A stretch of DNA of 41,992 bases, taken from positions 1 to 41,992 of IMG/VR virus record IMGVR_UViG_3300027971_000088, one strand, 5' to 3'. This document shows, piece by piece, positions 1-41,992 of this stretch (positions are counted from its first letter, which is position 1; each line of letters starts with the position of its first letter). The notes under the pieces are model-generated. The model saw only the letters and a program-made list of their open reading frames with translations, ran no database searches and was not told the DNA's origin. Made by a program: the position numbers and the translations under genes. This DNA comes from a virus.

Positions 1-392
1 GCGCTAAGTATGATGACTTTGAACAAGTTGCGTACAACCCCAAGCTGCCAATTACGGACGTGATGGCCGATACGATTCGGTCTTCGGATGTTGGGCCTGA
101 GTTAGCTTACTACCTCGGAACTAATATCAAAGACGCAGAGCGTATATCTCGCCTAGCCCCGCTTGCACAGGCAAAGGAAATTGGGAAGATTGAGGCCAAA
201 TTGGCGTCTGATCCTCCAATGAAACGTACGACATCCGCGCCAGCGCCGATTTCGCCTGTCACTGCCCGATCTACTGGATCACCGGCCTATGACACTACTG
301 ATCCTAGGTCTACCAAGACCATGACGGATTCGCAGTGGATTGAAGCCGAACGCAAACGACAGATGAAGAAGTGGGAAGCGCAAAACCGCTAA
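1..392 (+). CDS. Scaffolding protein, C-terminal part (5' end cut off by window)
   Basis: The reading frame is open from the first base (first full codon at 3) to a stop at 392 and matches the C-terminal half of the complete scaffold gene at 35253-36014. The visible part is charged and proline/serine-rich near its middle, and ends in a basic helix rich in Lys, Arg and Trp, as expected of the coat-binding end of P22-like scaffolds. It differs from the other copy by a few residues, for example near the end, where this copy has a Lys-Arg-Gln-Met stretch and the other has Ala-Arg-Gln-Arg. It lies 21 bases upstream of the coat gene. Confidence 0.85.
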   Translation, partial: AKYDDFEQVAYNPKLPITDVMADTIRSSDVGPELAYYLGTNIKDAERISRLAPLAQAKEIGKIEAKLASDPPMKRTTSAPAPISPVTARSTGSPAYDTTDPRSTKTMTDSQWIEAERKRQMKKWEAQNR

Positions 393-413
393 CTTTTTTT
401 AAGGACTTTTTTC

Positions 414-1622
414 ATGGCTAATAGTATCCTAACCATTGACATGATTACTCGGAAGGCTCTCGAAATTCTTGAGAACAACCTGGTACTCACCCGTAACGTA
501 AACCGTCAGTACGACGACAGCTTCGCTGTTGAAGGTGCCAAGATCGGTTCTACTCTGCGTATTCGCCTTCCTGACCGCGCTTTGGTCACTGACGGTGCCG
601 CCCTGCAAGTTCAGGACGACAACGAACAGTTCACCACTTTATCAGTTTCTACTCAAAAGCATATCGGCGTGAACTTCACATCTGCCGAATTGACTATGCA
701 GTTAGATGACTTTGCAGAGCGTGTTCTCAAGCCTCGTATCAGCCAGTTGGCCTCCAGCATTGATGCTGATGTCGCCAATGCGTACAAAACCATCGGTAAC
801 ACTGTTGGCACTCCTGGCACTACGCCAGCTACTTCTTTGGTGCTGTTGCAAGCCCAGCAGAAGCTGAACGAGAACGCCGCTGTAATGTCGCCTCGCTATG
901 CAACGGTTAACCCCGCTGCAAACGCCGGTCTGGTTGAAGGCATGAAAGGTTTGTTCAATCCCACCGACACCATCAGCAAGCAGTTTAAGAACGGCATGAT
1001 GGGCACTGGTGTATTGGGCTTTGAAGAAGTCAATATGTCTCAGTCGATCAAGCAGCACACCACTGGTTCGCGCGACGCTACGGCATCTACCACGGTTGGC
1101 GCTACAGTGACTTCTGAAGGTTCTTCTACTGTAACCTTGTCTCAAGGTTCTGTAACTACTACCCTCAAGGCCGGTGATGTGTTTACTATTGCAGCGTGCT
1201 TTGCTGTAAACCCGCAAACCCGTGAAACCACTGGTTCGTTGTTCCAGTTTGTGGCTTTGGCTGATGCAACCGCTGTGTCTGGCACTTGGACTGTGACTGT
1301 GGCTCCCATGTACTCCGCTGCTCACGCATTGGCTACCATGACCGCTTTACCAGTATCTAGCGCTGTTGTGACTTTTGTGGGCACCGCTTCTACTGCTTAC
1401 GCACAGAACTTGGTCTACCACAAGGACGCCATCACGTTTGCTACCGCTGACTTGTTGATGCCTCAAGGTGTTGACATGGCTGCTCGTGCAGTTCATAACG
1501 GTATCAGCTTGCGCGTTGTTCGTCAGTACGACATCAACAACGACCGTATGCCTTGCCGTATTGATGTGCTGTATGGCTTTAGCACCATTCGTCCACAGAT
1601 GGCCTGCCGCATCTGGGGTTGA
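414..1622 (+). CDS. Major capsid (coat) protein, P22 gp5-like
   Basis: This 402-residue protein builds the icosahedral head. The N-terminus (ILTIDMITRKALEILENNL, residues 5-23) is the hallmark start of P22-type coat proteins, and the length is close to the 430 residues of P22 gp5. A threonine/serine-rich insert at about residues 225-250 is where most differences from the second copy fall. A good ribosome site (AAGGA, 401-405) sits 8 bases before the ATG. It follows the scaffold gene, the expected order. The second copy (36036-37244) differs at about 21 of 402 residues by my count. Confidence 0.93.
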   Translation: MANSILTIDMITRKALEILENNLVLTRNVNRQYDDSFAVEGAKIGSTLRIRLPDRALVTDGAALQVQDDNEQFTTLSVSTQKHIGVNFTSAELTMQLDDFAERVLKPRISQLASSIDADVANAYKTIGNTVGTPGTTPATSLVLLQAQQKLNENAAVMSPRYATVNPAANAGLVEGMKGLFNPTDTISKQFKNGMMGTGVLGFEEVNMSQSIKQHTTGSRDATASTTVGATVTSEGSSTVTLSQGSVTTTLKAGDVFTIAACFAVNPQTRETTGSLFQFVALADATAVSGTWTVTVAPMYSAAHALATMTALPVSSAVVTFVGTASTAYAQNLVYHKDAITFATADLLMPQGVDMAARAVHNGISLRVVRQYDINNDRMPCRIDVLYGFSTIRPQMACRIWG

Positions 1623-1648
1623 TTAATTATTTTTGAAGGAAAATTATC

Positions 1649-2071
1649 ATGGCTATTCCTAATTCTGGCGGTGGTTATCAGTTTACTGATGGCAACACCA
1701 ATGAAATCATCATGGGCGTTCAAGCAGCGCCCCAAACGGCTACTGCTACGGCCACTCTGACTGCCGCGCAAGTTACCGGCGGTATCTTGGTAGGCAACCC
1801 GTCTACCACAGCAGCGTCGTACACGCTTCCAACTGCTACGGCGATTGATGCGGTGTTTACCAACGCAAAAGTTAACAGCACGTTTGAACTAACAGTTATT
1901 AACTTGGGCACTTCGACTGGGTTGATTACGATGGTTGTGGGCACTGGCATTACTGCGGTGGGCAACTTGGTTGTTGCTATTACCGGCAGTGCGGCAGGCG
2001 TAAGTGGCGCGGGGCAATTCTTGTTTCGCAAGACCGGCGATGCTGCATACACTGTGTATCGCATAGCCTAA
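1649..2071 (+). CDS. Small head-associated protein, unknown function
   Basis: This 140-residue protein has no family I can name with confidence. It is rich in Ala, Thr, Gly and Val and looks mostly beta-stranded, without membrane spans or catalytic motifs. It directly follows the coat gene with a good ribosome site (GAAGGA), so a head decoration or capsid-stabilising role is a reasonable inference. The second copy at 37271-37693 has the same length with a handful of substitutions, and its last 40 residues are unchanged. A UUCG-capped hairpin follows its stop codon. Confidence 0.7.
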   Translation: MAIPNSGGGYQFTDGNTNEIIMGVQAAPQTATATATLTAAQVTGGILVGNPSTTAASYTLPTATAIDAVFTNAKVNSTFELTVINLGTSTGLITMVVGTGITAVGNLVVAITGSAAGVSGAGQFLFRKTGDAAYTVYRIA

Positions 2072-2076
2072 ACCTG

Positions 2077-2096
2077 AATGGGGCTTCGGCCCCGTT
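2077..2096 (+). promoter_or_regulatory. UUCG-tetraloop hairpin between head genes
   Basis: GGGGC-TTCG-GCCCC (2080-2093) forms a perfect 5-bp stem closed by a highly stable UUCG loop. Flanking A-T and G-T pairs can extend the stem to 2077-2096. The identical element is found at 37699-37718. No T-run follows directly, so it is a poor intrinsic terminator. It could mark an RNA-processing or mRNA-stability element that adjusts head-protein ratios. The downstream ribosome site AAGGAA lies outside the stem. Confidence 0.75.
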
Positions 2097-2112
2097 CTAT
2101 AAGGAAATAATT

Positions 2113-2553
2113 ATGGCAAATACAAAATCTATTGGTGTTGCTTTTGAAGACCAAGACCTAAAAGGTTCAGCAACAATTTATGCCCTTGCTGGAAGTGGGC
2201 AGCTTGGATATAACACTGGAAGCTCTACTACGGCGCCTTCAACTGTTACTCAAGCTACCAGCAAATCTACTGGCGTGACCATCAACGCATCTGTTGGTCA
2301 AATTGTGACAAACAATGCTGCTTTGGCTGCTGGTGTTGAAGTGGCTTTCATTGTTACAAATAGTGCGGTAAGTGCCTATGATGTTCCAATTGTGGCATTA
2401 GCAAGCGGCGCAGCCACGGCGGGAACGTATTTGCTTTCGGTGGCCGCTGTAGCTGCCGGATCATTTACCGTAGTAATTTCAAATGCATCCGCAGGCAGCT
2501 TGTCTGAGGCGCTGACTTTGAATTTTGCTTTGATTCACGTTGCACAAGCGTAA
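2113..2553 (+). CDS. Small structural protein sharing a beta domain with the 3501 gene
   Basis: This 146-residue protein has a C-terminal part (about residues 47-146) that clearly resembles the C-terminal part of the 199-residue protein at 3501-4100. Both have a VTQ-x-TS-x-x-TGVT start, an F-x-VTNS-x-V-x-A-x-DV core, an AVAAGSF segment and an NFA-x-I-x-x-x-x-A end. I recall this domain in many phage head and tail proteins, but I know no assigned function. The ribosome site AAGGAA lies 6 bases before the ATG. The second copy at 37735 differs by one residue (Ile to Val), making this the most conserved gene of the repeat. Confidence 0.75.
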   Translation: MANTKSIGVAFEDQDLKGSATIYALAGSGQLGYNTGSSTTAPSTVTQATSKSTGVTINASVGQIVTNNAALAAGVEVAFIVTNSAVSAYDVPIVALASGAATAGTYLLSVAAVAAGSFTVVISNASAGSLSEALTLNFALIHVAQA

Positions 2554-2555
2554 GA

Positions 2556-2584
2556 GGAAGGGGAGGCCAAAAACCTCCTCTTTC
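2556..2584 (+). promoter_or_regulatory. Hairpin containing the only Shine-Dalgarno-like sequence before the 2589 gene
   Basis: An 11-bp stem (2556-2566 with 2574-2584, two G-T pairs) has a 7-base A-rich loop. Its 5' arm is a purine run with AGGAAGGGGAGG, the only strong ribosome-binding sequence before the ATG at 2589. That sequence is too far from the start unless the stem is folded or bypassed. At the other copy (38178-38206) the changes convert one G-C to G-T and one G-T to G-C, so the stem is preserved. No T-tract directly follows, so a regulatory or translational role fits better than termination. Confidence 0.6.
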
Positions 2585-2588
2585 ATTT

Positions 2589-2780
2589 ATGGAAATATAC
2601 CTCGCTCACCCCGTTCATGGCCGCAAAGTAGCGACTATGGAACTTGAAGCCGAATACGATGAAAAAAACGGCTGGACACGATATACTCTGGATACGCCCC
2701 AAGTCACCGAGGCGGCTCCTGTTAATGCGCTGGAAGTAAAGCGCAAATACATACGCAAAGCTATAGCTGAAGGAGCCTAG
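2589..2780 (+). CDS. Small charged protein, unknown
   Basis: This 63-residue hypothetical protein begins MEIYLAHPVHGRKVATMELE and is hydrophilic, with a basic C-terminus. It lies between the structural 146-residue gene and the gp4-like gene and ends two bases before the next ATG, so it is part of the head/neck operon. In the second copy (38211-38396) the last 10-12 residues differ: a KYIRK-type tail is replaced by an arginine-rich RRRTEPEGA tail with a 6-base deletion. The rest is almost unchanged. The function is unknown. Confidence 0.65.
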   Translation: MEIYLAHPVHGRKVATMELEAEYDEKNGWTRYTLDTPQVTEAAPVNALEVKRKYIRKAIAEGA

Positions 2781-2782
2781 TC

Positions 2783-3499
2783 ATGGCGACATACACCGCT
2801 GGCGATCAGATTAACCGAGCACTAAGATTGCTTGGTGTCCTTGCTGAAGGCGAGACTACATCTGCGTCAGTGTCGCAAGACTCTCTGACCGCGCTCAACC
2901 AGATGATTGATAGCTGGAACACTGAACGTCTGTCGGTGTTCAGCACCCAAGACCAAATGTTTACTTGGCCCGCTGGTTTTATCAACCGCACCCTTGGTCC
3001 AACAGGCAACTTTGTAGGCAACCGCCCCGTGCTGCTGGATGACGCAACCTACTACCGCGACCCAGGCACCAACGTCAGTTTTGGCATAAAAATGATCAAC
3101 CAGCAGCAGTACGACGGTATTGCTGTCAAAACGGTAACGTCAACTTACCCGCAAGTTATTTTTGTCAACATGACATATCCTGATATTGATATGTTCATCT
3201 ACCCCAAGCCCACACGGGACTTGGAATGGCACTTTATCAGCGTTGAAGAGTTGACCCAGCCTGCTAACTTGGCGACTAACATCCTGTTTCCACCTGGTTA
3301 CTTGCGTGCTTTCACCTACAACTTAGCCTGCGAAATTGCACCTGAGTTTGGCGTAGAGCCTAGCCCCCAAGTTCAGCGCATTGCCATGACCAGCAAGCGC
3401 AACCTCAAGCGCATCAACAACCCTGACGATGTGATGTCTATGCCTTACGCCATTGTGGCGACTCGTCAACGCTTTAACATTTACGCAGGAAACTACTAA
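2783..3499 (+). CDS. Head-closure / tail accessory factor, P22 gp4-like
   Basis: This 238-residue protein is inferred to sit under the portal and plug the filled head. Sequence and position match the gp4-like packaged-DNA stabilisation family. The N-terminal helices (QINRALRLLGVLAEGET, residues 9-25) and the segment ALNQMIDSWNTERLSVFS are typical of this family. The central beta part contains DDATYYRDPG, and the end is helical and basic. The second copy at 38399 differs by only a few residues. The neighbouring gp10-like gene supports the assignment. Confidence 0.82.
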   Translation: MATYTAGDQINRALRLLGVLAEGETTSASVSQDSLTALNQMIDSWNTERLSVFSTQDQMFTWPAGFINRTLGPTGNFVGNRPVLLDDATYYRDPGTNVSFGIKMINQQQYDGIAVKTVTSTYPQVIFVNMTYPDIDMFIYPKPTRDLEWHFISVEELTQPANLATNILFPPGYLRAFTYNLACEIAPEFGVEPSPQVQRIAMTSKRNLKRINNPDDVMSMPYAIVATRQRFNIYAGNY

Positions 3500-3500
3500 T

Positions 3501-4100
3501 ATGGCTACCATTGCAATTTCAGCTCTCCCCGTCGCAACTGCGGCTGCCGTTGGTGATGTCTTGCCAATTGTGCAAGGCGGCACAACTAAACAGGTCACTA
3601 ACGCACTGCTGTTTACTAATGCAACGTTGGTTGCGCCTGCGCTTGGTACTGTTGCAAGCGGCAACATTAGTGCTTGTACCAGCACCAGTATGGTCATGGT
3701 TACGCCAGTAATCGGTGCAGCTACAGGCACAAGCCTAGCGGTAACTGGTGCAATCACTTCATCTGGCACGGCTGGCGTAGGCTATGCCACAGGCGCAGGC
3801 GGCGCGGTTACACAATTGACTAGCCGTACTACAGGCGTAACGCTTAACAAGACAGCAGGCGCAATCACTCTATTCAGCGCAGCAGGAACAACAACGGCGG
3901 CAACTTTTACTGTAACCAACAGCACTGTGGCGGCAACCGATGTAATTATCTTAAATCAAAAGTCAGGTACTGACTTGTACAACTTAATGGTCACTGCGGT
4001 GGCAGCGGGCAGTTTTAATATTTCATTTCGCACCACAGGCGGCACGACAACTGAAACTCCAGTGTTTAACTTTGCGGTTATCAAAGCAGTTGCGGCTTAA
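3501..4100 (+). CDS. Structural protein with repeated beta domain
   Basis: I place the start at the ATG at 3501, directly after the gp4-like stop at 3499. A longer in-frame form would overlap that gene. The 199-residue protein has an N-terminal part beginning ATIAISALPVATAAAVGDVL, which resembles the collar/fibre start seen in many phage tail proteins. Its C-terminal 100 residues are paralogous to the protein at 2113. Low-complexity Thr/Ala/Gly composition suggests a beta-rich fibrous protein. Its ATG-to-stop edge overlaps the next gene (TAATG). The exact location in the virion is unknown. Confidence 0.72.
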   Translation: MATIAISALPVATAAAVGDVLPIVQGGTTKQVTNALLFTNATLVAPALGTVASGNISACTSTSMVMVTPVIGAATGTSLAVTGAITSSGTAGVGYATGAGGAVTQLTSRTTGVTLNKTAGAITLFSAAGTTTAATFTVTNSTVAATDVIILNQKSGTDLYNLMVTAVAAGSFNISFRTTGGTTTETPVFNFAVIKAVAA

Positions 4101-5746
4101 TGAAAACGCCCATCCTTGGATCAGCGTATGTTGCCCGCAGTATCAACGCTGCGGACAACCGCATGGTCAACTTGTTTCCCGAGGCCATCCCAGAGGGTGG
4201 TAAGGAACCTGGCTTTCTAAACCGTGCCCCTGGCCTAGAGTTTTTACAGACCGTGGGCACCGGCCCAATTCGGGCGCTGTGGGCGCACCAGACCAATGGA
4301 AGTGATTTTTTTGTTGTTTCGGGCAATAAAGTCTACAAGCTAACCGGCCTAACTGCTACGCCGCAGTTGTTGGGTACGCTCACCACTACCACCGGCCCTG
4401 TGTCCATTGCGGATAACGGAACGCAAATATTCTTTGCTACCAACCCTGATGGGTTTATATACAACAAAACTACGGGCGCGTTTGGGCAGATTACTGACCC
4501 TGATTTTGCTGGTGCTGTAACGGTTACTTACCTTGACGGGTACTTTGTTTTTAACCAGCCCGATAGCCAGATTATTTGGGTGACTCAATTGCTAGACGGC
4601 ACTTCAATTGACCCGTTAGACTTTGCAAGCGCCGAAGGTTCGCCTGATGGTGTGGTAGGTCTTATTTCTGACCACCGCGAACTATGGGTCTTTGGCACCG
4701 ACTCAGTAGAAGTCTGGTACGACTCAGGCGCTACTGATTTTCCATTGCAACGCATCCAAGGCGCGTTTAATGAGATCGGTTGCGTGGCTGCATTCTCAAT
4801 TGCCAAGCTAGACAACGGCCTGTTCTGGCTGGGCACCGACGCCCGTGGGCAGGGCATCGTCTACCGCGCCAATGGTTATACCGGCGTTAGGGTTTCTACC
4901 CATGCCATTGAGTACGCCATAGCCCAATACGGCAACATTGCGGATGCCATTGCGTACACCTACCAGCAAGAAGGCCATGCCTTTTATGTGCTGACGTTTC
5001 CCTCGGGCAACGCTACTTGGGTTTACGATGTGTCCACCCAAGTCTGGCATGAACGCGCCGGTTTTGATAACGGCAATTTTATGCGGCACCGCAGCAATTG
5101 CCAGTGTAATTTTGGCGGCAACATTATTGTTGGTGACTTTGAAAACGGCAACATCTATCGGTTTGACTTAGATGTGTACGCTGACAATAACGGCATTCAA
5201 AAGTGGCTGCGCTCATGGCGGGCGCTGCCAACCGGCCAAAACAATCTCAAGCGCACCGCGCATCACAGCTTGCAGTTGGACTGCGAAACAGGCGTGGGGC
5301 TAAACCTTTACCCTGCGTATGAAGGTGAAAATATTGATACTGAGTCAGGCTTAGACCTTGTAGCTGAATATGTACAAACGTTTTTAGCAACGCAATCAGG
5401 TGTTACTTTAACTACTGAGGCTGGGGACGGTTTTGAGCCTTTAGGCCAATACGAACTATCAGATACTGATATTAACGGATACAACTTAGTGACCATAGCT
5501 TATCCGGCTGCACCAGGCTACGACCCGCAAGTAATGTTGCGTTGGTCAGACGATGGCGGCCACACTTGGAGCAATGAGCACTGGTCGCCACTTGGCAAAA
5601 TTGGTGCGTATGGTCATCGAACTTTTTGGCGCCGTCTGGGCATGACTATGAAGTTGCGCGACAGGGTGTATGAACTTTCAGGCACCGATCCAAACAAGAT
5701 AGCAATCATGGGCGCAGAATTAATACTTAGCCCGACCAACGCATGA
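4100..5746 (+). CDS. Tail hub / packaged-DNA stabilisation protein, P22 gp10-like
   Basis: This 548-residue protein corresponds to the family of P22 gp10, which assembles below gp4 and anchors the tail machine. Family marks include the start KTPILGSAYVARSINAADNR, the nearby MVNLFPE, a beta-rich body with DNGTQIFFA, WVTQLLDGTSIDPLDFASAE and EVWYDSGATDFPLQRIQGAFNEIGC (split here only for length), and the late RWSDDGGHTWSNEHW segment. The second copy (39716) is two residues shorter and highly similar except for a divergent patch at about residues 55-120. It starts on the last A of the previous stop codon (TAATG). Confidence 0.88.
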   Translation: MKTPILGSAYVARSINAADNRMVNLFPEAIPEGGKEPGFLNRAPGLEFLQTVGTGPIRALWAHQTNGSDFFVVSGNKVYKLTGLTATPQLLGTLTTTTGPVSIADNGTQIFFATNPDGFIYNKTTGAFGQITDPDFAGAVTVTYLDGYFVFNQPDSQIIWVTQLLDGTSIDPLDFASAEGSPDGVVGLISDHRELWVFGTDSVEVWYDSGATDFPLQRIQGAFNEIGCVAAFSIAKLDNGLFWLGTDARGQGIVYRANGYTGVRVSTHAIEYAIAQYGNIADAIAYTYQQEGHAFYVLTFPSGNATWVYDVSTQVWHERAGFDNGNFMRHRSNCQCNFGGNIIVGDFENGNIYRFDLDVYADNNGIQKWLRSWRALPTGQNNLKRTAHHSLQLDCETGVGLNLYPAYEGENIDTESGLDLVAEYVQTFLATQSGVTLTTEAGDGFEPLGQYELSDTDINGYNLVTIAYPAAPGYDPQVMLRWSDDGGHTWSNEHWSPLGKIGAYGHRTFWRRLGMTMKLRDRVYELSGTDPNKIAIMGAELILSPTNA

Positions 5747-5747
5747 T

Positions 5748-7541
5748 ATGGCTTTAGGCAACGAAACCAATATTACGCCCCCGCGGGTGTCGTTGATTGA
5801 CGAGCGCACGGGCGCAGTCTCGCGCGAGTGGTATCGTTGGTTTTACAGCCTGTTCACCACTCTTGGCTCGGGCACGGGAATTATTCCCGTTATTTCTGGC
5901 GGTACTGGCCTGGGCACAATTCCAACCAACGGCCAATTGTTAATTGGCAATGGCACAGGGTATAGCCTTAATACGTTAGGCACTAGCGCGGGCATCTCGG
6001 TTACCAACGGGCTAGGCACAATTACCGTCGCTAATACTGGCGTGTTGTCCAACATTGCGGGCACGGGCATATCGGTGTCTGGCGCCACGGGCAATGTAAC
6101 AATTACCAATACCGGCGTGCTGTCTTTTTCGGCTGGCACTACAGGGCTTACCCCCGCCACGGCTACCACGGGCGTTGTAACTCTGGCTGGCAAGCTAGTT
6201 ATAGCAAACGGCGGCACAAATAGCGTATCCACACCAACGGCAGGCGCTGTACCATATGGCACAGGTACGGCCTATGCGTTTACCTCTGCTGGCACGGCGG
6301 GGCAAGTGTTGACCAGCGCAGGCGCAAGTGTGCCTATTTGGACAACGCCAGCAACCGGTACAGTCACCAGCGTTAGTTTTACTGGCGGTATAGTATCCGT
6401 TGCCACGGCAACAACCACACCGGCTTTGACGGTTGCCGGAACTAGCGGTGGCGTTGTTTATTTTTCTAGCGGCACAACTTGGGCATCGTCAGCGGCGTTA
6501 GCCGCAAACGCTTTAGTTATTGGCGGCGGCGCGGGTGTAGCGCCAAGCACTACGACTACGGGTACAGGTGTAGTAACGGCCCTTGGCACAAACGTAGGCA
6601 CTGCTGGGGCATTTGTTGTCAATGGCGGCGCTTTGGGTACGCCAAGCAGTGGCACGGTTACCAACCTTACTGGTACAGCGTCTATCAACATTAATGGCAC
6701 GGTTGGCGCAACGACTCCTGCTACGGGTGCGTTTACCACCTTAACGGCCTCTACATCCATCACCAACACTGGCTTGACGGCTACTCGTGTGGTGTTCTCC
6801 ACCACTGGCGGCCTTGAGACCGACTCCGCTAACTTGACGTTTAGCGGAACAATACTGACATCAACGGGATTTGCTGGCCCTTTAAACGGCACAGTAGGCG
6901 CTACGACTCCTGCGGCTGGGGCGTTCACAACTTTGTCAGCTACAGGTGTCACAACTGTGCAAGCTGGCTCTGCTGCTGCCCCTGCCATCACCACTACAGG
7001 CGACACCAACACGGGTATATGGTTCCCTGCCGCTGACACTATTGCCTTTACTGAAGGCGGTGCTGAGTCTATGCGTATCGACTCTAGCCGTAACGTGGGT
7101 ATCGGTACTGCCTCGCCAAGCACAAAACTTCACGTTGCTGGAGCATCAGCAATTGCTCGTATTGACAGGACTGCTGACGCTTCCGCAAACCCAGAGTTAC
7201 AACTTACTGCTGTAGCTCGTCAGTTTAATGCTGGTGTTGGCGGGGCTACTTTTGCAACAGCGGCTATACAAGGTTCGTACTATCTTTATGATGCAACCGC
7301 CGCAGAGTATCGTTTTGTAATTAACACCAGCGGTTCAGTAGGGATAGGGACGAGTTCGCCAAGTGCTTCCGCAATCTTAGACGCACAAAGCACTACTAAA
7401 GGTGTGCGTATGCCTAACATGACCACTACGCAGAAAAACGCTATTTCTAGTCCTGCTGCTGGTCTGATGGTATTTGACACAACCCTTGCAAAACTTTGCG
7501 TTTATTCTGGTGCTGCATGGCAAACCGTTACATCTATTTAA
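5748..7541 (+). CDS. Tail fibre protein, first strain variant
   Basis: This 597-residue protein has an N-terminal anchor (about residues 1-45; TPPRVSLIDERTG then WYRWFYSL) followed by a long repetitive shaft of Gly/Thr/Ala/Val-rich beta repeats. Two copies of a GTVGATTPA-x-GAFTTL repeat lie near the middle, and two GIGT-x-SPS modules lie near the C-terminus. It ends in a module containing GVRMPNMTTTQKNAISSP. These patterns are usual for tail fibres of environmental phages. The anchor resembles the one encoded at 41349, but the shafts are unrelated, a classic host-range swap. The gene begins 1 base after the gp10-like stop. Confidence 0.85.
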   Translation: MALGNETNITPPRVSLIDERTGAVSREWYRWFYSLFTTLGSGTGIIPVISGGTGLGTIPTNGQLLIGNGTGYSLNTLGTSAGISVTNGLGTITVANTGVLSNIAGTGISVSGATGNVTITNTGVLSFSAGTTGLTPATATTGVVTLAGKLVIANGGTNSVSTPTAGAVPYGTGTAYAFTSAGTAGQVLTSAGASVPIWTTPATGTVTSVSFTGGIVSVATATTTPALTVAGTSGGVVYFSSGTTWASSAALAANALVIGGGAGVAPSTTTTGTGVVTALGTNVGTAGAFVVNGGALGTPSSGTVTNLTGTASININGTVGATTPATGAFTTLTASTSITNTGLTATRVVFSTTGGLETDSANLTFSGTILTSTGFAGPLNGTVGATTPAAGAFTTLSATGVTTVQAGSAAAPAITTTGDTNTGIWFPAADTIAFTEGGAESMRIDSSRNVGIGTASPSTKLHVAGASAIARIDRTADASANPELQLTAVARQFNAGVGGATFATAAIQGSYYLYDATAAEYRFVINTSGSVGIGTSSPSASAILDAQSTTKGVRMPNMTTTQKNAISSPAAGLMVFDTTLAKLCVYSGAAWQTVTSI

Positions 7542-7550
7542 GAAAATAAT

Positions 7551-7841
7551 ATGGATACAATTTGGAAAATAGTGCAGTGTGACCACCTCACCGCAGACGG
7601 TTTTATCACCACAGCCCACTGGACTTGCAACGCTGTTGACGGTGAATATTCTGCGTACAACTACGGCACTTGTGGCTTTGCTGCTGCAACTCCGGCTATC
7701 CCCTATACTAGTGTGACTGAGCAGGATGTATTAGACTGGTGCTGGGCAGGCGGCATTGACAAGGACGCAATTGAGGCTAGTCTTGCAGCACAAATTGAAA
7801 AACAAAAGAATCCGGTAAGCGCCACTGGCGTACCGTGGTAA
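7551..7841 (+). CDS. Small fibre-associated protein, unknown
   Basis: This 96-residue protein contains several Trp and Cys residues (IWKIVQCDHLTADGFITTAHW at the start, DWCWAGG in the middle) and a helical C-terminus with EASLAAQIEKQKNP. It directly follows the tail fibre gene. Small proteins of this look often lie after fibre genes in environmental phages and may be assembly chaperones or caps. That role is inference and I cannot name a family with certainty. Confidence 0.6.
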   Translation: MDTIWKIVQCDHLTADGFITTAHWTCNAVDGEYSAYNYGTCGFAAATPAIPYTSVTEQDVLDWCWAGGIDKDAIEASLAAQIEKQKNPVSATGVPW

Positions 7842-7866
7842 TAACAACCTGTTGCTGGAGTAACAG

Positions 7867-8295
7867 ATGGACGATTTGCAAATAGATATGCGCCAAAAGG
7901 TTGAGGCTTTGCAAGCAGAACTTTTAAAACTTCCGCAATATGAGCCAATTACCAAACATACGTTTCATGGCGGAATGTATTGCCGCGAAGTATTCCGTGA
8001 GGCTGGTATTTTAATTGTGGGCAAGGTTCATAAAAAAGAGCATTTTTATCTTGTTGCTGGTGGCACTGTGGCAATTACAACTGATGAAGGTGTGCAGTTT
8101 GTAACAGGGCCGCATTTACTATGCAGCAAGCCTGGCACCAAACGGGCGGTTTACGCTGAAACAGACGCATTGTGTATGACGTTTCATTGCGTAGAATCAA
8201 CCAATGTAGAAGATGCGGAAGCTGAATTAGTAGAAGACGCCCCCGAATCCATGTTTGGCGTTGGAAATCAAATTAAAGTGAAGGAATTAACATGA
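7867..8295 (+). CDS. Cupin-like virion-associated protein
   Basis: This 142-residue protein has an N-terminal helix (about residues 1-28), then a beta-rich core: YCREVFREAGILIVGKVHKK, HFYLVAGGTVAIT, GPHLLCSKPGTKRAVYAE and MTFHCVE. The spacing of Gly, His and Pro positions resembles a small beta-barrel of the cupin type, without a complete metal-binding set that I can confirm. It lies between the fibre and ejection genes and overlaps the next start (ATGA). A structural or assembly role is inferred from position only. Confidence 0.55.
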   Translation: MDDLQIDMRQKVEALQAELLKLPQYEPITKHTFHGGMYCREVFREAGILIVGKVHKKEHFYLVAGGTVAITTDEGVQFVTGPHLLCSKPGTKRAVYAETDALCMTFHCVESTNVEDAEAELVEDAPESMFGVGNQIKVKELT

Positions 8296-9110
8296 CATTC
8301 TTATTTGCCGCAGGCGGCGCTGCTTTGGGGATGGCTGGCGTTGGCGGCTTAACTTTAGCTTCTGGTGCAGGGCTTGGTCTTGGGTTAGGTTCTGCGCTTA
8401 ACGCATCTAGAGCTTCTGGACAAGCCGCAAGCACACAAGCGGCTGCTGCTGACCGTGCGGCTGCGCTTCAAAAAGAAATGTTTGACCAGCAGATGGCGGG
8501 GCAAGAGCCGTTTCGCCAAGCGGGTTTAACAGGTCAAAACCGTTTAATGGAGTTGTTGGGCCTTGGCGGTAATGCTGGCGCGGCGGGGTACGGCAAGTAC
8601 GGTAGAGATTTTAGTATGGCCGACTACCAAGCAGACCCAGGTTACGCATTCCGTTTAAGCGAAGGCCAAAAAGCACTTGATCGCCAAGCCGCTGCAAGGG
8701 GCGGTCTGATCTCGGGCGGGGCTTTAAAGGCCGCAACGCGCTACGGTCAAGACATGGGCTCACAAGAGTACCAGAACGCCTTTAACCGCTACCAAACAAG
8801 CCGTTCAAACCAACTCCAGCCGCTGGGCAACTTGATGTCTATGGGGCAGTCTGCGGCGTCTAATCAGGGCACAGCAGCGGGGAATTACGGCACTAACGCT
8901 GGGCAAGCGTACATGGCTAGTGGGCAAGCAACTGCCGCAGGCCAACTAGGCGCTGCAAACAGCTTGGCAAGCGGACTGCAAGGCACCGTAAGTGCATACC
9001 AAAACCAACAAAACTTTAACGACTTTTTAAATCGTCAGCAAAGGCCAGGGTATGGGTATACATACGCCGACCCGTCTGCCGTAGGCCCAACTTATTATTC
9101 GGATCGGTAA
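8292..9110 (+). CDS. DNA-ejection protein, P22 gp7-like position
   Basis: This 272-residue Ala/Gly/Gln-rich protein begins with a glycine-rich hydrophobic segment (about residues 1-38), then helical Ala/Gln-rich sequence with FDQQMAGQEPFRQAGLTGQN, DPGYAFRLSEGQKALDRQAA and ARGGLISGGAL. The pattern PGY-x-FRL-x-EG with RGGLxSG is common in phage internal virion proteins. In P22-like phages the matching genes (gp7, gp20, gp16) are ejected and help carry DNA across the envelope. Two further candidate ejection genes follow. The start overlaps the preceding stop by 4 bases. Confidence 0.7.
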   Translation: MTFLFAAGGAALGMAGVGGLTLASGAGLGLGLGSALNASRASGQAASTQAAAADRAAALQKEMFDQQMAGQEPFRQAGLTGQNRLMELLGLGGNAGAAGYGKYGRDFSMADYQADPGYAFRLSEGQKALDRQAAARGGLISGGALKAATRYGQDMGSQEYQNAFNRYQTSRSNQLQPLGNLMSMGQSAASNQGTAAGNYGTNAGQAYMASGQATAAGQLGAANSLASGLQGTVSAYQNQQNFNDFLNRQQRPGYGYTYADPSAVGPTYYSDR

Positions 9111-9113
9111 ATT

Positions 9114-10685
9114 ATGGCTGACTTAAACGCACTTATTGCTCAAGGCTACCAGTTCCAACCGCCTCCTGACCCGTTTGTTCAATACGGGAGGATGCAGCAG
9201 TTGGAGCAAGGCCAGCAAGCAAATCAATTGGCAAAATACCAATTTGAAGCTGCTAAACGTGCTGATGTTCAAGCCAATGCGCTTAATCAAGCGTATGCAA
9301 ACGCAATTGATCCAACTACCGGCGCAATTGATTACGCACAAGTTCGCAAATCTTTGGCAACTGGCGGCGCTGGTTCGCAAATTCCTGCGTTAGAAAAAAC
9401 ACGCATGGAGCAAGAAAACGCAGCCCTTACAAAACAAAAGTTAACTGGTGAAATAGCAGCCCAAGGACCAGCATTGGCACTTAAAAATATAGAAGTGTTT
9501 AATTCTCAAATGGATCAATCAAAAAGAAGATTGAACGCAATTGATCCTAATAGCCCTGATGCCGGTAATAAACTTATGGCATGGCATGAAAGCAACCATG
9601 CACCTGGTGTACTAGGCGATACGCTTCGCCAACAAGGTTCTACGCCAGAGCAAACAATTAAAGATATTCAAGCTGCAATTGCAGGAGGCCCAAAAGCAAT
9701 TGCTCAATTTATAGATCGTTCTATGGTTGGGCAAGCAGAATTTGCTAAAAAAATGGCGCCAATTCCAGAAAAAACGACTGATGGAAGAACTGAATTTTTT
9801 GTAGATAAAAACCCATTAAGCCCTACGTTTGGCATGAAGATTGGCGGCGAAGGCGTGGTTAAACTTACAACGCCAGGTGAACAATTAACGGCAGACACTG
9901 CGGCTAAACGTCTTACATTTGAACAAAGCAAATTTAACTACGAAAGAGCTAACCCTGGTTATGAACTTAAAGAAATTTTACAACCTGATAACACAACTCA
10001 AGTTGTTGCTGTAAATAAAAAGACATTGCAAGCTGTACCAGTAATGATGGCCGGAGCACCAAGTGCAGCACCAGCCGGTGCAGGCCGCGGCGCCGTTGGC
10101 GTAACTGGTGGCCAAGTTGGACCTGGTACGCCGTTGGTTGGTGCTGCCAAGGCAGGGGCGCTTACTGAGGGCCAAAGTAATGCGGCATTGTTTGGAAGCG
10201 CAATGGCACAGGCTCAAGTTGTGCTTGACCAGGTTGAAAAACGAAACACAAAAACTGGCGCCGTTGCTACGTCACTTGTCCAAGGTATTGCTAAATATGT
10301 GCCGCTTGGGATTGGAGATAAATTAGTTCAAGACATTTACGCTTTAGCTGTTACAGACCCAACTAAATTGTTTGGTCCTGACGTTGACCAGCAAAAACTA
10401 GGTCAAGCGCAACTAGCGTTTTCAATTGCTTATTTGCGTAAAACGTCTGGCGCTAATTTTGGCGCATCTGAAGTAATGAACACTATCAATGAATATTTCC
10501 CACAAATTGGGGAAGATGCAAGCGTCACCAAGCAAAAATCAGAGGCAAGAAAACGTGCAATTAAAGGCATGAAAATTAGCGCTGGAAAAGAAGGTAGTAA
10601 ATTTATTGAGGAATATGAAGCACCAAGTGCAGCCGGTGGCGGCACACCATCCGCTAATGATCCGCTAGGCATTCGAGGAAAATAG
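9114..10685 (+). CDS. Probable internal virion / ejection protein
   Basis: This 523-residue hydrophilic protein is rich in Gln, Lys and Ala, with long predicted helices (about residues 30-60 and 80-200). A glycine/alanine-rich linker at about 310-345 precedes a C-terminal helical domain with QAQLAFSIAYLRKTSGANFG and then ASEV. No enzymatic motif is visible. Its size, helical character and place between the gp7-like gene and the lysis genes match ejection proteins such as P22 gp20. The codon use is more A/T-rich than that of the head genes. Confidence 0.6.
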   Translation: MADLNALIAQGYQFQPPPDPFVQYGRMQQLEQGQQANQLAKYQFEAAKRADVQANALNQAYANAIDPTTGAIDYAQVRKSLATGGAGSQIPALEKTRMEQENAALTKQKLTGEIAAQGPALALKNIEVFNSQMDQSKRRLNAIDPNSPDAGNKLMAWHESNHAPGVLGDTLRQQGSTPEQTIKDIQAAIAGGPKAIAQFIDRSMVGQAEFAKKMAPIPEKTTDGRTEFFVDKNPLSPTFGMKIGGEGVVKLTTPGEQLTADTAAKRLTFEQSKFNYERANPGYELKEILQPDNTTQVVAVNKKTLQAVPVMMAGAPSAAPAGAGRGAVGVTGGQVGPGTPLVGAAKAGALTEGQSNAALFGSAMAQAQVVLDQVEKRNTKTGAVATSLVQGIAKYVPLGIGDKLVQDIYALAVTDPTKLFGPDVDQQKLGQAQLAFSIAYLRKTSGANFGASEVMNTINEYFPQIGEDASVTKQKSEARKRAIKGMKISAGKEGSKFIEEYEAPSAAGGGTPSANDPLGIRGK

Positions 10686-10687
10686 TA

Positions 10688-12511
10688 ATGGCAACAATAG
10701 CTAACATCCGACAACAATATCCTCAATATGAGGATGTTCCTGATGTGGAATTGGTTGATGCTTTACATCAGAAATTTTATTCTGATATTCCAAAAACGGA
10801 TTTTTATAAATCCATCAATTTGACAGGCGCAAGCCTGATCCCTGGCAGCATTACTTCGTTGCCGCAACGCGAAGTGTCTTTGCGTGACAGGGTAATGGGC
10901 CTCATTGAAACGCCAGCAATTGTTGCTGGTGGGCTTGCCGCAGCAATTCCAACCTTTGTGGCTCGCGTAGGAGGCGAGTTATACGGTGGCCGAGGCACTC
11001 CGCAAGGCAAGGCGATGGGCGAATCAGCCGCCAAAACAGTAGCAGCACAGTTCTACCAACCTCGCACCACTACCGGCCCAGAATTGGTTAGCCAAGCCGC
11101 TGACTTTTTAGGTTCAATACCGCCAACGCCTTTAAGTAGCGCAGGCACTGCACTTAGCACCTTGACCGGCCCTGCTGTAAACCAGTTACGGCCTATCGTT
11201 ACTCAAGCAGTTGCGCCTGCAAAAAATTTATTGGTTTCTGCATTGCAGCGTGAGCCTGCTGCCGTCATGCCTGGTATGGGCGCCGCCGAAACGTCGGCGG
11301 CTGCTTTGCGCCAAGAACGAGCGTTACGCCAAAACATTCCATTGACCAAAGGCGAGCAAGTGCCAGAGCTTGGATTGCAACAATTTGAGTCTGACATTGT
11401 TAAACAAAATCCGCAACTTGGAAAACCTTTAATTGAATTTAAAGCAGGACAAAAGAAGGCCATTGTTGACCAGTTTGAAAGATTGGCTGGAGAAACTGGT
11501 GCTGAATTTGCTGATCCAGCAAATGCTAGGCAAATAGGCACCATTGTTGACAAGGCTATGGTTAATGCATTTGACGCTAAAAAAACAAAAGTAGATCAAG
11601 CCTACCAACTTGCAAGGGATTCTGGCGAAACAAAACAAGTAGTTGACACCACAAAACTAGATCAATATTTGACATTTGTTCAACCAGAAGCAATCGCTGT
11701 TCCAGAAATTAACTCAATTAAAGCAAAATTAGAAGTTTTAAAAACTGCTAAAAATGGTCAAGTTACCATTGATGATCTTGAAAATTTATATAAAGTTGCT
11801 GGACAACTTGGCAAAAAAGGTGATCCATCTGGTGTTTTTATGGGTGACATCAAAAAAATCATCAATGAAGTCACAGAAGGAACTGGTGGTGATTTGTATC
11901 GTGCGGCTAGGGCGCAACGCAACCAACTTGGTAAAGAATTTGAAGACACCTATCGCGTTGCTAAATTACTTGGCACTAAAGGCGGTTACGCTGACCGCGC
12001 AGTAGCGCTTGATGATGTGTTTAAGCACGTTGTTTTGGACGGTAGTTTGGAAGAAATGCGAACCGTCACCAAGCTATTAAAAAAGGCTGGCCCAGAAGGT
12101 CAGCAAGCCTATAAAGAATTGCAAGGTCAAACAATTGAACACCTTAAAGATCAATTGACCAAAAACGCTAGTGGCGAATTGTCATTTGCAAAATTAAAGA
12201 CTTCTATTGAACAATTAGATCGTGAAGGTAAGTTGCAATATATGTACGGCAAAGCTGGCCGCGATAAGTTGATGGATTTAAAAGCAACCGTGCAAGATGC
12301 TTTAGTCAAAGACCCAAGGGCAGTCAATTGGTCTAATACCGGCAATGTTGTTTTGCGTGGGTTGGATGCTTTGTCTGCAATTCGTTTCCCTGGCGCCCAA
12401 ACAGCGGCAGAAATTGCCCAAAATATTTCGCTTAAAAAGAAAGTGGCCGAGTCAGTTAACTTTAACGCTTTGGCCCCCAGCAAGGCATCCGCAAACAAAT
12501 TAGCACCATGA
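10688..12511 (+). CDS. Probable large internal virion / ejection protein
   Basis: This 607-residue protein starts with a short domain (IANIRQQYPQYEDVPDVELV) that I recognise from many internal virion proteins. A hydrophobic stretch follows at about residues 70-95 (IETPAIVAGGLAAAIPTFVA), suited to membrane insertion, and then a long Lys/Gln/Glu-rich helical region. No lytic transglycosylase or peptidase motif was found. By order it corresponds to the largest ejection protein (P22 gp16 position). It overlaps the next gene (ATGATG at 12508). Confidence 0.62.
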   Translation: MATIANIRQQYPQYEDVPDVELVDALHQKFYSDIPKTDFYKSINLTGASLIPGSITSLPQREVSLRDRVMGLIETPAIVAGGLAAAIPTFVARVGGELYGGRGTPQGKAMGESAAKTVAAQFYQPRTTTGPELVSQAADFLGSIPPTPLSSAGTALSTLTGPAVNQLRPIVTQAVAPAKNLLVSALQREPAAVMPGMGAAETSAAALRQERALRQNIPLTKGEQVPELGLQQFESDIVKQNPQLGKPLIEFKAGQKKAIVDQFERLAGETGAEFADPANARQIGTIVDKAMVNAFDAKKTKVDQAYQLARDSGETKQVVDTTKLDQYLTFVQPEAIAVPEINSIKAKLEVLKTAKNGQVTIDDLENLYKVAGQLGKKGDPSGVFMGDIKKIINEVTEGTGGDLYRAARAQRNQLGKEFEDTYRVAKLLGTKGGYADRAVALDDVFKHVVLDGSLEEMRTVTKLLKKAGPEGQQAYKELQGQTIEHLKDQLTKNASGELSFAKLKTSIEQLDREGKLQYMYGKAGRDKLMDLKATVQDALVKDPRAVNWSNTGNVVLRGLDALSAIRFPGAQTAAEIAQNISLKKKVAESVNFNALAPSKASANKLAP

Positions 12512-12729
12512 TGGATCAGCAAACCATCAATCTCATTCTTGGCGGCTGCATGGGCGTAGCCGGATGGTTCGCGCGTGAGTTGTGGACAGCAGTGCAAGAA
12601 CTAAAAAACGATCTCGCCAAGCTGCCAACGATCTACGTTGCCCGTCTGGACTACAAGGACGATATGCGTGAGGTTAAGGAAATGCTAAGTAAGATTTTTG
12701 ACCGGCTGGATAACAAAGCAGACAAATGA
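12508..12729 (+). CDS. Small membrane-anchored coiled-coil protein (lysis cassette)
   Basis: This 73-residue protein has an N-terminal membrane span (about residues 6-22, INLILGGCMGVAGWFAREL) followed by a charged helix with a coiled-coil pattern (MREVKEMLSKIFDRLDNKAD). Small proteins of this form often precede holins in phages and may act as holin partners or spanin-like subunits. That is inference from position. The start could be either ATG of the ATGATG at 12508-12513. It overlaps the next start by 4 bases. Confidence 0.65.
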   Translation: MMDQQTINLILGGCMGVAGWFARELWTAVQELKNDLAKLPTIYVARLDYKDDMREVKEMLSKIFDRLDNKADK

Positions 12730-13133
12730 CACTTGACCCAGTAACCGCCCTGTTTGAAGTTGGCAGCAAAGTCTTAGACCGAGTTCTGCCCGACCCCGCG
12801 CAGCAAGCCGCTGCCAAGCTGGAGTTGCTCAAGCTGCAACAAAACGGTGAGTTGGCCCAGATTACGGGGCAGATGGACATTAACAAGGTAGAAGCGGCAA
12901 GCTCTTCTTTGTTCGTTAGTGGCTGGCGACCTAGTATTGGGTGGATATGCGGCGCGGGGTTTGCTGTCCAATTCGTTATTGGCCCGTTAGCTGAGTGGGG
13001 CGCTGCGCTTGCTGGACACCCCGTAAAGTTCCCGCAGATGGACACCGGAACCATGATGCCTTTGCTCCTCGGTATGCTGGGCCTTGGTGGGCTTAGGACG
13101 GCTGAAAAACTAGCAGATAAGGCGGCAAAATGA
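12726..13133 (+). CDS. Holin-like protein, 3TM holin family
   Basis: This 135-residue protein has an amphipathic N-terminal helix (about residues 20-45), an SGWRPS motif at 65-70, and hydrophobic spans at about 70-88 and 109-124. The SGWRP motif before the first span is characteristic of the phage/GTA holin 3TM family. It would permeabilise the inner membrane so that the endolysin encoded at 13354 can act. The start overlaps the previous stop, and its end overlaps the next ATG, so the lysis genes are translationally coupled. Confidence 0.75.
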   Translation: MTLDPVTALFEVGSKVLDRVLPDPAQQAAAKLELLKLQQNGELAQITGQMDINKVEAASSSLFVSGWRPSIGWICGAGFAVQFVIGPLAEWGAALAGHPVKFPQMDTGTMMPLLLGMLGLGGLRTAEKLADKAAK

Positions 13134-13357
13134 AAGCAAAACTTACCTTTCTTGTTACCCTGATGGTCAGCTTCACTTTGTGCGTAGTCATCATCGGTAT
13201 GGTGGCTGTGCTGATGGCGGGTTTGTTTGACCCCCTTGTGGACAACGCAGAAATCTTCAAACTCATATCACCCGCATTCCAGACCATTGTTGGTGGCTTC
13301 ATTGGGCTGCTGGCTGGTGTGAAGTTGTCCCACAGTGAAGCGGATGACCCCAAATGA
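13130..13357 (+). CDS. Second holin-like membrane protein
   Basis: This 75-residue protein has two clear membrane spans (about residues 6-32 and 50-67) separated by a short acidic loop containing DPLVDNAE, and ends in a charged tail. The size and topology are those of a class II holin or a regulator of the adjacent 3TM holin. Four-base overlaps with the genes on both sides tie it to the lysis cassette. Which of the two membrane proteins is the true holin cannot be decided from sequence. Confidence 0.65.
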   Translation: MKAKLTFLVTLMVSFTLCVVIIGMVAVLMAGLFDPLVDNAEIFKLISPAFQTIVGGFIGLLAGVKLSHSEADDPK

Positions 13358-13782
13358 CTCAATTAACCGAACACTTCACCCTTGAAGAACTGACCACCAC
13401 AGATCACCGTGAGTTTGACAACACACCCAATGAAACAGAACGAGCAAATTTGGTGCGACTGGCTGAGTTGCTTGAGCAAGTCAAAGTCGCTATCGGCGGC
13501 AAGGCTGTGATGGTAAATAGCGCGTTCAGATCGGCTAAAGTCAATGCATCAGTGGGTAGTAAAGACACAAGCCAGCACCGGCTTGGCTGCGCTGCGGACA
13601 TTCGTGTTCCCGGCGTGACCCCAGATCAGGTTGTAAAAGCAGTGATAGCTGCTAAACTACCCTTCGACCAGTTAATCCGCGAGTTTGACCGATGGACGCA
13701 CATTAGCGTACCCAATGACCCCAAGGGCAAGCCTCGGGGCCAGGTGCTAATCATTGACAAACAAGGCACTCGCCTGTATTAA
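13354..13782 (+). CDS. Endolysin, M15 D-Ala-D-Ala-type peptidase
   Basis: This 142-residue zinc peptidase is predicted to cleave peptidoglycan stem peptides. The M15 signature is visible: SQHRLGCAADIR supplies His75 and Asp82, WTHISV supplies His116, and Glu110 (REFDRW) fits the catalytic base. FRSAKVN at 58-64 matches the conserved Arg loop. It lacks a signal peptide and so needs a holin, which the two preceding genes could provide. Its length is normal for single-domain phage M15 endolysins. Confidence 0.9.
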   Translation: MTQLTEHFTLEELTTTDHREFDNTPNETERANLVRLAELLEQVKVAIGGKAVMVNSAFRSAKVNASVGSKDTSQHRLGCAADIRVPGVTPDQVVKAVIAAKLPFDQLIREFDRWTHISVPNDPKGKPRGQVLIIDKQGTRLY

Positions 13783-13790
13783 TATATTCG

Positions 13791-13816
13791 TTTTTGTAAC
13801 AAAAATAGGGTATAAA
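13791..13816 (+). promoter_or_regulatory. Palindrome and TATAAA box before the phosphoesterase gene
   Basis: TTTTTGT-A-ACAAAAA (13791-13805) is a perfect 7-bp inverted repeat, followed by TATAAA at 13811-13816, all within the 59-base gap between endolysin and phosphoesterase. The TATAAA could be a -10 box, but no well-spaced -35 box is visible. The palindrome could be an operator or a weak hairpin. Low confidence. Confidence 0.3.
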
Positions 13817-13841
13817 CCAGAATCAACTCTAAAGGTTCTGT

Positions 13842-14825
13842 ATGGCAAAAGAAATTTGTTCTGATGCTGTTTTTATAGAGACGTGGAATAAACATCGGTC
13901 AGCTAAAAAAGTATCAGAAATTCTTGGTCTATCAGAACGTAGAGTTAATTTTAGAAGAAGAGGTTTAGAAGAAAAGAACAACATAGTTCTTTATGCGGAT
14001 GACAATAGAGGCATAAAGTACCAAAAGAATTACGCAACAGTCCCGCACAATGTGCGTACAAATCTTGGATTACTTAACGGACAAGTAATCGTATTCAGTG
14101 ATGCGCACTTCTGGCCTGGAATACGGTCAACAGCCTTCAAAGGTCTTTTGTGGGCTATTCAAGAATTCAAACCCCGAGCAGTAATCAACAACGGTGATGC
14201 GTTTGACGGAGCTTCTATATCCCGATTCCCTCGTATCGGATGGGACAGTAAGCCTAGCTTGATTGGTGAACTAAAAGCGTGTGAAGCTAGTCTTGAGGAG
14301 ATAGAAACAGCAGCCAAAGAAGGCAACCGTCAATGCAAGTTGATCTGGACGCTTGGAAACCATGATGCGCGTTTTGAGAATACTCTGGCGAATCGTGTAC
14401 CGGAATTTGCAAATATAAAAGGCTTTACGCTTAAAGATCATTTTCAAGCGTGGACACCAGCTTGGTCTTGCTGGGCGACTGATGATGTAGTAATTAAACA
14501 TAGATGGAAAGGCGGCATACACGCCGTTTACAACAATTCTGTTATGTCTGGTAAGTCTTACGTCACGGGACACCTGCACAGCCTCAAGGTGGCTCCATTT
14601 AGCGATCTTAACGGCACAAGGTATGGAGTAGACACAGGAACCCTTGCAGACCCCGTAGGACCGCAATTTATTGATTACTTGGAGGATAACCCTACCAACT
14701 GGCGATCTGGCTTTGCTGTTCTTACATTATGGAAAGGACACCTACTACAGCCAGAACTTGTACAGGTGTTTGACAAGGATCACATAGAGTTTCGGGGCGA
14801 GGTAATTAACGTGACAAAATTCTGA
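13842..14825 (+). CDS. Calcineurin-like metallophosphoesterase with N-terminal HTH
   Basis: This 327-residue protein has a helix-turn-helix-like N-terminus (about residues 20-40, SAKKVSEILGLSERRVNFRR). A full metallophosphoesterase core follows: D-x-H at 87-89 (FSDAHFW), GDAFDG at 118-123, GNHD at 172-175 and GHLH at 243-246. These positions form the two-metal site of phosphoesterases acting on nucleic acids or nucleotides. The substrate is unknown. It sits alone after the lysis genes, with its own possible control region. A DNA-binding nuclease role is an inference from the domain pairing. Confidence 0.82.
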   Translation: MAKEICSDAVFIETWNKHRSAKKVSEILGLSERRVNFRRRGLEEKNNIVLYADDNRGIKYQKNYATVPHNVRTNLGLLNGQVIVFSDAHFWPGIRSTAFKGLLWAIQEFKPRAVINNGDAFDGASISRFPRIGWDSKPSLIGELKACEASLEEIETAAKEGNRQCKLIWTLGNHDARFENTLANRVPEFANIKGFTLKDHFQAWTPAWSCWATDDVVIKHRWKGGIHAVYNNSVMSGKSYVTGHLHSLKVAPFSDLNGTRYGVDTGTLADPVGPQFIDYLEDNPTNWRSGFAVLTLWKGHLLQPELVQVFDKDHIEFRGEVINVTKF

Positions 14826-14895
14826 AAACATGTCATAAATTGCCTATAAGATAGGTTTGCAGCGCCGTGCTGTACCATTTTTATAGAGGTTTATC

Positions 14896-15171
14896 ATGGA
14901 ATTTACACTGACAATAGACTTTGGTTTTAACGAGCAAGTTACGTTTTCTACAGACCCATTGTGGAAAGCTGTTGCAGTTGCAGGTTTTGTAGAGCGCCTA
15001 GAAGAGATTGACGAGCAAGACGAGGCAGAAGATAAGTTTGCTGATGAAGAGTACGAGTTTGACGACGATGGCGTAGCGTACTGGCTAGACGTAGAAAATG
15101 ACGTTTGGTATTTCTACGACGAAGAGTCTGACGATTGGTATGAGTGCGAAGAAGAAGAGTGCGTTGAGTAA
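14896..15171 (+). CDS. Extremely acidic small protein
   Basis: This 91-residue protein carries 34 Asp/Glu against about 3 Lys/Arg, with repeated W/Y-rich acidic segments (YWLDVENDVWYFYDEESDDW). A good ribosome site (AGAGG) lies before the ATG. I do not recognise a family. The charge and aromatic spacing resemble nucleic-acid mimics that block DNA-binding enzymes, but this is speculation. It is the last gene before the rightward terminator cluster. Confidence 0.6.
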   Translation: MEFTLTIDFGFNEQVTFSTDPLWKAVAVAGFVERLEEIDEQDEAEDKFADEEYEFDDDGVAYWLDVENDVWYFYDEESDDWYECEEEECVE

Positions 15172-15175
15172 TTTA

Positions 15176-15255
15176 ACTCAATGGATTGAGTAGGCTTGTA
15201 CCCAATTTGAGTACGATCCTACCCAAATTGGAAGGGGGGCTTATGCCCCCTTTTT
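15176..15255. terminator. Three successive hairpins ending in a strong terminator
   Basis: Three perfect stems follow the acidic gene: ACTCAA/TTGAGT (15176-15191), CCAATTTG/CAAATTGG (15202-15231) and GGGGGC-TTAT-GCCCCC (15235-15250). Five Ts (15251-15255) follow the last, making it a textbook intrinsic terminator on the + strand. It lies between converging transcription units, since the leftward operon ends at 15255, and A residues on the other side could give partial leftward termination. The two upstream stems may be RNA-processing sites. Confidence 0.85.
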
Positions 15256-15377
15256 CAATCAAAGTGTTTCTTAATGATATACAGGATGTCTGTTATTTCC
15301 TCTGATACCTCTTTAAGAGACAATCTAAGGTCTTCTATATCAGCCTGTTGATTCTGCATTTTGATGTACGAATCCAT
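15255..15377 (-). CDS. Tiny helical protein, last gene of leftward operon
   Basis: A 40-residue reading frame begins MDSYIKMQNQQADIEDLRLS and is strongly helical, with a heptad-like Leu/Ile pattern and a Lys-rich end. It overlaps the end of the preceding gene by 38 bases and stops exactly at the terminator T-run. The ribosome site is weak, so the call rests on its protein-like composition and operon position. Confidence 0.4.
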   Translation of the reverse strand: MDSYIKMQNQQADIEDLRLSLKEVSEEITDILYIIKKHFD

Positions 15378-15669
15378 GCAAAATCTGGCTAAGTTCTCGT
15401 GGTTCCACGCTGCGAAGTTTGGTAGGTCTTGCATTTTTTGGTCTGGGTTTAGGACAATCTTCTGGCGGCACTACGGCGCACCATACGGCTTGTGGCGGCA
15501 ACTGCTGCTCGGCTTTTAGCCATCTATCTATGTAAGTATCAGGCATATTTTGCAGCGCAGCATAAATTGTGTCGTGTCTTTTTTCTAGCCTTTCAGATAT
15601 TTCTTTTGCTGTCAGGCCGTCTTGGTGCTGGTGCAGTAACTGCCTGATTTTTGGGTGACTTGGTTTCAT
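15340..15669 (-). CDS. Small helix-turn-helix protein
   Basis: I place the start at the ATG at 15669 (MKPSHPKIRQLLHQHQDGL). It overlaps the stop of the upstream zinc-ribbon frame in an ATGA junction, which argues against the longer form starting at 15693. The 109-residue protein has a probable winged-helix or HTH segment at about residues 5-40 (DGLTAKEISERLEKRHDTIY), followed by a proline-rich linker and a short C-terminal helix. It may be a transcriptional regulator of the phage. The target is unknown. Confidence 0.6.
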   Translation of the reverse strand: MKPSHPKIRQLLHQHQDGLTAKEISERLEKRHDTIYAALQNMPDTYIDRWLKAEQQLPPQAVWCAVVPPEDCPKPRPKNARPTKLRSVEPRELSQILHGFVHQNAESTG

Positions 15670-15819
15670 GTGTTTTTTTGTGGTGGTGTGCAAGTGTGGA
15701 TAACGGTCAAGTCTGCTGTGCGCTTACCGCAGCGGGGGCAGAAGTTTTGCTCCTGCTCTGGCTGTGCTAACTTGTCCTGCGCCGCTGCCTTTTTGCTTTG
15801 CTAGTTCAATGATGTTCAT
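15666..15819 (-). pseudogene. Frameshifted zinc-ribbon protein
   Basis: The gene starts at 15819 (MNIIELAKQ) in an ATGA overlap with the upstream stop, but its frame ends early after 31 codons. In the +1 frame the sequence reads on as AAAQDKLAQPEQEQNFCPRC and then GKRTADLTVIHTC, a short zinc ribbon (CPRC with a later His and Cys). That frame ends at 15666 in an ATGA overlap with the next gene. The span is 154 bases, one too many for a clean frame. Removing one base from the A5 run (T5 on the + strand, 15790-15794) restores a 50-residue protein. This could be a real mutation, programmed frameshifting or a homopolymer sequencing error. Confidence 0.65.
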
Positions 15820-15914
15820 TTCTTTGGCCCCCAATTTGCAATGCAAGCTGCCACCCAAACGACCAGCAACCAAAGCGCCCAAAAGTGGGCATCCATAAAG
15901 TCAACAATATTCAT
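15816..15914 (-). CDS. Single-span membrane microprotein (32 residues)
   Basis: The start at 15914 is chosen because GGAG lies 6 bases upstream and the ATG overlaps the preceding stop (ATGA). The protein begins MNIVDFMDAHFWALWLLVVW and has one Trp-rich membrane span (about residues 10-26) and a short basic end (NWGPKK). It is one of four tiny membrane proteins in this operon. Function unknown. Superinfection exclusion or membrane remodelling would fit. Confidence 0.6.
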   Translation of the reverse strand: MNIVDFMDAHFWALWLLVVWVAACIANWGPKK

Positions 15915-16018
15915 GTGCCACTCCCCACTACATATCCAATTAAATAAAATATTACCGCCACCACCATCGGGTGTTTGAGAAAACGCCCCGAAAACCAGCA
16001 ATCAATAAATTTGTTCAT
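15911..16018 (-). CDS. Single-span membrane microprotein (35 residues)
   Basis: The reading frame begins MNKFIDCWFSGRFLKHPMVV, with a strong ribosome site (GGGGGAAG) just before it and ATGA overlaps at both ends. A basic, Cys/Trp-containing N-terminal segment precedes one hydrophobic span (about residues 18-33). Coupling to its neighbours and the clean ribosome site support it as a real gene. No family recognised. Confidence 0.6.
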   Translation of the reverse strand: MNKFIDCWFSGRFLKHPMVVAVIFYLIGYVVGSGT

Positions 16019-16236
16019 CACTTCCCCCATACCCAAAAAGCCAACAGCGTTAGTGATGCGGTAACAGCGATTACAAGAATAAGTGCTTTGAAGGTCGAGG
16101 TAATGTCATCGTATGGGTCAGCAACCCTGTCCCATCCGCCACTCATGTACGCATCATTGGTTTCTTTTATACGTTGCTTGCGTATAGGGCAATCTTTGCC
16201 TTGGTCGCATTGACCGTTTGCGTTACAGCAGTTCAT
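16018..16236 (-). CDS. Cys-rich, single-span membrane protein
   Basis: This 72-residue protein starts MNCCNANGQCDQGKDCPIRK, with five Cys in the first 16 residues that could bind zinc or an Fe-S cluster. A hydrophilic middle follows, then one C-terminal membrane span (about residues 50-70). I recall similar Cys-rich starts in small proteins of betaproteobacterial phages, with unknown function. Its start overlaps the stop of the 63-residue gene (ATGA), and its stop overlaps the next start. Confidence 0.65.
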   Translation of the reverse strand: MNCCNANGQCDQGKDCPIRKQRIKETNDAYMSGGWDRVADPYDDITSTFKALILVIAVTASLTLLAFWVWGK

Positions 16237-16424
16237 TTGTACTCTCCTAAACGTGTGTTCAAACGCTCTATACGGGTCATATTCATGTCTAGCACAGCTT
16301 GGGCATACTCTACTGCTCCTTCGGCCTCAAGCCTGTCCAGATGGGCTTGCGCCAGTTCGCGGGTGATGACCTCGGCTGGCGTCAGGTCGCGGTAATAGTC
16401 TTTCAAAAACTTTAGAAATTTCAT
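16233..16424 (-). CDS. Small helical protein, unknown
   Basis: This 63-residue hydrophilic helical protein has a Lys-rich start (MKFLKFLKDYYRDLTPAEVI) and Glu/Arg-rich helices. AGAGG lies about 9 bases before the start. The coupled position in the leftward operon supports it. No family or catalytic motif is recognised. Confidence 0.6.
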   Translation of the reverse strand: MKFLKFLKDYYRDLTPAEVITRELAQAHLDRLEAEGAVEYAQAVLDMNMTRIERLNTRLGEYK

Positions 16425-16448
16425 GGTAATTTAGCCTCTTTTAGTAGT

Positions 16449-16823
16449 TCAAGTCTCAACATATTCATCAACAGCTTTTGCCCAGTTTTTGTCTACAGGA
16501 ATGGGCGACACCCAACGCCCGTTTATAAACCGCTGGGTGCGGATGTACTTACCAAACCGAGCGTCATGTACTGGGTCTGGAATACGGGGAACAATCTCAG
16601 GCTCTGGCGGGTACTCAAACACCTTGCCGTTGTTCCACTCCTCGGCTAGGCTTTTGGCCTCGGCTTCAAGGGCAAACACATGGCCTGGGCGGTCAGTAAA
16701 CGTCAAACAGTTAAAACCGTTCTTGTTCTTAACACCCCACCATCCATTGGGGCCAATGGCTTCGGCCTTGTAAGGGCCAGAGGCAAAATACCTATTTGGT
16801 TGTGCTGTCTGTGAAGATTTCAT
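16449..16823 (-). CDS. Hypothetical early protein
   Basis: This 124-residue protein has an N-terminal beta region with RYFASGPYKAEAIGPNGWWG and NCLTFTDRPGHVFALEAEA, then helical AKSLAEEWNNGK, then a basic C-terminal part. The ribosome site GGAGCTAAAGAG lies just upstream and its ATG overlaps the stop of the preceding gene. The early part resembles small phage proteins that report on a single folded domain, but I cannot name the family. No membrane segment. Confidence 0.62.
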   Translation of the reverse strand: MKSSQTAQPNRYFASGPYKAEAIGPNGWWGVKNKNGFNCLTFTDRPGHVFALEAEAKSLAEEWNNGKVFEYPPEPEIVPRIPDPVHDARFGKYIRTQRFINGRWVSPIPVDKNWAKAVDEYVET

Positions 16824-17065
16824 CTCTTTAGCTCCATGATCTCAAGCTCAAGTTGTTTGCAGTGCTGCACCAGGTTGTCGTAGTCCTGCTTGTACCTAGT
16901 TCTTGTAAGCCTCTCGGCGCCAGCCCACCCGATGAGCGTACCTTTAGTAACGGCCATACGTAGGTGGGAGCGCAGCTCGTGCGCTGTCAGGATGCCTATC
17001 TGCCCTGGTATTGGAGACAGCTGCTCAACGACTTCATCTATCTGCATTTGCATCATTTCAGACAT
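16820..17065 (-). CDS. Small helical protein, unknown
   Basis: This 81-residue protein begins MSEMMQMQIDEVVEQLSPIP, has TAHELRSHLRMAVTKGTLIG in the middle and ends in a Lys/Glu-rich helix with LEIMELKR. TAGGAG lies before the ATG. It follows the 37-residue membrane protein by one base and overlaps the next gene by four. No function can be assigned. Confidence 0.62.
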   Translation of the reverse strand: MSEMMQMQIDEVVEQLSPIPGQIGILTAHELRSHLRMAVTKGTLIGWAGAERLTRTRYKQDYDNLVQHCKQLELEIMELKR

Positions 17066-17066
17066 A

Positions 17067-17180
17067 TCAGACTCCTAAAAAGAAAAGTGTGGCCAGGCCG
17101 AGGCCGATGGCCACTGCCATGGCAATGTCTGCCCACTTGCGGGTGACGGGTTGGATGGTGTAGTGCTCGCGGTATCGCAT
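17067..17180 (-). CDS. Single-span membrane microprotein (37 residues)
   Basis: The reading frame begins MRYREHYTIQPVTRKWADIA and ends in one hydrophobic span (about residues 19-36). A consensus GGAG ribosome site sits 6 bases upstream. The basic N-terminus suggests it faces the cytoplasm. It belongs to the same coupled operon as the other small membrane proteins. Function unknown. Confidence 0.6.
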   Translation of the reverse strand: MRYREHYTIQPVTRKWADIAMAVAIGLGLATLFFLGV

Positions 17181-17197
17181 AGTGGACTCCTAAAGAT

Positions 17198-17211
17198 GGG
17201 GCCGTAGCCCC
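17198..17211 (-). promoter_or_regulatory. GGGGC-CGTA-GCCCC hairpin between leftward genes
   Basis: A perfect 5-bp GC stem with a CGTA loop lies between the 87-residue gene and the next start at 17180. No T-run follows on the - strand, so it is probably an mRNA-processing or partial attenuation element that lowers expression of the downstream genes. Confidence 0.5.
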
Positions 17212-17218
17212 GTGTTGA

Positions 17219-17482
17219 TTATTTGCGCTCAACAGTGCCGACTAAAGTGCCTTTCATAATTTGGAAAAGCACGGCCTTGGCAATGTTGAGAGTTTGACGG
17301 GCGCCGTCAGTATCATCGTGAGCCATTTGCTCTTGTGCGTCTGACATTAAGTTAGCAACAATCATGTGGCCACCAGTGAATTTGTAGGTAATTGAGCGCT
17401 TGACAGACTCCATGTAGGCGTCCATATCAGCAAAACCGTACATTGCGATGTTGCGCTCTGTTTGGGTGGTAGTAACTTGCAT
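17219..17482 (-). CDS. First gene of leftward operon, unknown
   Basis: This 87-residue hydrophilic protein starts MQVTTTQTERNIAMYGFADM and has a helical C-terminal half (LNIAKAVLFQIMKGTLVGT). A good ribosome site (AGGAG) lies upstream. It is the first gene after the leftward promoter candidate, so it is probably made early and in quantity. No family recognised. Confidence 0.62.
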   Translation of the reverse strand: MQVTTTQTERNIAMYGFADMDAYMESVKRSITYKFTGGHMIVANLMSDAQEQMAHDDTDGARQTLNIAKAVLFQIMKGTLVGTVERK

Positions 17483-17527
17483 TTTTAGCTCCTAGAGTTT
17501 GCCTTACGGCGGTTGTTGATGCCTCGC

Positions 17528-17555
17528 ATCTTACATGAATTGACTACTTCATCAA
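17528..17555 (-). promoter_or_regulatory. Leftward promoter candidate
   Basis: On the - strand TTGATG (17550-17555) and TAAGAT (17528-17533) are spaced by 16 bases, a fair sigma70-type promoter aimed at the leftward operon. A palindrome GATGC-CTC-GCATC (17518-17530) overlaps the -10 end and could be an operator, perhaps for the Cro-like protein encoded at 17661. Confidence 0.5.
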
Positions 17556-17567
17556 CTTATTTATCTA
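17540..17567 (+). promoter_or_regulatory. Rightward early promoter candidate
   Basis: TTGACT (17540-17545) and TATCTA (17562-17567) are spaced by 16 bases and point to the HTH-RuvC operon that starts at 17661. They overlap the leftward promoter, so the two would exclude each other, as at lambda-type switch regions. Confidence 0.5.
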
Positions 17568-17660
17568 GGTGTTTACCCTTAGAGATGCAAATAAATTGCT
17601 TTTCTAGTCAAAAAAGCACCATAGAATGGACGCATTCGTCAATTAAAGAGGTTAGGAACA

Positions 17661-17870
17661 ATGATTACACCGACAGAGCAAGCAATCGAGGCCATCCGGC
17701 TACGAGCCAAGGAAGCGGGGTTCAAGATGAACGACTTAGCGTATGCAGCAAACATCGACCCTGCCCAACTCAGTAGGTGGAGCACCGGCAAGACTATCCC
17801 TCTCTACTCCAACATCATGAAGCTGGAGCAGGCCGTGGACGCGCTAATAGCGGCAAAGGCGCCCCAATGA
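17661..17870 (+). CDS. Cro/XRE-type helix-turn-helix regulator
   Basis: This 69-residue protein shows a compact XRE fold: helices at about residues 6-20, then the HTH (MNDLAYAANIDPAQLSRWST, residues 23-42), then a C-terminal helix. The length is that of Cro-like repressors with no oligomerisation or peptidase domain. It is the first gene of the rightward early unit, next to divergent promoters, and is the natural candidate to control both. It overlaps the resolvase start by 4 bases. Confidence 0.8.
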   Translation: MITPTEQAIEAIRLRAKEAGFKMNDLAYAANIDPAQLSRWSTGKTIPLYSNIMKLEQAVDALIAAKAPQ

Positions 17871-18337
17871 TAGTCATGGCCATCGACCCAGGACTGAGTG
17901 GCGCTATTGCCGTGTTCACCGATGACCTGTTGGTGGCCGTCATTGACACACCGACTCACGAACTCACTCGCAATAACAAGACGAAGCGGCAGATTTCAGC
18001 GTCAGGTTTAGCTGCCATTTTTAGAGACTACAAGCCAGAGCACGTCATTGTGGAGAAGGTGTCCGCAATGCCAGGACAAGGGGTAACTTCGATGTTCTCA
18101 TTCGGACGCAGTTTCGGCTTGATAGAGGGCATTGTCGGGGCGTTTGAGATACCGGCTACCTACGTCATGCCATCAGTCTGGACAAAGGGCATAGGCCGTG
18201 GTGCAGGTAAGGACGCATCACGCGCACGGGCCTGCGAACTGTATCCCGTTTGGGAGAAATCGTTTGCACGGGTTAAGGATGACGGGCGCGCTGATGCCGT
18301 TCTCATTGGCGCGTGGTATCTGAAAGGGAACAAGTGA
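17867..18337 (+). CDS. ruvC: RuvC-like Holliday junction resolvase
   Basis: I place the start at 17867 (MIVMAIDPGLSG), in an ATGA overlap with the HTH gene. The 156-residue protein shows the RuvC catalytic set: Asp7 in AIDPGLSG, Glu63 in VIVEKV, and Asp139/Asp143 in KDDGRADAVL. It would resolve four-way junctions in replicating or recombining phage DNA before packaging. The length is usual for phage RuvC. Confidence 0.9.
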   Translation: MIVMAIDPGLSGAIAVFTDDLLVAVIDTPTHELTRNNKTKRQISASGLAAIFRDYKPEHVIVEKVSAMPGQGVTSMFSFGRSFGLIEGIVGAFEIPATYVMPSVWTKGIGRGAGKDASRARACELYPVWEKSFARVKDDGRADAVLIGAWYLKGNK

Positions 18338-18531
18338 GCCTGCACGACTTACGAACCCTACGAGAGCACGCCGTGTACCTGGCCACGCAACTCGAACAAG
18401 AGCGCAACGCATCACGCGATAAGACCGAATTCCTAAAGCGCCTGGTGCATCCCGAGGACCTTGGCCACTGCGTCACGTCTGAGGTACGCAACTTGGCTTA
18501 CCAATTACTCATAAACGAAAGCCCTGAATGA
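18334..18531 (+). CDS. Small helical early protein, unknown
   Basis: The likely start is GTG at 18334, which overlaps the resolvase stop and has AAAGGG a few bases upstream. A longer GTG start at 18313 has no good ribosome site. The resulting 65-residue protein is helical and charged (HDLRTLREHAVYLATQLEQE at the start). It overlaps the nuclease gene by 4 bases. No family identified. Confidence 0.6.
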   Translation: MSLHDLRTLREHAVYLATQLEQERNASRDKTEFLKRLVHPEDLGHCVTSEVRNLAYQLLINESPE

Positions 18532-19619
18532 AACAACTCTTACTCCGCCCATCTAGTGCAGCGCGCTGGATAGCCTGCCCCGCATCAGCACGCCTATCAC
18601 TGAAAGTACCCCGAGAGGAGTCAGGTGAGGCTGCCCAGATAGGCACTGCCATCCACTCGCTGTCGGAGACTTGCTGGCAGCTAGATCAGGACCCCATGGA
18701 CTTTATCGGCAAGACAATTGAGGGGATCGTTATTACGCGAGAGAACGCTGAATTTGCGCTCGCGCACATTCGCGTGGTGGCTGGGTTGGAGGCCGAGCTA
18801 GGCACAGTAAAGGTGGAGCAGTACGGTATCGCATACGAGGACTCGCTGGTCAAGGTTGGCGGTACTGCGGACGTTGTTGCATACAACCTGGAGAAGTCTG
18901 TGCTTGTGATTGCTGACCTCAAAACAGGACGGCAGTGGGTGGACGCTGACAGCGATCAGATGCGTATCTATGCGCTTGGAATGATGCACAAACTGGTCAA
19001 GGTTTTTGACAAGGTGGGCCTTACCATTGTGCAGCCCCAGACGGGCGAGAACCGCCATCACGAGATGACGGGCGACGAGTTGCTACAGTGGAAAGCGGAC
19101 GTTCTGATACCGGCAGTAACAGCGGCTAAAGATGAGAAGTCAGAACCCACACCATCCAAGGAAGCCTGTCAGTGGTGTCCCGCTAAGATGATCTGTCCAG
19201 CGCAGACAAAGGCGCTGGCTGCGGTCCCCGTAACTGCTGACATTGCAACCCTGACGCCGGACCAGGTAGCCGACTTGCTGGACAAAGCGGAACTGGTGGA
19301 GGACTTCATCACTGCGCTACGCAAGCAGGCCACCAAGACGCTGGAAGCTGGCGGTGTGCTGCGCGGTTGGCAGATGGCGCCTAAACGCCCCACTAGGCAG
19401 TGGACGAAGGACGCTGACGCCGTGCAGGTGCTGCTGTCTGCTGGCGTACCCGAGACGCAGATTTACGAGACATCAATGATTACGCCTGCTGCCGCAGACA
19501 AACTGTTAGGCAAGGACAGGAAACAAGTTTTGGATGCCGTGACAAAGAAAGTTTCTTCTGGACTCACGTTGTCTAAATCCCGTGGGCTTGGCGAAAGCAC
19601 AGCCCTACTTCAACTCTGA
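18528..19619 (+). CDS. Cas4/RecB-like PD-(D/E)XK nuclease (DUF2800-like)
   Basis: This 363-residue protein opens with LRPSSAARWIACPASARLSL and carries His43 in GTAIHSLSE, Asp115 in GGTADVV and the D-x-K pair 130-132 in IADLKTG, which together form the PD-(D/E)XK active site. Cys17 and the late cluster Cys214, Cys217 and Cys223 (ACQWCPAKMIC) match the four-Cys iron-sulphur site of Cas4/AddB-type nucleases. In phage operons such proteins act with an SSB or annealing protein in recombination, and the SSB-like gene is next. Confidence 0.85.
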   Translation: MKQLLLRPSSAARWIACPASARLSLKVPREESGEAAQIGTAIHSLSETCWQLDQDPMDFIGKTIEGIVITRENAEFALAHIRVVAGLEAELGTVKVEQYGIAYEDSLVKVGGTADVVAYNLEKSVLVIADLKTGRQWVDADSDQMRIYALGMMHKLVKVFDKVGLTIVQPQTGENRHHEMTGDELLQWKADVLIPAVTAAKDEKSEPTPSKEACQWCPAKMICPAQTKALAAVPVTADIATLTPDQVADLLDKAELVEDFITALRKQATKTLEAGGVLRGWQMAPKRPTRQWTKDADAVQVLLSAGVPETQIYETSMITPAAADKLLGKDRKQVLDAVTKKVSSGLTLSKSRGLGESTALLQL

Positions 19620-19639
19620 AAACTGAAAGCTAAACGCAA

Positions 19640-20224
19640 ATGCTAAATCTATCTTCTGGTAGCGGCTCTGGTAACTACATCCGCTTTTCGCCCCAAGCAA
19701 ACGCTTGGACAAACAACAACAACGAGGAAATTGAACTTAAAAAAGTAGTGTTCGACATCGACAACATCAAGACAGGCTGGCTTTTGCTGGGTGTCGGTGT
19801 ACGCGATTGGGTGCAGGACGAATCTGTCGGCAAGAAAGGGCCGCAGCCCAGCCCCGAGCACAAACGTGGATTCCAGGTTGTGCTGTACAACAAAGAGATC
19901 GGCGCTGCTGAGTGGTCATCTAACGGTGTGGGTCCGAACATGGGTCTGGAGCAGATGTACAAGGCCTGTTCAGCAGAGCGTGCAGCTAACCCTGGCAAGC
20001 TGCCGGTGCTTGAGTACGGGCACTCTAAGGCAGAGAAGATCGGCAAGGGTACGACTCGCATTCCTATCTTCGTATTGAAGGGTTGGGTTGCCCGGCCTGC
20101 GGGACTGGATGCGGTGGCAGAGGAATTCGAGGCAGAGCCAGCGCCACCTCCAGTAGTGGTGCAGCCGGTACGCAAGGCAACGCCCAAGCCAGTGGAAGTG
20201 GTTGAGGACGACGAGATTTTCTAA
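19640..20224 (+). CDS. SSB-like single-stranded DNA-binding protein
   Basis: This 194-residue protein has a beta-rich N-terminal domain (about residues 1-140) and a disordered Pro/Val/Glu tail ending in DDEIF. That is the kind of short acidic tip by which SSB proteins recruit partners. The pairing with the DUF2800-like nuclease is a known phage arrangement (DUF2815-like neighbours). A strong terminator follows the stop, closing this unit. The OB fold cannot be confirmed without structure prediction. Confidence 0.72.
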   Translation: MLNLSSGSGSGNYIRFSPQANAWTNNNNEEIELKKVVFDIDNIKTGWLLLGVGVRDWVQDESVGKKGPQPSPEHKRGFQVVLYNKEIGAAEWSSNGVGPNMGLEQMYKACSAERAANPGKLPVLEYGHSKAEKIGKGTTRIPIFVLKGWVARPAGLDAVAEEFEAEPAPPPVVVQPVRKATPKPVEVVEDDEIF

Positions 20225-20271
20225 GCGTTAGACTAACGCGCCGGTGGGTTGATCTCCACCGGCTTTTTTTT
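20225..20271 (+). terminator. Double-hairpin intrinsic terminator
   Basis: GCGTTA-GAC-TAACGC (20225-20239) is followed at once by GCCGGTGG/CCACCGGC (20240-20263) and eight Ts (20264-20271). The second is a textbook intrinsic terminator closing the early unit after the SSB-like gene. The first stem may add pausing. Confidence 0.93.
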
Positions 20272-20290
20272 CCCCTCAAAAAAGTACAAC

Positions 20291-21247
20291 ATGAACAACA
20301 TTGAATTTGGCGATTGCAGGGCAACAATGCGGCGCTGGAAAGAGCAAGGAATCAAGGCGCAGACTTGCGTTACCAGCCCTCCGTACTACGGATTACGGGA
20401 CTATGGACATGAAGGGCAGATTGGGCTGGAAGAAACACCGGAGGAATACATCAAGGCTATGGTCGAGGTGTTTCGATGCGTATGGGATGTGCTGGAAGAC
20501 GATGGGACGCTGTGGCTAAACATTGGCGATAGCTACCACAACACAAACCCCGGCAGCGGTGGTAAGTGCGTGCTTCCTGGTGCTGGCAAAGCTATGACCG
20601 AAGGCCGCTATCACACTGGAAAGCGCAGCTTTAACGGGTCGGATGTAAAACCAAAAGACCTTATCGGCATTCCTTGGCTGCTGGCGTTTGCACTTCGCGC
20701 AGATGGCTGGTATCTACGTCAGGACATCATCTGGCACAAGCCAAACCCGATGCCTGAATCGGTGCAAGACCGATGCACTAAAGCGCATGAATACATTTTT
20801 CTGATGAGCAAATCGCAGAAGTATTACTACGATTCCGACGCGATTAAGGAGGCCAGCTCTGATCCAGAAGGAAGCGCCAATAGATACAAAACTCCTTTCT
20901 TTGCTGGCGAGAAGCATGAAAGCGGTGGGTATTCAATTACTGGCGCTACCCACACTAAAGGAATGAAAGAGTTTGATGGGAGCAGAAACAAGCGCAGCGT
21001 TTGGACAGTAAACGTAAAGCCTTACGCTGGCGCACACTTTGCCGTGTTCCCATCAGACTTGATTGAGCCTTGCATCCTTGCTGGCGCACCAGTAGGCGGC
21101 ATTGTGCTTGACCCGTTTATGGGCAGCGGGACAACGGGACAGGTAGCACAAAACCTTGGTCGGCAATACATTGGCTGTGAATTGAACATTGACTACAAAC
21201 CGCTGCAAGACAAGCGTCTGGCGCAGCAATCTTTAATATTGGAATAG
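20291..21247 (+). CDS. DNA methyltransferase, TSPPY (beta-type) class
   Basis: The start at 20291 (MNNIEFGDCR) is preferred because a longer start at 20249 would reach into the terminator. The 318-residue protein carries the catalytic TSPPYYGLRDYG motif (28-39) early and the AdoMet-binding DPFMGSGTT motif (about 274-282) near the end, the order of beta-class N4-cytosine or N6-adenine methyltransferases. No restriction enzyme lies beside it, so self-protection from host restriction or regulation by methylation is likely. The recognition site is unknown. Confidence 0.88.
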   Translation: MNNIEFGDCRATMRRWKEQGIKAQTCVTSPPYYGLRDYGHEGQIGLEETPEEYIKAMVEVFRCVWDVLEDDGTLWLNIGDSYHNTNPGSGGKCVLPGAGKAMTEGRYHTGKRSFNGSDVKPKDLIGIPWLLAFALRADGWYLRQDIIWHKPNPMPESVQDRCTKAHEYIFLMSKSQKYYYDSDAIKEASSDPEGSANRYKTPFFAGEKHESGGYSITGATHTKGMKEFDGSRNKRSVWTVNVKPYAGAHFAVFPSDLIEPCILAGAPVGGIVLDPFMGSGTTGQVAQNLGRQYIGCELNIDYKPLQDKRLAQQSLILE

Positions 21248-21249
21248 TG

Positions 21250-23259
21250 ATGCCAGACACAGAAACAATAGCTAAGGCGCTGGGCAACGCCAAGCAGGTT
21301 AACGGGCAGTGGGTGTGCTCATGCCCCGTACCTGGTCACGGCAGAGGGAACGGCGACAAGAACCCTAGTCTCTCCATAACTGAAAGTGATGGCAGGGTCC
21401 TGTTCCACTGTCACGGCGGCTGCGACCAGAGGGACGTGTTCGACGCTGTCAGGGCTAGGGACTTGCTGCCCACTACGCCAAAGCGGGAAGAAATCAGCTT
21501 TACCCAGCACCAGGACAAGGTACTGGAAAAGGAATGGGTGTACCGCGCAGAGGACGGCACTGAACTGTTTACCAAGCGCCGATATAAGACTAATGATGCC
21601 AAGGGTAAGACATACTCTATTCACCGCGTGGATGCCGCGGGGAAGCGGATAGCGGGGATAAAGGACACCAGAATTGTTCCCCTCAATTTGCCCGAGATTA
21701 TTGAGGCAAAGCAATCAGGCCGAGCCATCTACCTAGTTGAAGGCGAGAAGGCAGCGGACGCGCTAACAAGTATTGGCGCCATTGCAACGACAAGTCACAC
21801 TGGTGCAGGGTCATGGCCGACGGAGATTACGCAATACTTTGCAGGCGCCAATGTCGTGGTAATTCCTGACAATGACCAGCCAGGAATATCTTACGCTAAA
21901 CGCGCAATTGCTCACCTATTACCCGTGGTTAAGTCAATTCGATACCTTGACCTTGGATTGATGATGGAGGGCGATGACGCTTACGAGTGGGTATATCACG
22001 CAAAAGGTACGCGCAAGGAACTGGCGGAGATGGCCAAGCAGGCGCCGGTTATCACTCAGCAAACGCCTGTAACGGATAGCGAACAATCAATAGAAACAAC
22101 GCAAACAGAACAAGAAGCCTTTAACCCGACCCCGCAACTTCTCAACATCGAGGCTTGGGACACCATCAAGGACGAGCCTGTCAGGTGGATCATCAAGAAC
22201 GTGCTGCCGGAGAAGGGTTTTGGTGCCCTGTACGGGCCGCCAGGTAGCTACAAGTCATTTATTGCGCTGGACATAGCCGAGGCGGTGGCCACAGGACGCC
22301 AGTGGATGGGTAACCAAGTTACGAACCCTGGCGCCGTTCTCTACATAGCGGGTGAAGGTCATGGCGGTATCGGGGCGCGTATCAAGGCTTGCAAGATCAA
22401 CCACCAGACGCAGGACGGGGCCGAAATCTACGTCATACGCTACCAGCTCAACCTGAGATCAAGCGCAGACGACTTTAACCTGCTGATGCAGTCCATTGAC
22501 AACTTAATAGAGCGCACGGGCATAGAGCTGCGCCTGGTCCAGATAGATACCCTAGCCAGAGCCTTCGGCGGCGGCAACGAGAACGACAGCCAGGACATGG
22601 GCGCATTCATCCATAACGCAGGCCGGCTGCAACGCAAACTCAACTGCGCCTTGATGGTTTTGCACCACTCAGGCAAGGACGCCACCAAAGGATTGCGCGG
22701 TCACAGCTCACTCTTAGGAGCAGTGGATACCCAACTAGAACTGCAAAAGTTGGAGCAAACAGACCACAAGGAAGGCGTCGCAGGCCAAGGAATTCTCACC
22801 ATAAGTAAGCAAAAGGACGGTCAGGACAATTTAAAGTTTGGGTTTGAGATGGTCCAGATCAACATCAACCAGGACAAGGAAAGCGGACTTGGGCTGGACG
22901 AGAACGTATCGCTGGCGGTCAGGGAACAACAGGAAAACATCGACCAGCAGCACAAGAAACCCAAGGTTCCACCGCCAAGGACAGGGGCTGGTGGCGTCCA
23001 AAAGGTGGCAATTGACGCACTGCACAAGGCAATTGGAGAGCATGGAGAGATGCGTTTAATTGACGGAAAGCGCAATAAATCGATCCACGTGGAACAGTGG
23101 ATGGAGGCTTTTTCAGCCGCCCAAACCGACAAAACAGGCATCAAAAGGCGCTTTACAAGGTGCGTGCAGAGCCTTCAGAACGCCAAAAGGGTGGAGGTTT
23201 TTGATCCGTTTGTTTGGGTGATTTGGAGCGATGGTGACCAAAATGATAGCGACTTTTAG
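21250..23259 (+). CDS. Primase-helicase fusion protein
   Basis: This 669-residue protein starts at ATG 21250, or one codon earlier at GTG 21247. It begins with a zinc-binding primase domain (Cys23, Cys25, His30, Cys54, Cys58), followed by a TOPRIM core (VEGEKAAD 163-170; PDND 206-209). Next comes a RecA-like ATPase with Walker A GPPGSYKS (329-336) and Walker B LVQID (429-433). It would lay down primers and unwind DNA at the fork. With no phage polymerase in the window, the host replicase must do synthesis. The iteron-like array lies directly downstream. Confidence 0.88.
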   Translation: MPDTETIAKALGNAKQVNGQWVCSCPVPGHGRGNGDKNPSLSITESDGRVLFHCHGGCDQRDVFDAVRARDLLPTTPKREEISFTQHQDKVLEKEWVYRAEDGTELFTKRRYKTNDAKGKTYSIHRVDAAGKRIAGIKDTRIVPLNLPEIIEAKQSGRAIYLVEGEKAADALTSIGAIATTSHTGAGSWPTEITQYFAGANVVVIPDNDQPGISYAKRAIAHLLPVVKSIRYLDLGLMMEGDDAYEWVYHAKGTRKELAEMAKQAPVITQQTPVTDSEQSIETTQTEQEAFNPTPQLLNIEAWDTIKDEPVRWIIKNVLPEKGFGALYGPPGSYKSFIALDIAEAVATGRQWMGNQVTNPGAVLYIAGEGHGGIGARIKACKINHQTQDGAEIYVIRYQLNLRSSADDFNLLMQSIDNLIERTGIELRLVQIDTLARAFGGGNENDSQDMGAFIHNAGRLQRKLNCALMVLHHSGKDATKGLRGHSSLLGAVDTQLELQKLEQTDHKEGVAGQGILTISKQKDGQDNLKFGFEMVQININQDKESGLGLDENVSLAVREQQENIDQQHKKPKVPPPRTGAGGVQKVAIDALHKAIGEHGEMRLIDGKRNKSIHVEQWMEAFSAAQTDKTGIKRRFTRCVQSLQNAKRVEVFDPFVWVIWSDGDQNDSDF

Positions 23260-23291
23260 GGCGTTTTATTGCTTACGTAATTGGCAATGGG

Positions 23292-23455
23292 ACAAATGGG
23301 ACAAATGGACGGGACAAATGGACGATTGAGAGGAAAAACGTCAAAATGGTACAAATGGACAAATGGGACAAATGGAGGACAAATGGAAGACAAATGGATG
23401 GACAAATGGACAAAATGGTCAATAAGCATCAATTTGGCGAGAATGGGACAAATGG
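23292..23455 (+). repeat. Iteron-like array of ACAAATGG, candidate replication origin
   Basis: The 8-mer ACAAATGG occurs exactly ten times in direct orientation (starts at 23292, 23301, 23314, 23351, 23359, 23368, 23379, 23390, 23402 and 23448). Nine of the ten are preceded by G. One further copy has an extra A (23410-23418) and an inverted copy lies at 23481-23488. Most neighbours are 8-13 bases apart, near one helical turn. Arrays of this kind bind replication initiators in plasmid and phage origins. The region is free of convincing genes and follows the primase-helicase gene. Origin function is inference. Confidence 0.7.
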
Positions 23456-23494
23456 GAGAGCGTATTCTTTATATACGCTCCCATTTGTCCCATT
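23442..23494. repeat. 22-bp interrupted inverted repeat carrying iterons on both arms
   Basis: AATGGGACAAATGGGAG (23442-23458) pairs perfectly with its complement at 23478-23494. A 2-base bulge (AG, 23459-23460) and an inner stem CGTAT/ATACG (23461-23465 with 23473-23477) follow, around a 7-base loop. The outer stem contains one iteron in each direction. It could be the dyad of the origin or a bidirectional transcription stop after the primase gene. Confidence 0.8.
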
Positions 23495-23521
23495 TCCAAA
23501 TGCCCGAAAAGGCGGTGCCAA

Positions 23522-24163
23522 GTGGTGACTAAAAAACTTAAATCTTTGGCGATTACTCAGCCGACCATGCCAGCATATCCAGCGGATAAGTTTGAGGTGT
23601 TTAAAAACGCTGTCATGGTGGAGCTGGCAAACCGAAAGAATACCCATGATGCGAAGTGGGGTATTGATAGGCTGGTTTGGTTGGTGGATACCGAGCTGCG
23701 GGAAAAGGTGTGGCTGCAACTGGAGCGGGTTTGGCAGGCCCAAGAAGAACGCAACGATGAAAAGCTGGACAAGGCGGTCAGGGGTATGTGCAAGGCTTAC
23801 GATGCGATGGAGGCTTGGGCTGGTGCCAACAACGTATCAGAACTGCCTAATCTGCGACAGATTGAGCACCAGCAGGCAGATGGTACTGTTTTCGTTATCG
23901 TGCCAGATGAGGCCTCTAAACGGCTTTACTGCCAGCAGTGGCCATGCTCCACGGACAGGGAAGTCTGGACGGCAGCAGAGATTGCGATAATCATGGCACG
24001 CCAGGCAGATGGCAAAATCAGCGAGATCAAGCGACAATGGCCTGACAGCAAACTGGTTAAGGTCGGTGGGCCTAGCGGGTTTGAGGATATGGAAAACGAT
24101 CTGGATATGACGACACCAAGCAAACTGCCCAAGCTGTTCGACACTAAAGCGTTTGTGCGGTAA
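23522..24163 (+). CDS. Unknown protein next to the iteron array
   Basis: This 213-residue hydrophilic protein starts at a GTG (23522) with AAAGG upstream. A later ATG at 23567 is possible. The middle is helical with many Trp (DAKWGIDRLVWLVDTELREK, then WLQLERVWQAQEE), and the C-terminal part has ADGTVFVIVPDEASKRLYCQ and a helix-like WTAAEIAIIMARQ segment. I do not recognise the family. Its place between the iterons and the small terminase gene makes it a candidate iteron-binding initiator, but no DNA-binding motif is certain. Confidence 0.6.
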   Translation: MVTKKLKSLAITQPTMPAYPADKFEVFKNAVMVELANRKNTHDAKWGIDRLVWLVDTELREKVWLQLERVWQAQEERNDEKLDKAVRGMCKAYDAMEAWAGANNVSELPNLRQIEHQQADGTVFVIVPDEASKRLYCQQWPCSTDREVWTAAEIAIIMARQADGKISEIKRQWPDSKLVKVGGPSGFEDMENDLDMTTPSKLPKLFDTKAFVR

Positions 24164-24233
24164 GTGGGGATAGGTAAGGTTATGCGCTTTTTGCATAGAT
24201 TTTTAACGATTACGCACACGCATGAGGGTAATG

Positions 24234-24752
24234 ATGAAGACTTTGGCTGAAAAGACGACAAAAAACGGTGCAATCATGGGCAGACCAGCGAAATGGCCAC
24301 CGGAGCATCCAGTTTGGCTTGAGATCGTGGGCCAGGTGTCCAGCGGCAAGGCGCTATCGACGGTGCTGCGCCAGGACGATATGCCAACGTGGGTCAGCTT
24401 TCATGCAATGGTGGCGCAAGATGCCAAGATAGCCGCGGCCTACGAGAAGGCCGTACAAGACCGCGCAGACCGGCTGGCTGACGAGATACTGCAACTGTCG
24501 GACGAGCCTATGCCAGAGGGCTTAGAGGGCGCTATGGCTAGTGCCTGGGTGCAGCAGAAGCGTATGCAAGTGGATGCGCGTAAGTGGATCGCGTCCAAGC
24601 TGAAGCCGCGCACTTACGGTGACCGCATTGACATGACGGTGAGGGACGAGCGCATCAGCGTGATCGACGCGCTTGAGGCAGCCAAGGCACGGGTGCTGAC
24701 GCTGGACAACGTAACCGATGTCACCCCGCGTCCTGTTGATAACCCTGTCTGA
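24234..24752 (+). CDS. Terminase small subunit
   Basis: The start at 24234 is favoured because GAGGG (24224-24228) sits 5 bases before it, overlapping the more distant ATG at 24222. The 172-residue protein contains MGRPAKWPPEHP, an HTH-like segment with SSGKALSTVLRQDDMPTWVS, an acidic helix with RADRLADEILQLSDE, and a basic RKWIASKLKPRTYGDRI segment. These are features of phage terminase small subunits that recognise genome DNA for packaging. The large subunit follows after 201 bases. Confidence 0.83.
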   Translation: MKTLAEKTTKNGAIMGRPAKWPPEHPVWLEIVGQVSSGKALSTVLRQDDMPTWVSFHAMVAQDAKIAAAYEKAVQDRADRLADEILQLSDEPMPEGLEGAMASAWVQQKRMQVDARKWIASKLKPRTYGDRIDMTVRDERISVIDALEAAKARVLTLDNVTDVTPRPVDNPV

Positions 24753-24953
24753 TTCTGCTCTACTTTATACGACAGGCATTATGTTAAGTTGTTAGGCCTG
24801 TGCAATACCTGTGGATAACCCTACCCACCGGCCTTGTCCGCTGGCCCTGCCGCGCCCGACCCCCCCCGGGTAGGGCCGGCGGCAAATGGCCACGGAAACG
24901 GCACGTCCACGAACAATTTTTATTTTTTTTAAAACCTTAACCAAGAAACCACT
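24753..24953. other. Terminase intergenic region with DnaA box and GC-rich dyad
   Basis: This 201-base gap contains a perfect DnaA-box match TGTGGATAA (24810-24818), directly followed by CCCTACCC (24819-24826), whose exact complement GGGTAGGG lies at 24868-24875. Between them is very GC-rich DNA with a run of eight Cs (24860-24867). A T-rich and A-rich stretch precedes the large-subunit start. No protein-like frame was seen. Packaging start sites often lie at or near terminase genes, so a pac/cos function is possible. This is inference. Confidence 0.45.
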
Positions 24954-26477
24954 ATGCAACTGCCCATCTACCGAGGTGAAGAGGAACAGAAGCTGATGAC
25001 CGAGTTATGGTCACCGGCTGTTGCGGATGACTTGGAAGCGTTTGTGATGTATGCTTTTCCTTGGGGCGTGAAGAACACGCCGTTGGCGCGGTTTACAGGC
25101 CCGAGGAAGTGGCAGCGGGAGGTGCTGCGGGATGTGACTGAGCACATTAAGGCGCAGCAGGGCAAGGTTAACTTTGACACTATTAGGGAAGCAGTATCCA
25201 GCGGACGAGGTATTGGCAAGTCAGCGCTTGTTAGTTGGCTGGTTCTTTGGATGCTGACCACCCGCATTGGCGGCTCGGTGGTGGTTAGCGCGAACAGCGA
25301 GAATCAGTTGAGGTCGGTGACCTGGGCCGAGTTGACTAAGTGGTCAGCGATGTTGATTAACTCGCACTGGTGGGAGATAAGCGCGACCAAGCTGGTGCCT
25401 GCCAAGTGGTTGACTGACATTGTTGAGAAGGACTTGAAGAAGGGCACCAGGTACTGGGCCTGCGAGGGCAAGCTGTGGTCGGAGGAGAATCCTGACAGTT
25501 ACGCTGGTGTGCATAACCAAGACGGCATGATGCTGATCTTTGACGAGAGTAGCGGCATACCAGATGCGATCTGGGATGTGGGCGCAGGATTCTTTACCGA
25601 GAACACGCCGGACAGGTACTGGTTTGCGTTCTCCAATCCGCGGCGCAACAGCGGGTATTTTTTTGAGTGCTTTAACGCCAAGAGAGCGTTTTGGAAGTCG
25701 CGGGTAGTGGACGCTAGGACGGTGGAGGATACCGATAAGGCGGTGTACGAGCAAATTATTGCTGAGTATGGCGAGAACTCCAGCCAGGCCAAGATTGAGG
25801 TTTACGGAGAGTTTCCCTCGGCTGGGGAAGATCAGTTCATTGGGCCGACGTTGGTTGATGATGCCATGAAGAGGCCTAAGTACAAGGATATGACAGCTCC
25901 CATTATTGTGGGGGTTGACCCAGCTAGGGGCGGCGCCGATGCGACTGTGATTGTTGTGAGGCAGGGGCGCGACCTGGTGGCCATCAAGCGTTACCAGGGC
26001 GAAGATACTATGACCATAGTGGGCAGGGTAATTGAGGCCATTGAGGAATACAAGCCGACCTTGACGGTGATTGATGAGGGAGGGCTGGGGTACGGGATAC
26101 TTGACCGGCTGACCGAGCAGCGGTATAAAGTTCGAGGGATTAACTTTGGGAATAAGGCCAAGCACCCGATTGCGTTTGGCAATAAACGCGCTGAAATGTG
26201 GAATGATATGAGGAACTGGTTAAAATCTGCTAGTATTCCTACTGACAGGCAGTTGAGGGCAGATTTAACTGGGCCGGCTAAGAAACCGGATTCTTCGGGT
26301 ACTATTTTCCTAGAGGGGAAAAAAGAGATGAGAGCAAGAGGGTTAGCATCGCCGGACGCCGCTGACGCGCTGTGCGTGACGTTTGCTTTTCCTGTTGCTC
26401 ACCGCGAGTATACTGAGCCGTCCCGCAGGATTAATTCGCAGGGCAGCAGTTCAAACACTTCATGGATGGGTTCATGA
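24954..26477 (+). CDS. terL: Terminase large subunit (ATPase-nuclease)
   Basis: This 507-residue motor pumps DNA into the prohead and cuts it. Walker A is SGRGIGKS (83-90) and Walker B MLIFDE (193-198). The nuclease domain shows Asp322 in VGVDPARGG, Asp374 in TVIDEGG and Asp468/Asp471 in PDAADAL, the expected acidic triad. The length is usual. It follows the small subunit, and its stop overlaps the next small gene (ATGA). Confidence 0.95.
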   Translation: MQLPIYRGEEEQKLMTELWSPAVADDLEAFVMYAFPWGVKNTPLARFTGPRKWQREVLRDVTEHIKAQQGKVNFDTIREAVSSGRGIGKSALVSWLVLWMLTTRIGGSVVVSANSENQLRSVTWAELTKWSAMLINSHWWEISATKLVPAKWLTDIVEKDLKKGTRYWACEGKLWSEENPDSYAGVHNQDGMMLIFDESSGIPDAIWDVGAGFFTENTPDRYWFAFSNPRRNSGYFFECFNAKRAFWKSRVVDARTVEDTDKAVYEQIIAEYGENSSQAKIEVYGEFPSAGEDQFIGPTLVDDAMKRPKYKDMTAPIIVGVDPARGGADATVIVVRQGRDLVAIKRYQGEDTMTIVGRVIEAIEEYKPTLTVIDEGGLGYGILDRLTEQRYKVRGINFGNKAKHPIAFGNKRAEMWNDMRNWLKSASIPTDRQLRADLTGPAKKPDSSGTIFLEGKKEMRARGLASPDAADALCVTFAFPVAHREYTEPSRRINSQGSSSNTSWMGS

Positions 26478-26725
26478 AAAAAGTATCTTTATCTGTTGGA
26501 CGAGGCGAGAAGCTGCCCACATCTCAAGGCGCTGGTTTGACGGCCAAGGGGCGCGAGAAGTACAACGCGGCAACCGGCTCCAATCTTAAAGCGCCAGCCC
26601 CAAATCCCAAGACCAAGGCAGATCAGGGCCGCAAGGATTCATTTTGTGCAAGAATGGGCGCAGTAGCGGCCAACGCCAAAGATGGCGAACGCGCTAAAGC
26701 AGCCCTTAAACGATGGAAATGCTAA
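26474..26725 (+). CDS. Small basic protein between terminase and portal (DUF6321-like)
   Basis: The start at 26474 overlaps the terminase stop. The 83-residue protein is basic, with SVGRGEKLPTSQGAGLTAKG and SFCARMGAVAANAKDGERA. I associate the CARMGAV motif with a phage/bacterial domain of unknown function (DUF6321-like), without certainty. It could bind DNA or the packaging motor. Confidence 0.7.
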   Translation: MKKVSLSVGRGEKLPTSQGAGLTAKGREKYNAATGSNLKAPAPNPKTKADQGRKDSFCARMGAVAANAKDGERAKAALKRWKC

Positions 26726-26728
26726 ATT

Positions 26729-26881
26729 ATGGCAACAAAACCTGGCCTCTACGCAAACATTCACGCCAAGCAAGCGCGTATTGCTGCTGGCAGCAAAGAG
26801 AAGATGAACAAGCCTGGCACAAAGGCAGCGCCTTCGGCCAAAGACTTTAAAGATTCGGCTAAAACGGCGAAGAAGAAATAA
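26729..26881 (+). CDS. Tiny basic protein (50 residues)
   Basis: A short frame begins MATKPGLYANIHAKQARIAA and continues GSKEKMNKPGTKAAPSAKDF, ending in a Lys-rich tail. The PGLYANI start and APSAKDF segment recur in small phage proteins found between terminase and portal genes, as I recall. It shares a TAATG junction with the next gene, which supports real translation. Function unknown. Confidence 0.72.
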   Translation: MATKPGLYANIHAKQARIAAGSKEKMNKPGTKAAPSAKDFKDSAKTAKKK

Positions 26882-27024
26882 TGCCTTTAGTTAAATCCAA
26901 AACACCCGAGGCTTTTCGTAAGAACGTGAAGGCCGAAGTTGCCGCCGGCAAGCCGGTCAAGCAAGCCGTAGCAATTGCTTACGCCGTTAAGCGCAGCGCC
27001 CCAGCCCCAAAAGGTAAGAAATAA
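26881..27024 (+). CDS. Tiny basic protein (47 residues), DUF6496-like
   Basis: A short frame begins MPLVKSKTPEAFRKNVKAEV and continues AAGKPVKQAVAIAYAVKRSA with a basic tail. This KNVKAE-x-x-AGKP-x-KQAVAIAY pattern is a small phage domain I associate with DUF6496. Both ends are TAATG junctions, showing tight coupling between the terminase and portal genes. Confidence 0.72.
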   Translation: MPLVKSKTPEAFRKNVKAEVAAGKPVKQAVAIAYAVKRSAPAPKGKK

Positions 27025-29222
27025 TGGCTGATTACACCGGCATGGTGGCGGTAGGAAATGTCGCTAACGGTGGCGGTAAGAAGGACGACGACTCCAACAT
27101 ACTAGCAACCGCCCGCAGCCGCTTGGACATGGCAATATCAGCGCTGTCTGAGTCCCGCGAAGATGAGATTGACGACCTGAAGTTCTACGCTGGAAGCCCT
27201 GACAATCACTGGCAGTGGCCTGCTGATGTGCTGGCGACTCGCGGCGCGGTGCAGGGGCAGACAATCAACGCCCGCCCGTGCCTTACGATTAACAAACTGC
27301 CGCAGCACGTTCGGCAAGTAACTAATGACCAACGACAAAACCGCCCAACAGGCAAAGTTATTCCAGCCGACGACAAGGCCGACGTTGACGTTGCCCAAGT
27401 CTTCAACGGCATGGTCAGGCATATTGAATACATCTCGGATGCAGATGTCGCTTACGACACCGCCTGCGAAAACCAAGTCTCCTACGGAGAAGGCTACTTC
27501 CGAATCCTGACCGAGTATTGCGACGACAATACTTTTGACCAAGACATCAAAATTGGCCGGATTCGCAATTCGTTTTCGGTTTACATGGACCCGGCAATCC
27601 AAGACCCTTGCGGCGCCGACGCCAAGTATTGTTTTGTGACCGAGGACATCCGCAAAGACGATTACCAGCGGATGTACCCTGACTCCGCGCCCATTACCAC
27701 CCTGCAAACGCTGGGTGTGGGCGATCAAAACTTGTCTCAGTGGCTCAATGAGGACACCATTCGCGTTGCGGACTACTACTACGTCGATTACGATAAGGCA
27801 ACGCTTAATTTGTACCCTGGCAACGCCACCGCCTTTGAGGGAACGCCTGAAGACAAGCAATTGCGGGCCATGTATGGCAAGCCCAAGAAGTCTAGGCAGT
27901 CTGACCGGCCACGCATCAAGTATTGCAAGATAAACGGTTACGAAATCTTGGAAGAGCGCGAGTGGGCAGGCAAATACATCCCGATTGTCCGTATTGTGGG
28001 CAACGAATTTGAGGTTGACGGGCGCCTGTATGTGTCCGGCTTGGTGCGAAACGCCAAAGATGCCCAGCGGATGTACAACTATTGGGTATCCCAAGAGGCA
28101 GAGATGCTGGCTTTGGCACCCAAAGCACCATTTATCGGCTACGGCGGTCAGTTTGAGGGCTATGAGAATCAATGGAAGACCGCTAACACGACCAATTGGC
28201 CGTATTTGGAAGTAAATCCAGACGTTACAGACGGCGCAGGCGCTACGCTACCACTACCCCAGCGGGCGCAGCCGCCAATGGCTTCCAGCGGGCTGTTGCA
28301 AGCCAAAGCAGGCGCTTCTGAGGACATTAAAGCGTCCACCGGCCAATATAACGCTTCTTTGGGCATGACATCCAACGAACGCTCGGGAAGGGCGATTCTT
28401 GCGCGTCAGCGCGAGGGTGATGTTGGGACGTACCACTTTGGCGACAACTTGGCCCGTGGTGTGCGGTATCTGACCCGCCAACTGATTGACCTGATCCCCA
28501 AAATCTACGACACACAGCGCATCGCCCGCATCATTGGTGAGGACGGCGAAACTAGCATGGTCAAGATTGACCCAATGCAGGCCGAGCCGGTCAAGAAGAT
28601 CGTGGATCAAAACGGCATTGTGATTGACAAGATTTACAACCCTGGCGTGGGCAAGTACGATGTGGTGGCTACCACCGGCCCAGGCTACGCAACCAAGCGC
28701 CAAGAGGCGCTGGAGGCTATGGGTCAACTGTTGCAGGGTAACCCGCAGCTATGGCAAGTGGCCGGTGACCTGTTTGTCAAGAACATGGATTGGCCTGGCG
28801 CCCAAGAGATGGCAAAGCGTTTTGCCAAGACTATTGACCCCAAGTTAATGAGCGACGCCGACGAAAACCCAGAATTGCAAGCCGCACAGCAGCAGATGCA
28901 GGCTATGGGTCAGGAAATGGAGCAGATGCACCAGATGATCCAAAACGTGGGCAAGTCCATTGAGATGCAAGAGCAACGCCGCAAGGATTACGAGGCTGAG
29001 ATTAAGGCTTACCAAGCTGAGACACAGCGCATCACTGCTACGCAAGCGGGCATGAACGAGCAACAGATTCAAGACATTGCTATGGGTGTAGTGGCCGCTG
29101 CAATGGAGTCTAATGGTCAAATTGGCGGTATTCCTGAAATGCCAGAGCAGCAGATGGACGTAGGTATGGAGGGTATGCCTGAAATGCCACAGCCTATGCT
29201 ACCGATGGAGCAGCCACAATGA
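27024..29222 (+). CDS. Portal protein, P22-like
   Basis: This 732-residue protein forms the dodecameric DNA channel of the head. The size matches the large P22-type portals (725 residues in P22). Family traits include INARPCLTINKLPQHVRQVT and NDQRQNRP near residues 80-110, the helical KDAQRMYNYWVSQEAEMLAL, and a Gln/Met-rich C-terminal barrel-like helix (about 610-732). It lies after terminase, as usual, and its stop overlaps the next gene by 4 bases. Confidence 0.92.
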   Translation: MADYTGMVAVGNVANGGGKKDDDSNILATARSRLDMAISALSESREDEIDDLKFYAGSPDNHWQWPADVLATRGAVQGQTINARPCLTINKLPQHVRQVTNDQRQNRPTGKVIPADDKADVDVAQVFNGMVRHIEYISDADVAYDTACENQVSYGEGYFRILTEYCDDNTFDQDIKIGRIRNSFSVYMDPAIQDPCGADAKYCFVTEDIRKDDYQRMYPDSAPITTLQTLGVGDQNLSQWLNEDTIRVADYYYVDYDKATLNLYPGNATAFEGTPEDKQLRAMYGKPKKSRQSDRPRIKYCKINGYEILEEREWAGKYIPIVRIVGNEFEVDGRLYVSGLVRNAKDAQRMYNYWVSQEAEMLALAPKAPFIGYGGQFEGYENQWKTANTTNWPYLEVNPDVTDGAGATLPLPQRAQPPMASSGLLQAKAGASEDIKASTGQYNASLGMTSNERSGRAILARQREGDVGTYHFGDNLARGVRYLTRQLIDLIPKIYDTQRIARIIGEDGETSMVKIDPMQAEPVKKIVDQNGIVIDKIYNPGVGKYDVVATTGPGYATKRQEALEAMGQLLQGNPQLWQVAGDLFVKNMDWPGAQEMAKRFAKTIDPKLMSDADENPELQAAQQQMQAMGQEMEQMHQMIQNVGKSIEMQEQRRKDYEAEIKAYQAETQRITATQAGMNEQQIQDIAMGVVAAAMESNGQIGGIPEMPEQQMDVGMEGMPEMPQPMLPMEQPQ

Positions 29223-29581
29223 CCGCCGCACAATTAATGGGGCTACTGTTCTTAGGCCGCAATGTGGCTCATTCAGTACACCTTAACACCCGCAGCTACT
29301 CCAAGCACGTTGCCTTACAGACGTTTTACGACAGCGTAATTGATGTGGCTGACGCTTTTGCTGAAGCCTACCAAGGCCGTCATGGATTGATTGGCCCTAT
29401 CGCCATCCCAGCGGCCAAGAAGACCACAAACATTATTGAGTTCTTGCAGGCCCAGCTTGATGAGATTGAAAAAGGCCGTTACGAAGTCTGCGACAAAGAT
29501 GACTCGTCAATTCAACAATTGATCGACAACATTGTTGAGTTGTACCTGACCACGCTCTATAAACTGCGCTTCTTAGCATGA
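29219..29581 (+). CDS. Small helical protein after portal (DUF5856-like)
   Basis: This 120-residue all-helical protein contains RNVAHSVHLNTRSYSKHVAL, FYDSVIDVADAFAEAYQGRH and a Glu-rich helix. His and Glu positions resemble a four-helix, ferritin-like metal-binding bundle. I associate it with DUF5856, seen in cyanophage and freshwater phage genomes. The role is unknown. It opens the host-contact cassette between portal and scaffold and overlaps the next gene by 4 bases. Confidence 0.6.
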   Translation: MTAAQLMGLLFLGRNVAHSVHLNTRSYSKHVALQTFYDSVIDVADAFAEAYQGRHGLIGPIAIPAAKKTTNIIEFLQAQLDEIEKGRYEVCDKDDSSIQQLIDNIVELYLTTLYKLRFLA

Positions 29582-30141
29582 CGCTATCCATTAACCACAG
29601 CACAGCAGCGGACGGTAGTTTTACCACTGAAGGCGCTGCGGCGTGGAATGCCAATCATTCGTTTTCTGGACTTTTGGATGTTGCTAACGGCGGCACGGGC
29701 ACCGCCACTCCGGCCCTTGTGGCAGGCACCAACGTAACAATTACAGGTACTTGGCCCAACCAGACAATTAATTCGTCAGGCGGCGGTGGTGGTAGCGGAA
29801 CGGTTACTTCGGTTGCTGCAACTGTTCCAGCGTTTTTGTCTATTGCTGGGTCGCCGATTACTACTTCGGGCACCTTGGCAATTACCTATTCGGGAACGGC
29901 GCTTCCGATTGCTAATGGTGGCACAGGCCAAACGACAGCCAGCGCGGCCTTTAATGCTTTGTCGCCTATTACAACTGCGGGCGATCTAATTATTGGCGAT
30001 GGCGCAAACAGCGCAACCCGCTTGGCTATTGGCGCAAACACTTATGTTTTGACATCCAACGGCACCACGGCAACCTGGGCAGCGGCTACGGGCATTACAA
30101 CAGGCAAAAGTATTGCAATGGCAATGATCTTTGGATACTAA
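29578..30141 (+). CDS. Short tail-fibre-like protein
   Basis: This 187-residue protein starts with an N-terminal module (TLSINHSTAADGSFTTEGAA, then WNANHSF) common in phage fibre proteins. A beta-rich Gly/Thr shaft follows with GTGTATPALVAGTNVTITGT, LPIANGGTGQTTASAAFNAL and SPITTAGDLIIGDGANSATR. These repeats match those in the fibre at 5748 in style. It is probably a short fibre or fibre base that works with the lectin-like protein downstream. Confidence 0.72.
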   Translation: MTLSINHSTAADGSFTTEGAAAWNANHSFSGLLDVANGGTGTATPALVAGTNVTITGTWPNQTINSSGGGGGSGTVTSVAATVPAFLSIAGSPITTSGTLAITYSGTALPIANGGTGQTTASAAFNALSPITTAGDLIIGDGANSATRLAIGANTYVLTSNGTTATWAAATGITTGKSIAMAMIFGY

Positions 30142-30143
30142 TT

Positions 30144-30536
30144 ATGGCAAACCCAAACATAGTAAACGTAACTTCAATTTACGGCAATACGACCTACTAC
30201 ACGCCAAGCGGAACTACTGCTGTTGTTTTATTGCCCAATGCAGCATCATCTGGCGTAGTTAACAAAATAGACAACGTGGTGGCTGCAAACGTAACCGGCA
30301 CTACCGCTAATGCTACTGTTTCTATTTATACGAACGGGGCTGTTGCCCAAGGGTCTGCGCCTTCTGGTGGTACAGCGTACCCCATTATTTTTCAAGTTCC
30401 TGTTCCTGGAAATTCTGCTGTTGTAGTGGTAGATAAAAGCACTGCGTTTTATTTGCAAGAAGGCACATCCATATCTGTTACTTCTGGGACTGCAAACTCA
30501 ATTACTTTTACAACATCTTACGAAGCAATAAGCTAA
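30144..30536 (+). CDS. Virion structural protein of a widespread phage family
   Basis: This 130-residue beta-rich protein has the layout NIVNVTSIYGNTTYY at the start, VVNKIDNVVAANVTGTTANA in the middle, then VVVVDKSTAFYLQEGTSISV and a SYEAIS ending. I recall this layout, with the VVVDKSTA-x-YL-x-EG motif, from many cyanophage and freshwater phage structural proteins. The exact location in the particle is unknown. It shares a TAATG junction with the lectin-like gene. Confidence 0.68.
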   Translation: MANPNIVNVTSIYGNTTYYTPSGTTAVVLLPNAASSGVVNKIDNVVAANVTGTTANATVSIYTNGAVAQGSAPSGGTAYPIIFQVPVPGNSAVVVVDKSTAFYLQEGTSISVTSGTANSITFTTSYEAIS

Positions 30537-31942
30537 TGTCTACTAGGTACAAGGGTTCAATCCTATCCTCTACGGCTGCTGCTTCGTCTAGCACGGCAGC
30601 GTATGGTATTTGGAAACAGTCTGAAGTGGCGCAACTTATTTATTCTGCTTGGCCTGCTTTTGATGCAAATTGGACTAGCGTTTCCATGTTGTTGCATGGT
30701 GATGGGACTAATGGAGCGCAAAACAATACGTTTATTGATAGCAGTTCTAATAATTTTACAATTACTAGAAATGGCACAACTACGCAGGGTTCAATAAATC
30801 CTTTTGGTTCAATTGCGCCATACACAACCGCTGTTGATGGGGGGTCTGCATATTTTGGTGGTACATCTGATTCTTTGTCTGCGCCTGCAAATGCTGTTTA
30901 TCAGTTTGGAACTGGAGATTTTACAATTGAATGTTGGATAAATAAACCAGCAGCACAAAATGGTATTGTAGTTGACGCTAGAGTTTCTGCTACAGCAGTT
31001 CCTTGGGCTTTGGGTGTTGACGCATCTAATTTCCCATATTTTTATGATGGTACTACTCCCACATCAACAGTTGCAATAACGAATAATGTTTGGAATCATG
31101 TAGCCGTAGTTAGGACAAGTGGAACACTAAAGATTTTTGTAAATGGAGTTCAAGGCTACAGCGCTGCGCTTGCTGGCTCACTAAACGCTACTGGAACAGC
31201 AAAAATTGGCGGTACTGCGGCCTACACCATAGGTTACATTTCAAATCTACGAATAGTAAAAGGTACAGCAGTTTATACAACTGCATTTACACCACCTACC
31301 GCGCCATTAACCGCTATATCAGGAACATCATTATTGCTTGGATTTACCAATGCTGGTATTTTTGATAATGCCATGCAGAATAATTTGGTAACTGTTGGGA
31401 CTTCACAGATTTCTACTAGCGTTTTAAAGTATGGCACGGGTTCAATGGCGTTTAGCGGAAGCGGTGCTTGGCTAACAACAATAGATAAAACTAGTTTGCG
31501 ATTTGACTCTGGTGATTTTACAATTGAAGGATGGGTTTACGTTAACGTTATTGGAACTGCATATTCTATTGTTAGTAAGGGCGCAGCTTCTACGGGTTGG
31601 AGTGTTGGCATAACATCTGGAAATGCATTGCAATTTGCTTACACAGCTACATCATTGACCGGAGCCACGGCATTATCTGCTAGTACATGGTACTACTTTG
31701 CCGTAGTTCGATCTGGTAGCGGCGCAGGTAATTTAGTAATTTATCTTAACGGAACAGCAGATGCTACAAGTGGTGGCGCGGTAACAGATAACTTTAATCA
31801 AACCAATATTTTGTACGTTGGAGCCAGTAGAACAGGCACTACTCCGCTAAACGGGTATATTGATGACTTGCGTATTACTAAAGGTGTTGCTAGGTACACA
31901 GCAAACTTTGTGGCCCCAATGGGGTCATTTTTTAACCAGTAA
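30536..31942 (+). CDS. Double LamG / concanavalin-like lectin protein
   Basis: This 468-residue protein has two similar jelly-roll domains. Both show DFTIE-x-W (residues about 126-131 and 322-327), a YF or FA-x-VR strand and a Y-x-G-x-I-D/S-LRI-x-KG-x-A-x-Y ending. The second ends at YIDDLRITKGVARYTANF. These are signatures of laminin-G-like / concanavalin lectins that bind carbohydrate. It probably decorates a fibre and binds host surface sugars. It starts at the stop of the previous gene. Confidence 0.82.
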   Translation: MSTRYKGSILSSTAAASSSTAAYGIWKQSEVAQLIYSAWPAFDANWTSVSMLLHGDGTNGAQNNTFIDSSSNNFTITRNGTTTQGSINPFGSIAPYTTAVDGGSAYFGGTSDSLSAPANAVYQFGTGDFTIECWINKPAAQNGIVVDARVSATAVPWALGVDASNFPYFYDGTTPTSTVAITNNVWNHVAVVRTSGTLKIFVNGVQGYSAALAGSLNATGTAKIGGTAAYTIGYISNLRIVKGTAVYTTAFTPPTAPLTAISGTSLLLGFTNAGIFDNAMQNNLVTVGTSQISTSVLKYGTGSMAFSGSGAWLTTIDKTSLRFDSGDFTIEGWVYVNVIGTAYSIVSKGAASTGWSVGITSGNALQFAYTATSLTGATALSASTWYYFAVVRSGSGAGNLVIYLNGTADATSGGAVTDNFNQTNILYVGASRTGTTPLNGYIDDLRITKGVARYTANFVAPMGSFFNQ

Positions 31943-31947
31943 AAAAT

Positions 31948-32148
31948 ATGCTCTATTCAAAACTTGGCTCAATTCCCAAAACCGATACAGATGGCACTGA
32001 AGGCTGGATAGAAGTTGACTATCCACCGAACCCTGTTGCAGAAGGGTACGAGGTTGTATGGTGGTATCCACCAGGGTGGGTAGTGCGTCCAGTACAGCCA
32101 GAAGGCAATTGGTCATGGAGCCAAACCGAGCAACAATGGGTAGAGTAA
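31948..32148 (+). CDS. Small Trp/Pro-rich tail protein
   Basis: This 66-residue protein is rich in Trp and Pro (EVVWWYPPGWVVRPVQPEGN and a C-terminal WSWSQTEQQW). The pattern suggests a small beta domain exposing aromatic residues, perhaps sugar binding. It lies 5 bases after the lectin gene. No family named. Confidence 0.6.
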   Translation: MLYSKLGSIPKTDTDGTEGWIEVDYPPNPVAEGYEVVWWYPPGWVVRPVQPEGNWSWSQTEQQWVE

Positions 32149-32154
32149 AATTCC

Positions 32155-32271
32155 ATGAACAATTTTTATGGCGGCAGTTTTTTTAGCGGCGGGTTTTTTG
32201 AATCCGTGCCTGCTTATGTAACGCAACTCTATATTGAGTTAAGATCATTTACTGAAAGAAGGAGATTCTAA
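32155..32271 (+). CDS. Tiny Phe/Gly-rich protein (38 residues)
   Basis: A short frame begins MNNFYGGSFFSGGFFESVPA and ends with charged residues (FTERRRF). Its stop overlaps the next ATG (TAATG), which supports translation. The Phe/Gly repeats resemble small structural peptides of environmental phages. Function unknown. Confidence 0.5.
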   Translation: MNNFYGGSFFSGGFFESVPAYVTQLYIELRSFTERRRF

Positions 32272-32576
32272 TGGCGCTCAATCTTAAAGCTATCACATCT
32301 GTCCTGGGCTACCAGCAGATAACCAGCTTGTCCGCAGCTACGGCCTTGACCGTACCCCAGAGAAGCGTTGCTGGCCTTGCGGGGTCGCCCCGTATTGCTA
32401 TCATTACGCCTGAGACTCAAGCCGTTCGCTGGCGAGATGACGGCGTGGCACCTACCGCTTCGGTTGGGATGCCCCTTGCTGCCGGTGTCACTTTGCAATA
32501 CGATGGCGACTTGACTCAGATCAAGTTCATTGAGCAAACGGCCAGTGCGAAGCTGAACATTACTTACTATTCCTAA
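32271..32576 (+). CDS. Small structural protein, unknown
   Basis: This 101-residue beta-rich protein contains GSPRIAIITPETQAVRWRDD and VAPTASVGMPLAAGVTLQYD, and ends in KLNITYYS. The ribosome site AAGGAGA is strong. I recall the RWRDDG-x-PTA-x-VG-x-PL pattern in small phage virion proteins near fibre genes, without a defined role. Confidence 0.65.
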   Translation: MALNLKAITSVLGYQQITSLSAATALTVPQRSVAGLAGSPRIAIITPETQAVRWRDDGVAPTASVGMPLAAGVTLQYDGDLTQIKFIEQTASAKLNITYYS

Positions 32577-32585
32577 GAGGTCATC

Positions 32586-33074
32586 ATGCAAATATCTAAT
32601 GACACTGCGGCACTAAATTACGTTGATTATTTTACCAAACAGTTGCCTATCGACCTTGCCAATATGGCGGCTTTGCGTGATGAACTGGCTACCCGCCAGG
32701 GTGCTTTGTCTGCGGCTGAAAATGCCGTAGCTGACCGAGCCAAAGCGGCAGAGGAACTTGCCGCCGCTAGAATAAGCGCTGCAAGTACGCAAGCGGCGGC
32801 CCAGCAAGCATTGGATGATGCCAAAAGTTCTTTAGCTGCGGCCAACGCCAAAGAAAAAGAATTAGCGGCGCGGGAAAAAGAAGTAAACGCTGATTTGACT
32901 TCCCGCCAATCTGAAGTTGCCAAACGCGAAACATCTGCGGATAGCAAAGCGGCTGCTTTGGCTTCACAACAAGCAGCTCTTGACATCCGCAGCGCGTCCC
33001 TGGAAGCACAAGAAGCTGCATTGCAAACTCGCGTTAAGGCTTTTCAAGATAAAGTTGCCGCAATTAGCGCGTAA
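32586..33074 (+). CDS. Coiled-coil protein next to tailspike
   Basis: This 162-residue protein has a short N-terminal head (residues 1-30) followed by a nearly continuous coiled coil rich in Ala, Glu, Lys and Gln to residue 155 (for example AAREKEVNADLTSRQSEVAK). No catalytic motif. It may be a stalk, chaperone or connector for the tailspike encoded immediately after it. Confidence 0.68.
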   Translation: MQISNDTAALNYVDYFTKQLPIDLANMAALRDELATRQGALSAAENAVADRAKAAEELAAARISAASTQAAAQQALDDAKSSLAAANAKEKELAAREKEVNADLTSRQSEVAKRETSADSKAAALASQQAALDIRSASLEAQEAALQTRVKAFQDKVAAISA

Positions 33075-33085
33075 GGGAATAAATT

Positions 33086-35164
33086 ATGACCGTCAATCTT
33101 TCAATGCTGGCAGGGGCTGGCGCACAGTTTTTTGACAATAACGGTGTCATTCTTTCTGGCGGTCTTGTTTACACTTACGCAGCAGGCACTACAACGCCAC
33201 AAACAACGTACACCACTAGCGCGGGTAATGTTGCCCATACCAACCCTATTGTGTTGGACTCAGCAGGCCGTGTTGCCTCTGGCGGTGAAATTTGGCTTAC
33301 TGATGCTGTTGCGTACAAGTTTGTTCTAAAGACATCCGTTGCAGTTACGATTGGTACATACGACAATGTGACCGGCAATGCAAGCGGAATTTACGCCGCT
33401 TTTGCAGCGTCTTCTGGTTCTTCTTTAGTTGGTTTTATCCAAAGCGGAACCGGCGCTGTACCAATGACGGTGCAGACTAAATTACGCCAAATTATTAACG
33501 TTAAAGATTTTGGCGCAACTGGTGATGGAGGAACAGACGATACCGCTGCCATTCAAGCCGCGCTAAACGCAGCCGGTGTTAATGGGACTGTAATTTTTAA
33601 CAATGGGGTATATTTTGTAAGTTCAACACTGTATGGTTTTCCGAATCAAACATTGCGTGGTGGTGGTTCTAATTCGACACTAATTAAAAGAACCGGTAAT
33701 TATGGAGATACGCTTGTCTTTGGTGGCGCTACTTCAGCTTCCGGCCATGTTTGCATTTACGATATGTGGTTTAAACATGGCTCGGGTGATTACACAAAAG
33801 GTATAAATTCATTGCCTGATTTGGCTACATCAGGCGCTCATATTCGTTTGTATGGGTCACAACAAGCCATCATCAGTAATGTGTGGATATGGCGCTTGCC
33901 CTACCAACTTGTATTTGAATCAGGTTCATTAGGAATAGTTGAAAATTGCCATTTTTATGGTATTTGGGATAATGATTATTCGGCTGCTCAAGAAGGCATT
34001 GCCCAACTTTTGTTAAAAGGTTTACCAACGCTAGGCATTGTTACATCTACAACAATTCGAGATTGTTTTTTTACTGGAGATGCTGCTTTTGCTAGACCCG
34101 TAACTTTTACCCCAAGCACGGGTAATGTTACGTTAAATATCACTGACTGTGTTGGTTCGCAGTACGGTGTGCAAATTACAGACTCTGAAGACTTAGATAT
34201 GACAGGATGTTATCTTAGTTCCCACAGCAATAGCTCTGTTTTAGTTGATAATACTCCTGCTGACCCAGCATTTCAATTGCGGATTTTTGGCAATTTTTTT
34301 GATGTCGCTAAATATCAGTCTATCAATATAGGCCCTGTAAATTCACAATCTTCTTACATCAATATTACTGGAAACACTTTTAACGGGGAAGGTACTGGTC
34401 TGCACGCTATCAATGTAAATTCTAGTAGTGGCAGTTTTTCAAGTCATTCTAGTATTATTGCAAATAATAACTTTTTAGCTCATATTGGTACGCCTATTTT
34501 ATTGGCTGGTTTGTACGCAAGCAATGTTATAGGAAATACTTTTACCTCTTACAATATTTTAAATGTATCGCCATCCGACCCAAGCTATTGTTCTGCTGTA
34601 TATGTTACCGACCAATCCGCTGAATTAACTTTAAACAACAACGTAGTTGGGTATGGAAGTTATTGCTACTTGGGAATAACTGTTCAATCGGGGCTAACAA
34701 ATGTTTATCAATATGGAAACATTAACGTAGATGTCCCTGTAACAGCTTTTACTCAACAAGCTTTTGGATTGCCAAACATTATTCCAGGCACACAAAGTTT
34801 AATTGGTATATTAAAGAGCGTTAACTTTAATATTACAACAGATCAAGCAATTCCTATTACCTTGGTAGGCGGTTACACAAACTATCGGATTGATGATATT
34901 GTTATGATAAATGCTAGTACAGCCTTGACAACGGCTGTTGGCGGCATTTACCCATCGCCCAGTAAAGGCGGTTCTCCTTATGTTGCTGCCGCCCAAACGT
35001 ATACAACCGTACTTAGCGGGGCTACTGCATTTTTATCTTTAACCAAAACCAATGTCGGCGGCCTTGCTACGCATAATGACCCAATTTTATATTTTAGTCT
35101 AACAACTGCACAAGGCGCTGCTGCTACGGCTGACATATATGTGTTTGGTACACCAATTAATTAA
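33086..35164 (+). CDS. Tailspike with right-handed beta-helix
   Basis: This 692-residue protein has an N-terminal head-binding region (residues 1-110; GAGAQFFDNNGVILSGGLVY and AGTTTPQTTYTTSAG), then a junction INVKDFGATGDGGTDDTAAI (about 133-152), the hallmark start of a pectate-lyase-like beta-helix. The beta-helix runs on through Asn/Gly/Ser-rich rungs to about 560, and a beta C-terminal domain follows. Such spikes bind and often cut O-antigen or capsule. The catalytic residues cannot be fixed by eye. The gene is more A/T-rich than the head genes, suggesting exchange. Confidence 0.85.
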   Translation: MTVNLSMLAGAGAQFFDNNGVILSGGLVYTYAAGTTTPQTTYTTSAGNVAHTNPIVLDSAGRVASGGEIWLTDAVAYKFVLKTSVAVTIGTYDNVTGNASGIYAAFAASSGSSLVGFIQSGTGAVPMTVQTKLRQIINVKDFGATGDGGTDDTAAIQAALNAAGVNGTVIFNNGVYFVSSTLYGFPNQTLRGGGSNSTLIKRTGNYGDTLVFGGATSASGHVCIYDMWFKHGSGDYTKGINSLPDLATSGAHIRLYGSQQAIISNVWIWRLPYQLVFESGSLGIVENCHFYGIWDNDYSAAQEGIAQLLLKGLPTLGIVTSTTIRDCFFTGDAAFARPVTFTPSTGNVTLNITDCVGSQYGVQITDSEDLDMTGCYLSSHSNSSVLVDNTPADPAFQLRIFGNFFDVAKYQSINIGPVNSQSSYINITGNTFNGEGTGLHAINVNSSSGSFSSHSSIIANNNFLAHIGTPILLAGLYASNVIGNTFTSYNILNVSPSDPSYCSAVYVTDQSAELTLNNNVVGYGSYCYLGITVQSGLTNVYQYGNINVDVPVTAFTQQAFGLPNIIPGTQSLIGILKSVNFNITTDQAIPITLVGGYTNYRIDDIVMINASTALTTAVGGIYPSPSKGGSPYVAAAQTYTTVLSGATAFLSLTKTNVGGLATHNDPILYFSLTTAQGAAATADIYVFGTPIN

Positions 35165-35180
35165 AATGACCAACGCAAAG

Positions 35181-35189
35181 TGATATAAA
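35181..35189 (+). promoter_or_regulatory. Extended -10 promoter candidate for head operon
   Basis: TG-A-TATAAA (TG at 35181, TATAAA at 35184-35189) matches an extended -10 element. It lies 64 bases before the scaffold start, just after the tailspike stop. No good -35 box is seen, which fits extended -10 use or a phage-directed activator. Confidence 0.4.
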
Positions 35190-35192
35190 TTC

Positions 35193-35247
35193 CAGCATAA
35201 TGCTGAAAACAACGTACTGGTGCGATCACCAGGGATTCTTTGGAATC
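35193..35247 (+). promoter_or_regulatory. Leader with three tandem hairpins before scaffold gene
   Basis: Three perfect stems lie side by side: CAGCA-TAA-TGCTG (35193-35205), CTGGTG-CGAT-CACCAG (35217-35232) and GATTC-TTTG-GAATC (35234-35247). The last ends 5 bases before the scaffold ATG at 35253 and carries the GGAA that is the nearest ribosome-site-like sequence. The leader could protect the mRNA or control scaffold translation, as P22 does by autoregulation. The left end of the window starts downstream, so no second copy is available for comparison. Confidence 0.6.
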
Positions 35248-35252
35248 GAAAA

Positions 35253-36014
35253 ATGTCAGAAGAAAACCTAGCGGTAGTAGACCCCGCGCCGGAACAGGTG
35301 GCAACGGCTGCACCTGAAACCGAAGTTATTGCGCCGGAAGCAGAAGCACCCAAGACATTCTCGCAAGAGGAACTTGATGCAGCTATTGGAAAACGCCTCG
35401 CAAGAGAGCAACGAAAGTGGGAACGGGAACAAGCACAGAGGACTGCGGAAACGCAAACCTTGAGGGCTCCGGCAGCACAGTCTGTCGATCAGTTTGAAAC
35501 GCCAGAGGCTTACGCCGATGCGTTGGCCTATCAAAAGGCCGAACAATTGATCGCGCAGCGCGAAGCGGCCAAGCAGCACTCGCAAGTTCTTGAGAGTTAT
35601 CACGATCTGGAAGAGGAAGCCCGCGCTAAGTATGATGACTTTGAACAAGTCGCATACAACCCCAAGTTGCCAATTACTGATGTGATGGCCGATACGATTC
35701 GGTCTTCGGATGTTGGGCCTGAGTTAGCTTACTACCTTGGAACTAACCCCAAAGATGCAGAGCGTATATCTCGCCTAGCCCCGCTTGCACAGGCAAAGGA
35801 AATTGGGAAGATTGAGGCCAAATTGGCGTCTGATCCACCAATGAAACGTACGACATCCGCGCCAGCGCCGATTTCGCCTGTTACTGCCCGATCCACTGGA
35901 TCACCGGCTTATGACACTACAGACCCCAGGTCAGATAAGACCATGACGGCCTCGCAGTGGATTGAAGCCGAAAGGGCACGACAACGGAAGAAGTGGGAAG
36001 CGCAAAACCGCTAA
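35253..36014 (+). CDS. Scaffolding protein (complete)
   Basis: This 253-residue protein directs coat assembly and leaves before maturation. The start at 35253 (MSEENLAVVDPAPEQVATAA) is preferred over a GTG at 35220 inside the hairpin leader. It has an acidic N-terminus, a central charged helical region with KRLAREQRKWEREQAQRTAE and a Lys/Arg/Trp-rich C-terminus for coat binding. It lies directly before the coat gene. The last 130 residues match the partial copy at 1-392. Confidence 0.85.
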   Translation: MSEENLAVVDPAPEQVATAAPETEVIAPEAEAPKTFSQEELDAAIGKRLAREQRKWEREQAQRTAETQTLRAPAAQSVDQFETPEAYADALAYQKAEQLIAQREAAKQHSQVLESYHDLEEEARAKYDDFEQVAYNPKLPITDVMADTIRSSDVGPELAYYLGTNPKDAERISRLAPLAQAKEIGKIEAKLASDPPMKRTTSAPAPISPVTARSTGSPAYDTTDPRSDKTMTASQWIEAERARQRKKWEAQNR

Positions 36015-36035
36015 CTTTTTTTAAGGACTTTTTTC

Positions 36036-37244
36036 ATGGCTAATAGTATCCTAACCATTGACATGATTACTCGGAAGGCTCTCGAAATCCTCGAGAACAA
36101 CCTGGTAATCACTCGTAACGTAAACCGTCAGTACGACGACAGCTTTGCTGTTGAAGGTGCCAAGATTGGTTCTACTCTGCGTATTCGCCTCCCTGACCGC
36201 GCTTTGGTCACTGACGGTGCCGCCCTGCAAGTTCAGGACGACAACGAGCAGTTCACCACTTTGACTGTCGCCTCGCAAAAGCATATCGGCGTGAACTTCA
36301 CTTCCGCTGAATTGACCATGCAGTTGGACGACTTTGCAGAGCGTGTATTGAAACCACGTATCAGCCAGTTGGCCTCCAGCATTGATGCTGACGTTGCTAA
36401 CTGCTTTAAGACTATTGGTAACACTGTCGGCACTCCAGGCACTACGCCAGCTACTTCTTTGGTTTTGTTGCAAGCGCAGCAAAAGCTGAACGAAAACGCT
36501 GCTGTAATGTCGCCCCGCTATGCAACGGTTAACCCCGCTGCAAACGCTGGCTTGGTTGAAGGCATGAAAGGTTTGTTTAATCCTACCGACACCGTGTCTC
36601 GCCAATTTAAAAACGGCATGATGGGCACTGGCGTGTTGGGTTTTGAAGAAATCAACATGAGCCAATCCATCAAGCAGTTCACCACTGGTTCGCGTGATGC
36701 TACGGCTGCTACCACGGTTGGCACCACGGTGACTACCGAAGGCTCTTCCACTTTGAGCCTGTCGCAAGCCTCGGTTACTACGACCATCAAGGCCGGTGAT
36801 GTCTTTACCATTGCAGCTTGCTCTTCTGTAAATCCGCAAACTCGTGAAACCACGGGTTCGTTGTTCCAGTTTGTGGCTTTGGCTGATGCTACTGCTGTCT
36901 CTGGCACTTGGACTGTGACTGTGGCTCCCATGTACTCCGCTGCTCACGCATTGGCTACCATGACTGCTCTGCCACAATCTAGCGCTGTTGTGACTTTCGT
37001 TGGCACCGCTTCTACTGCTTACGCACAGAACTTGGTTTACCACAAGGACGCCATTACGTTTGCTACTGCTGACTTGTTGCTGCCCCAGGGTGTTGACATG
37101 GCCGCCCGTGCGGTTCATAACGGAATCAGCTTGCGTGTCGTGCGCCAGTACGATATCAACAATGACCGTATGCCTTGCCGTATTGACGTACTGTATGGCT
37201 TTAGCACCATTCGTCCACAGATGGCTTGCCGCATCTGGGGTTAA
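36036..37244 (+). CDS. Major capsid protein, second copy
   Basis: This is the same 402-residue P22-type coat protein as at 414, with about 21 substitutions. Roughly half fall at residues 222-267, the threonine/serine-rich insert, where surface-exposed loops are expected. The upstream AAGGA ribosome site and spacer are identical in both copies. Most codon differences elsewhere are silent, indicating selection to keep the protein. Confidence 0.93.
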   Translation: MANSILTIDMITRKALEILENNLVITRNVNRQYDDSFAVEGAKIGSTLRIRLPDRALVTDGAALQVQDDNEQFTTLTVASQKHIGVNFTSAELTMQLDDFAERVLKPRISQLASSIDADVANCFKTIGNTVGTPGTTPATSLVLLQAQQKLNENAAVMSPRYATVNPAANAGLVEGMKGLFNPTDTVSRQFKNGMMGTGVLGFEEINMSQSIKQFTTGSRDATAATTVGTTVTTEGSSTLSLSQASVTTTIKAGDVFTIAACSSVNPQTRETTGSLFQFVALADATAVSGTWTVTVAPMYSAAHALATMTALPQSSAVVTFVGTASTAYAQNLVYHKDAITFATADLLLPQGVDMAARAVHNGISLRVVRQYDINNDRMPCRIDVLYGFSTIRPQMACRIWG

Positions 37245-37270
37245 TCAATTCTTTTTAAAGGAAATTTATC

Positions 37271-37693
37271 ATGGCTATTCCTAATTCTGGCGGTGGATAT
37301 CAGTTTACTGATGGCAACACCAATGAAATCATCATGGGCGTTCAAGCAGCGCCTAATACGGCGACTGCTACGGCCACTCTGACCGTTGCACAAACCACGG
37401 GCGGTATCTTGGTGGGCAATCCGTCTACCACAGCGGCAACCTACACGTTCCCAACTGCTGCGGCAATTGATGCGGTGTTCACCAACGCAAAAGTTAACAG
37501 CACGTTTGATTTGACAGTTATTAATTTAGGCACTTCAACTGGCCTAATTACTATGGCTGTGGGAACTGGCATTACTGCGGTTGGCAACTTGGTTGTTGCT
37601 ATTACTGGCAGTGCGGCAGGTGTGAGTGGCGCGGGACAATTCTTGTTCCGCAAGACCGGCGATGCTGCATACACTGTGTATCGCATAGCCTAA
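37271..37693 (+). CDS. Small head-associated protein, second copy
   Basis: This 140-residue counterpart of the gene at 1649 has a few conservative changes in the first 100 residues (for example QVTGG to QTTGG) and an unchanged end. It supports that the frame is a real gene, because the substitutions are mostly silent. Function unknown. Confidence 0.72.
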   Translation: MAIPNSGGGYQFTDGNTNEIIMGVQAAPNTATATATLTVAQTTGGILVGNPSTTAATYTFPTAAAIDAVFTNAKVNSTFDLTVINLGTSTGLITMAVGTGITAVGNLVVAITGSAAGVSGAGQFLFRKTGDAAYTVYRIA

Positions 37694-37698
37694 ACCTG

Positions 37699-37718
37699 AA
37701 TGGGGCTTCGGCCCCGTT
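37699..37718 (+). promoter_or_regulatory. UUCG-tetraloop hairpin, second copy
   Basis: GGGGC-TTCG-GCCCC (37702-37715) is identical, with its flanks, to the element at 2077-2096, although surrounding genes have diverged. The bases from the end of the preceding gene through the ribosome site are unchanged, which suggests the structure is under selection. Confidence 0.75.
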
Positions 37719-37734
37719 CTATAAGGAAATAATT

Positions 37735-38175
37735 ATGGCAAATACAAAATCTATTGGTGTTGCTTTTGAAGACCAAGACCTCAAAGGTTCAGCAACAATT
37801 TATGCCCTTGCTGGAAGTGGGCAGCTTGGATATAACACTGGAAGTTCTACTACGGCGCCTTCAACTGTTACTCAAGCTACAAGCAAATCTACTGGCGTAA
37901 CTATTAACGCGTCTGTTGGTCAAATTGTGACAAACAATGCTGCTTTGGCCGCCGGTGTTGAAGTAGCTTTTGTTGTGACAAATAGTGCGGTAAGTGCCTA
38001 TGATGTTCCAATTGTGGCATTAGCAAGCGGCGCAGCCACGGCGGGAACGTATTTGCTTTCGGTGGCCGCTGTCGCTGCCGGATCATTTACCGTAGTAATT
38101 TCAAATGCATCCGCAGGCAGCTTGTCTGAGGCGCTGACTTTGAATTTTGCTTTGATTCACGTTGCACAAGCGTAA
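37735..38175 (+). CDS. Small structural protein, second copy
   Basis: This 146-residue counterpart of the gene at 2113 has one amino-acid change (Ile to Val) and about 14 base changes in 441, by my count. It is the most conserved gene of the repeat and carries the beta domain shared with the gene at 39117. Confidence 0.77.
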   Translation: MANTKSIGVAFEDQDLKGSATIYALAGSGQLGYNTGSSTTAPSTVTQATSKSTGVTINASVGQIVTNNAALAAGVEVAFVVTNSAVSAYDVPIVALASGAATAGTYLLSVAAVAAGSFTVVISNASAGSLSEALTLNFALIHVAQA

Positions 38176-38177
38176 GA

Positions 38178-38206
38178 GGAAGGGGAGGTCAAAAACTTCC
38201 CCTTTC
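38178..38206 (+). promoter_or_regulatory. Ribosome-site hairpin, second copy
   Basis: This is the counterpart of 2556-2584. The 5' purine arm is identical while the 3' arm has two pairing-preserving changes, keeping all 11 pairs. This supports a real RNA structure before the 63-residue gene. Confidence 0.62.
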
Positions 38207-38210
38207 ATTT

Positions 38211-38396
38211 ATGGAAATATACCTCGCTCACCCCGTTCATGGCCGCAAAGTGGCGACTATGGAACTTGAAGCCGAATACGATGAACAAAACGGCTGGACA
38301 CGATATACTCAGGATACGCCCCAAGTCACCGAGGCGGCTCCTGTTAACGCACTGGAAGTAAAGCGCCGTCGTAGAACCGAACCCGAAGGAGCCTAG
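38211..38396 (+). CDS. Small charged protein, second copy
   Basis: This 61-residue counterpart of the gene at 2589 is the same up to about residue 51. It then has an arginine-rich tail (RRRRTEPEGA) in place of the KYIRKAIAEGA-type tail. The tail swap and the 6-base indel are the only length changes before the gp10-like gene. Confidence 0.65.
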   Translation: MEIYLAHPVHGRKVATMELEAEYDEQNGWTRYTQDTPQVTEAAPVNALEVKRRRRTEPEGA

Positions 38397-38398
38397 TC

Positions 38399-39115
38399 AT
38401 GGCGACATATACCGCTGGCGAACAGATTAACCGAGCACTAAGATTGCTTGGTGTGCTGGCTGAAGGCGAAACTACTTCTGCTTCAGTGTCGCAAGATAGC
38501 TTGATGGCGCTAAACCAAATGATTGATAGCTGGAATACTGAGCGGCTGTCGGTGTTCAGCACTCAAGACCAGGTGTTTACTTGGCCTGCTGGCTTTATCA
38601 ACCGTACCCTTGGCCCAACAGGCAATTTCGTAGGCAACCGGCCCATCTTGCTGGATGACGCGACCTACTACCGCGACCCAGGCACCAACGTCAGCTTTGG
38701 CATAAAAATGATCAATCAGCAGCAGTACGATGGTATTGCTGTTAAGACGGTTACGTCTACGTACCCGCAAGTGCTGTTTATCAACATGACGTATCCTGAT
38801 GTGGATATGTACATATACCCCAAGCCCACACGGGACTTGGAGTGGCACTTTATCAGCGTTGAAGAGTTAACCCAGCCTGCCAACTTGGCGACCAATATCT
38901 TGTTCCCGCCGGGTTACTTGCGTGCCTTTACCTACAACTTGGCTTGCGAGATCGCACCTGAGTTTGGCGTGGAGCCCAGCCCCCAAGTGCAGCGCATTGC
39001 TATGACCAGCAAGCGCAATCTGAAACGCATCAACAACCCTGACGATGTGATGTCTATGCCTTACGCCATTGTGGCGACTCGTCAACGCTTTAACATTTAC
39101 GCAGGAAACTACTAA
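38399..39115 (+). CDS. Head-closure protein, P22 gp4-like, second copy
   Basis: This 238-residue counterpart of the gene at 2783 differs by a few conservative residues (for example DQMFTW to DQVFTW), with many silent changes. The strong protein conservation agrees with a contact-rich neck protein between portal and tail hub. Confidence 0.82.
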   Translation: MATYTAGEQINRALRLLGVLAEGETTSASVSQDSLMALNQMIDSWNTERLSVFSTQDQVFTWPAGFINRTLGPTGNFVGNRPILLDDATYYRDPGTNVSFGIKMINQQQYDGIAVKTVTSTYPQVLFINMTYPDVDMYIYPKPTRDLEWHFISVEELTQPANLATNILFPPGYLRAFTYNLACEIAPEFGVEPSPQVQRIAMTSKRNLKRINNPDDVMSMPYAIVATRQRFNIYAGNY

Positions 39116-39116
39116 C

Positions 39117-39716
39117 ATGGCAACTATCGCAATCTCATCTCTTCCCGTCGCAACTGCTGCTGCCGTTGGTGATGTCTTGCCAATTGTGCAAGGTGGCACC
39201 ACAAAACAGCTTACCAACGCGCTGCTGTTTACCAGCCCCACATTGGTGACGCCCGCTTTGGGTACGGTTGCCAGTGGCAATATCAGCGCTTGTACTAGCA
39301 CCAGTATGGCTATGGTTACGCCTGTAATCGGTGCAGCTACAGGCACAAGTCTAGCGGTAACTGGTGCAGTCACTTCATCTGGCACGGCTGGTGTAGGCTA
39401 TGCCACAGGCGCTGGCGGTGCGGTTACACAATTAACTAGCCGCACCACGGGCGTAACGCTTAACAAGACGGCAGGCGCAATTACTATGTTTAGCGCGGCA
39501 GGAACAACGACGGCGGCAACTTTTACTGTGACCAACAGCACTGTGGCGGCGACTGATGTTGTCATCTTGAATCAAAAGTCAGGCACTGACTTGTACGACT
39601 TGATGGTCACTGCGGTGGCAGCGGGTAGTTTTAACATCACATTCCGCACCACTGGCGGCACGACTACAGAAACGCCCGTATTTAACTTTGCGGTTATCAA
39701 AGCAGTTGCGGCTTAA
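39117..39716 (+). CDS. Structural protein with beta domain, second copy
   Basis: This 199-residue counterpart of the gene at 3501 starts at the ATG directly after the gp4-like stop. Substitutions are few and scattered. The C-terminal domain keeps all positions shared with the 146-residue protein, supporting a common fold. Confidence 0.72.
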   Translation: MATIAISSLPVATAAAVGDVLPIVQGGTTKQLTNALLFTSPTLVTPALGTVASGNISACTSTSMAMVTPVIGAATGTSLAVTGAVTSSGTAGVGYATGAGGAVTQLTSRTTGVTLNKTAGAITMFSAAGTTTAATFTVTNSTVAATDVVILNQKSGTDLYDLMVTAVAAGSFNITFRTTGGTTTETPVFNFAVIKAVAA

Positions 39717-41356
39717 TGAAAACGCCCATCCTTGGTTCAACCTATGTAGCACGTAGCGTCAATGCTGCGGATGCCCGCATGGTGAACCTGTTTCCCGAGA
39801 TCGTGCCAGAGGCAGGCAAGGAACCAGGCTTTCTAAACCGAGCGCCTGGCTTGAACTTACTTTCAACGGTAGGCACCGGCCCCGTTCGAGGGTTGTGGGC
39901 GTTTTCATCTAACGACAGCACGGCCTTTGTGGTGTCGGGCACCGAGTTGTACAAAATTACTACTGCGTACGCTGCTACGCTGATTGGCACCGTAGCTGGC
40001 ACCGGCCCTGTCAGTTTGGCCGACAATGGCACTCAGTTGTTTATTGCGGCCAATGGCCCGAGTTACATATATAACAACACCACAAACGTTTTTGGTCAGA
40101 TCACTGACCCTGACTTCCCCGGCGCTGCAACTGTCTGTTACCTAGACGGCTACTTTGTGTTCAACCAACCAAACAGCCAATTGATGTGGGTAACTCAGTT
40201 GCTGGACGGCACATCCATTGACCCGCTAGAGTTTGTCAGCACCGAAGGCTCACCTGATGGTCTACTGGCCGTAACGTCCAACTTCCGCGAGGTGTGGGCC
40301 TTTGGCACAAACTCGATTGAGGTTTGGTACGACTCTGGCGCTACAGACTTCCCCCTGCAACGCATCCAAGGCGCGTTTAACGAGTTAGGCTGCGCGGCTC
40401 CCTTTTCTATAGCCAAGATGGACAACGGCATTTTTTGGCTTGGCCGCGACCGCCGGGGTCAAGGTATTGTCTACCGCGCCAACGGCTATTCGGGCGTTCG
40501 CATTTCTACTCATGCTGTTGAGTGGCAGATTCAGCAATACGCTGATTTGACGGACGCTATTGCGTACACATACCAGCAAGACGGCCACAGTTTTTATGTG
40601 CTGATTTTCCCTAGCGCCAACACCAGTTGGGTCTATGACGCGGCAACGCAAGCTTGGCATGAGCGTGCGGGCTTTGACAATGGTGAATTTACCCGCCACC
40701 GCAGTAACTGCCAAATGGCGTTCAACAACAAGATTGTCGTTGGCGACTTTGAGAACGGCAACATCTATGCGTTTGATTTGGACGATTATTCGGACAATGG
40801 CAGCATTCAAAAGTGGTTGCGCTCATGGCGGGCGTTGCCAACCGGCCAAAACAATTTGAAGCGTACGGCGCATCACAGCCTGCAACTGGACTGCGAAACA
40901 GGTGTGGGACTAAATCTGTACCCTGGGTACGACAGCGAAAATATTGACACTGAGTCAGGGTTAGACCTTGTAGCTGAATACGTACAGACGTTTTTAACAA
41001 CGCAATCGGGTGTTACTTTAACTACCGAGGCCGGGGACGGTTTTCAGCCTTTAGGTCAATACGAACTGTCGGATACCGATATTAGTGGGTACAACTTAGT
41101 AACCACGTCTTATCTTGCTGCACCCGGTTACGACCCTGAAGTCATGCTGCGCTGGTCAGATGACGGCGGTCATACTTGGAGCAACGAACACTGGTCGCCA
41201 GTTGGCAAAATTGGTGCGTATGGTCACCGAACTTTTTGGCGTCGGTTGGGCATGACTTTAAAGCTGCGTGACCGTGTGTACGAACTGTCAGGCACTGACC
41301 CTGTAAAAATTACAATCATGGGCGCTGAACTCATTTTGAGTCCAACAAATGCCTAG
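39716..41356 (+). CDS. Tail hub protein, P22 gp10-like, second copy
   Basis: This 546-residue counterpart of the gene at 4100 is highly similar from about residue 125 to the end. The front (residues 55-120) is clearly more diverged, with a 2-residue length change. Its last bases overlap the next start (ATG at 41349), unlike the first copy, where the fibre starts after the stop. Confidence 0.88.
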   Translation: MKTPILGSTYVARSVNAADARMVNLFPEIVPEAGKEPGFLNRAPGLNLLSTVGTGPVRGLWAFSSNDSTAFVVSGTELYKITTAYAATLIGTVAGTGPVSLADNGTQLFIAANGPSYIYNNTTNVFGQITDPDFPGAATVCYLDGYFVFNQPNSQLMWVTQLLDGTSIDPLEFVSTEGSPDGLLAVTSNFREVWAFGTNSIEVWYDSGATDFPLQRIQGAFNELGCAAPFSIAKMDNGIFWLGRDRRGQGIVYRANGYSGVRISTHAVEWQIQQYADLTDAIAYTYQQDGHSFYVLIFPSANTSWVYDAATQAWHERAGFDNGEFTRHRSNCQMAFNNKIVVGDFENGNIYAFDLDDYSDNGSIQKWLRSWRALPTGQNNLKRTAHHSLQLDCETGVGLNLYPGYDSENIDTESGLDLVAEYVQTFLTTQSGVTLTTEAGDGFQPLGQYELSDTDISGYNLVTTSYLAAPGYDPEVMLRWSDDGGHTWSNEHWSPVGKIGAYGHRTFWRRLGMTLKLRDRVYELSGTDPVKITIMGAELILSPTNA

Positions 41357-41992
41357 CCCTAACGCTACGCCAACGCCGATCACGCCGCCGCGCGTGCCGT
41401 TGATTGACCCCCGCACGAATCTGATTGATCGCGCTTGGTATTTGTTTTTCTTGTCGCTCAACAACATTGCGTCTGCTGTTGTTGATGACTCTGGGCTTAC
41501 ATTTAGCTCCGAGTCTTTGCTTGCGTCCTACGATGCGGCGCTTCGCTCGGTCAATCAAGAATTGCAAACCCTGCCGCCGGTAGTCACTTTGCCTGCGCCT
41601 GACGTATTGGGCGACTGTTGCTCTGCCTTAATATCTCAGACTGCTGAAATGCAAAAGCAGATTGAGGCTTTGCAAGTGCAGCCGATTGTTGACATTGCGG
41701 CTATCACTGCGGCCATTAGCGCTGCGTCATCAGCGCCTGTTACCAAAACTGCTGACTTTACGGTAGCTGACAATGAGACTTGGATTATCAACAACAAGTC
41801 AGGCTCGACCTGTACGGTGACTCTGCCCACGGCAAGCGCATGGTCGGGCAGATATATTACATTTAAAAACTTGCAGGCTCAGACCTTGGTGTCTGCGTCA
41901 AGCAACGTGGTGCTGATTGACAGCGCGGCGGCTGGCACCGCAATCCTCTTGGCAGTTGTAGGAAATTGGGCGACAATGGTGTCTGACGGCAC
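41349..41992 (+). CDS. Tail fibre, second strain variant (3' end cut off)
   Basis: The frame is open to the window end (at least 214 residues). The N-terminal anchor (TPPRVPLIDPRTNLIDRAWY then LFFLSL) matches the anchor of the fibre at 5748. After about residue 40 the two are unrelated: this one has a helical, Gln/Leu-rich segment (about 55-120), then a beta region with TVADNETWIINNKSGSTCTV. Conserved virion anchor plus different body marks a receptor-binding swap between strains. Confidence 0.8.
   Translation, partial: MPSPNATPTPITPPRVPLIDPRTNLIDRAWYLFFLSLNNIASAVVDDSGLTFSSESLLASYDAALRSVNQELQTLPPVVTLPAPDVLGDCCSALISQTAEMQKQIEALQVQPIVDIAAITAAISAASSAPVTKTADFTVADNETWIINNKSGSTCTVTLPTASAWSGRYITFKNLQAQTLVSASSNVVLIDSAAAGTAILLAVVGNWATMVSDG

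Follow-up and report, generated by a model that had tools for sequence, protein, structure and literature searches.

What is the function of a tight cluster of short direct repeats that lies directly behind the helicase-primase gene of a virus? The question is raised by the record IMGVR_UViG_3300027971_000088, which was analysed over its full 41,992 nt (the window). A first-pass annotation had read the cluster as an iteron array and a candidate new replication origin, and had pointed to the 213-residue protein encoded behind it (p213) as the possible initiator. The start and the end of the contig show homology (window 1-5719 and 35623-41329: 90% over 4.3 kb, followed by 79% over 1.3 kb). The record looks like about 1.2 genome lengths and is probably a circularly permuted genome of ~35.6 kb, with an overlap from two co-occurring strains.

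The repeat array and the palindrome

The locus has the following features (window coordinates, strand):

21247..23259, +, helicase-primase, 670 aa: zinc-binding/Toprim primase part, RepA-type (AAA_25) hexameric helicase, predicted C-terminal winged helix (Pfam, PHROG, 1g8y)
22969..23226, +, predicted winged-helix domain, codons 575-660, proposed repeat reader (tracks repeat type; AF2; Foldseek)
23292..23299, +, iteron 1, exact copy of ACAAATGG
23301..23308, +, iteron 2, exact copy
23314..23321, +, iteron 3, exact copy
23351..23358, +, iteron 4, exact copy
23359..23366, +, iteron 5, exact copy
23368..23375, +, iteron 6, exact copy
23379..23386, +, iteron 7, exact copy
23390..23397, +, iteron 8, exact copy
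23402..23409, +, iteron 9, exact copy
23410..23418, +, degenerate iteron ACAAAATGG, a variant with an inserted A
23425..23505, no strand, 81-nt palindrome (hairpin/cruciform; arms, fold, compensatory changes in relatives)
23448..23455, +, iteron 10, exact copy in the left arm of the hairpin
23481..23488, -, inverted iteron, exact copy in the right arm of the hairpin
23522..24163, +, p213, orphan protein family behind the array in relatives (no Pfam or PHROG match; no covariation with the repeats)
24222..24752, +, small terminase TerS (Sf6-type), used to test a packaging-site explanation

Exact copies of ACAAATGG occur ten times in direct and once in inverted orientation between 23292 and 23488 and nowhere else in the 41,992 nt, and the variant ACAAAATGG starts at 23410, which bears out the repeat count first reported. 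That such a density is implausible by chance was also upheld: the shuffle expectation for the entire window on both strands is 2.15 copies, with 8 as the largest number. When the window was scanned in stretches of 220 nt, an 8-mer was present in more than three copies only at the array, where up to ten were found. The direct copies start 9, 13, 37, 8, 9, 11, 11, 12 and 46 nt apart, so that the suggested spacing near one helical turn holds loosely for most of them (8-13 nt) and fails at the two larger gaps of 37 and 46 nt. The array starts ~30 nt behind the helicase-primase gene. Clustered direct repeats, unique in the genome and placed beside a replication gene, characterize iteron origins, and this combination is present here. 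A GC-skew peak had been proposed as a check; the skew of the window has neither a peak nor a minimum at the array, and no clearly AT-rich melting element was found in the array region. A search at the DNA level gave no match in isolated phages, and the bacterial genome collection gave none either.

Iteron 10 and the inverted iteron lie within the two arms of the palindrome, a feature absent from the first-pass annotation. The palindrome follows the array, the end of which lies partly inside it, and has inner arms of 24 nt (23442-23465 and 23471-23494) with the apex TCTTTAT at 23466-23472; within the family of the window the apex reads TCTTTA or TCTTA. Folded as single-stranded DNA, the 81-nt element reached z = -8.0 against shuffles. 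Rfam returned only sub-threshold matches to miRNA precursors, which we judged to be chance.

When IMG/VR was scanned with p213 (47 loci) and with the helicase-primase (52 loci) as queries, 39 distinct intergenic sequences were obtained. A search of relatives for the array had been called for earlier, and array and hairpin were indeed found at the same position in about 40 distinct relatives, with the order helicase-primase, array plus hairpin, p213 kept. The repeats of these relatives are of the kinds ACAAATGG, ACGRAATGG, AAAAATGG, GGCAAATGG and GCCAAATGG, with GTTACAAA or GTAACAAA in distant ones. One kind predominates within any one phage (arrays with GGCAAATGG or GCCAAATGG also contain ACAAATGG), and both hairpin arms usually switch along with the array repeats. 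Relatives of 33-38 kb that were searched have one cluster of the cognate repeat each, with foreign types near the level of chance. The length of the palindrome is nearly fixed in close relatives (80-83 nt), while that of the array varies.

The repeats are set in two array backbones with different spacers and hairpin cores, and ACAAATGG occurs on both. Hairpin pairs were counted on one backbone only, since MAFFT alignment of both backbones together misaligned the repeats. Across ten sequences of this backbone 96.9% of cells pair, and two-sided change is seen at 11 of the 32 hairpin pairs, a number reached in none of 500 shuffles (slid controls gave 0-2). Five of the 11 belong to the inverted repeat itself and go back to a single type switch. 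The remaining ones (columns 10/75, 12/73, 14/71, 24/64, 33/54 and 34/53) lie outside the inverted repeat or at its edge, and these argue for pairing as such, which may take the form of a DNA cruciform or of RNA.

The putative reader of the repeats

The helicase-primase begins with a zinc-finger-like motif, CPVPGH...HCHGGC, read from the sequence, and contains a DnaG/Toprim stretch. It matches Pfam AAA_25 (3.9e-41) and PHROG primase/helicase families, and RSF1010 RepA (1g8y) matches residues 308-481 (E 2.4e-5). The AF2 model of the C-terminal 107 residues has the order H-E-E-H-H-E-E with a core pLDDT of 81-89. The best PDB matches in Foldseek are mostly winged helices (cullin WHB, MCM, ORC) with probabilities up to 0.99 and E-values above 0.06; as these E-values are not significant, the matches are suggestive of a winged-helix fold for the model. 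Among viral proteins, the best matches (E 8e-6 and 3e-5) are to stretches the size of the C-terminus in other AAA/TOPRIM replication proteins of phages, and a PDB sequence search with the winged helix gave nothing meaningful. A DNA methyltransferase gene (window 20249-21247) directly precedes the helicase-primase gene and is found in few of the examined relatives.

Phages were grouped by repeat type, and identity was compared over windows of 30 residues in five proteins. At the C-terminus of the helicase-primase, identity is 0.78-0.80 within a type and drops to 0.39-0.45 between the ACAA and ACGR types and to 0.50-0.63 between ACAA and AAAA. No such fall was seen in 30-residue windows of p213, the SSB-like protein, the exonuclease or the remaining primase, and among the proteins tested nothing but the final ~90 residues of the helicase-primase (residues 575-660) tracks the type. 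An alignment set against the AF2 model places the type-specific residue differences in the third helix and the wing.

Linkage could be separated from repeat type by means of the two backbones. On the same backbone, C-termini of phages with ACAAATGG and with ACGRAATGG share 0.43-0.48 identity, while those of phages with the same repeat on different backbones share 0.78-0.80. With labels permuted within one backbone, the gap is 0.31-0.36 for the C-terminus (p 0.0002-0.0004) and 0.005-0.017 for p213 (p 0.27-0.42), p-values that are indicative only, because the sequences are related and independent type switches are few. The clear switches are ACAA-ACGR and ACAA-AAAA; the wing of GCCAAATGG and GGCAAATGG phages is close to the ACAA type. 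Identity of p213 is 0.78-0.79 between ACAA(II) and ACGR(II) and 0.79-0.81 between ACAA(I) and ACAA(II), and p213 is as near to the array as the primase gene, yet does not track the repeat type. Hitchhiking through physical linkage as the cause of the covariation is ruled out by the two-backbone comparison. The repeats are thus probably read by the predicted C-terminal winged helix of the helicase-primase and not by p213.

Competing explanations and similar loci in other phages

Taken together, we consider it likely that 23292-23505 is a replication origin at which the C-terminus of the helicase-primase would read repeats beside a palindrome. An iteron-type origin as first proposed is well supported by the conserved position, the concerted change, the covariation and the single cluster in each 33-38 kb relative; the part of the proposal that finds no support is p213. 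An initiator p213 that binds the repeats and loads the helicase-primase would explain why p213 always adjoins the array, and a distant p213 relative even lies behind the array in Roseobacter phage CRP-831 (L139:2693-3271, hhalign prob 95%). Its sequence, however, shows a negligible gap between repeat types compared with that of the C-terminus, its prediction is mainly helical and a fold search found no DNA-binding fold, which makes this role very unlikely. Matches to p213 were found neither in Pfam or PHROG nor in isolated phages; given the distant relative in CRP-831, proteins like p213 may be conserved companions of the replication module. The genes behind p213 are those for TerS and TerL, and the nearness of the array to them could suggest a packaging (pac) site recognized by the small terminase, whose gene lies 0.7 kb downstream. 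Terminase modules are swapped independently of repeat type, however: the same type occurs with two modules (TerL 0.96-1.00 vs about 0.30 identity to the window), the second of which has a TerS without detectable homolog, and one terminase occurs with different repeat types. A packaging site is therefore highly improbable. In the region of window 24222-26477, relatives have one of the two terminase modules (TerL ~0.30 identity between them) behind the same candidate origin and p213.

The array could also control transcription, with the repeats as operators, the hairpin as a late-gene terminator or promoter element and the helicase-primase as regulator. It is intergenic and precedes p213 and terS, and replication initiators often autoregulate too. 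Against this, scans found no promoter and no T-tailed terminator at the array or hairpin, and the replication gene precedes the array rather than following it. Since the reader would be the replicative helicase-primase, use as an origin is the simpler account, and we regard transcription control as unlikely, although it could be a second role of the array. An 83-aa frame runs open across the repeats in the window, the same 20-mer encodes GQM repeats in contigs L004, L008, L017, L038 and L039, and the contig ends share an assembly overlap, so a coding tandem repeat or an assembly artefact had to be considered. In relatives the intergenic region is 140-285 nt long, with lengths that are not multiples of three, and has stops in most frames; translation as a conserved protein, which the first-pass annotation had named as counting against an origin, is thus not what the repeats encode. 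An artefact is rejected by the occurrence of the array in many independent contigs and far from the overlap, and neither explanation retains any real likelihood. The five GQM contigs have seven perfect 9-nt tandem copies of ACAAATGGG in a 392-aa frame, and these coding copies apparently share the iteron sequence by coincidence.

Several other phages with RepA-type helicase genes have a layout similar to that of the candidate origin. Repeats of their own and a hairpin lie close behind this gene in Roseobacter phage CRP-831 (TGTATAAA), Idiomarinaceae phage 1N2-2 (GCGGTACATTT) and Rhizobium phage N65 (GGCGGAGAT), and two phages of the Vibrio collection have CGGACA repeats and a hairpin behind it, with one intervening gene in Vibrio phage 1.210.O. 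A Manatee Spring phage has the hairpin only, and no such repeats and hairpin were found behind the RepA-type gene of Caulobacter GB2A and Microcystis Mae-JY30. Among 95 metagenomic relatives of CRP-831 and 1N2-2, which are not all independent, 58 have an 8-mer at least four times within 350 nt behind the gene, compared with none in equally long stretches within the gene. A hairpin centred on CT(A/T)1-4AG is found behind the gene in 40 of the 95 loci (~24 distinct stems) and in none of them in 900 nt of gene body, which served as the control. These hairpins, in the regions downstream of L146-L258, have variable stems and a common CTTTAG/CTATAG apex, at which a primase might start. In the marine CRP-831 family, the largest gap between types (0.49 and 0.55 in two windows) is once more at the C-terminus, but it stands on a general gap of 0.18-0.36 elsewhere, and the covariation is less clean than in the family of the window.

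Phages with RepA-type helicases or helicase-primases could on this basis share a widespread origin class, a generalization that we offer tentatively and that might well prove too broad. Lineage-specific repeats would be read by a variable C-terminal winged helix, and a hairpin with a variable stem would keep the apex CT(T/A)(T/A)AG, which would engage a conserved part of the primase or helicase. Repeats and reader would drift together and form a private address by which the replicons of co-infecting relatives would be kept apart. The open-access literature searched contained no account of such a layout in phages with a RepA helicase. Intergenic GGGACA-type repeats with long palindromes were also seen behind ~580-aa genes without convincing Pfam match (L013, L031, L045) and beside other unassigned genes (L007, L029, L032), and these loci may represent origins of this kind that work with different replication proteins. 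In another phage group (L003, L034, L037, L041), GTGGGACAAATGGGACAAATGG repeats lie just before a small-terminase gene on the opposite strand (PF03592 in L003).

The proposed origin and known systems

For the firing of the origin in the window we infer the following order of events. Several copies of the helicase-primase would bind the ACAAATGG repeats through the C-terminal winged helix, a step supported by the covariation, and RepA-type helicase subunits would thereby be gathered beside the large palindrome. Local melting could be aided by extrusion of the hairpin with one repeat in each arm, and the melted site would offer the helicase ring and the Toprim primase, both parts of one polypeptide, a single-stranded point for entry and priming. 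A single protein would then serve as initiator, helicase loader, helicase and primase and would recognize DNA just behind its own gene, so that each phage lineage would carry a matched pair of reader and repeat.

The origins of most environmental phages are unknown, and here a candidate can be found from sequence behind a RepA-type helicase gene. Many matched DNA-reading domains and repeats exist in nature, some of them in close relatives, which makes the recognition rules of a winged helix, and a possible separation of co-infecting phages' replication by private repeats, directly testable.

The helicase of phage P4 belongs to the SF3 class. In P4 alpha, a Toprim primase, a helicase and a C-terminal winged helix that reads repeats are combined (PMC4234260). 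The window protein likewise has primase, helicase and predicted C-terminal winged helix in one chain, together with iterons. Unlike P4 alpha, it has no SF3 domain but a helicase of the RepA/RecA fold (AAA_25, RSF1010 RepA type), and a large hairpin with repeats in its arms; no homology between the winged helices was seen. In SaPI Rep and SCCmec Cch2 the helicase recognizes short repeats immediately behind its own gene through its C-terminal domain, and deletion of the inverted repeats left Cch2 binding unaffected (PMC7581432). The repeats behind the gene and the proposed C-terminal reader are shared with these systems, while the helicase family differs and the primase is fused only in the window protein.

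RSF1010 oriV (IncQ) is served by RepA, RepB' and RepC and has iterons, and hairpins for priming (PMC4234260). The RepA-type helicase (1g8y, E 2.4e-5), the iterons and the hairpin are common to both, but the work of three proteins there would be done by one here, and the primase type differs. A separate RepC iteron binder and RepB' primase are not part of the layout here, since the C-terminus of the same protein tracks the repeats and the DnaG/Toprim part is fused to it. ORF904 of pRN1 is a multifunctional replication protein with a C-terminal winged helix, and a ~100-nt stem-loop directly downstream, variable in sequence and conserved in structure, is needed for pRN1 replication; phage BIP-1 is named in the same context (PMC4234260). 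A multifunctional protein with a predicted C-terminal winged helix and a large conserved stem-loop directly behind its gene are likewise present in the window, but pRN1 has no iterons, and its archaeo-eukaryotic primase and SF3 helicase have no counterpart here.

As neither the SF3 helicase found in P4 and pRN1 nor the division among three proteins seen in RSF1010 is present, the element is filed under none of these systems. It joins iterons that are probably read by a C-terminus, as in SaPI and P4, with a stem-loop as in pRN1 and a RepA helicase as in RSF1010. The novelty claimed for the candidate origin holds for this phage group and not for the principle, which is known; what is new is a RepA-fold helicase fused to a Toprim primase at such a candidate origin.
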